In this document: positions 1-64,000 of the stretch, one piece after another
How the letters are laid out: every line of letters begins with the position of its first letter
Position numbering within the stretch: the stretch's first letter is position 1
Source: Antedon bifida
Taxonomy: Eukaryota; Echinodermata; Crinoidea; Comatulida; Antedonidae
Length of the DNA: 64,000 nucleotides
Direction: 5' to 3'
Assembly (NCBI GenBank): GCA_963402885.1
Contig: OY727095.1
Coordinates: forward strand, 10,173,001-10,237,000
Notes under the pieces: model-generated
The model's database searches: none
Told to the model about the DNA's origin: nothing
Seen by the model: the letters and a program-made list of their open reading frames with translations, nothing else
Program-made: the position numbers and the translations under genes

Positions 1-2826
1 ACCATTGAACATAAGTTTTAAAAATGTGAATCCGTTACCAGTTTATATATAAATTTGTTGTTGGAAAAAAGATAATGGATAGAACAGAACTTACTGTAAA
101 CTATAATACATACTGATATATTTTCTCGTAGGCCTGCACGATGGAAAAATACATACTTCTTTTGCTTTCTTCCGACGAATGGGACTGTATTCTTGTATAC
201 TGGCATATTCATATTTTTAATAGTCCATTTTTATTTTGTTTATATGCGCTGCTGTTTTTATTTGTTTATATTGTTTCTAAGTAAAAAGTCATTTTCTAAT
301 TTAGGGCTTTTTTTTGTAACAGTATTTCGTTCTTTTTATCATCTTTTTTATACATGTTCTTTTATATATTCGTATATATGAATTATATTTTTGTTACAGT
401 TCATTCAAATATTGATAGTGAGACACAGCGTTGACGCATGCGTACACAATGCGTGTCATAATATCAGTTTAAACGCGCGTGCGTTTCTCTTATCATGTGC
501 TATCTCATTTTACTGTCTTCCACCGGTGTGTTCTTCTAAACATTCACCGCCTAAATTTGATCAAATATTACACCCCATAAATTATATTCTTTAATTGTCT
601 CTGACGTCAATTCCACTTCATAATTAATAATTCCTGCGTAATTATACCTATTATTAGATTTGATAACAATTTATTCATTATCCAAACGTTACTTGACTCC
701 CACTAGATGATTTCATTCACTCGATCATTACGATTATGCTTTCGTGGGACGTTCATAAAAACGTTTAAAATTCAATATACATTTCCAGTAATGGACGTAA
801 AATAAAAATAGCCGCATATATAATCTTATATTATGATAAATTCTCTGCCATTCTTACCATCTTGATGCATTTTTAGTTCCATTAAAAAAAAATTGCGTAC
901 GCAATTGCATGTTTTAATCTGCGTCCAATAAATTGACAAATAACATTTTTACCCCAATCAATCATACGTTATTAAAGAAGAAATAGTGTATTGTTAAGTT
1001 GCAAAGTAATTAATTATTAATAGCAATCTATATAAAAATATATTACCTTATACATTAATTTAGAATGATATTGAAAACAATGACGTCTGTATTAAATTAG
1101 CAACACTCGTTAGAATTCCATTAAAGTGGAATCCTTCGGAATCCAAAGAATCTAATATTAAGGTTGGCTGTAGTGTTAAGAAATATTTCCCCTCATTCGT
1201 GTCCTCTTAAGCTCTGTCTACACTATCAAACTTTATGTAACAAAACAATGTGATGTGCCCTTGGACACGATGACGTCATATCATTACCATATTTGGGCAC
1301 ATCACAATTTTTTGTCAAACTAGTTTGATAGTGTAGACAGAGCTGTAGTGGTATCTCAGAGTTGATAAAAATACCGTGGTATTCATGGCGATGGTAATTA
1401 TTAAAAATATATATATATATATTATATTATTGATGAAAGAACAACCGGCACTAAACTGCTATTATTATAATTCAATTTCAATCGGTTTTGGCTTTCAATG
1501 GTTTCATTCATAATTTAGTAAGTTAGACATTTATCAAGTTAAGTTCTAAATAAAGTTTAAACAAAATTCACAATGTATGCTCAAGGTTAAATGTTGTTGA
1601 CGAAAGCTTGCTTTTCCAATAATAGTAAGTGGTTGAATATTATTAATAGTAATTGTTATTAGTTGTAACTTATCGATCACTTGCATCGAAATTACTTTCT
1701 TTCTGTGTAAATGTGAGTGTTCAAATATGTGTTAACACTACGGCCAACTCCAGGAGACAAACATAATATTAAGTGGAACTGTTTGGGTCCCGAAAGTGTC
1801 CCCTTAAGAGGTTCTACTGTAATAATTGTGTGCGTTCAAGAGCTGATATTAAGGCCCGTCTTTTGTACACAAGCGTTGTTTCAAATCTGTTTCACCGACG
1901 ATTAATTATACTTTTTGTAGACGTTTCTTAGAATATCTCACACATTCTGATTACTTTTTATTTAAGTATGTAGGTTGATAATGTATAATATGCAATTTTA
2001 AATTAGTATTTCTCGGCAGGCACGAAAATAGAATTATGATGTAATGCAAGTATATTTTATAACAAAAAAATGTATTAAGTATATGACCCCCGTTGACGGG
2101 TAAGTTGTTTGGATATAGGAGCAGCGAAGAGCGTCTATTATAAGCACATGGGCATTTACGGCACGTAAAATAAACAGTAAATACATCTATATGAAATGTA
2201 TCAATTGACATCATATAATGTTATTGAAAAACGTAATTATGTTGAAAGGCCACTAATAAACTTAAGTGTAATACATCGTAATGAAACAACACAGATACGC
2301 CTATTTTCCAAATGAACATATTTATGCCAGCCCTATACCAAAAATAATGAACTTAACTTTTTCCATTAAATTAGGGCGTGCTGCTCTGCGTACATGAATT
2401 ACGCTAAATTCACGTTAGCCCAATGCAATAGTCAGTACAATTAAATACGTGATCGAATGCTGAAAATCATTCATCAGATAATGACGTTATTATATAAGTA
2501 GGCCTATACTACAAGTGTTCCAAATATAAGAATTATTACATTAGGCCTATTTAAGATTAATTTTACAAAGTGCTAGTTTTTAATGTAATATCTTACTGTA
2601 TTCATTAATTATGTACTAGAAGTCGCCGTGAAGGTCGGATATATTATACATATATTTTTGTATAGCGTTTTATGTATTCACAAGCCGTACGTGTAACTTT
2701 ATTTTAGAGCACACTTGAATTCTTATCTGTATAATTATGTTTTAAATTAAAGAATTTATGTGAATTATATTGTTGATTCATTTTGTAAATCGAAGAGCCA
2801 AGACAGACTTTCGAAAAGTGCACTAA
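1..2826. other. Noncoding AT-rich spacer
   Basis: I see no credible coding region here. The short open frames are low-complexity and lack domain motifs or splice context. The stretch holds one MITE (1210-1344), a fragment that resembles the pogo-like MITEs near 1737-1830 (it ends in GGTTCTACTGTA), and a TA run near 1410. Two copies of the octamer TAGGCCTA lie near 2499 and 2545. Confidence 0.6.
1210..1344. mobile_element. MITE, family B (AGCTCTGTCTACAC ends)
   Basis: A 135-bp element with inverted ends AGCTCTGTCTACACTATC and its complement. The interior carries ATTTGGGCACATCAC and TGTGATGTGCCC, which recur in all copies of the family. Flanks are TTA on the left and GTA on the right, so the target duplication is imperfect here. 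Other copies are listed separately. Confidence 0.85.
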
Positions 2827-3097
2827 AGGCCCATTTACACTAGGGCGATAACGATCGACGATAATAAGATAAATATGCATTTTTCATACCTAAAACAAAC
2901 GAATTTTAAAAAGTTTTCCTCCTAAAACTACAAGATTATCATCTATGCTGCTTTTGATGAAAATAATATTTCAACACGTCCAATCACATGACGTCATGAT
3001 TAGTAAGAGCAGTAATATCGTGACAATACAACGATTTTATTGTTTTTATTGATCAAGACGTCATTTGATTGATTTACACTCTAGTGTAAATGGGCCT
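2827..3097. mobile_element. MITE, family A (AGGCCCATTTACACTAG ends)
   Basis: Perfect 17-bp inverted ends at 2827-2843 and 3081-3097 bracket a 271-bp noncoding element. The flanks are TAA on the left and AAA on the right, a near match to a 3-bp target duplication. It is a non-autonomous DNA transposon; no transposase is visible. Confidence 0.8.
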
Positions 3098-3401
3098 AAA
3101 CTTGCACCATATGAGTGTACACGGGACAAACGCCTAACCGTTATCATCCTAACCTTACATGACAGGCAACATATGTGATACACATGCCGTGCTGTATTCC
3201 ATATATTCCTATGATACTGGGCACATGTTGTAGTGTGGAGATACAGCACTAAGAATCGAGTAATCAATTTGAGTTTTGTTCACAAAAATTAACTTTGCGG
3301 ATGGAGGAAAAATAATATCGTGAACTTTATACTAAGATAGAAAAGCTCATATTTGAACAAAATGCTATCATATAATAATACCTTGCAACATGCGGACATA
3401 T

Positions 3402-3881
3402 ATATCGTATGGTATTATGCAATTCATTAAGATAAGATTTCAAACAAAAGCCTTTTTTAATTTATTATTGATTATTAATAATTACTTACTTTGAGTTATA
3501 CCGGGACAAATATTATGCAAATTAAGTCACAAGAATCCGATAATTAAGCGCCCTCAATGGATCGTTTTATTTTACATTATATATCTCGTATGGTATTATG
3601 CAATTCATAAGATAGGATCTCAAATAAAAGCCTTTCTTAATTCAATATTGATTATTAATAATTACTTACTTTGAGTTACACAGGGACAAATTGGAAATGT
3701 GTTTACCATATGTATCACCGACAAGCAACATATCCATAACTGAAGTGAGCTTACAGCCGAGAAACGACAAACCCGCTGGAACGGTAGCAAAAGCAGTAAA
3801 ACACCTGGATGTCAAATATTATGCAAATTAATTAGGTCACAAGAATCCGATAATTAAGCGCCCTCAATGGATCATTCTATT
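3402..3881. repeat. Imperfect direct repeat, second copy split
   Basis: A block starting at CGTATGGTATTATGC and ending at GCGCCCTCAATGGATC is present at about 3404-3570 and again from about 3587. The second copy is interrupted between about 3692 and 3813 by roughly 120 bp of unrelated sequence, after which the repeat resumes at AATATTATGCAAATTA. No coding role is apparent. Confidence 0.75.
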
Positions 3882-4571
3882 TTTTAATTTAAAACATATT
3901 TATACAGAATAACATAATTCAGAAATACGGTGGTACATCTGGTTTGCAAAATGGTCCTGTCTGTAAAATGTAAAAATCTTAACTCCCAAAAAAGACGCCA
4001 AGCTACAGAAAAATAAGTTAAAATATCAATATATCTACAGAATTTTAACAAATTAGAAACATTTTTTTTCAACAGTATAATAATTTGAAACTTTGAATGA
4101 AAGTACATGTTATGTTTCAGCAGATGATGTCTTGCACAGCAAGCCACCGAAAGTGAAATAAAATAAGTTTAAATTAATTAAAATAAATAACCGTCAAATG
4201 TCTTTATGTGACATTTACCATCATCGTGACAGGAAACCCATTAAATGTCATTTACTAAATAAGAAAAATCAGTAGTCTTACTTATTTTGTCAGGAACATA
4301 CATTCTCAAAAAGTTCAATCAATATCGCCAGTGCATATTCTAAGTACAATTTAGATTTCAGACAGTTTAGCATTTTAATTGATTATTTTTCATTTTAAAG
4401 GTTACGTCGTTAAAAAATTAAGTGAGTTTGCTGATTAATTTAAAATTAACTTTAAACAATAATTACAATAAATCAAGAAAGTGTGTTTCATTTTCCCCTG
4501 ATACAAACAAACGATTATTTACGCTTTAATTACAAACTGTATTAGCCCTACAATTAACAAGACAGTCCAGT

Positions 4572-4760
4572 CAGTAGCGTAACGCAGAGGCCTGGCTTAG
4601 GAACCCCAAGTGGCCCTCCTACGCTGAAGGCCTCTGGTGTTTTTAGCCTTTTTCGACATATTTTGATGCCTCTTTTTTTCTCTGGAAAAGCCCAGGGCCC
4701 CATAAGATCCAGGCCCCCTGGGGTTAGCTACAGTGAGCGCTCATAGCCGTTACGTCACTG
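4572..4760. mobile_element. hAT-like MITE, copy in duplication unit 1
   Basis: Ends CAGTAGCGTAACG and CGTTACGTCACTG are inverted repeats. The 8-bp flanks are AGTCCAGT and AATCCAGT, one mismatch, fitting the 8-bp target duplication of hAT elements. The duplicated copy is at 6055-6243. Confidence 0.85.
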
Positions 4761-6054
4761 AATCCAGTCACTTGTGAGACTACATCTATTTCTTTCACAC
4801 CATTTCTTGACGTCAATGTCAATGTACTTAAGAACGTTCGTTGTTCTTTTAAATGAATGTCTGGTCGACAATTATTCTAAGCTTATTCATAATTAAAGTG
4901 ATTTTTACGTACTGCTAATTCAGAAATCAATAATAATAATTTAATATTTAATGAAAACGAATTATTCATAATTAAATTGTAATGATGTATATTGCGAATT
5001 ACTGGTAACAATTGAGTATAATTTAAAAAGGTTGACTAACATTATTTATCATTAACAGTAACACCAATGTCAGAATAATTTATATACAGTATACATAATA
5101 ATATGGACACAATACGCATTTCATGGTATAGTTTTTATATAATTATTACAGTAGTACTCCTTTCTCTTCAAGGGACACATCTATTATAAGACACTTTTTG
5201 GTCCCGAGGTATCCCCTAAAACAGGGGCTTTATCATGTAGTTTTTCATGGGGGACGGATATCTTATGTATGATAGGTGCTGAATTTCTTTATCTAATATA
5301 TATACAAGTTATCCTAGTCTTTCCCCAAGTCTGTATTTTTTATGTTAGTCCACCAATCGACGTTTCGACTTTTGTCTAGAAATATACTTTTCGGGCACAG
5401 GTACTATACGTATTAAACGCCAAGTGCGCCAACATATTTTTACCAAAATTAATTAGAAATACGGTATAGAACCTATACTAAAGTTATTAACTAAACATTA
5501 TAGTCAACACCATTATCACCGTTATAAGATTGTCTTACTACCAACATTTTTTCAACAGTATAATAATTTGAAACTTTGAATGAAAGTACATGTTATGTTT
5601 CAGCAGATGATGTCTTGCACAGCAAGCCACCGAAAGTGAAATAAAATAAGTTTAAATTAATTAAAATAAATAACCGTCAAATGTCTTTATGTGACATTTA
5701 CCATCATCGTGACAGGAAACCCATTAAATGTCATTTACTAAATAAGAAAAATCAGTAGTCTTACTTATTTTGTCAGGAACATACATTCTCAAAAAGTTCA
5801 ATCAATATCGCCAGTGCATATTCTAAGTACAATTTAGATTTCAGACAGTTTAGCATTTTAATTGATTATTTTTCATTTTAAAGGTTACGTCGTTAAAAAA
5901 TTAAGTGAGTTTGCTGATTAATTTAAAATTAACTTTAAACAATAATTACAATAAATCAAGAAAGTGTGTTTCATTTTCCCCTGATACAAACAAACGATTA
6001 TTTACGCTTTAATTACAAACTGTATTAGCCCTACAATTAACAAGACAGTCCAGT

Positions 6055-6243
6055 CAGTAGCGTAACGCAGAGGCCTGGCTTAGGAACCCCAAGTGGCCCT
6101 CCTACGCTGAAGGCCTCTGGTGTTTTTAGCCTTTTTCGACATATTTTGATGCCTCTTTTTTTCTCTGGAAAAGCCCAGGGCCTCATAAGATCCAGGCCCC
6201 CTGGGGTTAGCTACAGTGAGCGCTCATAGCCGTTACGTCACTG
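6055..6243. mobile_element. hAT-like MITE, copy in duplication unit 2
   Basis: This is the tandem-duplicated copy of the 4572-4760 element, offset by 1,483 bp. It arose by duplication, not by a second insertion, because its flanks are the same. Confidence 0.85.
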
Positions 6244-7167
6244 AATCCAGTCACTTGTGAGACTACATCTATTTCTTTCACACCATTTCTTGACGTCAAT
6301 GTCAATGTACTTAAGAACGTTCGTTGTTCTTTTAAATGAATGTCTGGTCGACAATTATTCTAAGCTTATTCATAATTAAAGTGATTTTTACGTACTGCTA
6401 ATTCAGAAATCAATAATAATAATTTAATATTTAATGAAAACGAATTATTCATAATTAAATTGTAATGATGTATATTGCGAATTACTGGTAACAATTGAGT
6501 ATAATTTAAAAAGGTTGACTAACATTATTTATCATTAACAGTAACACCAATGTCAGAATAATTTATATACAGTATACATAATAATATGGACACAATACGC
6601 ATTTCATGGTATAGTTTTTATATAATTATTACAGTAGTACTCCTTTCTCTTCAAGGGACACATCTATTATAAGACACTTTTTAGTCCCGAGGTATCCCCT
6701 AAAACAGGGGCTTTATCATGTAGTTTTTCATGGGGGACGGATATCTTATGTATGATAGGTGCTGAATTTCTTTATCTAATATATATACAAGTTATCCTAG
6801 TCTTTCCCCAAGTCTGTATTTTTTATGTTAGTCCACCAATCGACGTTTCGACTTTTGTCTAGAAATATACTTTTCGGGCACAGGTACTATACGTATTAAA
6901 CGCCAAGTGCGCCAACATATTTTTACCAAAATTAATTAGAAATACGGTATAGAACCTATACTAAAGTTATTAACTAAACATTATAGTCAACACCATTATC
7001 ACCGTTATAAGATTGTCTTACTACCAACATCGTCACTCTCACAGAAACAGTAGGCCTAAAGATAAAATTATGTCACACGATCATTACGATCGGATAAATA
7101 GTTTTAATAAATAACAATTTCAGTTATAATTCTTCACTGTACTACTATATACATTTAAAATGAATAA

Positions 7168-8331
7168 TCAATGTATAGAACTCATAAGTCGTCTGTTATG
7201 TTCTTCGCCTCGAATAGTTTGCCGCCCTTTACTTGAAAGTGTTGTTTCTCTTGTCATCTTAGACTTAGTCAGCGATCTACCTGCTCTTTTGAACAATAAG
7301 CCTTTCTTAAAAGCGCTCCTATACTTACTACTAACAATATGATAGATTATCGGGTTTACTGCTGAGTTCAGAAATACCAAAGTCCTGTTAATATAAATTA
7401 TCAAACTTAGTGTTGCCTCGTCAACAATCGCCCTTGAATACTTGTTAGCATACAGATTATAAAAAAATGAAAATACTCGGAAAGGAATCGTACAAATGAT
7501 GAATACGAGGACCACTAAGACGATCATACACGCACTTTGTACCTTCATTTGTTTCAGATGTGCGGATGATCCGCCGGTGTCCGAAATATTTTCGCGACTA
7601 CAAAGTACATAAAGTATACGGATATACAGTGTAGAAACACACGGTAAAACTATCACATTAAGTATCAAATCGAAATATAACGATTTGTTGAATCTATTAC
7701 ACGTTGCGGGTGACTTGAATCCATTGCAGTATAAACACACTTGAACGTAGTCCGGAAAATCCTCGTACTGCGAAGTGATGTTTTCATCCATGTTCGCTAG
7801 TACGGGGTACTCGGCTAGTGTCGCAAAACTCAATACCGGGATTTTATAAATCAGGATTGCAATACTAGCGACAATACATATTATACTTGACCTTTTGGAC
7901 ACCTTTGACCTATCTAACGACATTGGGTGACATATTGCCATGTAACGCTCAATTGTCACACAAAAAATAATCACGGTAGAAAACAGTACACAAAAATCTT
8001 GAATGACGAGATAGAGTTTACAGGTAACGTGGCCCAATCCTGAAAAGTCTTCGCGTATAGGACTTGATAAGTACATGATCCATTGAACAGGCGCAACTAT
8101 CAGCAGGAACATTAAATCTACAACGGCGAGTGTAAATAGGTACACATACGGCGCCGTTCGCATCGATTTAAAACGTATGAAAACAATAATTACGAACACG
8201 TTTCCAACGACACCAATGATAAACAATATTGGTATAACAACTGTCAATAGTAACTCGTCTCCAATTGTGTACGTCATAGATTTTAGGACGCCGTGTATTT
8301 GTTCGTTCTCGTTGGTGACGCTTTCATTCAT
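7168..8331 (-). CDS. Class A (rhodopsin-like) GPCR, peptide-receptor type
   Basis: Seven-helix receptor at the plasma membrane, 387 aa from the chosen Met. Visible marks: GNVFVIIVF in TM1, LAVVDLMFLL in TM2, Cys before TM3 and Cys residues in ECL2 for the usual disulphide, IERYMAICHP at the end of TM3 (ERY form of DRY), FIICTIPF in TM6 and NPIIYH in TM7, then a basic C-tail rich in Ser/Thr. N-glycosylation sequons lie near the N-terminus (NES), in ECL2 (NIT) and after it (NKS). The start MNESVTNE at 8331 is the first Met after a candidate splice acceptor (exon from 8411); the frame stays open to 8457, but that part probably belongs to an intron or 5' UTR. TM6 lacks the Trp of CWxP. The overall look is of neuropeptide receptors (TRH, neuromedin or FMRFamide type); the ligand cannot be named from sequence. 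Confidence 0.9.
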   Translation of the reverse strand: MNESVTNENEQIHGVLKSMTYTIGDELLLTVVIPILFIIGVVGNVFVIIVFIRFKSMRTAPYVYLFTLAVVDLMFLLIVAPVQWIMYLSSPIREDFSGLGHVTCKLYLVIQDFCVLFSTVIIFCVTIERYMAICHPMSLDRSKVSKRSSIICIVASIAILIYKIPVLSFATLAEYPVLANMDENITSQYEDFPDYVQVCLYCNGFKSPATCNRFNKSLYFDLILNVIVLPCVSTLYIRILYVLCSRENISDTGGSSAHLKQMKVQSACMIVLVVLVFIICTIPFRVFSFFYNLYANKYSRAIVDEATLSLIIYINRTLVFLNSAVNPIIYHIVSSKYRSAFKKGLLFKRAGRSLTKSKMTRETTLSSKGRQTIRGEEHNRRLMSSIH

Positions 8332-8548
8332 GATGCAAGCTGTCGTCGGAGACGTTGAATATGCTGAAAGTAAGTAATTATGTGGATGATGACTCGTTTC
8401 CGATTTGAAACCTGAAAGACGAAGATAACAGACTGTTGTTACATATTGAAATATCAAAGAGGTTTCATAAGGTTTTTGGTCTCACACTGTCTATAATCAA
8501 GGCGGCCGTACAAGAATTGATTTTTAGCAATGTGTACCGTAGTGGTCC

Positions 8549-8640
8549 ATAGAGCTTGTTCCCACTCGGACGCAACGCAACGAAGTGGACACAGCGAGTT
8601 AGTCGACCAATCACAAGGGACAAGAAACGCTTTCATTTTT
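8549..8640. mobile_element. Partial MITE, family C
   Basis: GTTCCCACTCGGACGCAACG followed by GACCAATCACAAGGGA matches the left half of the complete family C elements at 17483 and 52599. The far end is missing or diverged. Confidence 0.5.
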
Positions 8641-8748
8641 AATAACTGTGTGGAGTAACGATTGATGCTGAATGTCAGTCTGTTGCAGAATATTAATTCA
8701 ATAAGCGAGGTAGCTTCCGATTTTGTGACCAAAAATTGTCATATATAA

Positions 8749-8893
8749 AGCTCTGTCTACACTATCAAACTTTATTTGACAAAAACATGTGATATGCCCA
8801 CATTATGATATCATATCACTACCATAGTTAAGCATATCACTAACATATTTCGGTACATCACACGTTTTTTGTCAAAGTAGTTTAGACAGAACT
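8749..8893. mobile_element. MITE, family B
   Basis: A 145-bp copy with AGCTCTGTCTACACTATC on the left and a worn TTTAGACAGAACT on the right. Flanks are TAA and TTA. Confidence 0.8.
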
Positions 8894-9734
8894 TTACAAA
8901 TGGTTAATTAGATATTTTTTTTTTAAATTGTCTATTCTGTCGGCGTTTTACAGTAGATGCCCAATAGTTATAGCACAGGAAATTTGTCGAAAAATTGGCA
9001 AAATATTGACTTTCCAAAATTAATTATAATAGGCCTATATATGTGACCATGTGTTCACACTAGATGTTTCATCAAGTATCACAACCATAGTTTATTTCTA
9101 AAATTATTCTAGCTTAGTTTAGAGTCAGTTTTTTTATAACATATACTGTAGTGTTCGATTTAATGTCAAAAACCTGAAATATATCAATCGGTTAATTTAC
9201 GAAACTCGATAACCATGCTGATTTAAACGTACTACGCACGTAGTACGCATTTTCAAATTTGGGTAAATCACGTTTAATGATGTCATTAAGTCTATAAGTT
9301 AGTGTAATGTTCTCGTGTAAAGTGATCTTTCTCAATTACTAGCTTAATATAAAGATTTCGGATAGTACATCCATATACAAATCATACAAAAAACAAAAAG
9401 AGAAACAATTTCACCAAGAAAATAACAACATAAGATGATACTGGCAAAATAATTTCGTATCGTATCGTATACAGCACTGAGAATTGAAAAGCTAAATATA
9501 TTAACATAACCCTTTCCACTACTAACTCGTAAACAGTGATGGATACCTTACCATTGTTTAACGATCTACCTTTATGCATTTCATAATTGTCATTTTAATT
9601 TATATTCTTGTACTATTATTATATTTGAATATATACGTATTAATTTTTATCGATTCTATTATTAGCGTTAAATAATAAATAAAAATGAATAAATATTAGT
9701 TCTACTCTGTAAATGTTTTGGAGGGCCACCTTTC

Positions 9735-9907
9735 TCATCGACTTACGTACTGCCCTAGTCTGGGTTCCAGACGGAGTTTTGAATTAATATTAGTAAAAAG
9801 ATAAATATTTTGGCACATATGGCGTTTCATACGTATACTACTTGAGCTTGTATTTCAGACAAACATCGAAAAGCCTCGAAATAACTACAGACTTGGTGCA
9901 AGTCTAG
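9735..9907. repeat. Dispersed repeat D
   Basis: Carries GGGTTCCAGACGGAG, GGCGTTTCATACGT and a terminal AGACTTGGTGCAAGTCT hairpin. Related copies are at 15184-15302, in reverse orientation at 25617-25960, and in the 1,483-bp duplication near 5325-5430 and 6808-6913. I could not define clean ends or a target duplication. Confidence 0.6.
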
Positions 9908-9999
9908 TACTGCCCATACTTTTTTTTATCGAACGCTTTTAAATATCAGGTATAGATTAGGATTAGCACCACAGCTCTAGATTGCTTACCTGCTTTTAG

Positions 10000-12100
10000 G
10001 CCATAGGAAATTTCCCATATGACGTTTCCTTGATTAGACATTACGTTGTAGCATTTTGATTAAAAATAAATTAGTTATTATGTAGATAACGAACGTGAGA
10101 AAAAGTAATTATAGGCCTAACACGATTAATTAAAAATAAACAGAAATATCTTTAGTATTACCTGACTTTACCAGTCTGCCAGATCTTGTAGAAATTCGTT
10201 ACGCCGCTGTTAGGCCTATGGAAACAGAATGCCACTTAACGATTAGAAGTTCATCAAGAAATGTCTCTCTGTCTATAAGATTAGCTGATGAGCGGACTAA
10301 TACGATGAAAAGATAACTACAATTATATATACAGTGACATCATCCAATCTGAAGTATATAGGAGGAGATGTTTTATTGTACAAGAGATCATTGGCTGTTA
10401 CCGGGGTTGTAAATCTAATCCCAGCATGCATTTTACTGTTTGTGTAGAATAAAAAAAGTAATTTCTAACAGTTTTATACAATTTAAATGCTAATTCAGTT
10501 TTATTCAATATTTTGCTTTACAAACAAAACAAAAACAAATTATGAATTTATATGTTGCTTTTTAAATGCGCCAATATTATTTATTCATTTTTAGTTTGTG
10601 TGTAAACATTATTAGAATATACAGGTATGTCACACTTCGAACGTTATATGGCGCTATACTGTTTATATCAAACCGGTTGGTGGCGTGCGTTGGTATGTAA
10701 GGCTAATTTACATATAATGAGGTTCGCCCTTGATTGCGTTACGGACGCGTCAGGAGAAGACAATTTATTTTTTAAGTTAGAAAGATGGAAAGTGTTTATT
10801 TTGTGTTTAGAATATTGATGTGGTTTCTCAGTATTAAATACTTTAAGAAGTCAACCCGTATGCATTAAATTACAATATTATCATTTACTATAATAACGAT
10901 CTTATCGCTCAAAAGCAGGTGTTAATAGCTCGTTAAACATGAGTAATTTTGACGATGAAAAGAATTCAATTAGGCCTAATAACAATTCTAATATAGGCCT
11001 ATTGAGCATATTGATGGCAAATTGTTGTTTAGGTTGTATTTTTCATCCAATGACATTTAAAATAAAGACTTTATAGATAGACTAATGTCTTTATTCTCAA
11101 GGTGAATGAGGTTTTAGATTGCATTTGCAATAATATTATCAGAAACATTTATTTAACACCCACTGTAATCCGACTAGAAGAAGAAACTGTAAAAGTGTCC
11201 CAATTACTGTGATTTACTTCATACATCAACCAGATCTACCTACGGGCGCCGAGGTTCTGAATTAATAATACTGTCAATACGACATCCACACACATCATAC
11301 GGAACCAGATTCCTACCCTAAACACGACACATCAAAACAACAATTTGTGGTGCTCAGATACCTCTGTCATGGAATGTATACAAGTCAATATCATCCAGGA
11401 TTGTTCGTACATAAGTTAGGGATCCCTTATGTGAAAGATAGCCGAACTACTTCCTAAATATAACAAAACCTAACCCTCTAAATAATCTCTCTCTCACTAT
11501 AAAGTAAAAAGGAGTTGCTCATGGGATTCGAAACCCATACATCGACATATAAAGTCCACAGTCTAATCCACTCGACTACACAGATGGCTCTACAGAAAGC
11601 GTTTGCATTTGCGAATTGTAGTTAGCTCAATTCTTACGTCACACCTTATGGATATGACAAATGAATATTCATGCTTATTTTGTGACGTTTCACGATTGGC
11701 CCCCAACTTATGTACGAAAAGAAATATCGCATTCGGGATACTGAAGTTCTCGTATTTGATGCCAACCCCAGAGGTAGGCCTACTGTATGATGTCGTTTCG
11801 GTATGTGCACACCATCACCATAGAGAAAGTTTAGATATCGAAAAAGTTAAAGAGACTGACGGACAAACAGACGCAGCGAAACTATGGACGTTTAACTGCT
11901 GATAAATTAGAGGATATTTTGTATCTTATGTCTTATGTCTTATCTTATGTTTCTTATGCCTTGTAATGTGTTAATGTATTGTTATTTTAATGCGAGTTTA
12001 AAGTGCCCTTATAAAGTGTGCTCTTTAAAGTGTAGTGCACTCTAGACATGTTAAATTCAATAGTTCAATGAAGACATGATCTAATTCTTGTTCAATCACG
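10000..12100. other. Noncoding spacer
   Basis: No gene is supported. The only open frames are about 60-100 codons with no recognisable motif. Notable contents are five exact TAGGCCTA palindromes and a tRNA-like segment near 11.5 kb. Confidence 0.5.
11517..11597 (-). repeat. tRNA-like segment (SINE head or tRNA pseudogene)
   Basis: Read on the minus strand, GTAGTCGAGTGGATTAGAC resembles a D-arm/A box, and ATGGGTTTCGAATCCCAT forms a T-arm with a good B box. The anticodon arm between them does not pair convincingly, so a functional tRNA is unlikely. Confidence 0.45.
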
Positions 12101-12129
12101 CGTACAGACCAAATTTGATACAAGCATAC

Positions 12130-12490
12130 TTGGTTATTAATGGAGGAAAGCAAAAATGCTATTAAATGTCACATAAGTATGCTTTAATTTGGACCAATGT
12201 GGGTTCTTATTGGCGGAAATCAAACATCTTTTTATGTCAGATAAGCATGCTTTAATTTGGACCAATGCTGGTTCCTAATGACGGAAACCAAATATGTTAT
12301 TATGTCAGATAAGTATGCTTTAATTTGGACCAATGTGGGTTTTATTGGCGGAAATCAAAAATGCTAGGCCTATTATATGTCACATAAGTATGCTTTAATT
12401 TGGACCAATGTTGGTTTCTTAAATGGAGGAAATAAAAAATGTTATTAAGTCAGATAATCATGCTTAAATTTGGATCAATGTCTGGCTGGT
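12130..12490. repeat. Minisatellite, about 5 units of 68-75 bp
   Basis: The core GCTTTAATTTGGACCAATG begins at 12181, 12249, 12317, 12392 and, diverged, 12462. Each is followed by a GGCGGAAATCAAA or GGAGGAAA block and a TATGTCAGATAAG block. The fourth unit contains an extra TAGGCCTA. Confidence 0.85.
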
Positions 12491-13158
12491 ATGGGGTTAA
12501 TAGGAATAAATCGGTATTCCTCTCAATGTGTCCATGGTATAAATACCTCCATAATGGAAATGCATTGGGATACAATGCCACTTTTTTGCTTATGCACCTT
12601 TTTAAAGAGCAAAATATAAAGAAAATTCATATTACCGAGAATTAAATTAACATGGGCGCTAATGCGTTACAGTTATTCGAATTAGTATTACACCTCATAA
12701 TATAGTCTTCGTAAACACAGAATTATCGCTACAGTAATAATAAAATGAAATTGAATAGAAAGAGTTGCTTACCGAGAGTGTGTGTTTGAAGATGATGCCC
12801 AGGCAATTTAGACCGGAATGCTAGATAAAACAGGCTGAATCATTCTGTTAACATTTGGTAACGTTTAGGCCTATCTATTTTATATATCAAATTGAGAGAG
12901 TTAATTTAAAGTATACCACCGGATATCTTATAATATGAATTATAGCGAAAGGGGAAATCCGGACATAACCAGAGTAGATTTTGTTCAGCGGTCTCATTGG
13001 CTTAATATAATTTGCTAGGCCTACAACTTTTATTGGGCGGAGATTTGTAACCCTGGGGGTATGCACAGGTATAAATTCCAAGATATCCCCTTTTCACGAG
13101 TTCTGACAATGACAAGAAACTAATATATTACAATTAAGTGACAGTTTTACATTTTTTC

Positions 13159-13383
13159 TGCAGGGCTATACGCGTTACTCATCCTGTGTTGTTACACTTA
13201 CAGTTAGTTTTTTAAGGAGAGACTATATTAATGTCTAAGTTAATATTATGGTTTAGTCTACTTAAGTATTTTTGTGCAGGGCTATACGCGTTACTCACCC
13301 TGTGTTGCTACACTTACAGTTAGTTTTTTAAGGAGAGACTATATTAATGTCTAAGTTAATATTATGGTTTAGTCTACTTAACT
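13159..13383. repeat. Tandem duplication, 116-bp period
   Basis: TGCAGGGCTATACGCGTTAC begins at 13159 and 13275. The two copies differ at two positions by eye and end before TTAACTTAC. No coding content. Confidence 0.85.
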
Positions 13384-13949
13384 TACAAAACTGATTTTAA
13401 TGCGATTGTACTTTTAAAGTCAATTCCAAAAATGAATACCCCTCATATCTGTTACCCAATTGCTCCACACAATTGAGTTCAAATTTGCATACGGAGGTCA
13501 ATGCATTATTATAAAGCTTTCATAACTAATATTTAATATGATATATAGTTTTGATATACATTACAACCTTGGGCTATACGTCCGTTCACGTTTACTTTCG
13601 TCAGCTGTAAATATGGTTACCTTAACAATTACTAGGAACACCTTAATTTATCGACTACTAAACTGAAATTTAATATAATAATTAGAGGTAATACCAACGC
13701 CTGGGGTGAAACTTGTGTTCTAAATAGTTAGAATCGTATACATTATCCCATTGAGGATTAGACATTCCCGACGCATTGGAAGGCTAATTGCTTCCCCCAA
13801 TCGATGGGAGTGTTCAGTAATGTTCAAGTGAAATATGGTAGTGCTTAATTCGAATATGCCGCCTTTTTTGGAACCTGCCCTTGTTGTCTTCATTGCTAGA
13901 ATCGTAGTCTTTGTGGCTCAGGGGATTGAATCTCAATTAAACATTGTGG

Positions 13950-15113
13950 ATTTAGAAATTATTATTGTTGAAATGGACTAAAATATACTTGTCAAATCGT
14001 GTCCAGCGAGTGGTGGTAAATGGTGAGGTTTCAGATTGGATATCGGTCCAGAGTGGTATTCCTCAAGGAAGTGTATACGGTGTAATCTGCTTTACAATAT
14101 TTATCAACGACCTGCCTCAATCAGTTAAGTCACCTCTTTTTTTGTTTGCTGATGATTCAAAGACATACAAAGCTGTTGATTCAGACATAGATGCTCTTGA
14201 TTTTCAGGCGGACATTGATAAGATGTATAAATGGTCAGTAAAGTGGCAGTTGCCCTTTAATATTAATAAATGTAAGGTTATGCATCTCGGTAAAAAATCC
14301 TTGAACACAACATACTTTATGGGAACAGGTTCAGATAGAATTCAGTTAGGAGTTGTAACTCAGATGAGAGATCTTGGTGTTTTAGTTGATAATAAATTGA
14401 ATTTTCATGATCATATCGTTGAAGTTGTTAAAAAGGCCAACTCTAGACTTGGTTTAATTAAGAGAACCTTTGAATATTTAGACAGTCATTTAGTGTCTAT
14501 CCTTTATAAATCAATGGTTAGACCGATTTTAGAATATTCTAGTACGGCTTGTCTTCCTCAGTTTGTTGGTGATTCTATTCTCTTAGAAAAAGTTCAGCAA
14601 AGAGCCACAAAACTTGCTGTGGAAATTAAAACTCAACCATATAGTGACCGAATGAAATTTATGAAACTGCCATCATTAGCATTTCGAAGAAAGAGGTCTT
14701 GCTGTTTACAGATTTTTAGAATGATACAAAAGTATGATAATGTTAATCCGGGTGTCTTTTTTGAATTAGCACCATCTACTGTAACTAGAGGCCACAATTT
14801 TAAAATTTAAAAAGTTCATAGTAAATCGAAACACAGACAGAAATTCTTTTCAATATCTGCAGTAAATGATTGGAATAGTTTGCCATATCATATAGTAAAT
14901 GCATTCTCTATAAATAATTTTAAAACCCATCTTGAAACACACTGGAAAACCCACAACCTAAAGTTTGAGCCATATAACTAAGATGTCCAAAGAGGGACTC
15001 ACAAACCTTAACAGGTTTATAGTCTAAAGGTCAAGGTAAATTAAATAAAGATGTATTGTCTCACAAACCATATAACGAATAAAGATGAATAAAACTAAAC
15101 TTTGAATCGTACA
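13950..15113 (+). mobile_element. Truncated non-LTR retrotransposon (reverse transcriptase remnant)
   Basis: The frame from about 13962 to 14810 encodes the back half of a LINE-type reverse transcriptase: SGIPQGSVYGVICF, then FADDSKTYKAV with the catalytic YADD-like box as FADD, then the thumb and C-terminal region. A stop at 14808-14810 interrupts the frame. The reading continues in the same frame to a second stop near 14981 with typical LINE C-terminal content, so this looks like a nonsense mutation. The 5' half, including any endonuclease, is absent; a frame stop at 13953 marks the break. The 3' end has GAATAAAGATGAATAAA. The style is CR1/Jockey-like; the clade is not certain. Not expected to be active. 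Confidence 0.85.
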
Positions 15114-15183
15114 GTTTGTAAAAAAAAAACACACAAAAATAAAACACTGTTCTCGCTTATTAACGCTGCATAATATACGGTAG

Positions 15184-15302
15184 TAGTTTTGACTTAATAT
15201 CAGTTAAAAGATCAATATTTTAGCACATATGGCGTTTCATACGTGTACTACTTGTAAACATCGAAAAGACTCAAAATAATTACAGACTTTGGGTAAGTCT
15301 AA
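15184..15302. repeat. Dispersed repeat D, second copy
   Basis: Matches 9773-9907 closely in ATATGGCGTTTCATACGT and the AACATCGAAAAG segment, lacking about 12 bases in the middle. Confidence 0.6.
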
Positions 15303-16167
15303 ATAAACGGTAACATTTATAGAGAGTAAAACATCGTTTCTCCTTTAAGACGGTGTACCGTTTAGGTAAATAATGTTTAAAATCCATTTTTATATATTTT
15401 TCTGACACTAATTCAGCTTTTCTAAGAAATGATAGATATAGATAATATGTTCTCTCAAGTTTTTCAGAAAATCATTCATTTTTACTTGATATATGCCAAT
15501 ACATTTCAATATAGTTGATTGGAGGTTGATTGATATTATTCGTGATGAATAACAGATAAATTGAAAGAATAACAATCACTGCGAGTTCTTTAATTATGAC
15601 AAAAGTGATTCGTATAGTGTATGATTAAATAATTGTTAATGTTCAATAGCCTATTGCACGTGGCCAACAAAAAATACAATTATTCCACATGATGCCGTTT
15701 TATAGTTATTGGTCTTAATGTTTATCTCGTACGTAACTCGCTAAAACTAGCTGTATACCGTATGAATTCAGGATGTAATTTCAGTAAAAAGTATAATTAT
15801 AACTTAGAAAATATATGTCTCAATTATTTAGGTTTAAATCTACCTATCAAATTCATTGTTAATTTATGTTAACTACATGTTGGTATTTTTTTATAAAGGT
15901 TATTCGAGACGATCATTACTAGAACATCAACTTCTAATTTGGATGATGTATTCTTCATGTTACCAATTAAGGTAAATCGGTCATTCATTCGACAATTAGT
16001 ACGTTTTAAACCCTATCACCAATAAAGCTTAACAACATATAGCTAAATCCGGGATTATTAAAATATAAAACAAATCTCAAAACCTTTAGAGTAATCTATA
16101 ATCTTAGGTTTAGCAGGTCGATGATCTACCTTATAATTGGAATACGGTTGTGGGAAAGATTTAAATA

Positions 16168-16280
16168 CAGTTGAACCCTTATTGAGGGGACACGTTAGGG
16201 ACCCACAATGTGTCTCCTGAATAGGAGGTATGTTGTGTTCATGTCATAGAAATGGTATCCCCAAAGGAGGGGTTCTACTG
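16168..16280. mobile_element. pogo/mariner-like MITE
   Basis: A 113-bp element with ends CAGTTGAACCC and GGGGTTCTACTG, flanked by TA on both sides. Its interior has GAGGGGACAC and GTCTCCTGAATAGGAGG. TA duplication and CAGTWGAACC ends fit Tc1/mariner-pogo elements. Relatives lie near 5152, 24262, 28290, 43085, 47560 and 63813. Confidence 0.7.
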
Positions 16281-17482
16281 TACAAAACATTTTTATTTTT
16301 TGTTTAGCCAATGCTTGCTTTTCTACATCTTTATCTCATTCATCGTGTTTTATGTAATAAGTGCAATGCTGCAGTGTAAGCTTAACGCGACCTGGGAGGA
16401 TCCTATTTACATTTAAACGATAAACTAATGATTTCAAATGTATATCAATTCAACATTAAACGTTAAGTCACAAAAGTTCAATTACAAGTACCAGGCCCCA
16501 ATATTATTCACCTCTTTGGTAGTTTTCTGTTCGCAGGGAGCCAAAAAACAAATAAATTTCCAAGTTTCAAACTTGTATTTTGATACAAAATATATTACAC
16601 ATTCAAATCATGTGCTCTTTAAGGATTATTATTACATTTTATTTAAAAGATGACAAGAAAGTTATGATATTTTAGCAAATACCTAATAGATAGCTAACTT
16701 ATCCAATTTTCATGTGTCTGTCTGTTGAATTTCCTAAACTCACCTCATCTTAGGACTTTATTGGTAATAAGAAGTTTCTACAACGTACCAAAATAGTCTT
16801 TGTTTTAACCACAGTGCTCAAATTTAGCCTATATCAACAGATACGTGTGCCACCATAGTATCTCGATAGGCTGCAAATACCCACCATTTTACTCAGTAAT
16901 TGAATTTAGCAAACGTTTGATACCACATTATTTCGTTCGCCAATCGCATGCTAGTCTGTTTGATTGATAGGTATATTTCTAAATGATATGTTCAAATGTA
17001 ATTTATGTTTCCAATTATCGGATGCCACAATTTGAACTTGCTTTAACCCATGAGTTGAAGTTTTGAATCATAAAATTAACAATTTCATTAATGATGGAAT
17101 AGAAATATTTTAGAGGCGGCTGTTGTATGAACAAGTGTGGGTATAATAGGCGAATTGTCATCCTAGCTATACTGATGCGTAACCCTATATATAAAGCCGA
17201 ATTTACGATGCCTAATATGTTTAAAATTCAAAGCACGGTCTTTTTAATTAGTTTATTAATTAGCTTTTTCCAATCGGCTTTTAATTACTTTTAAATTGTT
17301 TTATAAATAGTGAATGCATGAGGCTGAATGTATTTCAATATTTATATAGCACAGTCTTTCCAATTAGTTTGATAATTAGCTCTTTCCACATTGGTTGAGT
17401 TTTAATTACTTTTATTTATGAGACAACGATAGATTGTCTCGGTATTTCTTGCGTTCGCGCGTTGTTATTTAATCGTTTCTTA

Positions 17483-17689
17483 AGCGTGGTTCCCACTAGA
17501 GCGCAACGCAGCGACGTATTGACGCAAAGTGATGTATTGCGTAATCACAAGTGGGAACCGACGACGCAACAATGCTGCAAAAATCGCAGGTTTGATTCCA
17601 TGCAGGCGGGGGCAAGCACAATTATTGGAAGGGTATTTTCTTACGTTGCGTAGATTGCGTTACGTTGCGTCGCTAGTGGGAACCAAGCT
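17483..17689. mobile_element. MITE, family C (AGCGTGGTTCCCACTAG ends)
   Basis: A 207-bp element with 16 of 17 matching terminal bases, flanked by a perfect 3-bp duplication TTA (17480-17482 and 17690-17692). The inside is rich in GTTGCGT and ACGCAAC words in both orientations. No transposase. Confidence 0.88.
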
Positions 17690-17854
17690 TTAGTGTTAAA
17701 TTTTAGATTACTTACCGTAACTTGTAAAGATAAAGATATAAAGTGGAATAGTCTCCCTGTTAGCTGATAAAATATTGTATTACATGTGTAATAGGTATGG
17801 TACACACTCAAACGTTAATCGACTGATGCATTTTGCATTCATTAATAAGTACAG

Positions 17855-18112
17855 AAGCTCCTATCAAACTAGTTTAACAAAAAAAGTGTGATGTGCCCAA
17901 ATATGGTAGTGATATGCCAAAATATGGTAGTGATATGACATCATCAGCTCTATCTACATTCTACATTATCAAACTAGTTTGACAAAAAAACTGCGGTGTG
18001 CCCAAATATGGTAGTGATATGCCCAAATATGGTAGTGATATGACATCACAATGTCCATATATGGGCACATCACATTTTTTGTCCAATAAAGTTTGATAGT
18101 GTAGACAGAGAT
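17855..18112. mobile_element. MITE family B, two joined copies
   Basis: CAAACTAGTTT followed by CCCAAATATGGTAGTGATATG occurs twice, the first copy lacking its outer end. The right part ends in GTTTGATAGTGTAGACAGAG. It looks like one element inserted in, or duplicated next to, another. Confidence 0.7.
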
Positions 18113-18119
18113 TTATATT

Positions 18120-18195
18120 ACACAGTGTCATGTTGTATTGGTAATGAATGTCAACACCGCTCGTTCTAGGCTTTGGTTCGAATCCTTGTTGTGAT
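18120..18195 (+). repeat. tRNA-like segment with B box
   Basis: GGTTCGAATCC near 18175 is a perfect B-box core. About 45 bases upstream, TGTTGTATTGGTAATG could serve as an A box. There is no complete cloverleaf, so a SINE fragment is more likely than a tRNA gene. Confidence 0.3.
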
Positions 18196-18199
18196 CAAT

Positions 18200-20300
18200 A
18201 CAGTGCAAAGTAGAAGTAGAACTGGATTAATTCAGTATAATAAATAATAATATTTTAAAAATTAATTAAATTGAAATACTATATAATATTTAATAAATTT
18301 ATTTCTGGAACTCGAATCGTTTTCTTTAATAAACCAGACAATATCATCTGTCATTCGTACAGGTTGATTAACACTAATTTGTCATTGACTTTGATAATTA
18401 GGTCAATCATCGCATGTGGTAATTATAGCATTACAGAATATATATCGGATCCCCATAAGTAATATACATCATGTGTTAATAAAACCATGAAGGTCCGTTA
18501 ATACTTTAAAAGTATACATTTGCAAATATTCGGATTATAGTAGGACAACTCTACTTTTAATTTAGCAATATAGTATTTTAACATCCTATTTTTTTATAAT
18601 TAGACAGTCGCAGAAAAAGGTAATGTATTACGGTATTATAGTTCACCATTAAATTAAATTACAGATGTCATAAGAGCATCCAGTCATTACATTAAATAAT
18701 ATTAAAGAAATCGATGACGTAAACGATATTTTGGTTATTATGATTTACTAATATGAACAACTTTCAAAAACGTTCAATTATGTTGAGGTAATGATGAATA
18801 TCTGTTAATTTGTCCGATCTATTTTGAGCTACGTCAGCAGTTATTGCCAGTTACCTTTTATAATTTTCCTTCAGAAAATAAGTTCATTATTATTTGAATG
18901 GCTTCCAGAAATATTACTTTAATTGAAAATATGTCTAAATTAATTTTGTGTGCATTTAAAAAAATAAATATTACTTTCTGCATCTAATTTTTGTCAATAA
19001 TATATAACTATGTATACTTCGGGCCGCTGGCCTATGTGATGCACAAATAAATGCAGACCAGGAGTCTTAGGAAAGAAGTTATTTCATATAGTCTCTATTA
19101 GGCCTATATAGAAAATAATCAAGATTTAACTTGTCTAAGGTGATAATAAATACGACAGCTCCTTATCTATGAATTTGGATATTAATATTGAAAATTCACA
19201 GTTAGAAAAATAACATGGAATCTATTATGAAAGCATAGTAGGCCTAAACCAACTAATATAACTAACTTTTGTACATGTTTTTCGTCATCAGGATGCATGT
19301 TGCGAACGTATCTCTAGGCTACTATCTGTACCAGGTCTATACACCCTTATTATTACGATTATGAGCAATCATAAACATGTCTATAGCCGTGTAAACCTAT
19401 ATTGTTAATTGTCTAAACTCAGTATCGCTCTTATTAAAAAACAAACAATTAAGTACTGGTACTCACCGACGATTCGAGGAAGCTGCTTACAGTTTAGAAT
19501 AAACTGCTCACATGTTGTGGTGTGAACACACGCTGGAGGTAGAATTAATCTTACCTAGGTCGATTTATATACAGTTCACAATGATGCATGCAAGCGCATT
19601 ATGTACGTACTCCCAGGTGCGGTAACCCTATTTTAGTGATGTGGTAACTTTACAGTCCCATTGGGAATGTGTTATTATTGCTTGCTATGAAATTAACACG
19701 CTGGCTGTGTGATTTAATGTCACTTAGTAACTTATTGTTATAATAACATGCAAAACAAACCAAACAGGTGTATGTCTTGTGTATTATTATTATATTATTG
19801 TCTTGTGTATTATAGTTAGAGTCGTCATTTCCAAATTATTCTCAAAACACTAACTAATAAAACTATAACAAACATTTCGTGTTGAGATCAAAAGTTTAAT
19901 TTCTCTACCTAATACATACATCCTAGTCTCCCATGGTTTGAAAGTTCCACTTATGAGGAGCGCCCTCTCTTTTTCTGTATTTTAATACAGAAAAAGGATT
20001 AAATTAAAATTTGTCTTTTAATTGCTGTTCATCAAGGTCGAGCAGAACGCCCTCAATTAAAAATAGAGACTTAAACTATTTTTCTTACAATTAAAGTGAC
20101 CGCATCAATGATTTTACTGTATCGCTCCACTGGGCAACTTTTGACTTTTGTTTAAAAATAAAGCACGCAACAAAAGAAGAACCGTGGTGGGCTTTTAACT
20201 ATAATCTACTCCAAGCAATTGCTATTATAGTTTGTATGATATACAGTACAGTTAAACTTATCGCTTGATTACACTTGTAATTGTGTCATTTTATTTAGTA
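18200..20300. other. Noncoding spacer upstream of the ABCC gene
   Basis: No coding exon is supported. It contains a perfect 13-bp hairpin at 19969-19996 (CTTTTTCTGTATT and its complement, 2-base loop). A possible noncoding exon sits at about 20311-20341, with a TTTCAG acceptor and a GTAAGC donor, and could be 5' UTR of the downstream ABCC gene. Confidence 0.35.
19467..19572 (-). promoter_or_regulatory. Candidate TATA promoter and first noncoding exon
   Basis: On the minus strand a TATATAAA box at 19565-19572 lies about 100 bases before a clean donor, GTCG|GTGAGT (intron would start at 19466). A transcript starting about 30 bases after the box would have a roughly 65-base first exon. The only minus-strand gene downstream is the GPCR, whose coding exon has an acceptor at 8412, so this could be its distant first exon. 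This is inference only. Confidence 0.25.
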
Positions 20301-20536
20301 TTGGTATTTCAGTTGTCTACCTCAACAAGAACAGAAAACTATGGTAAGCCTATTATAAGAAAAAAAAACTATATATATCTATACGATTGAGTGTTTAGAA
20401 TACTTTACGTTTAGAATATTTTATTTAACGGTGCATTTTTATTGTTACAGGTTTATGTTGAAATAATTGATAAATGCAAAACACATTAGGAACACATATA
20501 GTAATGTCTTCGACGTGAAACTCCTGAACCCGCAGT

Positions 20537-23500
20537 ATGGAATGTAATTTGACGTTAAAGCCAAGCCGACTAGAGAAAGCAAACGCTTTGCTGAAAATAA
20601 CTTTTGGGTAAGTAGGTAAAGGTGGGTGGCGTCGGGGAGGTGCGCGAGGACAACAGCAGTATACTAGATTAATAGTAGTCAATTAAACCTACACTAACCA
20701 TTCCTTCACACTCTCCTTGTTTTAAAGGCCTATCGAACACTACTTATATAGCCCTTTTAATTAGAAAATTGTTCAGTATCTTACAATGTTTGTAAATAAT
20801 ATATATGTACTTCGGGCCGCTGGCCTATGTGCTGTAGGGCCTACAAATAAATGCCCTAGATCAGGAGTTTTTAAGAAGTAGAAGTATTTTAATAGAGCTC
20901 AGGATAAGATAAAACGTAAAATCAAAAGCTACCTTTGAATATAGAACATTACATACCAGATGAACATTTACAACAATTACCTTTGTCAGTATTTTAGGAG
21001 CTTTGTTAGTAGGACACGGTATCAATTTATTTCGTCTAGAAGCGCTTAAGCCATACTTATTTGTCATTAAACGCAGTACCCCATAAATAGCTTCAAAAGT
21101 TGATTGTTAAACTGGAACTTACGCTATTGTTATATCAAATAATAGAATAAATCTAGAATTATACACATACATTTGATCAAAACCTTTAAAATTTGACAAA
21201 ACTATTATATATAATAGTCCCATATCCATTATTATTTCAATACTACACCTGTCCTACACAAGTAAGCATGCATGCAACTGTATAATTTTAGTTTGTTCAC
21301 CATAAAAGAAAAAACACACACACAAGAAGCCTATTTGTATTTTTTTAAATTCTTTTGTAGGATTCAACCACTTTTGTTTTTCTCTTTATCACACATGACA
21401 TTATTTAGCGTGACTTTGTGTTTTATGTAGATGGTGTTTACACTTGTTTCTAACGGGATCTAATGAAACATTGACACAGGACCACCTGGACAATGTTCCA
21501 TCAGACGTATCGTCGGAATGTCTTGTACACGAATTAGAAAGGTATATTCACATTTCAGATTGTTTATTCCTTGGGTCGCCTAACCGTTAAGCATGACCCC
21601 AAATCCTTACCTTAGAGGCAGAAATCATCTTGACACTGATTAAGACAAATAGTACATAGTAGACCTAATGAAAAAAGATGTTCATTGTAGAACAGGACGA
21701 ATACGACACACATAACCCAGACTAGTATGTCATAAACCACTACTACTAATCTTCAGTGGCGTAACGCAGAGGCCCGAGGCCCATGGTTTAGGAATTCTAA
21801 GTGGTCCTCCAACGCTGGAGGCCTCGGGTGTTTAGCCTTTTTCGACATATTTTCCTCTAGGCACTGCTCACGGCCCACATAAGCTCTGGAGCCCCTAAGT
21901 TTAGCCAATGAGGGCTCATGGCCGTTACGCCACTGCTAATCTTCTACAACTAATAATGTCAATCAATATTTTCTACAATCTTTTATAAAGTGAATGGGAT
22001 AATGAGCAAGAGAAGGCAAGAGACAAAGGAACACGACCCAGTCTACGCCGGTCAATATTCCATGCGTTCTTTCCTCAATTGCTGAGGTTTAATGTACTTG
22101 GAGTTTTCATGGTTAGTATAAGTTTCCAATTTACTGCACATCTTTGCAGTTTCTATCAATATCGCGCAATCGACAGTTTTAGTTTAAAGTGTTTTCTGTT
22201 TTCTTTTCTAACTCGATGAAAGTCACGGTGCTGTGAAGCTGGTGAATTCTTTACATCAAACTAGCTAAAATTGTAAAGTGAGCCAGTAAAATCATTGGCC
22301 TTAGCCTTGAACCTCTCTCGCTTCATGAAAGGGACATCCTAAAAACTGTAAATAAAATTCGTCAGGATCCCGATCACGCTCTAAATAAATTGTTTAAGCT
22401 TAGCCAATCTGGTAGACTGATCACTCTGAATCAAAATACTTAAACGTTGCCGACAATCATTTGTTTATAATAATATTCATGTATTTAATAGAAAGTTTGT
22501 TAGATCTCTTTAAATTAATTGGTTAAATGCTTTTGTTGACATTGTAAATAGTATGTAAATCAAACGGTAAACCAACCAACCAAATTTCATTTGTACCTCA
22601 TTGTTAAAATGATATCTTATCGTATCGTATCACTGCTGGGTTTTTTTTTCGGTTGGTGGTTTAGAAAAAACGTAGTTACAGTAGTAAAACTCCTTTTGGT
22701 CTGCTTAAGATGCGGAAATCTTGCTGTAAGTGTAGGTTAACCTACTGGCCACACAAACATCATGACTCTGCGCATTATACCTTTTCAGTCCTTCTTCTAA
22801 ATAGTATGGAAATATCACGTAGGCTTATCTATAGATTTATATTTAACTCTTAAATATTGTGTGGTCTGCTTCTGGTCCATGAGCAGTGCCTAGAGGATTA
22901 ATAGGAATTATGGCCTAAAATATGCCGAAAAGGCTAAAAACGTCCGAGGCTCCCAGCGTTGGAACTTGGAGGGCTTCCTAAACCAGGGGCCTCAGGCCTC
23001 TGCGTTACGCCACTGTCTCACCACCGTTACCGTTCATCTGAAACTACTATTTGTCTTTTTATTTGTAGGAAATGATTACACTGAGCCAACCGATATTGTT
23101 TTCCAAGTTTGTGTATTTATTTGAGCATGGTGAAACGCCTACGGTTGGAACCTCGCTATTGCATTTAGCTCTTCTAGCAGCATCTATCATGGTACCAGAC
23201 GTACTACGGGAACCGTTCGTATTTCACAATCGACTTTTTGGAAGGAAAATTCAAGTAGCGTGTCGATCGCTAATTTACAAAAAGGTATTACCACAACTCA
23301 TTTTATTATTTTATTTTAAAAGTATTTGTGCTATTTACATAATTCTAAACGTATGGACACTATTGAGTTTGAAGAGGACAAATTCGAAAATGAATGGACC
23401 ACTTTGACCCATAAGTAGGCCTACACTTTATTTTGACTCTGGTCGGTTGCAATAACCTAGAAAGATAGTATATTAATTAATTATATTATGCACATGCTGT

Positions 23501-26500
23501 TTTAAGGCGAAGAAACCAGTTACTCAAATTTTAGTTAAATCTTTGAATGGAGGGTATAAACAGAACAATTTTGAACCACAAATTACCGAAGTCGTGATAA
23601 AACAAAGCTACAGTTAGGTAATACTCTGTAGATATGTAAGCCTACTAGTTTCAGAACCATTAACTAACTAACAAACCGTAAACTGTATTCGTTTTTCCTA
23701 AGATTCTAAAATTAAGCAACTCAACTATTTTGAAGAACTCCGCCCTTGTTGATGAAACGGACAAGTTCAATAAGGTATGTTTTCAAAAGTATAGGCCTAA
23801 ACCGTTTCAAAATGATAGGCCTACATAATACATGACCTAACCATTAAACAACCTGTTTTGCATTTCAGATCAAATGTACTTTAAATAATGATATATTTTA
23901 TGACAAATGTCAAACTTATATGAATCGAGAAATTTTAATTTAAAAAGTGATAAACTTTTTTTTTCTTGTAGATATCAACAGTATTTCCGTATCTGTGGCT
24001 TGCTCCAATTAACTGTATTGTGTCAATGGTTATATTAATCTACTACGTTGGATTGTCATGGGGATATACGCTACTTGGCTTCGGTATAGTTCTTATAATA
24101 TTTTTACCTCTTCAAACGCTTCAAAGGAAGATGCATATTATTTACAGGTTGGTTTTTTATCATCTAATAATTTAAGCCACCGTATTTACTGTGGCCCGAA
24201 TAAGCATTATTATTTCCGTGTTCTGTACTGTATTTTAACTAGGCCTACTATATAACTACAGCACAATCCCTCCTTTGTGAACCCTTATTCAGGGGACACT
24301 TTTTCGTTCAACGTTTTGTTCGGTCCCAAAGATTTCCACTTTATATGAGTTCTACTGTATTCTAATCTACATATGAATGAGCGTAGGACAGTACCAATGT
24401 ATTACCGTATTTAAAGATGGAATGTAATTATTTAAAGTTTCATAATTTGTAGAACTAAACATTGTTTATTGTTACCTGTATATTTCTTTTTATTAGAGAA
24501 AGGGCTGCAAGAATAAGAAAATATCGATTATCAATACTATCTGAAGCATTTACATCAATGCGTGTGATCAAAATGTCTGTATTAGAAAGAAGTTTTTCTG
24601 AAATAATCAAAAAGATTCGCGAGTAAGTATAGTGAACACCTTGTCTACATTAGGCTCGTTTTCCACTAGGAGGTAAGCGCAACGCAGCTAATTCGACCAA
24701 TTATTAGCGATGGATTATCCGAATTGTTTCTTGTGATTGGTCAACTCACGTCTTACGTCCATAGAGTGGTCTATTCCATCATTGTAATCTGCACTTCGTA
24801 CCGCAATACGCATCCTCCCTGGTGTTTGTACTGGGGCAGTTGTAGTTTAAATATTGGATTCAAACCCGAACTATTCTCAGACGATCGAAGCAATAAAAAA
24901 GCATGTGTATTTGTGCCTGTATAGGCGTTGTGATCAAGCAGGTAGGCCTAATCGAAAAACACTAAATGGGAAGATACACTATATTATTTACTATTTACAT
25001 AGGTACAAACCCTGTACTGAAATTGCTTAAATTTGCATCTTTTATATGTTTGTATTTAACTAAATGAACTTCTCTACATTTTTTAGATCTGAATTGTCTG
25101 CTGTTCTGCTCTCTGCAATATTTAAGTTCATTGCCATGGTGATCACGTTCTTTGGACATCGACTTTTGGAAGTTGTGCACCTGACTATCTACTTTGTAAC
25201 AGCGGAACGTTACATGATCTCACATGTATTTGTCATTTTCAGTTTAATGTATATTATTCGCCCAACCGTGCTGGAGTATTTTCCAAAAGCGATATATCTG
25301 TATAATGAATGCATTCTAGGATGTGATAAAATAGAGGTAAGTTCGTTTTCGCCGTGGATATTCGTCCGACGCCGACTCACTGTTGACATCACACGCTCTG
25401 GCAGTTGATGGGTCTTCATGTAATTTTGTGTTCGTACGAATATCAACGGTTGACATTATAAAGGCAAACAATTTATTTAGACGATGGTCCTCATTTAGAA
25501 CAAGATATTGAATATGTTATGGTGTTTTACAGTTCCAATGCCATCCTCAACTGTGGTACGAGAACAGACTTCTCGAACAAGTACTTAAAACTGGAAGTTC
25601 CGTTGAACACATCCGGATAGTTAGACTTGCTCCAAGTCTGTATTTATTGTCTTTTTTATTTAGTCCACCAGCCGACGTTTCGATTTTTGTCTGGAAATAT
25701 CTGGAATATCCCAGCTCAAGTAGTATACGTATGAAACGTCATATGTGCAAAAATATTTTTTTTTAAATTTATTTATTATTTATTTTATTTTATTTATTGT
25801 CTTTTTTATTTAGTCCACCAGCCGACGTTTCGATTTTTGTCTGGAAATATCTGGAATATCCCAGCTCAAGTAGTATACGTATGAAACGTCATATGTGCAA
25901 AAATATTTTTTTTCAAATAATATTAAGACAAACCTCCGTCTGGAATCCAGACTGCCGGATAGTGTGCACTTTCAGGAAAAAGTTGGGGTTATCCCAATGG
26001 ATGTACTGGTCCATCTGAGCCTCTGTCGTGGATAGAAAACTGAGCGCCGACCTGAAGAGACCTTCGGCAGAGGAGAGTTCACTAAGCTTTGAAATTATCT
26101 ATTCATTATATCCATATAATATTTGATATTATTTGTTTATTGTCAGGAATTTATGCTACTCAATGAGAAGGAGCATTTATCAGAAGACAGTACTCGATAT
26201 TCGTACTCAAAGGAATCGAAGGAAGAGCCACGAATCGTTGTGAATGAGCTAGGATGCAAATGGGAGGTAAAGGGATATAATATGTAATTCCAAATTGTTT
26301 CATTAGGAAGCCTATGATCTATTATAGTTATTACACTACTTATTGGACTGCAACAATGGAAGCGATTTGCGACGAGCTAGGACCTAGTTACGTCATGTTA
26401 TTTAATTGTGTGCATGTCGGGACATGCTTCCTTGCTCGATTTGTCGATAAACATGTTCGCGGATTATATACAGTAGGTCTACGACGACCAAAACAAATCG

Positions 26501-29500
26501 AAAATCGAAAGGTTCCTTATTGATATGCTTTGTTAGGACCATAAATAGTGCTACCACCCTTTATATTATTTATTTTTAAATAAAATTCATTGGTAATATA
26601 CTAATGACGTAATATGATCCAATATATACTTATCGGAACCATAATGAAAGATGAGTAAAATCGCCTTATAAACACACTAGAGATTAATAAAATACCTAAT
26701 AAAACATAATACATTTACGTCTACAGAATTCAGAAGACTTTGCTTTAGAAAATGTAGCGATTGATATATGTTCTGGAGATATATTGGGCGTGGTTGGAGC
26801 GAGTGGTTCAGGAAAGGTAAGTATTTAGGTAGTTTATCAACAAAATAAACAACTAACGTACATTAGAAGGAAACTATATTGTACGTGAGTGGAGTGCCTT
26901 CGTTTGACCGAACATAATTTATTCCTAAGCTCTGTCTACACTATCAAACTTTGTGTGCCCATGAATATGAAGATGTCATATCATTACCATATTTGGGCAT
27001 ATCACCACCATATTTGGGCACATCACACTTTTGTTGTCAAACTTGAAGAACATTTATTCTTATGAAGGTACTGTTCTGCATGGAACCCCCGCAGTTTAAA
27101 CGCGGACAAAACCACAGAAGAATAGCTTCTCTTTCTTGAGCTACACTTGCTCACTTTATTACTATTCATCCGTTCATCCGGTAAACTAAAACAAAAGCAA
27201 ACAGAGAAACAATTGATACGGCGCCATTAAGCACGTCCCTAACGTACTACGGCTTATCACACATAACTCGCCGTTAAGATGGGCATACTATCATCAATAT
27301 GTCTATCAAACTTAACTAATTCATCAGTAAATAATAAATACAAATTATATAATGTAAATACCTGATACTAGGGCTCACTTATAAATGATTATGTCTCCAC
27401 ACGGAGCATCAAAAGTGTACAACAACGTTAATACAATGTATCGCCTATTGTGCACCGCTCTCATACAATGAACAGTGACTACAACAAACCGTGACTAGCC
27501 TAATTTGCATATCAAGGTATCAAGGTGCGATGTACATACATAACAGGTACTGTAGTTTGATGGAACTTTATTGGCTAATGCTCTCCGGGTCTTGTTTTAT
27601 CTTCTTGTGTCTTAAACTGTCGGATGAATATCGACGGCGAGCTAGTAATATTATAGCCTTTGTCTATTTACCCTTTAAGAATATGCAACTTAATAGTATG
27701 ATATTCTCTACTTCTATTCGGTACAGACAGCGTTCCATATGTCTCTATTACAAGAAATACCCATCCAAGGTACCATTGCGGATGAATATCGAATCGACGG
27801 CGAGCTAGTTATATATATAGCCTTGGTCTATTTACTCTTTAAGAATATGAAACATTATAGTATGATATTCTCTATATTTATTCGGTACAGACAGCGTTCC
27901 TTATGGCTCTATTGCAAGAGATACCCATCATTACTGGCAACATAAAGATTCAAGGTACCATTGCGTATGTCTCACAAAGACCATCGATTTTTCCGGGGAC
28001 GATTCGACAAAACATTTTGTTCGGAAAACAATACGATGAATGTAGATACTTAAAAGTAATAGAAACGGTGTTGCTTACAAAGGTATGTTAAATTTAGAGA
28101 TATTTTTGGTCTACTTTAATCTATTAATTCACCCTATATGTGCTGTATCTCCACCCACATCATTTTCCATAATTAGCAAATTATATAACATGGTGTCGGG
28201 TATGTAGGCCTATCACATGTGGCGCCTGTATTATGTTAGTTAACTTATAATTCGTCACTGTCCCAAACAAGGGCCAATATGCCTCAACACTACGGTCAAC
28301 CTCTATTCAGGAGAAACCTCTATAAAGGGGACACTTTGTTGAGCCCCGAACTATTAATATGTAAATTAACCGCAGCAATATCGATTTTGTTTTCAAGTTC
28401 ATCAACAGCCTCCATGAAAAAGATTTATCTATGACAAGCAAACTGCGACTGACAATCGACCAAGAAGCAAAGATTAACCTAGCAAGAGCTCTATACAAAG
28501 ATGCTGACATTTACCTACTTGATGATCCATTCACATACATGGATTCAAACACTTCTAGATATATATTTGAAAAGTAAGATTTGATTTTAGGTTTCTTTGT
28601 TTAAACATTTTTCGGTGTTACAGTATAACTACACTAGATTTGAAGAAAACATCAATACAGTTTTTATTACTATTATTATTTATTATTATACTGTTACTCC
28701 GTAGTAGTAGTAGTAGTAAAAATCATCATCGTCCATTACGCTATACATCTATTGTATAAATGTGCTATTACGTTTAATTTATTCTTTTTTCAACAAGCAC
28801 AAGTACTTCCACCCGGCTCAATTTTGAAAATACACTGCAAAAGATAGAACATTAGATTAGGCCTAGCATAATGTTAGGCCCTTCCCCATCTCTTCTATTA
28901 ACAATCTACTACCATGAAACTTTCTCAATAATAAGATGATAGTCTGTCAATTACTGGATTGTATTTACTTCTTTCAGTTAGTAGTCTTATAATTAATTTA
29001 ACGAAACATATTGCTGTACTATATGTTATTTTTACAGTGGTATAATGGGATGTCTTAAAAAGAAAACACGGATCATGACAACATCACGCCCGTCATTCAT
29101 GCGAGAAGTGGACAGAATACTTGTTTTGAAACAGGTAGGCTTATAGAATAGTTTAATAGTAGTAGCTTATAGTAACTTATGGTATTACACCAAGGTAACT
29201 TCTACACATGAATAAAAAAGCGATTAAAGTTGCGACTCCATTTATTGGGAAATATGGGAATATATGAAATGTATCATTGTCATTTACAGGGAAAATTAGA
29301 AATAATTGGAGGCTACTATGACGTCAGGATTATTCAATCGTTCATCTCATCGTTTAGCGACATTGATACCGTGTATTCAAATGCAGAGTCTGTGAGTGTT
29401 CATAAAGTGTTGTATATTATCCGAAACAAACCGAAAAATGTGAAAAACAAACATGCATACCTGAGCGAAACACTAGCAAAAAAGCAACCAAGCAATCAAC

Positions 29501-32500
29501 AATCATTTGGTTCACAAATCAACCAAGCAACCAACTACCAACAAACAAACAATCATTTGGCTCACAAATCAACCAAGCAACCAACTACCAACAAACAAAC
29601 AATCATTTGGCTCACAAATCAACCAAACAACCAACTACCAACAGAAAAACAATCATTTGGCTCACAAATTAACCAAGCAACCAACTACCAACAAACAAAC
29701 AATCATTTGGCTCACAAATCAACCAAACAACCAACTACCAACAGAAAAACAATCATTTGGCTCACAAATCAACCAAGCAACCAACTACCAACAAACAAAC
29801 AATCATTTGGCTCACAAATCAACCAAACAACCAACTACCAACAGAAAAACAATCATTTGGCTCACAAATCAACCAAGCAACCAACTACCAATAAACAAAC
29901 AATCATTTGGCTCACAAATCAACCAAGCAACCAACTACCAACAAACAATCATTTGGCTCATAAATAAACCAAGCAACCAACTACCAACAAACAAACAATC
30001 ATTTGGCTCATAAATAAACCAAGCAACCAACTACCAACAAACAAACAATCATTTGGCTCACAAATCAACCAAACAACCAACTACCAACAGAAAAACAATC
30101 ATTTGGCTCACAAATCAACCAAGCAACCAACTACCAACAGAAAAACAATCATTTGGCTCACAAATTAACCAAGCAACCAACTACCAACAAACAAACAATC
30201 ATTTGGCTCACAAATAAACCAAGCAACCAACTACCAACAAACAAACAATCATTTGGCTCACAAATCAACCAAGCAACCAACTACCAACAAACAAACAATC
30301 ATTTGGCTCACAAATCAACCAAACAACCAACTACCAACAGAAAAACAATCATTTGGCTCACAAATCAACCAAGCAACCAACTACCAACAAACAAACAATC
30401 ATTTGGCTCACAAATCAACCAAGCAACCAACTACCAACAAACAATCATTTGGCTCATAAATAAACCAAGCAACCAACTACCAACAAACAAACAATCATTT
30501 GGCTCACAAATAAACCAAGCAACCAACTACCAACAAACAAACAATCATTTGGCTCACAAATAAACCAAGCAACCAACTACCAACAAACAAACACTCATTT
30601 GGCTCACAAATAAACCAAGCAACCAACTACCAACAAACAAACAATCATTTGGCTCACAAATCAACCAAGCAACCAACCACCAACAAACAATCATTTGGCG
30701 CATAAATAAACCAAGCAACCAACTACCAACAAACAAACAATCATTTGGCTCACAAATCAACCAAGCAACCAACTACCAACAAACAAACAATCATTTGGCT
30801 CACAAATAAACCAAGCAACCAACTACCAACAAACAAACAATCATTTGGCTCACAAATCAACCAACCAAACGACTAACAACAAACACTCATTTGGCTCACA
30901 AATAAACCAAGCAACCAACTACCAACAAACAAACAATCATTTGGCTCACAAATAAACCAAGCAACCAACTACCAACAAACAAACAATCATTTGGCTCACA
31001 AATAAACCAAGCAACCAACTACCAACAAACAAACACTCATTTGGCTCACAAATAAACCAAGCAACCAACTACCAACAAACAAACAATCATTTGGCTCACA
31101 AATCAACCAAGCAACCAACTACCAACAAACAATCATTTGGCTCATAAATAAACCAAGCAACCAACTACCAACAAACAAACACTCATTTGGCTCACAAATA
31201 AACCAAGCAACCAACTACCAACAAACAAACAATCATTTGGCTCACAAATCAACCAAGCAACCAACTACCAACAAACAATCATTTGGCTCATAAATAAACC
31301 AAGCAACCAACTACCAACAAACAAACAATCATTTGGCTCACAAATCAACCAAGCAACCAACTACCAACAAACAATCATTTGGCTCATAAATAAACCAAGC
31401 AACCAACTACCAACAAACAAACAATCATTTGGCTCATAAATAAACCAAGCAACCAACTACCAACAAACAAACAATCATTTGGCTCACAAATAAACCAAGC
31501 AACCAACTACCAACAAACAAACAATCATTTGGCTCACAAATAAACCAAGCAACCAACTACCAACAAACAAACACTCATTTGGCTCACAAATAAACCAAGC
31601 AACCAACTACCAACAAACAAACAATCATTTGGCTCACAAATCAATCAAGCAACCAACTACCAACAAACAATCATTTGGCTCATAAATAAACCAAGCAACC
31701 AACTACCAACAAACAAACAATCATTTGGCTCACAAATAAACCAAGCAACCAACTACCAACAAACAAACAATCATTTGGCTCACAAATAAACCAAGGAACC
31801 AACTACCAACAAACAAACAATCATTTGGCTCACAAATAAACCAAGCAACCAACTACCAACAAACAAACAATCATTTGGCTCACAAATCAACCAACCAAAC
31901 GACTAACAACAAACAAATTAAAAAAAAGTAAAGAGACAAACCTAAAACATTATAACTAATAATAAACTATAGCCAACACTTCTACCAACCATGCCCAACC
32001 GAATAATGTGCTAGATGGATTAATAATGTATCTTTTTTTCTAAATTTAGGAAGAAGAGGCAGACTCTACTCCACATGTCAAATACAGTAGCATGGCAAAT
32101 ATTCAAATAGATGCGAATGAAAATACATCGGTAAATCATATTTATTTCTAATAAAACATTTTGTAAATGTAAAGAAGTCGGCAATTGCACCAGTTTGACA
32201 TTACTGAACAAAATGTTGAAAATAAGACGTTGTTGTGTATAATTCTCTACATTTCTTTTTCAATAGCTTATTGATTCCAAAAGTGTCGAATCTGAGCAAA
32301 AGATTAACAACAAGCACTACGCAGACTATTTCTGCGCAGGAAGCAATAACTACGGACTTACTGTTTTGGTCATTTGCATATTGATAACACAGGTACGTTT
32401 GTGATTAGTCTGATGTTTGCCCTACAAAATTACGTCAAATTAAGGACAAAAATGTCATCATTACTTAGCTCCCTGACGCAAGGCTACTTCGTTTGTATAA

Positions 32501-35500
32501 ACTTAGGTTTAATAATGGAGTTCATTGTCTAAAGCTCTGTCTACATTATCAAAGTATGTGACAAAACAAATGTGATGCACCTATATATAGACATGATGAT
32601 GTCATATCACTACCATATTTGAGCATATCATCACCATATGTGGGCACATCGCATTTTTACACAACATATCGAAAATCTTACACAATAATGATGTACCGAA
32701 GGCCTACTTGGGGCTCTGTGAAGTACCTAAACTCGGTTTGATAAGGCTAGTCTGACCGATCTTAATTGTACCACCATCCTCAGAGTTATACACATATTCT
32801 AGCCCGTCAAAAAAGTACATCAAACTTTAACAAAAGGACACATACTGCTCCACATGTCCAATACAGTTGCATGGCAACCACTTGAATTGTAGTTACTTCA
32901 ACTTAAACTTTGTTCTGTTTAAAAGAAGTAAAACTTAATCTTCATTTTTATATGCATTTCTTTATATTTCTTTTATGAATATTTAATTAGCAAAATGTTA
33001 AAATTAAGGTTATTTTAATTAGCAAAATGTTAAAAAAGGTTGTGTTTTGGAATATTGTCTAAAAATTGTATTATCTTATTACACAGGTGATGTATTTTAT
33101 GGCGGACTTCTGGATTGCTCATTGGGCAGATTTAGAGCAATGTTACAGACATCATTTTAATGACACAACTTGTAACGAATTTAGGGTAAGCAGTATTCAA
33201 GTTGTGTTGTGTCAAGACTCACAGCTAAATGGCAGAATGGCATCGTTCACCCGATCATTCAGCTGTCACTAGATACACCATAACTGACTAACGCAAGTCA
33301 GTGAGATACAAGTCTATGTGTATTATGTACTTTAATACATTTTACCTCTAGATGCCTATGTGTAGATAAGGTATAACCAGGGAAGAGTTTTTCAGCTGTC
33401 ACTAGACACACCATAACTGACTAACGCAAGTCAGTGAGATACAAGTCTATGTGTATTATGTACTTTAATACATGTTACCTCTAGATGCCTAGGTGTAGAT
33501 AAGGTATAATGCGAATAAATTTTCCAGCAGTACTTAATGCTTCGGGAACCAGAAGACATGCGTATTTCGCAGATCAGTATTAACAATTTATTCTATTTTT
33601 CCATAGTTCCTTGACCCTTTCGATTACGTTGAACTGAACAACGCTGATTCTACTTTGGTATTTATTATTTTTATCGGGGCATGTTCATTCACGACAATTC
33701 TGTACGGCGTTCTATTTTTCCTCATCACGTTAAACGCATGCAAACGGCTTCATGAAACTGTGTTCAACCAAGTCATCCAAACTGCCATGCTCTTTTTCAA
33801 CAGTACACCACTGGGTAAGTTTAATAATAATGACATTTGGTTTGCACGATATGCCATTGTGATTTTCAAAGTTTGAATATATGATAGTAATTATCGGGTG
33901 CTAACATGTAATATGGGTATCGTTAATAAAATTGTCTCCTTTGCTTAATTTTGTCCAATAGAAGCACTTATAATTTAAATACAATCTTCTAATCTGATAA
34001 TGAAGACGAGTGTCCCCAGTTTCATTATTAACTCTTTTGCTACTGTAGATTGTATGTTGCGCCGATTCAACGAAGACATGCGTACTATGGAAGACGAACT
34101 ACCCACGACAATGTTAGGTTCAATCCAAGTGATGGTTTTAACGTGCGGCATTGTTGTAGTCAATATGATCATGAGCTGGTACTTAATATTCATTGCTGTG
34201 CCACTAATTGCTTTAATTTTGTACGTAAGAAACAAGACTGCCAAACCTAGGATCGAAATTCAAAATTTGGAAGAAATGTGTACGTATTGTATTACATGAG
34301 TATTACTCATTATTAGTATTACTTTCGCTTGTGATAATATAAAATAGTCAGCTTTTATTTGTTTCTTTCAGTGCAACTGCCTGTTGATGAACATGTTGAC
34401 AAGACGATACATGGTTTGACCACCATTCGCTCTCATCAAGCGCGCGATGCTTTCTTGGAATCATTCTACGACGCTCAAGATAGCCTAAATGAGGCATGGA
34501 TTGCGAATCAAGCGTCACAGAGGTTATTGTCTGTCAGTTACTACTGTAGTGTGCAAGTGTTTATAGTATGCATTTTATTCGCTAGTCTCATCGGTAAAAG
34601 TGGTAAGAAAATTCAAACTTGATTTAAAACAAATTAATTTCACCCTATACAACTAGATTAGGGAGCTTTAAGATTTTCGACGACCGAGGATTGACGACCA
34701 AGCTAGGTCAGGTCAAATCGATGTTTCGTCGGTCGTCGCCTGAACCGGACCTGTGTTGGCGTGAGGATATGACGTAATTTGAACGTAGAAATGGTAGACC
34801 TAAATTAGAAGAAAACAAAATAACAAATAATAGGCCTAACTTCCTTAGTATAGTTCTTACCTTCCATCTTGTTATTTTAGGATTAAGTGTTGGTTTAGTT
34901 GGAATTGTTGTAGGCCGTGTACTACTGTTGTCGCAACTAATACAGAAAAGTATTTTCGGTATGAACGATACAGAAAAACTGGTGAGTGTTGATATGCATT
35001 GTATATTAATGTGACAACAATAAGAAAATACAGAAAGTAAGGAAATATAATGTAAAAGACTTATATAGATAGAAAATGACACGATGGACACATTGATCCA
35101 ATTTCTTAAATCTTCAATTGCAATAGTATAGTTTGTAAATGTTTGTAACTAATGCGGAGTAGTGTTGCGCCAATGCACTTAGCATGGAGTACAGAATAAG
35201 TCAGAGTAGAGCAAACATCTGACAAATAGTAAAGTTGGCACTTTGTAAAAAAGTAAATACGTTTTGTTTTGATAGATGAAATCGGTAATACGAGTTACAG
35301 ACTACACGCACTTATATCCCGAAGCGCCACGATTCAATAAATATACGAAACCACCGGCATCATGGCCTGAAGAAGGCAACATAACCTTCAGTAATGTCTT
35401 TTTGTCATATTCTGCTGAAAGTCCTATCGTTTTAAAGAACATGAGTTTTAATATAGAACACCGTGAAAAGGTAAGACTGTTGCATATTATCAAAAATCTT

Positions 35501-38024
35501 GTCAAAAATGTAAATTGTTTTAAGTACCAACAATGAGACCATATGAACCATAGCGTGTCTATACAACCTCATCATTGTCTTCATTTAGTTTACTGTCTAC
35601 AAGTACAGGTACTATATGGAGGACTGGCTGCTCGTAAAAGAATATGGGTTCTTTAGCCTCGAGCCTCCTAAGGCAAGCCCAAAGACGGCGTGTTATGAGG
35701 ACACGGCCTAGTCGTACGACGCTGCCTGAGTTGTGCGTCAGTGATGTATCTATGATAATAAATACAATCAACTATTTTATATTACAAAACGAGGTACACT
35801 TACTTTCTATCTTAAAGATTGGAGTATTGGGTAGAAGAGGTGCCGGTAAGAGCTCAATAGCAACGGCTTTCTTCCGTCTTGCGGAGCCTACGGGAACCAT
35901 TTTGATCGATGGTGTCAACATCAGTTCTCTTGGTCTTTATAACCTTAGAAAAAAGATATCAATTGTCCCAAAGGTAAGAAATAGGCCATGGTACATTTTT
36001 GTTTTGCTTTTATTATTAGTAAATTCACAATGATCTCTCTGTGAAGCCGTGGGTTACCTTTGTGCCTTTGGGCTGTAGCAATTAAGTTGTCTGTAAAACA
36101 CTTTTTTGTTTCTGAAAAAAAAAACTTGGCCGAATGGTTAAAGAGAATATTGTTTTATTCCAGGATCCAGTTTTGTTTTCTACATCACTACGTGTTAATA
36201 TAGACCCATTTGGAGAATATAACGACTTTGCGTTATGGGAAGCTTTGAAAAGGGTAAGATCGGATTATTGCCTTTTTGAGATTATTTGAAATTTGTTGAA
36301 ATATTGACTGATTCAGTTTCAAGAACATTTATTGATTTCAATAATGGCAAAATAACAATAATATATATAATATAATTAAGACATTATTGAGGATCATGTA
36401 AAAGAAGAAAACAAGTTTCTTGTCACTTGCATGATTCCAAAGAAATTCAACCATGCTCCATCTCGCCGAATAGAACAGTCAATATTTCTCAAAAGCATAT
36501 ACTTTCCAGTAAACTTAAGTAAATATAATAATAATATAGCACATAAAAGTTAAGTTTGCGGTACACCGTGTGTTCTAAAAGGAAATATCTTTATGGTTAA
36601 GAATGTCTAGACGTTTTGTTTTTGTGATACAACCGTCGTCTCTTTAGGAGAATTTCGCCGTAATACGCTTAACAAGAAAAATGACAGAAAGTTGTTAAAG
36701 TTGTCTTAAATTATTGTAATTGAAGTTGCCCGAATAATTGAGTTAAGTAAACCTTTCCAAAGGAAGACAGAGGCCCAAGCCTATGTAATACGTTTGTGTA
36801 ATGCTATTTTTTCAGGTTCGGTTAGACTGGTATGTAAGAGAGTGCATGGGGAAGCTGGACATGACGGTAGGAGATGGAGGCAACCAGTTTAGTGTCGGAC
36901 AGCGTCAGTTGATCTACCTTGCAAGAGCTATTCTTCGACGCAATAAAATTCTTATTGTAGAGGAACCGATCAAAAGCGACGATCAGATGTAAGTATTTCA
37001 AATAAATTATGAAAGTAAAATATTAATCTATATATATTACTGTTAATTAATGATCGACGTAAAACTGAGAAGCTTGTATATATGTAATTTAACTCTGATA
37101 ACATTAAGTAATTATTACTATTGTAATATAAAGAAAATTTGTACCGTAGTTTTTTCACACGTCGCGCGTGTGAAACCCCATTAGAGTACGCGGCCCCTTC
37201 GTCACGGTGTCATTACAGTTGTCATCTCCTCTGTGTTGTTGCTTTTCTGCTTGTGTTAACACGGTATAATTCTTTTGTAACTGGTCAATAAAGACACATC
37301 TACACCGAAAATAGCTTATAAAGATGATGATGAAAATAATTTTTTTTAAACGCTGATTTATTTTTATAGTATAACTTCATTGATACAAACCACGATTCGA
37401 AGTCACTTCAAATACTGTACAGTGTTTACAATCACGAACAGACTCAACAATATTATGGATTCTGATAGGGTAATGGTAAGTGACGCTGCATTTGTTACGA
37501 TAAATCAGGATGAAATCATAAGCCTAAATTAAAAAAGACACTTAGCCTATTTGCATTTCGATTAGCATCCTGAGATCCTGATTGACTTAGTTATTCGACG
37601 TAATGTATCTGGCTTGTGATGCGGTAGGTCAATGCTCACCACACCGCCGTTTGAGTGCACAAATTGTGTGACGATATAGAGGGCGACATTTCGATTTACA
37701 AAAGTAACGCGGCAGGGCAAGGCGGCTAATTGATATTGTCGATTTCTGTTTAAAATGCATTGCAGACACACAGATTTCTCAGAGAAGAGTTAATTTAACT
37801 CTTCCCTGGATTTCTGTAATTATTTTTTTTTGCCCAAGGCTAAGGCTAATCATGTTTAATTCTTATAGGTTATTGATGACGGCGAACTTGTCGAGTTTGA
37901 CACGGCTTATACTTTGCTGCAAAACCGGACTTCTCTCGTGAGAAAACTTCTAAAAGAATCAAATACCTTTGAACGAAAACGTCTTCTTGGTATTGCAACA
38001 GCGTTTCATGCAGAACGAAGATAA
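20537..38024 (+). CDS. ABCC-family (ABCC4/MRP4-like) ABC protein, 27 coding exons
   Basis: Assembled by eye with matching phases: 20537-20607, 21431-21541, 21991-22111, 23069-23284, 23703-23774, 23972-24147, 24497-24622, 25087-25336, 26147-26266, 26727-26816, 27891-28082, 28398-28573, 29038-29134, 29290-29391, 32050-32130, 32267-32392, 33087-33185, 33607-33814, 34049-34279, 34372-34602, 34881-34981, 35276-35470, 35818-35973, 36164-36253, 36816-36988, 37370-37475, 37869-38024. The sum is 3,873 nt, 1,290 aa plus stop, close to human ABCC4 length. The start has an in-frame TGA upstream at 20525. Order: TMD1, NBD1, short linker, TMD2, NBD2; there is no TMD0 and no CFTR-type R domain. Family role: ATP-driven export of organic anions at the plasma membrane. 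Here many ATPase motifs are altered (see domain entries), so transport may be lost or changed. The open frame argues against a pseudogene. Exon ends near 20607, 28398 and 34279 rest on phase choice. Confidence 0.9.
21754..21935. mobile_element. hAT-like MITE with perfect 8-bp duplication
   Basis: A 182-bp element with ends CAGTGGCGTAACG and CGTTACGCCACTG, a perfect 13-bp inverted pair. CTAATCTT flanks it on both sides (21746-21753 and 21936-21943). It lies in intron 2 of the ABCC gene. Confidence 0.93.
22876..23015. mobile_element. hAT-like MITE, truncated, inverted
   Basis: A reverse-oriented relative of 21754-21935 ending in CGTTACGCCACTG at 23003-23015. The other end is lost near GAGCAGTGCCTAGAGG. 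It ends 54 bases before ABCC exon 4. Confidence 0.8.
24262..24362. mobile_element. pogo-like MITE fragment
   Basis: Contains GAACCCTTATTCAGGGGACAC and ends in GAGTTCTACTGTA, as in the element at 16168. It lies in ABCC intron 6. Confidence 0.5.
24651..24775. mobile_element. MITE family C fragment
   Basis: GCTCGTTTTCCACTAGGAGG is followed by GCGCAACGCAGC, GATGGATTATCCGAA and GATTGGTCAACTCACG. These words match the complete copy at 52599 in mixed orientation. The right end is degraded. Confidence 0.5.
25617..25960. repeat. Dispersed repeat D with an internal tandem copy
   Basis: Reverse-oriented repeat D. Within it a segment from TTGTCTTTTTTATTTAGTCC to CATATGTGCAAAAATA occurs twice, at about 25647-25759 and 25798-25910 (offset 151), nearly identical. 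It ends in GGAATCCAGACTGCC. It lies in ABCC intron 8. Confidence 0.75.
26938..27043. mobile_element. MITE family B, right-truncated
   Basis: Starts AGCTCTGTCTACACTATC and keeps the ATTTGGGCACATCACAC interior but lacks the terminal GTGTAGACAGAGCT. It lies in ABCC intron 10. Confidence 0.7.
27621..27890 (+). repeat. Tandem copy of the exon 11 splice region (pseudo-exon)
   Basis: About 100 bases of intron 10 plus the first part of ABCC exon 11 are duplicated at an offset of 164: a GGTACAG acceptor at 27721-27726 precedes ACAGCGTTCCATATG, as GGTACAG at 27885-27890 precedes the true exon. The upstream copy reads in frame for [13 protein letters not shown], then lacks the ITGNIKI codons and runs into GATGAATATCGA, the start of the next repeat. 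It has no clear donor, so it is probably a decoy or a decayed exon. Confidence 0.75.
29481..31916. repeat. Large minisatellite of 50-bp units
   Basis: About 49 tandem copies of a 50-base unit containing ATTTGGCTCACAAATC and CAAGCAACCAACTACC. The + strand is A/C-rich and poor in G. Variants are 46-base units missing four bases of the ACAAACAAAC part, AGAAAAAC versus ACAAACAAAC, ACTCATTT versus AATCATTT, and AAATAAACC versus AAATCAACC. The array fills most of ABCC intron 14. Long open frames across it follow from stop-poor repeats and are not genes. Confidence 0.97.
32533..32662. mobile_element. MITE family B, right-truncated
   Basis: AGCTCTGTCTACATTATC on the left with the usual interior; the right inverted end is missing after GGGCACATCGCATTTTTA. 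It lies in ABCC intron 16. Confidence 0.65.
33261..33510. repeat. Tandem duplication, 133-bp period
   Basis: AGCTGTCACTAGA begins at 33261 and 33394. Each copy runs through ACGCAAGTCAGTGAGATAC to GTGTAGATAAGGTATAA. A few substitutions separate them. It lies in ABCC intron 17. Confidence 0.85.
35276..38024 (+). other. ABCC gene, NBD2 exons 22-27
   Basis: Residues 1000-1290. Walker A is GRRGAGKSS (Lys1075). The Q-loop Gln is Lys1116 (SIVPK then DPVLF across an exon join). The signature FSVGQRQL at 1171-1178 is intact. Walker B reads ILIVEEP, so the Asp that binds Mg is Glu1195 while the catalytic Glu is Glu1196. The conserved EATAxxD D-loop is EEPIKSDD. The switch His is Asn1227 in TITNRL. The C-terminus [18 protein letters not shown] is normal for ABCC proteins. 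Confidence 0.87.
37153..37175. other. CpG-rich hairpin in ABCC intron 25
   Basis: TTTCACACG and CGTGTGAAA form a perfect 9-bp stem around TCGCG. It stands out in AT-rich intron DNA. No function is assigned. Confidence 0.4.
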
Positions 38025-38520
38025 TTATATCGAAACAAATTAAGTTAAATAAGGGAAGACGGATTATCGAATACTGATATAGGCCCTGTCACCTTGTCAT
38101 CGGTGGCCTCATTGCCCTTTTTAATTTACGTGTATTTTGTGAATAGAATATATAGAATAGACTATTTGGATCATTTTTTCTGCATGAGGAGGACCCGGAG
38201 AATTTAAGAAATTTAAACAATGCCAACCTTGAAGAAGCAATGCCATCCATACCATGCATGAGGATATCTCAACGAATCGACGGCAATATAGAGCCCTGTT
38301 CAGACGAGAAACAATGCCAACCATACTACGACGATCTCAACAATGGATGACACCAGTACCGGTGTGGTTGTGCAATATTAGTATACTAAGTGAATATAAA
38401 ACATTTTTACCTGTGGAAAATTATATTTTGAAGCATCAGAGAATGCTGCGTTTATTATATCATAGACATACTAATCGGTGTTTAAAAAATAATATGTTAT
38501 GTATATTTTTGTACTGTCCA

Positions 38521-38526
38521 AATAAA
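38521..38526 (+). terminator. Candidate poly(A) signal of the ABCC gene
   Basis: AATAAA about 500 bases after the stop, followed by a T/GT-rich stretch near 38543-38560. No closer canonical signal was seen. Confidence 0.5.
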
Positions 38527-38989
38527 ACAATTATCGCTTATGTGTTTTTTGTTTGTGTTAAAATATCGTCCTAAATCGAGGGAATTCCATGTCTGTGCGA
38601 ACATTTTCCACTAAATCGATAAACCTAGGTAGGTCTACAGTATAGTACTTTATCGATAATCTAAGTAGGCTGGTTGGAGATTAGGGACGTACATACATCG
38701 AGAGAAGTGGACGCTAAGATTTTTTTACGTCGAGAGAGTACTACTGAGTAAGACTAATGCGCCAACATGGTCGTTAAAAACAGAAAAAAAGTGATTGCGT
38801 AATTGTGTTTTGTCAGAGGAATTCTTTTTTCCTCCATAATAACTTAAAAATGATAATAATAATCAACTTTGAATTTGACAACTTTTTATTTAATTACATA
38901 ACCAATGCAAGGATGTTGGGGCCATACCCTTTCCTGATTGGCTTTAAGTACAACAGCGCCGTTTATGGCGGAAATCAGCGATCGAATAC

Positions 38990-39078
38990 ACACACACACA
39001 GCCAGCGTGCGTTTTGTTTTCTTTTTTTTATTCATTCTCAAGACTCCGTTGTGCAGTGTACGTTGTAGAGTGAACGAG
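38990..39078 (+). other. ASS1: Candidate noncoding exon 1 of ASS1
   Basis: A GAG|GTGAGT donor at 39078/39079 pairs in position with the TTATAG acceptor before 39906, making a typical 5' UTR intron. A CCAAT box (38901 region) and an inverted one (GATTGGC near 38935) lie upstream, so transcription probably starts around 38.95-39.03 kb. The exon start is a guess. Confidence 0.45.
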
Positions 39079-39919
39079 GTGAGTAGTTATATACATTTAA
39101 ATAAAATAATAATTAGTTAATAACAGTGCATATATGTAGCGTTTGTACTTGCACAAGAGTGTAATTAAGTAATCTCATAACATTTACTTGGTGTTTTATA
39201 TGTGTGTAGACCCAGATTTTAAATGAATTTTTGTATCCACTCTTTCGCGGTTGCCTAGCTAGCTAAGCTTAGAGAAATACTCGTTCTGCTTGAGTAGTTT
39301 CCTTGTGTGTTGTTTTTTTGCATCCGGTCCGTGTGTTTACACACATAAGCCGGCCGGTGTATTTGTTGATACCTGTCTGTGGCAGGGTATTGTAGATGCA
39401 TGTTCAGTATCATTCATAGTAGAATTGTTCATTCATTGTTATACACACAAATAACTAATTCGTTGTTAAATCTCATAATGTCGCATGATGCAATAAAGCA
39501 TTGGATGCATGTATTGTATTTGATATTGCATCATCATCCTCCCTGGATACAACAATAGGCCCTACTGTACACTGATGAGGGGCCTATTAATAATTATATA
39601 ATAGAGACACATTAATAAACACAAATTTTTAAGTAAACAATCTTGTCAATGTGTTGTATCAATAACAAGGTAAACAAAAAAAATGATAAAAGAGTACTGT
39701 TGTATTATAATAGTCCCATGGGACAGTTAGGGTATACTGTAGAAGTGAAAACAGAGAAGTGGGATTTATATACTCTGATTGATAGTGAGAATGAATCCGG
39801 TGTGTCGATATTTAGCCTAAATTTGTGGAAGCATATACTTGTATACAATAACAATATTAAATAAATTACAGCATATATTTATAGATTTCGTATTCCACAT
39901 TATAGGCCCAGTACTGAAA

Positions 39920-42900
39920 ATGGCTGAACCAAACTCAAAGAAATCCCGTGCAGATGGTAACCGTACCGTGGTTCTAGCCTACAGTGGTGGCCTTGATACG
40001 TCCTGTATATTGGTTTGGCTTCTGGAACAGAGCTATGATGTTGTCTGCTACATGGTAATTTATTATTTTTGTATTTTATTTATTATATATTTATAATATT
40101 TACACTAGGCCTATATAAATATTTTAATTTGTTGTCTGATTATTTGAATATTAACAAGAAATAAAAGAAAGTAATTGTAATGTAAACAAATTTGTAAAAA
40201 AACAAATTATAAAAAAAAATAAATTGAAAAATAATTACTTACTAATTTAAAAAAAAAACCATAATTGTTTATTTTGTAATCGCTGGCAGCACTTAGATGA
40301 TGAAATTTCTATTTCATTCCAGCTTTTACCGTATGCAAAATAATAATCTTAATACACAACTTTTTACATCTGGTCTAATATATTACAAGCGCTGCTAACC
40401 AGGAAATTAAGATTACATAGTAAATCCATAGCCAGACATTTTAAGGGATATTTTCTCCACATATTTTTTATGAAATTGCTACAGGATTATATAAAAAGTG
40501 TAAATAAAAATTATAAATATGTTTCAACAGTCAGAGCTATATCAATTTTAAATTTAACAATTGATTTTACACTTACATTTATTTTCATTTTCTATAACTT
40601 AATGTGTTAACTGTAATTTAAAAAAAAATATAAATGTTTATTATTAAATATTTCAGAATATAGTACAAACCACGCTTAAGCTTTGTCTACACTATCAAAC
40701 TTTATGTGATGTTCCCATATATGGACATGATGATGTCATATCACTTCCATATTTGGGCATATCACTATCATATTTGGGCACATCACACTTTTTTTGTAAA
40801 AACTTCAATAGTGTAGACAGAGCTTTAGAACTGTGGAATAGGGTAGTATGACTGCATACTTCAGTACATTATGAATGCAAAATTTATTAACATAGAAAAA
40901 CGTATGGAATGTTTTCTGTCTCCTTATAACAGGTGCAATAGCTACCACATTGCCTCTGGTAATTTATTATAATATTTAGCAGATTATAATAAAAAAAAAA
41001 ACAATTGTCTGGAATAATGAGAATTTAATTTATAATTCATAAAAATTAGACTACAATTACACATTTTTTCAAATAATGTTTACTAAATTTTAATACACAA
41101 ATTTACTACAGAAATATAACAAAAGAGGCAGGAAATCTTTTGTATTTAACTCTTATACCTATTCAACTAAAAAAAGTAAAATAATCCTCCTTTGTGCAAT
41201 CAATTTGGGAAAGTTATGGTAATGTTTGTGAATTCAATTCAGTGTTTTCAAGTCCTTGAAAATGGATTGGTTTTGGAAATATTTAAAAATGTACAATTTG
41301 AATGAATAAATAAGTGTTTTAAAATAAATTTTGTTGGGTGGGTTGTTTTAAAATGTTGACAATGACATGGAAGACTGGTTCATAAATAACTACATATGTT
41401 GTGAATTTCACGACTAGCCAAAATCAGCTCGAAAGTTTGACAACAGCGCTTTTGCACTTGACTTGTACATTTCAGTTTGAGTTTAATTGAGATGAGTTGC
41501 ATTCCATGTCAATATAAACCCCGCTTAACCCTGCTTGTTTTATTTATATTTCCATTGAGATCCATTCCATAGCATTGCCATGTTTTCAGTTATTTTACTA
41601 TGGATTCTTATCTAATTGCAAACTTTTAGTTGTGAAATATTTAATGATTATAGGCAAATGTAGGTCAAGATGATGACTTCAAAGCAGCAGAAGAAAAAGC
41701 CATTAAACTTGGCGCAAAAAAGGTAAGAAAAAATATATCAGACCTCAAATACAAATACATTTATTCATCAAATCACAAATAAAATAATGGCAAAATGTGC
41801 AAAGCTCATGAGTTGAAAGCCTGACGTTTTTTAAAAAGTTGATGAAACCAAGCTATGTCGGGTCAACTCATATGAAAATTGTATTCCCATTCTCATAAAC
41901 ATTCTTTAGTAGGTAAGTATGTAGCATAAAGTTTCAGCATATGGCACTTTTAATAAGAGTACTTCAAATAAGTTCAGTATTAACCTAAAGTAATACAGTT
42001 ACTACAACTTAAAAGGTTAAACATTTACAGGCAAACATATTGTGAAGTGGTATTTGTTTCTGGTGTGTATAACAAGCGGACAAAAAAAACTTTTGTTTAT
42101 ATGATGTCTGGAAAAAAGCCTACACTTGAGTCGTAACACATTTTATTTCAAAGACTTTATCAAGGATGTAGAAAATGAAAGGGTAGAAATGGCAATAAAT
42201 AAAATCGGGGAGGGAGTGTGGTTGAAATATTTGAATACTGTTTACAATGATGTCTGGTCGACATAAGTTGGCTAAAATTCATACGGTACCTTTTGGAAGA
42301 CCATAATGCTTTAAATCTTCACATACTGTACATTAACAATTTAATGAGCTATTGTTAGCTATATTTTGTTCATTCAATAACTCAGACAGATTATCGTGTT
42401 TAACAATACTGTCTAGCAATTTCATTTTTCTACTGTCAACGTTACAAATAATGTGTACCTTTAAATGATTGTTTATCTTATTATTTAACTCCTATTTACA
42501 CTTTAAAAAATAGCTTAATCTCTGAATGGTATTATTGAATGTGCATACAGGGTAAATATAATACAATATAATATAATGGTATTCACAGTTTAGCAATTCA
42601 CTGAACATTGATTTTGGCACCCATTTTGGAAGTAAAAATCAATAGTAGTCACAGTGCATTGTAATACTATATTCTGTTGAAGTACTGCTGATCTTTGTGT
42701 ATTGGAAAATTTGTTAAGTGCTTTCTACGAGTGATCGTAACTCGGACATTATTACAGTTGATGCAAATTTGAAAGAGAAAACATTTGATGATTATCTTGT
42801 TTGCAATATCAGCCCTATTCACATTTTAGGGTGAACAATTAAAAAAATTTCATTTTTTGTTTATAAATATAATTCAATTTTAGATGTCCTGAAACCTCTT

Positions 42901-45900
42901 AAGTCTTATTTTCATCTTTTAAATATTGGGCTGTCCGGTAAACATCTCCTTACAACAAAATAATGTCCAATAAATCTTCCTATATTTATTATTATTATTA
43001 ATTTGGGAACCCCTGCCTGAAAAACCAACAATATTGGGCCAACCCATAGGATGTTTTAGAAAAGTTGAATACAGCAGAACTCCTATTACGAGGACACCTT
43101 CATGACCCAATAAAGTGTTCCCTTGTAGGACCAGGGAGTTGTAAATTAGGACTATCCCAGAATATAGGAGTCCCTGAATAGGGGAGTCCTAAAGTGGGGT
43201 TCTATATAGTACTGTGTATATTTCATTCATTCACCTTGAATCATACACATTGGATGCATGTCTATTAATTTACAATTAAATCCGACATGCTATACTAGAA
43301 GCAATAAGAGACAGTGACGTACATGAAACTAGATCTTATTTCACATCCGACGAACTGCTAATAAAAGGTTCCCACCATTTACAAAGTCGATGATTACCGT
43401 GGCCCCATTCTAGCTTCAATCAATAGTAATCAAGGATTCACATTATGCACCATTAAGACAGGTAACTACATGTGATAGAAATACATTATGTATTTGACTA
43501 CACTAAATGGAACCATTAGTATCTGGAGTAATAGAGTACCATTTGTTTGATTATCATCTTATGAGATCATTTCTGGTACATAATTGAAATTAGCTTGTTT
43601 TTTAGTCAACTCATTGAATATTTTGTTAATAATACAACAGTGACAAGAATTTTGAAATAGGAGAAACCGAGTATATTTATCGTGAGTTCAATTCCAACTC
43701 TCGTCGCATTGCTTGTATCCATGGCAAGATACTTTACAATACGTTTGCCTCTCTCCACCCAGGTGTACAAATGGTTTACCTGATATAGATCAAAACACAA
43801 CTGCGCTGATTACTGGCTGCAACATGTAGTATGTTTCCAGACGTGTTTGATCCAAAAAATGGGGTAATAATGCGAAGCATTTAGAGGCTTCTGCATTAAG
43901 CGATATAAGATCGGCGTAATATTATTATTAAAAATGTTTACTGTAGGGGTGCTGTGTCCTTTCCCTTCACATTGCAATTTTCAAAATCTTTTCAAAAACA
44001 TATTATACTGTACGATTTCATATTTTATCTTTTAATAAAAGGTCACCACTAATAATTAATACTATAAATATAATTTATATACAGAAACGTTTAATTTAAA
44101 GCAATTTTGGCAACTTTGTGAAATGTGATTTTCTTCTCAAGTATTTATATTATTAATTAATTTTGACAAAACAAGTTACAATTAAAAATTAATTATTTAC
44201 TATTATTTGATGATGGTTAAAAGTTGGTGCATTTATCATCTAAAACTACAGTACTACATGTATACAGTTTGCATTTAGTATTGATTAAATTTCTTTTATT
44301 AACATAACATACAGATGCACGGTAAACAATTTTCGTACAGGTAATTGCAAAGTAATTAGCAGGTGATATTATACAAAGCACGTTCTTATCTCGTAAAGGA
44401 TTCAAAATTAATGGTTTAAGAAAAACATCATACTTTATTGTGTGTGACACAGATTTCAAATCCACTCAAAGCACACCTTCTAGAGCTATCTCAAACAAAC
44501 CATTGATCAAACATTCACATATATACAGTAGTACTTTCAAATGTGCCTTTTTGACACTAGGCTCATCTTCTAGGTACATTTAATCAGCCAGTTATGAATG
44601 AGATAGATCAGGATGTTTAATATGCCCACATTGACCTGTTATTATTATGGCCTGTACTTTGAAAGCCACTTTAAGATATTTACCTTTAATGTTGCTATGG
44701 CAACTAAACGACAGTTATTGAAAGTGATGGATTTGTTCGTGCACATATTAATGAATCGGACCTCTGAGATTGAGGTTCGCATTCATAATTTGTAAAGTCT
44801 TAATAAATGTTGACATTTATTGAAATGCAGAAATGATAATTAAACTGACAACAAACAGCAACCCATTAGTAGATACTGTGACTTGTCTACTGTATGTCTA
44901 TAGTATAATACATACAATACAAATGTTTAGATATTTCGATTCTATCTGACTCGGTTTTTGTTTTTATTTATTATTTTATTATTATTAAATTTTGTGTTTA
45001 TATATTTAGAAAGAAGGATAACAATATTAGCGAATTCATTCACTATCCTGGTTAAAGGTGGTAATCCTGTTCACAAGATAAACATATACACAAGATGCTC
45101 TAAATAAACAAAGTCTTATTACAAGACTTTGGTAGCGGAATTATAATTTGTCATTAGAAATTAGAGAAAACGCACAGGACTTGAACCCAGGACTTTTGGA
45201 TTGGTAGAAAGCATCATAACCACCAAGCCACAACTCCAATATCATCATTGATGCTCTCGTTGTAGAGTTGTACTTTAATAGTACACGTGTTTGGATTTAA
45301 ACTCATTGTTTTCTGTGCTAATGATTTTCAACATTCTGTGTAGTGTTTATCAGAGATGACATTTAATGACATTTCAGATTTCAATATAACGCGTAACACA
45401 ACAACAACATTTTTAATGAAAACTGCTTTCAGTAGGCATACAATAAAATCTATAATCCAATTGTATGCTGTTTTCTTTATCTTTCTTTAACAACACTCGT
45501 AAAAACATAATGTATACAAACAAAACATGCTAGATCAATATTTTATCTAAGAATTTCGTTGTTGAAGGATCTTGTATTAAAAAAAGTGAAACCCTCATCT
45601 TGCTTATAAATTTATAATGAACTGAGGCCATCCCGACTCTGTGGAGGAAAACAATTTTGTGTTGTGCCAATGTATACTACAGAGCAGATCTAAAAGTGTA
45701 TTACAAATTGTACGATATTCAATTTTTGCACAATTTTTGTTTATCATCATCCAATTTTTATAGTCTTGAGTTTGCAAGTTGCGATTGTTTTTAGACCATA
45801 CCTCTTTTCTCATTCTGGGTCAATTAACCCATGAAGACGATGCCAAAATGAAGAGTATTAAACCGAAATCGTCTAGGTGATTAGATGCTCCTTATGAATC

Positions 45901-48900
45901 TGTCAGTATGGTACGCATATTAACATATTTTATTGTAACAACAGTTTGAAGTCTACACTATCAAATCATATGAAGTTTGATAGTGTAGACGGAGCTTTAG
46001 AAAGGTAAAAGTTTCCAAAAAAGTAGTTATTTTTAAAGGTTTTTTGATTCAACAAAACCCAACATTTACTGCCTCATCATTGTTTTGTTTTTTTATTGAC
46101 GTTTTATCTGGGTAAGCTAGGCATTAAATTAATTTTGTTTGCATTGAAATAGTGAGTGGGTGTCTGACAAACAAGACAGTTTAATAGGATTGAGTGTGGA
46201 CAACAACAAAAGAGATGCAACAATATGATTTGGTATTAGTTAAAATCAATAGAGAGAAATTTGTTTTATTTATTGTTTTATCATCATTGATGAGACAATT
46301 CAGTGTTGTACTTTAAAACTGAATTCAATACAAGAATGGGTTTTCTAAACTGCATAAACGTAGCGCAAACTGAAGAAAACCTCCTCTAAACCAGTTAAGG
46401 CCACTTTACACAGATGAGTAGCAACGGTAAGAAGAAAACCGCGTAGCTTGTCCCACGTAGGATCTGTATCTACGTCTGTATCTACTGCTGCCAATCCTCT
46501 TAGCGGTGGTCATAAGGAATAAGATAGATTGTATATTTGCATTTAGCCGTTACCGCTCGTCTGTGTAAATTGCCCTTTACAGTAAATATCGATTATACCA
46601 CTAATCACAACTTTTGGACTATAACAGAAAAATATTTTTTGGTTTTTTGAGTGAAAAAATTAAATCAGTTGACAAATTTCACAGTGCAACTCATGCAGTA
46701 AATCCCTATTATTATTTGAAGTTTGCGCAAAGTTTTTGGAGGTTAACCGGTAGGTTTGCACAGTTTGTGTAGTAAAATAAAAAAAAATGATAAAAATAAA
46801 ATATAATTTTGTATTAAGTGTTCGTACTTCTTGGATTTATTATATACTAACAACTAAACTATGGCGCACCAAATGCGACACTACAATTTATTATATTTTG
46901 TTCACTTTAGGAATTACTGCAAATAAAACATACTCATGAAAAGTCCAACTAAAAGAGTGTTTACAGCTTGAGTGGGATGTTTATGAATACTGAAATGAAT
47001 TCATAGTGACATATTGATATTTATTCAATTAATTAAACCATAATGACTTCTATAAATATTTATATTTCATTTAGTTTGTTTGCCTCGATTTGCGTAAAGA
47101 TTTTGTGACGGAGAACATCTGGCCGGCTGTGCAAGCGAATGCAATATATGAAGATCGTTATTTATTGGGTACCGCCCTCGCTAGGCCATGTATTGCAAAG
47201 GGCATGATACAAGTCGCCAAAGAGTCTGATGCAGCTTATATATCCCATGGTGCAACAGGAAAGGTAACATTGGGTTTTAAATGTTTATTTTATTTTTATT
47301 ATCAATCCAAAGGCAAAATATTTAAAAAATGAAAATGCTGTGGGTATCAGTGGCTGAATCTCAATGGAGGGATACAAAAAAAAAAGCGAAAAGCTAAATC
47401 AAAATGATGAAACAGCCAGAAAATCTAATTTTCATCCAATAATTGTAGTTGCTCAAAGTGTCTGCCATTATACAATATTAAAGTACCAAATAGTATTATG
47501 TATAGATTCTGTCTTGATCTCTTTCTCCACAACAACTGTATGTTCTCATAACTAATTGACAGTAGAACCTCTATTAAGGGGACACCTTCCTTTATAGAGT
47601 GTCTCTGAAAGGGGTTGTCTGCAGTGTTCCCTCTCATTCCTTTCACAGGAAAGTATATCTTTAATAGGGGTATGGCAAATGGTTTCTACTGTAATCACAC
47701 TACTCTACTACTTATAGACCCATAAATGTTCAATTTGCTCTTTCAATTTTACTTTTATGTTTGAAAAACAAGTAAAAAAATTTTTTATATTTATTCACAG
47801 GGAAATGATCAGATCCGATTTGAACTGGCTTGCTATGCTATGTACCCTGAAGTTGAGGTAATGATTGAGACAAACAAACAACACACACACATGACATCAT
47901 ACTAAACAATAGATAAAACACTATCAATAAAAATACTTTTGAATTGTAGTATTTGTACAAAAACAAATATTATCGACAAATTATAAGATTGAACATAAAA
48001 ATAATAAGATGTCAAAAAATAGCAAATGCTACCAATAAAATCATTATTTAAAAATATATTACAAAATTATTGTACTACTGATGTTAGAAAACATAGAGAA
48101 AAAATTATTGCTGCTAAAAATACCTAATACCTTCATTCAAAATTACTGTTTGGTTTTGAATTTTTGTAATTTGAGACATATTTAAACTAATTAATGCATG
48201 CAGGTTTCCCTGGTTCATTCAATACTACTTGAAGGTAACCTATGGTGAACTTAGCAGGAATAATGCCAGTGGCACCTTAGTCTGGGACCACTAGTTATGT
48301 AGAGGAAACAAAGAAATCACCAAAGGGAACTAATCCATAAACTAATAAAAAAAACTACCAAATTCTTTACAAAAACCCATATACTGTACTGTACCAGCAA
48401 TTAAGGTGTAAATCATAGGTATTCTCAGTTTATGTCCAGTAGTCATCATTTTCCTATTCAATTTTAATACCTTGTCATTTTTACACCGTGTTTCATAACT
48501 TGTATTTTTTTGTATAGATAATATATTTTATTGTATATCTATTTATTATTTTACTAATAATTGTCAATCTTCAAGAAGAATTTCTGTTGTTATTTTATGA
48601 TGATGATGGACAAATAAAGCATTTCAGTATTCAGTATTCAGTATTTTAACTATAAAAATTGAAAACAAAAACAAAACATTGCCAAAAGCATTCTCACCAT
48701 TCATGCTCATAAAAATTAATTATTTGTATAATAAAATTTAGTTTTATATTGTATATTTCAAAAATTTGAATAAAAATCAATGGTATTTGAAGTTATTATG
48801 GTATTGTTTATATATTGGTTTATAATATTATTGTTATTCATATACAGGTTGTATGATATTTCAATAATATTGAATAATTATTTAAAATGTTAATGATTTA

Positions 48901-51900
48901 AACATTCTGATTAATATAATTTAGAATGGGAATAAATGAAACAGTGCTTTCAGGTACTGTATTCACATTGTCTTGGATATATGCTGTGTTGAAAGTAGAA
49001 CCTATTGAGATACTGCAGGTTTTCAAAAATGACAAATCAATTATAAAAACCAAGGTCCTCCTCCTCTTGCTGCTGGTGCCTAAGTGTGATCAAAACATTT
49101 CTAACAAATTCTACAGAAGTACCATTTCAATTTTTAATTTATAGATCATTGCTCCATGGAAAATACCTGAATTCTACAATCGCTTCCAGGGTCGAAACGA
49201 TCTTTTTGAGTTTGCAAAGAAGAAAGGAATTCCTCTACCAGTCACACCCAAACAGCCATGGAGTATGGATGGCAATCTGATGCACATTAGCTACGAGTCG
49301 GGCATACTGGAAGACCCTATGGTTAGATTGATTGATTATCAATATTAATTTTATTTAGGCATTTCGGACTATATCAACGGACAATCCATTCACAGTACAA
49401 ACATGCACACTACAAACATAAAAAACATTCTCTTAAGCTCTGTCTACACTATCAAACAAGTGTGATGTGCCAAAATATGGTAGTGCTATGACATCATCAT
49501 ATATGGGCATTTATTTGTTGCATAAAGTGTAGACAGAGCTTAAAATTGAAGTTGGTTTTGTCACAACAAATTTGACAGGATTTTATCCAAAGACCCTACG
49601 ATTAGTGTAGCCAAGCATCTTTAACAACCATGCTACAGCTCCACGCTCAGTGCTTATCTTAGATTTTTTTAAATCTTTCAAACTAAGATTCTTCCAGATT
49701 TGTGGTGTTTTGCTTGTTTTGTTAACATTTTTCTGTTTTTCATTTTGTAGACTTACGCCCCAGATGATATTTATCAAATGACAACAGACCCAAAAGAAGC
49801 ACCAGCAAAGCCAGCAACAATTGAAATAGAATTTAAAAATGGTAAGTACTACTACTATCAGATGACAACACCAAGTTGTTAATAAAAGTTAAAATTAAAG
49901 AGTTCAAATCCTGTGCTTTGCAGAATCATTACTGTGGAAATTATTGTTGTATTTGCAAATTTGGTACAAATGGGTTTCCATTATTAAAGTCTTGGAAATG
50001 CCAGCCAATCAATATGACAGTACCACTGCTATTACATCATACAGTACTACAGTCTTTGCATTTTTTTCTCAACAGGTGTACCTACTAAAGTATCCAATTC
50101 AGCTGATGGTGTTACCAAGACAGACCCACTTGAGTTGTATTCGTACCTTAATGAGGTTGGGTGAGTAAGAGAAGACATGATTTTGTTTAAGAGAAATATT
50201 TTATCAGTAAAATGGAATGTGAATTGAGCCTAATGCTATGTTTATATAATTTTTACAACATCGAATAAATTCTAGTTCTATCCATTATATATTGGTAATC
50301 GTACTATACTTCTAATCTTACTGATATCCCCAGTCCACACACGGACACATAGCTCCTTGAATTTTACAGTTACAATAACATTTCCATAAAAGGATCCCCA
50401 TGTGACATGTGGCTTAAAGCAAGACTTTGTGACATTTACTGTACAGCTCGCTAAGTTAGGGAAAATAACTGAGCTGTTACTAATATTCTGTAATCATTTT
50501 CAGAGGTCAACATGGTATAGGTCGTATTGACATTGTAGAGAATCGTTACATTGGTATGAAGTCTCGAGGCATTTATGAATGTCCAGCCATGGCTATACTG
50601 ATGCAAGCCCACTTGGATATTGAGAATCTCACTTTAGATCGGGTATACATTTACATTTGTTCTTTAGTTTTATTTTTTATCACATTGAATGCTGTAATTG
50701 TATAGATATATCAAAATTTGTACTTATACTTTGTCTACACTAGTTTGATATGCCCAAATATGGTAGTGAAATGCTTAAATATGGCAGTGATGTGACATCA
50801 TCATGTCCATATATGGGCACATCACATTTTTTTGTCACATAAAGTTTGATAGTGTAGACTGAGCGTTAGAAGGTTTTAAAACATTTGAAAACACCCCTTG
50901 AGTGGGTGTGAGGATACCCGCTCTGGGGCAGACATTTTCGCTAGTAAAAATCTTTGGGGCCAGGGATATGTTCGCTACTTGGGAGACTTAGCTGCATATA
51001 ACTCATTCCAATATCTGGACTCGTCTTAATTTAGTTTTTATTGTTTTTCCACTCAAGGAAGTACGACGTATGAAGCAAGGACTCTCGATACAATTCTCGG
51101 AGCAAGTCTACCGTGGATACTGGTACAGTCCGGAATGCGAGTTCTCGCGATTCTGTATCAACAAAAGCCAAGAGTTTGTTGCAGGACGTGTGATACTTTC
51201 TGTGTACAAAGGTCAAATCTACATTCGAGGCAGAGAATCTGCATATTCATTATACAATGAAGAGTTGGTGAGGTAAGTAATAAAATTATGATTGTCAATT
51301 TACTTGTGTTTGAAGTGCTTATCTTCTATGAAATCTTGTATGAAATGCGCTATCTTGCAACTGATATATGGTAATGGAAAGTATAAAAACACATTTTCTC
51401 AATCTTCTCGCGTACCAATGCGCTATTTGGCAACTGCAATAATAATGTGGTATGATAAATGGAAGAGTCCGTACATGTGTGCTCTCCATCTTCTAGTACC
51501 AATGCGTTATAAGTTTAATTATAATTCATAACAAAATGTATTTTGTCTACAGCATGAATGTAAAAGGAGATTACGAACCAACAGATGCACTTGGGTTTAT
51601 CAAGGTCAATGCTCTTAGGTACAGTGATACAACTTGATGATTTATTTCCTCCAACAGCAACATAATTTATGTTACATACACAATTACACTTGTTTGAATA
51701 CAAAAGAAAAGTGCAATTTGTATGTGGTACATGTACATATATGTGTTTTGAAAAAGAACGTACAGCAAGGTTCTTTATTTCAGATCTACAGAGTTATGTT
51801 TTTTTTATCATATGCAGGGTACACTGCAAGTTTGTGCAAAAACCTACTTTAGATGTTCTATAAACAAATAATGAATGTATTAGCGCAAGGAACAAATATT

Positions 51901-52229
51901 TTGTTTGGTGAATGATGAAACATTTTCACCTTATCAAAATATACCATTACACTCATAAAAAGCCATTAAATTTGTATATTACTGTATAAAGTTTGCAGTA
52001 CACCATGTGTATATAGGATGGTCAAAGTATATTGATCGAAACGTCAAGAAACTCAAAAATTCTTTTCACAATTATATACTTATATCTTCAAACAATATAT
52101 ACTACTGTACAAATCTAAAAACGAAATAGGATACACAGTATTGAATTATTTTATTATTTTTTCCATAGACTACGAGAGCATCAACGTCTGCGAAGCAAGA
52201 TAACAGCAAACGCTAACAATGGCAGTTAA
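39920..52229 (+). CDS. ASS1: Argininosuccinate synthase, 11 coding exons
   Basis: Joins citrulline and aspartate using ATP to form argininosuccinate (urea cycle, arginine synthesis, citrulline-NO cycle); cytosolic homotetramer in the family. Exons: 39920-40054, 41654-41722, 47075-47263, 47801-47857, 49145-49321, 49751-49841, 50076-50160, 50504-50642, 51058-51272, 51553-51618, 52169-52229; 1,284 nt, 427 aa plus stop, all phases agree. Marks: ATP-binding AYSGGLDTS at residues 20-28, [25 protein letters not shown] joined to GNDQIRFE across an exon border, [37 protein letters not shown] and [11 protein letters not shown]. The N-terminus is about a dozen residues longer than in human ASS1. Introns are loaded with MITEs and SINEs. 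It converges with the Roquin gene downstream. Confidence 0.97.
40679..40824. mobile_element. MITE family B with TTA duplication
   Basis: A complete 146-bp copy, AGCTTTGTCTACACTATC to GATAGTGTAGACAGAGCT, flanked by TTA at 40676-40678 and 40825-40827. It lies in the intron after ASS1 coding exon 1. Confidence 0.9.
43082..43210. mobile_element. pogo-like MITE
   Basis: Starts near ACAGCAGAACTCCTATTACG and continues with GAGGACACC and GTCCCTGAATAGGGGAGTCC, ending in GGGGTTCTA. Worn inverted ends of the same family as 16168. It lies in an ASS1 intron. Confidence 0.5.
43655..43932 (+). mobile_element. tRNA-derived SINE
   Basis: Has a B-box-like GAGTTCAATTCC, the shared body CTCGTCGCATTGCTTGTATC and TTGCCTCTCTCCACCCAGGT, and an ATTATTATTA tail. 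It shares body and tail with the copy at 57595. The head is worn. It lies in the second ASS1 coding intron. Confidence 0.75.
45150..45240 (-). repeat. tRNA-like SINE head
   Basis: On the minus strand TGGCTTGGTGGTTATGATGC resembles an A box and GGGTTCAAGTCC a B box, 33 bases apart. The arms do not make a full tRNA. A related-looking segment is at about 49595-49655 on the minus strand (TAGCATGGTTGTTAAAGATGC). Confidence 0.45.
45950..45996. mobile_element. MITE family B reduced to its ends
   Basis: AGTCTACACTATCAAA and its complement are only about ten bases apart, so the whole interior is gone. What remains is a nearly perfect palindrome ending GGAGCT before TTA. Confidence 0.75.
46399..46576. 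mobile_element. MITE, family D (AGGCCACTTTACACAGA ends)
   Basis: A 178-bp element; the right end read inward is AGGGCAATTTACACAGA, 14 of 17 matching. A perfect TTA duplication flanks it (46396-46398, 46577-46579). It lies in an ASS1 intron. Confidence 0.82.
47308..47430. repeat. Dispersed repeat P, copy 1
   Basis: ATCCAAAGGCAAA, ATCAGTGGCTG, ATCTCAATGGAG and AAAAGCGAAAAGCTAAATC occur in the same order as at 61471-61640 in the Roquin gene. Only the left part of the repeat is present here. Confidence 0.65.
47560..47691. mobile_element. pogo-like MITE
   Basis: Starts CAGTAGAACCTCTATTAAGG and ends GGTTTCTACTG; GGGGACACC and AATAGGGG inside. The TA flank is present only on the right. It lies in an ASS1 intron. 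Confidence 0.65.
49436..49540. mobile_element. MITE family B
   Basis: A 105-bp copy with AGCTCTGTCTACACTATC and AAGTGTAGACAGAGCT. The flanks are TTA on the left and TAA on the right, which together with the end bases reads TTAA on both sides. Confidence 0.85.
50727..50865. mobile_element. MITE family B
   Basis: A 139-bp copy with a worn left end (TACTTTGTCTACACTAG) and GTTTGATAGTGTAGACTGAG on the right, flanked by TTA on both sides. It lies in an ASS1 intron. Confidence 0.8.
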
Positions 52230-52522
52230 GATTTATCATTTAGAAACTCATAAAAAACTTGCTTTTAAGAAAGCTTATTTAATTTTAAACTTTGTGGTGT
52301 TAAATGTTTTGAGTGTTAGACTAGTTACGAACTAGTTTATTTCAAATGTTGTAATTTATAAGTTTGCCAACTTGCCAACTTATTGACGTAATTCATCCCC
52401 TGGATCCGCCTATAACGAACACGTTTCTATCATTGTTTGAAGAGTATTTTCAAAAACCATGTATAAGAGGAGTAAAGATTGTATTTTCCTACTTTACCAA
52501 TGTATTTATGGTGTTTTGTGCA

Positions 52523-52528
52523 AATAAA
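52523..52528 (+). terminator. ASS1: Candidate poly(A) signal of ASS1
   Basis: AATAAA in GCAAATAAATG, about 295 bases after the stop codon, preceded by a GTGTTTTGTG stretch. Confidence 0.5.
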
Positions 52529-52598
52529 TGTGAATCAATGCATCAATATCTGTTTTAGTAATATTTGAATGGCTTATTTGAACCAACACAAGAAGTAA

Positions 52599-52751
52599 AG
52601 CGTGGTTCCCACTAGAGATGCAATGCAAGGACGTACGCGCAACACAAGCAAGTTGACCAATCGCAAGCCACTGTTCGAATAATCCATCGCTTGGTCCAAT
52701 CACTTATGTTGCGTTACGTCCTTGCGTTGTGTCTCTAGTGGGAAGCACGCT
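52599..52751. mobile_element. MITE family C with TAA duplication
   Basis: A 153-bp element, AGCGTGGTTCCCACTAGAG to CTCTAGTGGGAAGCACGCT, flanked by TAA at 52596-52598 and 52752-52754. Confidence 0.9.
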
Positions 52752-52814
52752 TAAGGGAAAAACACAAGAAGGAACATGGCAGTACATATATAATGTAGAA
52801 ACTGATATTACAAT

Positions 52815-53110
52815 AAAAACAAAGAGTGAGATTACATTGAATGCAGGAATAAGATTTATTGTGAATGCAAGAAAGAGTAAGATTACAGAGAAAACTGTGT
52901 CTACACTATCAAACTAGTTTGATAAAAAAAAGTGTGATGTGCCCAAGTATGGTAGTGATACGCTTATATATTACATTTAAAGCAAGGGGAAAGAGTGTAA
53001 TCTCGCCTTTTTCTTGCATTTCATATAATCTCACTGTTTCCTGCATTTCATATAATCTCACTCTTTCCTGCATTCAATGTAATCTTTCACTTTCTTCCAT
53101 TCACAATGAA
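52815..53110. repeat. Inverted array of about 28-bp units, interrupted by a family B MITE
   Basis: On the left, GAGTGAGATTACATTGAATG and related units run forward. On the right (about 53005-53110), TCATATAATCTCACTGTTTC and TGCATTCAATGTAATC units run in the opposite sense with a period near 28. A truncated family B MITE (about 52897-52976) lies between the arms. Confidence 0.7.
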
Positions 53111-54690
53111 TCTCATACTCTATTCACATCTGCATAAATTGTTAGGCCTACAAGTTTTAACCAGGTTTGACCTCCCAACCTTTTATACGTTTTGAGAGAA
53201 AGCATAATTGCATGCTACTTGATTACTATACTATGATTGGTCAGTTTAATACAAAGGCAATACACATGCGCAGTAACAACTCGGGACATATTGAAACAAA
53301 AACAGGCCTCTCATCAGTGGTTTTTTCCAGGCGATTTCCCACAAAATTGTCTTCACACTATGCAAACTTGCTTACAAGTTGTTACATTTTTCAGATTTGA
53401 AAAGGTATTACACTTCATAGCTTTTAATGTAATTTCACTCTTTCGGCATTTATTGAAATCAGACTCTTTCCTACTTTTATTATATACATATATTGTGATC
53501 TTCGAGATTACTAAAAAGAAACAGATCAAACTATCAAATGGTCCTTCTGGCAGTGATAAACAAAAAAAAGTTGAAACGCATATGAATAAAATAATAACAC
53601 AAAACGTTGCCTTTTATTAAGTGATAATTATACTTTATTATATACTTTAGTACTTTCCCTTGCAACAATTTAGCAATAAACAGGAAATATATGACAACCT
53701 TTTATCAAAAGTGGTCTCTATAAAGATTTTATGATGAACACCTTCCAACAATTATTCAGATTTAGGGCACACACATATTTAAACATGAACAACTGTGTTT
53801 TTGAAGAATGACAAATGGTCAGGGTATCGAATTAAATAAAATAATTACAAATCCTAAACAGATTATATTTGTATAAAATGTCTGATATAAGGAAAAGGGA
53901 TTAACCTTCTAAAGAGTTTTTAGTTTATTTAATACAGATTCGGAGACAACTGCCTCAGATGGATTCAAAAACCAACGTGACAGGCCCTGAATCTGAATAA
54001 TGTTGAATATCATAAAAGTTCACTTCACAAACTATACTCATAAGATCTCATAAATAGATCTGTTACAAAGTGATGGGAAATGAGGCAATGAATATGCATG
54101 ACGAAAATATGAATATGTATTACATAATAAATCTTATTCCTAAAGTATAGTACCATTTTTAAAAGAAAATTTAAATGCATTATTGTTTACTTTTACAAAA
54201 ATGGTAGACATTTGGGAAATTAATTAAATTAAACAGTTTTAAACTTCACATTTTTCATAGAAAAATGCATGTTCAATTATCAGCTATACTAGTTCCAGCT
54301 ATGTACTTTAAATAGACAACAGTGTTTTAAAATAAATAATGTGTTATTTGACATACTCTAAATTAGGATGCACAGTTACATAATCATGATTATAATAAAT
54401 TGCATTTGTAAAATGTTTTCAAATAATTTAGTTACTGTAGACAAGATAGAAATATGTTTCTATTTATATTTGGTAAATGGCAAGCCCGTAGCCAGGATTG
54501 TTACATGGGTTCTTTTTCTCCAAAAAAGGGGAAACAATGGGACTGAAGGCCAACAAACTAAAAGGAGGGGTGAAAAGGAGGGCAAGGGTCTACTAAAGGA
54601 AAGATTCTTTTAGCCCTCTGTATAGATGAAATTTACCGGCTAGTTTGGTAGAAATGGGTTTAATATGAGTTAGGTCGATATACTAGCATC

Positions 54691-54826
54691 CAGTCGCGTA
54701 ATGGCTATGAGCCCTCACTGGCTAAACCCAGGGACCCCAGAACTTATGGGGGCCCCTGAGCAGTGCCCAGAGGCATTAAAATATACAGAAAAGGGCTAAA
54801 CCAGGTGCCTCTGCATTACGCCACTG
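54691..54826. mobile_element. hAT-like MITE with perfect 8-bp duplication
   Basis: A 136-bp element from CAGTCGCGTAATG to CATTACGCCACTG, flanked by CTAGCATC on both sides (54683-54690, 54827-54834). Same family as 21754. Confidence 0.92.
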
Positions 54827-55118
54827 CTAGCATCTGAACCCTACGAACCCCTGGCTACAAGCTTGGATGGATAATATCTGTTTTAAATATATTATTGTTG
54901 ATATTTATTAATTCATTTCCCATCACTGGAGTTATAATTCACTTAACGTTGGTATCTCATGTACCGTCAACACTTTCTTATACCTTTTATGTTGTCTAAC
55001 AACCAAATATTATTATGGAAATATCCCAAGAAAAAGTAAATATAGAACACTTACTCTAAACACCATTAATTAGTGTATTTCTTAACTACTTGGACCAACC
55101 ACCACAACATAAATCTAA

Positions 55119-55233
55119 TGCTCTGTCTACATTATCAAACTTTATGTGACAAAAAAATGTGATGTGACCATATGATGATGTCATATCACTACCATATGTG
55201 GGCACATCATACTTTGATAGTGTAGACAGAGCT
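55119..55233. mobile_element. MITE family B
   Basis: A copy of about 115 bp, GCTCTGTCTACATTATC to GATAGTGTAGACAGAGCT, with the standard interior shortened. The target duplication is unclear. Confidence 0.75.
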
Positions 55234-55464
55234 TTTATAGAGTAGGGTGCTTAAATAACTTTTCTAGATCTAGAAACTTTGGCTCTTTGAGTTTTCAAGA
55301 CATCCCTATAGAGTGCTACTATAATATATAGATGTATATATTTGTATATATGAACTTAACTAATAACAGACTTAATAAAATGGTATATATAAAATTTAAA
55401 AGATTGTAGATCATTTGTGATATTCACATCATTATCAATAGAAAAAGAAAAGCTGTCAGAATAA

Positions 55465-55645
55465 AGCTACGTTCACACTAAGCTTGGTTCTTGTCCGGCA
55501 GCTCGAAAAGACTACAGACTATTTTGCATTTTCCGATCACACACACACTTGTTATACTGTATCCAGAATGTGTTGGTGTGAACAGTTCCTTAAAAAATAC
55601 ACTTTTTTTCATGATTTTTTATCCGGCCTCAGTGTGAACGTAGGT
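55465..55645. mobile_element. MITE, family E (AGCTACGTTCACACT ends)
   Basis: A 181-bp element; the right end read inward is ACCTACGTTCACACT. Perfect TAA duplication at 55462-55464 and 55646-55648. Interior TTGTCCGGCAG and ATCCGGCC are also partly inverted. Confidence 0.82.
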
Positions 55646-57107
55646 TAATTCTAAATCACGACAAAAGTAACTTGTTAAAAATAGCTTCTAAATATGGTAA
55701 CATTAATTCACACAATTTTAATATTGGTGATACTGCAAACAAATGCTTGCAGATTGTGCTAATATTAAAATGACTATTTCATGCTGTGATCAATGAAGAT
55801 AAATTACATTACACATTAAGCTATGTTGTGTACATACAAGTCTAAGGGGCGGATCCAGGATTTTTTTTTAACATATGATTTATTAGTCTGTCAAAAATTG
55901 ATATCAAAAAGTAGTTTATAATTTCATTTACCACAACCCAGGATACGCCCAACATTGTTATGACATAATCTCTATCTTCTGAATCTGAATACATTTTTTT
56001 TTTTCAAAATCAATATCATTTTAAAATAAAATTAGGCCTAATAATCTTTCAATATGTATAAAACACATAATGTCCACATAAATAGACCTGACAATACATT
56101 ATCAAGTGATTTGAAAACCTCTTCATTATACTTATAATATAACATTGAATAGTGTTAAAACCTATGTAATGTGCATTAATAAATTTAAAAAAAAGTAAAT
56201 TGTAGATGAAAACTCATATATAATATAATAAAATTCTCCTTTTCATTGTCATACTGTATATATTTAGTCACAACTGACAGAAAATTTGAATAAATTTGTT
56301 CAAAATATTCTTAAAACTACACAGCAAACTGCAAATGAAAAATAATAATGGCAGGTAGTAATATTAATTTATTTCCTTGTTCTAATAATAAAGAACAATA
56401 GTAATCATAAGTAATATTTTTTTAATTGTAATTAATGCAACAGCAAAGTACTACACAGCAAATTATAAAAACAAAAATTTTATAAATTATTATCTTTTTC
56501 ATTCTCATAAACAATAATATTACGGTCACATTAATTTGTAAATGGAAAACAAATGTTTCGGGAAAGAAAAAAGAAATATTTAGTCATTGAAAGACAATGA
56601 AATAAAGCTGCAAAGTCATCAAAAGACTTTCCAACATTAAATTGGAAATAAGTTTCCTCATTTATAAAAAGAAAAGAACTTTTTAAAAATATGTAAATTT
56701 TATAAAAATTATTCATAGAATATTATTAATTTATACTTGATAAAAATTAGTACAGTACTAGTTAAATTTAAGTGTCACGGTATACAGTAACTTTATTTAT
56801 TTATTTAATGGCCACTATGTCTTATAAAGACATACATAATATGATTTAAAAACGGTATTACATTTTCTTTTTTTATACCAAGTGTGAAACAAAAGATATA
56901 TAAATAAATATTCAATATTTGAAAAATATATATAAATTCTGTTTCATAAGTTTTGATGCGTGGATAAATAATTAATACAAATTATTTATTCATAAATTTA
57001 TGATCTGTTTTTGCAGGATTGTCTACTACTGTAGAGCATTCTTAGTCGTAACAATGTATTCAAATTATACATGCTGATTAAGTGAAAAGTGATTTATACT
57101 ATAACAC

Positions 57108-57113
57108 TTTATT
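57108..57113 (-). terminator. Candidate poly(A) signal of Roquin
   Basis: TTTATT on the plus strand, i.e. AATAAA on the minus strand, about 100 bases after the stop. Many other copies follow in this AT-rich stretch, so the true site is open. Confidence 0.25.
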
Positions 57114-57210
57114 TAAAAAAATTAATAATACCACAATGATGAGCTTTTCTAAGTTCTTGTTTGACTTCCATTGCTGTCAACATACTCAAATCTTCATAAA
57201 AAAACATCCT

Positions 57211-60200
57211 TTAATTTCCATCTGAATTTGCTTGGCTTTTCCCAAAACAGTGTTTAGCCCAAACTAAGTTGTCCTATAAGAGAAAAAAACATAATAATAA
57301 TATAATAAAGTATGTAAAAGTGGAGATATTGAAAATATCTTTCATTTTATTTTCAAATGCTGTTTATACACCAATGAAAGGGATCGATACCTTCCACACA
57401 ATATCTCAAACATGTTCTATTTACGGTTGTGATTTAAATCCAAAGACAAAAACACAATTTAGAATCACTGAAAATTGATTGTATATGCATAGATTACATA
57501 TTGTGAGGCTAGTAGCCTGTATACTGAATAAAATCTCTCATTGGAGAGAACTGATAGTAAATCTTAGATCATAGAAAAATTCCTGATGGATTGTGAGGGC
57601 ATGTGGCACAGCATGTTGAACGTTGGATTACTGATCGTGGTTTCAATCCAACTCTCGCCACATTGCTTATATCCTTAGGCAAGGCACTAATATTTGCCTC
57701 TCTCCATCCAGGTATAAAATGGGTACCCGGTTAGATCAAGACACAACTTTGCGCCGATTACTAGCTGCATTATGGGAGTATGTTTCCATATGGATCGGGG
57801 TAACAATGTGTTATGTAAAGCACCTTTGATTATTCATGAAAAGGGCGCTATAGAAATGTGGTAATTATTATTAACCTTACCTTTGCTTCAGGTGTCAATT
57901 TTAAATGCTCCTCCATCAGCACATGCATAGAGGTGTCTCGTGGTGATGCTTCACTATCCATCAATTTGGAATCCGTCTTGCACGAGATATCATGCTCAGC
58001 GATTGCTTTACATTCACGTTCCACTAATTGGATGTCTGTAGCATCCTTTTAAAAAAACAATCATAATTATTGTTAAAAATATAGTATTCAATGTAATGTT
58101 GTCAAATTAAAATGCTATAATTCCATTTCTATAATTTCTTAAAGGGATCATGTCAAAATGAATCTACTGCAGTTACTGCAGTATGGTATGATGGTATACG
58201 TTTGTTCAATGTAGAAGTTTATGAGGCTTCCATACATTTTTATGGCTTGAATTTAGTTTTTTCAACAAATGGAATTGATTAAATAATTACATCATAAACA
58301 TCCCTTTGTTATTGATGATGGTATCATGAAGAACACACACTTACCTTTCTACACTGTATCTGATTTTGTACAAATTTTAATTCTTCCTTGATTTTTCTTT
58401 TCTGTTCCTCTTCATTTTCTCCACTATTCGCCAAAGAAGGCAATCTTTAAAGGTAAATAAATCAACATAATATAAATTTGGGATTGTTTGGACTTCAAGA
58501 AAAGTCTGTTATTGGGAGAGTTTCCAGTTTTCACAGAGTACGGTATTGAGAAAGTTCACCGAAGAATAATCCGTGAAATTTGTAACAAATTACTAATTTG
58601 ATAAACTACTTAGCACTTGTTTTTTCTTCTCCTCCTTTCCTTCTATTACTCTGGTTTGTACTCGACAGAAATCTGAATAAATAAAAATGTAAAAAATCAC
58701 CAACCTTTCACCTATACCCCATGACAATGTTGAGAACTCATTGGACCATGGAGAATGGAAGCCGCTGTAGTAGCCAGATGGTTCCTGAAGAGCTGGTGCA
58801 GTATGGCAGTCCAAGTTCAATTTTACCGGTATCGTAAAACCAGCCTTTCCCGCATTCACTTGAACCGGATTAGATATTTTACTAGACGTACGACATGAAC
58901 GAGAAATCGGCCCGAAACCTAAAGGAAAAACATTTTCTACAGGCGAGTTCAGGAGCGCTGATCTTTCAGACGATAAATTTGTCGTTGAAATAACAAGCGG
59001 TGATAACTCTTTATGATTATCGAGACCCGACAAAAACGTATCCTGTTGTTCGTCTACATCTTTCAATGATAAATTCTCCAAATCATTAAAATCGTGGTAT
59101 GCATGCGCTTGGTTTTCTTCTCGAGTAGAAACATGTCGAATATGCGTTTTACTGAGTGTTGGCGTTAGTTTTGTGCACACTTCCTTGTTAGCTGGGAACA
59201 TTTCATAAACGGGTTGCTCATCGGTAATGGACGATATGCTTGAGCGATTGTTACCCAAAAGTTTTGATGAATACGTATCATTTGATGAATCTTGCCGGTA
59301 GAACCGTGTGAAATCTTCCTTATATTGCGGTCGTTTATTTTCAGCCATACGGGGCATTCTGACAGAGTGGTAGAAATTTTCTGGGTCATCAAATATTGTG
59401 TTTGCTGGTACGTTTGGCGACATTTCGGTAAGAAGACCAATAAGCTTGGCTTCTCTCTCGTTCAGCTGATTGATACTTGGAACCTAAATTAAACAACAAC
59501 AAATTGTGTCATAAAATCTACTCAAATTTGTCTTTAAAATCATCTTATACATTATAATTCTATTATTTATTATTATATAGTCTATTTGGTGTTGTGCTGT
59601 GTTATTTTGTAAAATACAGTAAAAGAATTGTCTAATGTATTTGTAAACCAAGTGATATTTACAGTATGATAAAAATTAATAAAAATTTGCCTAGGATTTA
59701 AAGACATTTTAGAATATAAAAATGAGCATATTGAAAAATGTTAATTTCTAAGTTAAAATTTTTAGGTATATTTTATTTTAAACATGATTTTTTTTAATCA
59801 CACAAGAATAGAAATAGGTTGACAAAAAATATTATTTTGTGTTAAAAAAGAAATAAAAATATAATGAAAAACATGCTTTATAAAATAAGAAAAAAGCAAA
59901 ATATTTATAATTGAAAGGTATAGAGGTGTAAATGATAAATTAGGAATATTCAAATAAGTGAGGCTAGAGGTATGAAATAAATAGAAGTTGGGGGCAGGGT
60001 GGGGGTGAGTTTAGTTGGGGGAAAAATAAATAAAATTAATACTGTAGGAGGCTTTCATTTTAGATCTTACCAAATGTGTTACTACACCTATAGATGGCAA
60101 CTGATATTAAAAACAAAATGATAAATAAATTAAACAGCTACTGTACTTGTAAATAAATTTGAAAATGAGCATAAAGTAAAATAATAAATGTTAATAACAA

Positions 60201-63200
60201 AACAGAGAATTAAAAAAATCCAAATTTTACTGCAGATTTTAAGCACTGAAATAAATATTGCTTATGAAAGAAATTGTCTTTATTACCATATACATATATG
60301 TATATAGAATATTATATGCTAGATAAATTAATAATAAAACTTGGAACTTGAAATTGGAAGTGAAAATTGTTTAGCAATAATTCCTATGAATGTTCATTTC
60401 AAATGTTATGATAATTTGGTAATTAATTATATAATATATAATAGTCGTAATATAATGTAGAAACTTACATTATAATTCTGAGCTGAAACATCTGTCATTT
60501 CCTTGTTCTTGTCTACAGTATCTTTTTGTAAAACATCCTTATTATCGTCTCGTCTGCGTTCCATTTCATTCTCGGTAAAACGCAGACTTTCCACCATCTT
60601 ATCCCTTGAATACTGTTGTGCCACGGGTGATGAATACGCATCTGGGTGGTCTGCAACATCAGCACTCCTTCTGCCATATATATGCTGCTCCCACCCTCTT
60701 TTAGGTAGTACTGGCTGAGGAGGTGGATAACCACCGTACCCACCATTACGCTCAATCGGGTATGGTTGCCGTTGTCTGCTACCTTCATGCGACGAGTATT
60801 GATAGTCAATTGGATGCTCAGGGGGTTCCCTGAACCAAGGTAAATAGTTACTTTTCTCATGCTTTGGGTAAGTTTCGTACGCCTCGTACGGCCTAGCTTT
60901 TAATTGTCTATAGGGGCCTGGGTGCTGTGGGCCTGGGTGCTGTGGGCCTTGTACAGGTGAATACATGTCTGATACAGGGTGACCAGGGGCATCTTTTGAT
61001 GAACTGTAAGGTGGAGAGCTCCTTTTCATCACTGGATATCTAAAGCCTTGATGGGAATATGCCTCGTAATAGTATGGATCTGAAAAGGAATGTTTTAAAA
61101 GTAGAATGATGGGCGATGTAAGAAAACAAAAACAAAAACCACTGAAATTTAAATTCAGTTATGATAAAAACAAGTTATGCATCATCAACCAAATCAAGTT
61201 ACACCAACCAATCAAATTGAATCTTTGTAAAGGAAAGTGCTATTCAATATATGATTGCACTTGTGATATTGCAAACCTATTATATGTAGGTCGGAACATA
61301 CCCTTAAGTTTGTCTCTCTCTAGTAAATGAATATTCATTTATAAAATTTAAACAAATTTATATTTTGAACACTGCAACTATTTACCTGGCAACACATTGT
61401 AAGAAATACATAAAAATGCATTTAAGCCTTGTGTTATTTATATATATATATATATATACTGTATATACAAATCCAAAGGCAAATTACTGAAAAAATGACA
61501 ATGCTGTGGATATCAGTGGCTGGATCTCAATGGAGATACAAAAAAAAAAAGCGAAAAGCTAAATCAAAACGATAAAGTAAAACAGCAAGAAAAGTTAGCA
61601 GAGCTTTCGGGCAACACTAGCCCTTCATCAGTGCAATATATATATATATATATACAGTACTTGCCTTCATATTGGTACATAGCATGAGGGGGAGGATATC
61701 TGCCATGTCCATACAGCCTAGCTTCCTCCTCTTCCTCCTTGTGACTTTGATGATGTTCCTGATGAAACATTCTTGCTAAAGGCGGTTCATCATGCAGAAG
61801 GTGTCCATATGCTCTGGCTACACCTTCACTCCTTCGGCTTTCTTGTTGAACCTTATGTGCATATAATCGAGCTGTACTGTCGTCCACATTACTTGGTGAA
61901 TGGCGTTCTTCATGACGACCAATAGCTGTAGGATGTTTTGACATATCATGCGGAGAAATTGATTCCCTGATAAAAATATAACATTCGTTACAAAAAATTA
62001 TAGTAGTTAAAATTTCCTTGGTAATGTACCCCTGTCTTAAAAAAGAGGGGGGAATCTGAGTGGTGCAGCATTTGCATCACCTGATCCATAAATGGTATAA
62101 TCCATAAACACCACTAGTGAAATCAATCCACAAAACACAAACAGCCAAAAAAAAGGAAACATCAGATCCATAAATGGTATAATCCATAAACACCACTAGT
62201 GCAATAAATTTAACACAAAAATTTTAACTTCTATAAACACAAACCCAACAACTCACCTTTCCATATTAGGCAATCCTGCTATTGGATTTGGTGATGGTGT
62301 TCTAATTGGATGACCTAGTCCACGTGACACTAATGACTTCTTTTCAATTTTGTCACCAATACTTGTTTGACTAGTCTGTCTTGTCATTGTCTGCATTAGC
62401 CTACGACTTTCTGCACGATGTCTGAAATGCAATAATATATGACCAATTACCATCTTCAAATCATACATTACACTTCTAATCGATAAATACAAGACCATAT
62501 TTATAATCAAAACTACTTACTCTTTTCTCTCTTTATCGGAATGAGCGAACGTGCAGTTTGAACCTCGAGGGCAGCCTCCCTTTTGAATGTCTCGACACAT
62601 GGTAGTTTTAAATGTAACGTTTGGAGTCTATATAGAATATAAAAAAACATTATACAATGCATAGAATTCTGGTGTTAGAATAAGTCACGTTTTATGAATT
62701 AAAACTGAAGGTACAGTCTACACATCTGGCTCAATTTTAGGTTCAAGCACCCATCTGCCCAACTTGAGAGCCATCCATTTTACAGATCTAACTCATGTGT
62801 GGTGCAATCAGTGCATCTTTTAGATAGAAACAACTGTGTCTTGCTCTGCCCTACCAGTTCAACAACCACAAGAGATAGTCTATGTCCAAATGGGCCAAAC
62901 GAGGATCAACCAATCTACCTTAGAATCTCATGGAATAGTAATAAGGCATCAGTATTTACCTGTTGGTTGATTGTTTTTCTTGTGTGACTAAAATTCTGTG
63001 CAAAATCTACAAAGCCCTGGACAATCAACTTGACAGCACTCATTGCGTGTTCACACTCTTCCCAGGAAGGCACACTGCTCTCTTTAAACAATAACAGTAA
63101 AAAAAAAATAATGAAAAATATATTAAAACCTCTATTATTTTTCATTTAGACAAAATCTTCATTTTAAATAAATTACATTGACAGTTTTAAACTTTTGTTG

Positions 63201-63518
63201 AGACATGATTAAAACAATAAAATTCAAATATAGAACTTAAACGATAAATTTGTATGTAATCAGTAGAAGTCGACTCAAAGAACATCTCCATTATTTTACA
63301 AACAATTATCAATTTTTTTCGCCAGAAATCGTGGCCAAAATGTAAGGATATTTGATTTGTACAAGAACCTTGTAAATTTGCATACCTGTGCTACCATCAA
63401 TCTCTGCCAGGTATTCCAGGTGCTGTTGTAGCAACTTCAGGTTGCCTGGATCCCCTGAACGCTGTAATGCTATTGTCAACTCATTGATGCTTGAGGAAAA
63501 TGAAGCAGGTGTCTGCAA
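57211..63518 (-). CDS. RC3H1: Roquin-type RNA-binding E3 ligase, 3' ten coding exons (partial)
   Basis: Roquin binds stem-loops in mRNA 3' UTRs and promotes decay; it has RING, ROQ and CCCH domains. Present here, 5' to 3' on the minus strand: 63386-63518, 62960-63081, 62521-62627, 62257-62421, 61665-61966, 60469-61079, 58705-59483, 58345-58444, 57881-58045, 57211-57273; 2,547 nt, 848 aa plus stop. The first exon has [20 protein letters not shown], the end of the ROQ/HEPN region; the third has the zinc finger [20 protein letters not shown]. Then come Pro/Tyr-rich exons, GFGPISRS, and a C-terminal helical part. RING and ROQ core exons lie beyond 64000. One donor is GC (61664). Invertebrates usually have a single RC3H gene, so the RC3H1 symbol is by homology, not paralogue assignment. 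Confidence 0.93.
57595..57876 (+). mobile_element. tRNA-derived SINE next to a Roquin splice donor
   Basis: Head TGGCACAGCATGTTGAACG with a worn B box (GTTTCAATCC), body TTGCCTCTCTCCATCCAGGT and GCGCCGATTACTAGCTGC, tail AATTATTATTA. The tail stops a few bases from the minus-strand donor at 57880. Same family as 43655. Confidence 0.8.
61440..61465. repeat. TA microsatellite
   Basis: A run of alternating TA in a Roquin intron; a second run is at about 61637-61654. Confidence 0.8.
61471..61640. repeat. Dispersed repeat P, fuller copy with ribozyme-like end
   Basis: Shares its left part with 47308-47430. The right end read on the minus strand is CACTGATGAAGGGCTAGTG followed by TTGCCCGAAAGC. This pairs a CTGATGA box and a GAAA box around a GGGC/GCCC stem, as in hammerhead ribozymes and in the ends of Penelope-like elements. 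A helix I partner is not evident. Confidence 0.5.
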
Positions 63519-63812
63519 CTGTAAAAGGTTTAATTATGAAATAACATAATGTCTGTGTTTCTATGTGATCGATTTTATCGAAAAAAGGCCAAGTCCAGAA
63601 AAGTTGGAAATTCCATAATTTAACAAAATTATCGGATCACAGAGCGGTTAATATTTCCTCTAAATTTATAGTTCCTAAATAATTGTTCTACTACTACATC
63701 AAGTCTGCAACTCGAACCCAGCCTGATGGACAAGTTTATAGGGCACACAACTACTCAGTCACTCTATTATTTTGTTTAAATAATGTCTTTATGTATTTTT
63801 TTTCTTTTTCTG

Positions 63813-63943
63813 TAGTAGAACCCCTCCGATTCAGAGAAGAACCGCTCGACACCATTTCCATTAAATTAACAAGAGAAAGTATATATTATTTAGGAGAGAT
63901 CCCTATTAAGACAGTGTTGGGTCCCCTCGTAGGGGTTTTAATG
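63813..63943. mobile_element. pogo-like MITE
   Basis: Begins near GTAGTAGAACCCCTCCGATTC and ends CCCCTCGTAGGGGTTTTAATG; GAGAGATCCCTATTAAGACAG inside. It lies upstream of the first Roquin exon in the window. Confidence 0.45.
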
Positions 63944-64000
63944 TATTCATTATTAATAAATATCTTTAATTGTGTAAATTCCTAACATGATCAAACACGC

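Follow-up and report, generated by a model that had tools for sequence, protein, structure and literature searches.

Does an ABCC4-like gene whose frame is fully open still encode an ATP-driven transporter when its canonical ATPase site looks disabled? The question is raised by a locus in a 64,000-nucleotide stretch of Antedon bifida DNA (the window), where an initial annotation had described 27 exons joining into 1,290 stop-free codons. This structure was borne out when we rebuilt the exon chain by hand: the gene, W in the following, extends over 20537-38024 on the plus strand, and its 27 exons give an open frame of 1,290 codons ending in TAA (Table 1). All 26 introns are GT-AG with compatible phases, and signs of a pseudogene (stops, frameshifts, lost splice sites) are absent, with 0 stops and 0 frameshifts. 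Our own spliced aligner, using the W protein as query, returned the same 27 exons and the same protein, which is a check of self-consistency only.

A partial, apparently dead copy of the beginning of exon 11 sits inside a 164-bp tandem duplication (27630-27929). Exon 11 and its duplicate differ at 4 of 39 exonic bases, too few to test anything. Two of the four differences are replacements as judged by eye, and both would lie in the dead copy if agreement between W and its paralogue P (see below) represents the old state. Eight neighbouring frames were compared with Pfam: one matched a GPCR, one a reverse transcriptase and two argininosuccinate synthase, and four had no match.

Table 1. Exons of W and the codons of its altered ATP-site residues (window positions).
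Feature	Position	Strand
Exon 1, start codon	20537..20607	+
Exon 2	21431..21541	+
Exon 3	21991..22111	+
Exon 4, TMD1	23069..23284	+
Exon 5, TMD1; 18 nt less than P counterpart, in frame	23703..23774	+
Exon 6	23972..24147	+
Exon 7	24497..24622	+
Exon 8	25087..25336	+
Exon 9	26147..26266	+
Exon 10, NBD1 Walker A (GASGSGK/T, split at exon end)	26727..26816	+
Partial, apparently dead copy of exon 11 5' end	27727..27792	+
Exon 11, NBD1 Q-loop, Gln480 kept	27891..28082	+
Exon 12, NBD1 signature region and Walker B IYLLDD; 6 nt less than P	28398..28573	+
LTIDQ codons (533-537); LSGGQ in P, O and PDB ABCC4 chain	28449..28463	+
Exon 13, region of NBD1 H-loop	29038..29134	+
Codon TCA, Ser590 replacing NBD1 H-loop His	29084..29086	+
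Exon 14	29290..29391	+
Exon 15, linker	32050..32130	+
Exon 16	32267..32392	+
Exon 17	33087..33185	+
Exon 18, TMD2	33607..33814	+
Exon 19, TMD2, 231 nt	34049..34279	+
Exon 20	34372..34602	+
Exon 21	34881..34981	+
Exon 22	35276..35470	+
Exon 23, NBD2 Walker A GRRGAGKS	35818..35973	+
Codon AAG, Lys1116 replacing NBD2 Q-loop Gln	35971..35973	+
Exon 24	36164..36253	+
Exon 25, NBD2 signature FSVGQ and Walker B ILIVEE	36816..36988	+
Codons GAG GAA, Glu1195 (for Mg-binding Asp) and Glu1196 (catalytic, kept)	36960..36965	+
Exon 26, region of NBD2 H-loop	37370..37475	+
Codon AAC, Asn1227 replacing NBD2 H-loop His	37437..37439	+
Exon 27 and stop TAA	37869..38024	+

The best PDB match of W is ABCC4/MRP4 (E = 8.7e-226; 755.8 bits), and ABCC4 accounts for all of the top 8 distinct PDB sequences. 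Pfam recognized two stretches each of ABC_tran (PF00005) and ABC_membrane (PF00664). W consists of two TMDs and two NBDs without TMD0, its residue 7 being aligned to residue 8 of ABCC4. A search of the genome for a canonical ABCC4 paralogue, suggested by the initial annotation, led to P, a canonical ABCC4-like gene with 28 exons and 1,304 amino acids (G000:C8:10143996-10159086). P is encoded on the other strand, 14-29 kb past the left end of the window and, from ATG to ATG, 34 kb upstream of W. Two further ABCC4 genes with intact motifs, one of them read in part only, are located on contig C10. Among the 36 of 163 genome candidates that were scored, no copy of W closer than P was found. In a tree of four sequences (W, P, the ABCC4 gene O of this genome, and B) W and P are sisters, with a lnL 162 better than either alternative. 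The site pattern uniting W with P and O with B occurs at 68 of 1,161 sites, the other two patterns at 20 and 12. The branch of W is about four times longer than that of P (0.915 vs 0.231), and identity to the PDB ABCC4 chain is 34% for W and 44% for P. In the comparison with P, whose gene model was built with W as guide, 18 of 27 exons are equal in length and the nine differences are all multiples of 3; the 231 nt of exon 19 are split by an intron into 80 + 151 in both P and O. Taken jointly with the functional reading given below, W is probably an inverted, fast-evolving duplicate of P.

In NBD1 of W we located Walker A (GASGSGKT, 445-452 in W numbering), the Q-loop (Q480), the signature LTIDQ (533-537), Walker B (IYLLDD, 553-558) and the D-loop (TYMD, 561-564); Ser590 occupies the H-loop position. 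NBD2 contains Walker A (GRRGAGKS, 1069-1076), Lys1116 at the Q-loop position, the signature FSVGQ (1171-1175), Walker B (ILIVEE, 1191-1196), where Glu1195 replaces Asp and the catalytic Glu1196 is kept, the D-loop (KSDD, 1199-1202), and Asn1227 at the H-loop position. The rebuilt gene therefore contains every change listed by the initial annotation (LTIDQ, Lys1116, Glu1195, Asn1227, Ser590). In addition, the D-loops are changed in both NBDs and exon 12 is shortened, two features absent from that list. Since exon 12 lacks 6 nt relative to P, the signature change is accompanied by a two-residue deletion. NBD1 thus has LTIDQ, with two residues deleted, in place of an intact LSGGQ, and NBD2 has Lys1116, Glu1195-Glu1196 and Asn1227 in place of the Q-loop Gln, the Walker B Asp-Glu and the H-loop His. 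The four altered elements of site 2 (signature, Q-loop, Mg Asp, H-loop) are all canonical in P, O and the PDB ABCC4 chain. The motif comparison with P and the PDB chain agrees with the annotated view that the canonical site (NBS2) looks disabled.

The second part of that view was a swap, in which site 1 would have turned active while site 2 turned degenerate. Site 1 indeed retains Lys451/Thr452, Gln480, Asp557 and the FSVGQ of NBD2, so that its Walker A, Walker B and signature are kept as annotated, and an NBS2-type degenerate site beside a consensus site is known from the plant ABCD protein CTS (PMC4652930, in part). Against the swap, Asp558 stands at the position of the catalytic Glu, as usual, and NBD2 carries FSVGQ instead of LSGGQ, two features shared with P and the PDB chain; the site 1 His is lost as well (Ser590), and no residue is restored. 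On these grounds we rejected the swap, which we regard as the least credible of all explanations considered. Because Asp558 and FSVGQ are shared with P and the PDB chain and the His is lost, W is doubly degenerate rather than swapped, NBS1 still being the ordinary degenerate ABCC site. Of the motif positions on which P and the PDB chain agree, W retains 13 of 24 in NBS2 and 15 of 22 in NBS1; by count the two sites are affected alike. The Walker A Lys of both sites (Lys451, Lys1075) and Glu1196 are retained. Judged by sequence, degeneracy extends to both ATP sites.

Could canonical motifs be hidden by an error of the gene model or the assembly? The peptides LSGGQ/E, DEAT, LDEP and AHRL do not occur in the three unspliced plus-strand frames between 20.4 and 38.2 kb. 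A tblastn search with P (E up to 10) over 264 kb around the window revealed no spare exon outside the exons of W and P; the sole extras were three weak matches (E 4.0 to 9.4) to a repeat in the right flank. On this basis no alternative exon restoring the motifs is seen. Moreover, exon lengths match those of P, and the differences between W and P are scattered substitutions and in-frame indels. No point in support of such an error was found, and we consider it very improbable.

To what extent the open frame reflects selection was assessed by simulating neutral drift from the P coding sequence. When 6 of 46 motif codons had changed, runs had accumulated 11.1 stops on average and 0 of 300 were stop-free; when 16 had changed, the mean was 29.6 stops. 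W has 18 of the 46 motif codons changed (16 without the two deleted ones) and 0 stops. Since neutral drift gives about 30 stops and no stop-free run among 300 at equal motif change, the motifs were apparently lost while the frame was under selection. This supports the view that selection kept the frame of W open over most of the history of the gene.

Differences between W and P by codon position amount to 554/364/820 over 1,284 codons. The pairwise maximum likelihood dN/dS is 0.063, a fit with omega = 1 being 226 lnL units worse, and a three-gene branch model gives an omega of 0.072 for W, with omega = 1 for W worse by 19; these values are rough because synonymous sites are near saturation and the outgroup branch is at its bound. 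Of 210 fourfold sites, 136 differ (0.648 vs 0.717 at random), which shows the near saturation. NG86 gave a dN of 0.49 and a dS that was not finite. Where P, O and the PDB chain agree (396 sites), W retains 245; where W, O and the PDB chain agree (283 sites), P retains 245. Constraint on W is thus eased across the whole protein and not at the ATP sites alone. A preferential loss at catalytic sites was considered and rejected: motif sites were kept at 28 of 46 positions vs 144 of 213 other conserved NBD sites (p = 0.39), in a stricter site set at 26 of 44 vs 118 of 160 (p = 0.064), and NBS2 alone vs other NBD sites gave p = 0.25. Our claim is therefore limited to this, that motif sites enjoy no more protection than other conserved ones. 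The best-kept class in W is the non-motif NBD2 sites (74 of 93).

The eased constraint is also what would be expected if catalysis had been lost long ago under weak function and all selection was lost later, leaving a gene that is now silent but still without a stop. The long W branch and the presence of canonical ABCC4 genes elsewhere in the genome fit this course of events, and 49 of 300 neutral runs were still stop-free after 25 amino-acid changes. However, only 7 of 300 were so after 50 changes and none after 100, which places any such release recently relative to the 16 to 18 motif losses, and 1,290 open codons with 26 GT-AG introns speak against it; among the sites at which P and an outgroup agree, W departs at 206 to 226. 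We regard a silent gene as unlikely, though it is the strongest of the competing explanations. Of the two options of the initial annotation, a selected non-transporting protein or a very recent loss, the former is in line with the long selection on the frame suggested by the simulation, and the latter, if it concerns the whole gene, is restricted to some tens of changes.

We therefore favor, as the probable reading of these sequences, that W is a retained, non-hydrolysing ABCC4 paralogue acting as a regulator, a binder or a passive path. W still encodes a full-length ABCC protein with two TMDs and two NBDs, in which most residues that would fire the sole fast ATPase site are altered (signature and D-loop of NBD1; Gln, Asp and His of NBD2). 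The protein would be made, ATP may be held at site 1, and a hydrolysis cycle at transport speed would not take place. Selection would then retain W for a job that depends on the fold but is not pumping; for example, W might bind or regulate a different membrane protein, bind a ligand, or provide a path that is passive or gated by ATP. More tentatively, and with somewhat less than even confidence, selection may be keeping a full-length ABCC exporter with both sites non-catalytic, which would work by ATP binding alone or without any nucleotide cycle.

Residual ATPase activity of W is possible, since W still has Glu1196 and the Walker A Lys of each site, and an Asp-type site 1 can hydrolyse slowly according to passages of a review (PMC7756269). 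According to the same passages, whenever a full-length human ABC protein has a degenerate site, this is NBS1, where hydrolysis is unable to sustain transport directly. CTS, an ABCD transporter of plants, loses its function when a mutation renders both sites degenerate (PMC4652930, in part). A slow yet working ATPase or transporter with unusual residues could draw on Glu1195/Glu1196, Lys451, Lys1075 and the FSVGQ of the site 1 sandwich, and on the well-kept non-motif NBD2 sites. Against it stand the alteration of signature, Q-loop Gln, Mg Asp and H-loop within one site, all canonical in P, O and the PDB chain, and the TMD pocket: of ten pocket residues of human MRP4 (taken from an excerpt of PMC11948813) W keeps 2 and P keeps 4. 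We consider a working transporter improbable and return to W as a retained, non-hydrolysing paralogue.

According to the review passages (PMC7756269), ABCC proteins as a rule have one hydrolysing site, and it is unclear what benefit the degenerate site brings. Our searches of the open-access literature revealed no full-length ABCC protein in nature whose two ATP sites are both degenerate, which is no proof of absence in print. If our reading is true, W would be a long-kept natural ABCC that has no intact hydrolysing site and lies near P, its canonical sister, and would allow one to ask what selection keeps in an ABC exporter once the power stroke is gone. If W is a regulator or passive path, the ABCC fold would have left pumping in a case beyond CFTR and SUR.

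Compared with known systems, W resembles ABCC4/MRP4 (PDB 8sx7, 8bjf; P, O) in having two TMDs and two NBDs without TMD0, in a site 1 degenerate in the same manner (DD, FSVGQ) and in the exon lengths of P, but differs in the NBD1 signature, the NBD2 Q-loop and Walker B Asp, both D-loops and both H-loops. CFTR (ABCC7) is likewise an ABCC protein with a degenerate site 1 whose fold is put to non-pump use (PMC7756269, in part); however, it retains a fast consensus site (PMC4652930, in part), which W does not. Bit scores of W are 755.8 for ABCC4 and at most 478.6 for CFTR. SUR carries an extra TMD0. SUR1/SUR2 (ABCC8/9) are ABCC proteins whose role is not pumping but the regulation of potassium channels; by the rule in the review passages site 1 alone is degenerate in SUR (PMC7756269), whereas in W both are. 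In CTS/PXA1, a plant peroxisomal transporter, the degenerate site comprises the NBD1 signature and the NBD2 Walker motifs and H-loop, and the engineered CTS D606N has two degenerate sites (PMC4652930, in part), while in W the double degeneracy is natural; the subfamilies differ (ABCD and ABCC). Finally, W resembles pseudoenzyme paralogues, being a duplicate of an active enzyme that has lost catalytic residues and kept its frame.

The open 27-exon chain of W, the ABCC4-like gene of the window proposed by the initial annotation, held up in our gene model. The Pfam families ABC_tran and ABC_membrane each matched two stretches of its protein. Among the best 60 of 449 PDB matches all eight top distinct sequences were ABCC4/MRP4, with 755.8 bits for ABCC4, 496.7 for MRP1 and at most 478.6 for CFTR. 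For comparison we used the ABCC4 chain 8sx7 (u151454), which we take to be mammalian; W is 34% identical to this PDB chain and 44% to its neighboring paralogue P. A crude hydropathy count, in which some peaks lie within the nucleotide-binding domains (NBDs), gave 15 peaks for W compared with 14 for P and 17 for the PDB chain, so that the membrane part is without clear loss. Intron 14 is mostly filled by a 2.4-kb satellite, which accompanies a strong GC- and AT-skew at 28–32 kb. A separate tandem duplication spans the junction of intron 10 and exon 11, taking in the last part of the intron and the 5’ part of the exon; its upstream copy is missing some of the exon and looks dead. Short arrays of closely similar 21-bp units like CATATCACTACCATATTTGGG recur over the window; they apparently belong to one dispersed repeat, and the right flank seems to hold similar arrays.

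The initial annotation had also called for a search for a canonical paralogue, and P is such a gene. It was the single relative found within 100 kb on each side of the window, lies 5’ of W and carries intact LSGGQ, VTHQ, IPQDP, FSVGQ, LDEATANVD and AHRL motifs. P was modelled with W as guide, exon 1 and the ends of exon 5 and of the last exon being set by hand. Exon lengths are equal in 18 of the 27 W exons (summing two P exons for W exon 19); the nine remaining W–P differences are -3, -18, +3, -6, -9, +3, -9, +9 and -12. Exon 19 of W has no intron, whereas the P model is interrupted there and the model of O, an ABCC4 gene on contig C10, is split by an intron at the matching position (80 + 151 nt). 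Since this intron is common to P and O, it was probably lost on the side of W. The RVT_1 match indicates a retroelement remnant between P and W.

A genome-wide search with W (41 matches; 36 of 163 candidates scored) listed matches on C10, C14, C9 and C11 besides W and P. O is a canonical ABCC4 (LSGGQ, VTHQ, IPQDP, LSVGQ, DEATANVD, AHRL) with 50.5% identity to the PDB chain; its model starts after the first 97 residues in P numbering, and tiny-exon stretches at ~290–350 and ~540–680 are doubtful. Its neighbor is 92% identical to O over 423 residues and has intact NBD2 motifs, the first residues of this model being untrustworthy. Two ABCC4 genes lie on one strand of C10, ~20 kb apart (22346001–22373000, L051–L053), and a weaker ABC match is found at 22.54 Mb. 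With NCBI table 9, the echinoderm and flatworm code, contig C27 (15,844 bases; L049, L050) can be read as a mitochondrial genome, which makes an echinoderm source very probable. By our own recognition its frames are CYTB, ND6, ND5, ND4, COX3, COX2, COX1, ND1 and ND2, with COX1, COX2, COX3, CYTB, ND4 and ND5 opposite to ND1, ND2 and ND6; the strand of ND1 and ND2 relative to COX1 may hint at a feather star.

Features of the window (G000:C8:10173001-10237000; genome of 315.6 Mb in 27 contigs) and related loci; window positions unless a contig is named
Feature	Position	Strand	Details
W	20537-38024	+	ATG to TAA; 27 exons, 1,290 codons, 26 GT-AG introns
W exon 19	34049-34279	+	
Intron 14 satellite	29498-31917		~49 copies of 50-bp unit, 93% matches
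Tandem duplication	27630-27929		164 bp, 89% matches
21-bp unit arrays	17888-17937, 17999-18042, 26977-27026, 32603-32650, 40737-40786, 50746-50790	either	
P	C8:10143996-10159086 (window -13914 to -29004)	opposite to W	28 exons, 1,304 residues (model)
Rhodopsin-family GPCR	7168-8481	-	one open frame; 7tm_1, E = 4.6e-31; between P and W
Reverse-transcriptase fragment	13956-14810	+	RVT_1, E = 2.5e-11; between P and W
Argininosuccinate synthase, N-terminal domain	39821-40096	+	E = 7.7e-08; after W
Argininosuccinate synthase, C-terminal domain	50992-51276	+	E = 2e-21; after W
O	C10:22347332-22363794		canonical ABCC4 (model)
Neighbor of O	C10: 22.368-22.373 Mb	same as O	423-residue model, C-terminal half

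We then aligned the ATP-site motifs of W, P and the PDB chain. At NBS2, the canonical fast ATPase site, W has LTIDQ as NBD1 signature, with two residues deleted there, and TYMD instead of SAVD as NBD1 D-loop, while its NBD2 carries Lys1116 for the Q-loop Gln, Glu1195 for the Mg-binding Asp and Asn1227 for the H-loop His; Walker A (GRRGAGKS) and Glu1196 are retained. At NBS1, ordinarily the degenerate site, Walker A (GASGSGKT), Gln480, Asp557 and FSVGQ are retained, and the NBD2 D-loop is KSDD. Where P and the PDB chain agree, W keeps 13 of 24 positions at NBS2 and 15 of 22 at NBS1. The residue labels given for human MRP4 in PMC10202912 and PMC11948813 match the named residues of the PDB chain, the catalytic Glu E1202 corresponding to Glu1196. 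All motif changes listed in the initial annotation (LTIDQ, Lys1116, Glu1195, Asn1227, Ser590) were seen in the alignment. Its reading as a swap of the lost site was rejected: NBS1 has Asp558 at the catalytic-Glu position, like P and the PDB chain, and Ser590 for His. Judged by its residues, W is a protein in which both ATP sites are degenerate.

W groups with P as its sister (quartet patterns 68 vs 20 vs 12 among 1,161 sites; LG+G4 on W, P, O and the PDB chain, lnL -10095.8 vs -10257.7 for each of the two other trees). Branch lengths were 0.915 for W, 0.231 for P, 0.564 for O and 0.408 for the PDB chain. Relative-rate counts, which give a smaller W/P ratio than branch lengths, were 226 W-only and 105 P-only changes against the PDB chain (1,251 sites; p = 2.6e-11) and 206 and 81 against O (1,173 sites; p = 1e-13). 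Maximum-likelihood omega was 0.063 for W and P jointly, a fit 226 lnL units better than omega = 1 and 15 better than 0.2. A model that added O gave W 0.072 and P 0.038, and the fit worsened by 19 lnL units when W was held at 1 and by 6.7 when it was held at 0.3. These values are rough because synonymous sites are near saturation, W and P differing at 136 of 210 fourfold sites, and the O branch is at its bound.

Neutral drift was simulated from both coding sequences under two assumptions of ours, intron base composition as target (including the satellite intron for W, excluding it for P) and a transition bias of 2, with no indels and 300 runs each. In runs from P we scored the 46 motif codons at which P and the PDB chain agree: with 4 changed, 3 runs were stop-free (mean 7.7 stops); with 6 and 16 changed, none were (means 11.1 and 29.6). 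In W, which has no stop, 18 of the 46 are altered, including two that are deleted. Against these simulations the losses did not pile up free of selection; they cannot have arisen otherwise than while the frame was selected, which speaks to the past and not to the present day. W might be already silent and not yet broken, which we consider unlikely. Constraint is eased generally, and in drift from W 49 runs were still stop-free after 25 amino-acid changes; only 7 were after 50, however, and none after at least 100.

P, O and the PDB chain agree at 396 sites, of which W keeps 245: 39/77 in TMD1, 58/104 in TMD2, 2/7 in the linker, 2/4 at the C-terminal end, 44/67 and 74/93 in NBD1 and NBD2 outside the motifs, and 26/44 in the motifs. 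Motifs and other NBD sites differed with p = 0.064, and in a looser set (P = PDB chain; 28/46 vs 144/213) with p = 0.39, so the ATP motifs are protected no better than other conserved sites. Given that P, O and the PDB chain have 44 of the 50 motif columns in common, selection on W seems no longer to act on hydrolysis; a general easing of constraint would also fit. A slow but working ATPase appears quite improbable. We lean towards W being a retained protein that would lack a transport-speed ATPase cycle, its most likely state being a retained, putatively non-hydrolysing ABCC4 paralogue. Such a protein may hold ATP at site 1 and could act as partner or regulator, ligand binder or passive path; the sequence does not tell which. 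Ten pocket residues of human MRP4 are named in PMC11948813 (F156, F211, F324, L363, L367, F368, R946, Q994, W995, R998), of which W keeps R946 and Q994 and P keeps F156, F368, R946 and Q994.

As a partner or regulator, W would resemble SUR. In full-length human ABC proteins NBS1 is always the degenerate site, according to the review PMC7756269. In the plant ABCD protein CTS the degenerate site has the make-up of NBS2, and function is abolished once the other site is also made degenerate (PMC4652930). CTS with both sites degenerate by engineering, which does not transport, is the nearest engineered parallel to W.
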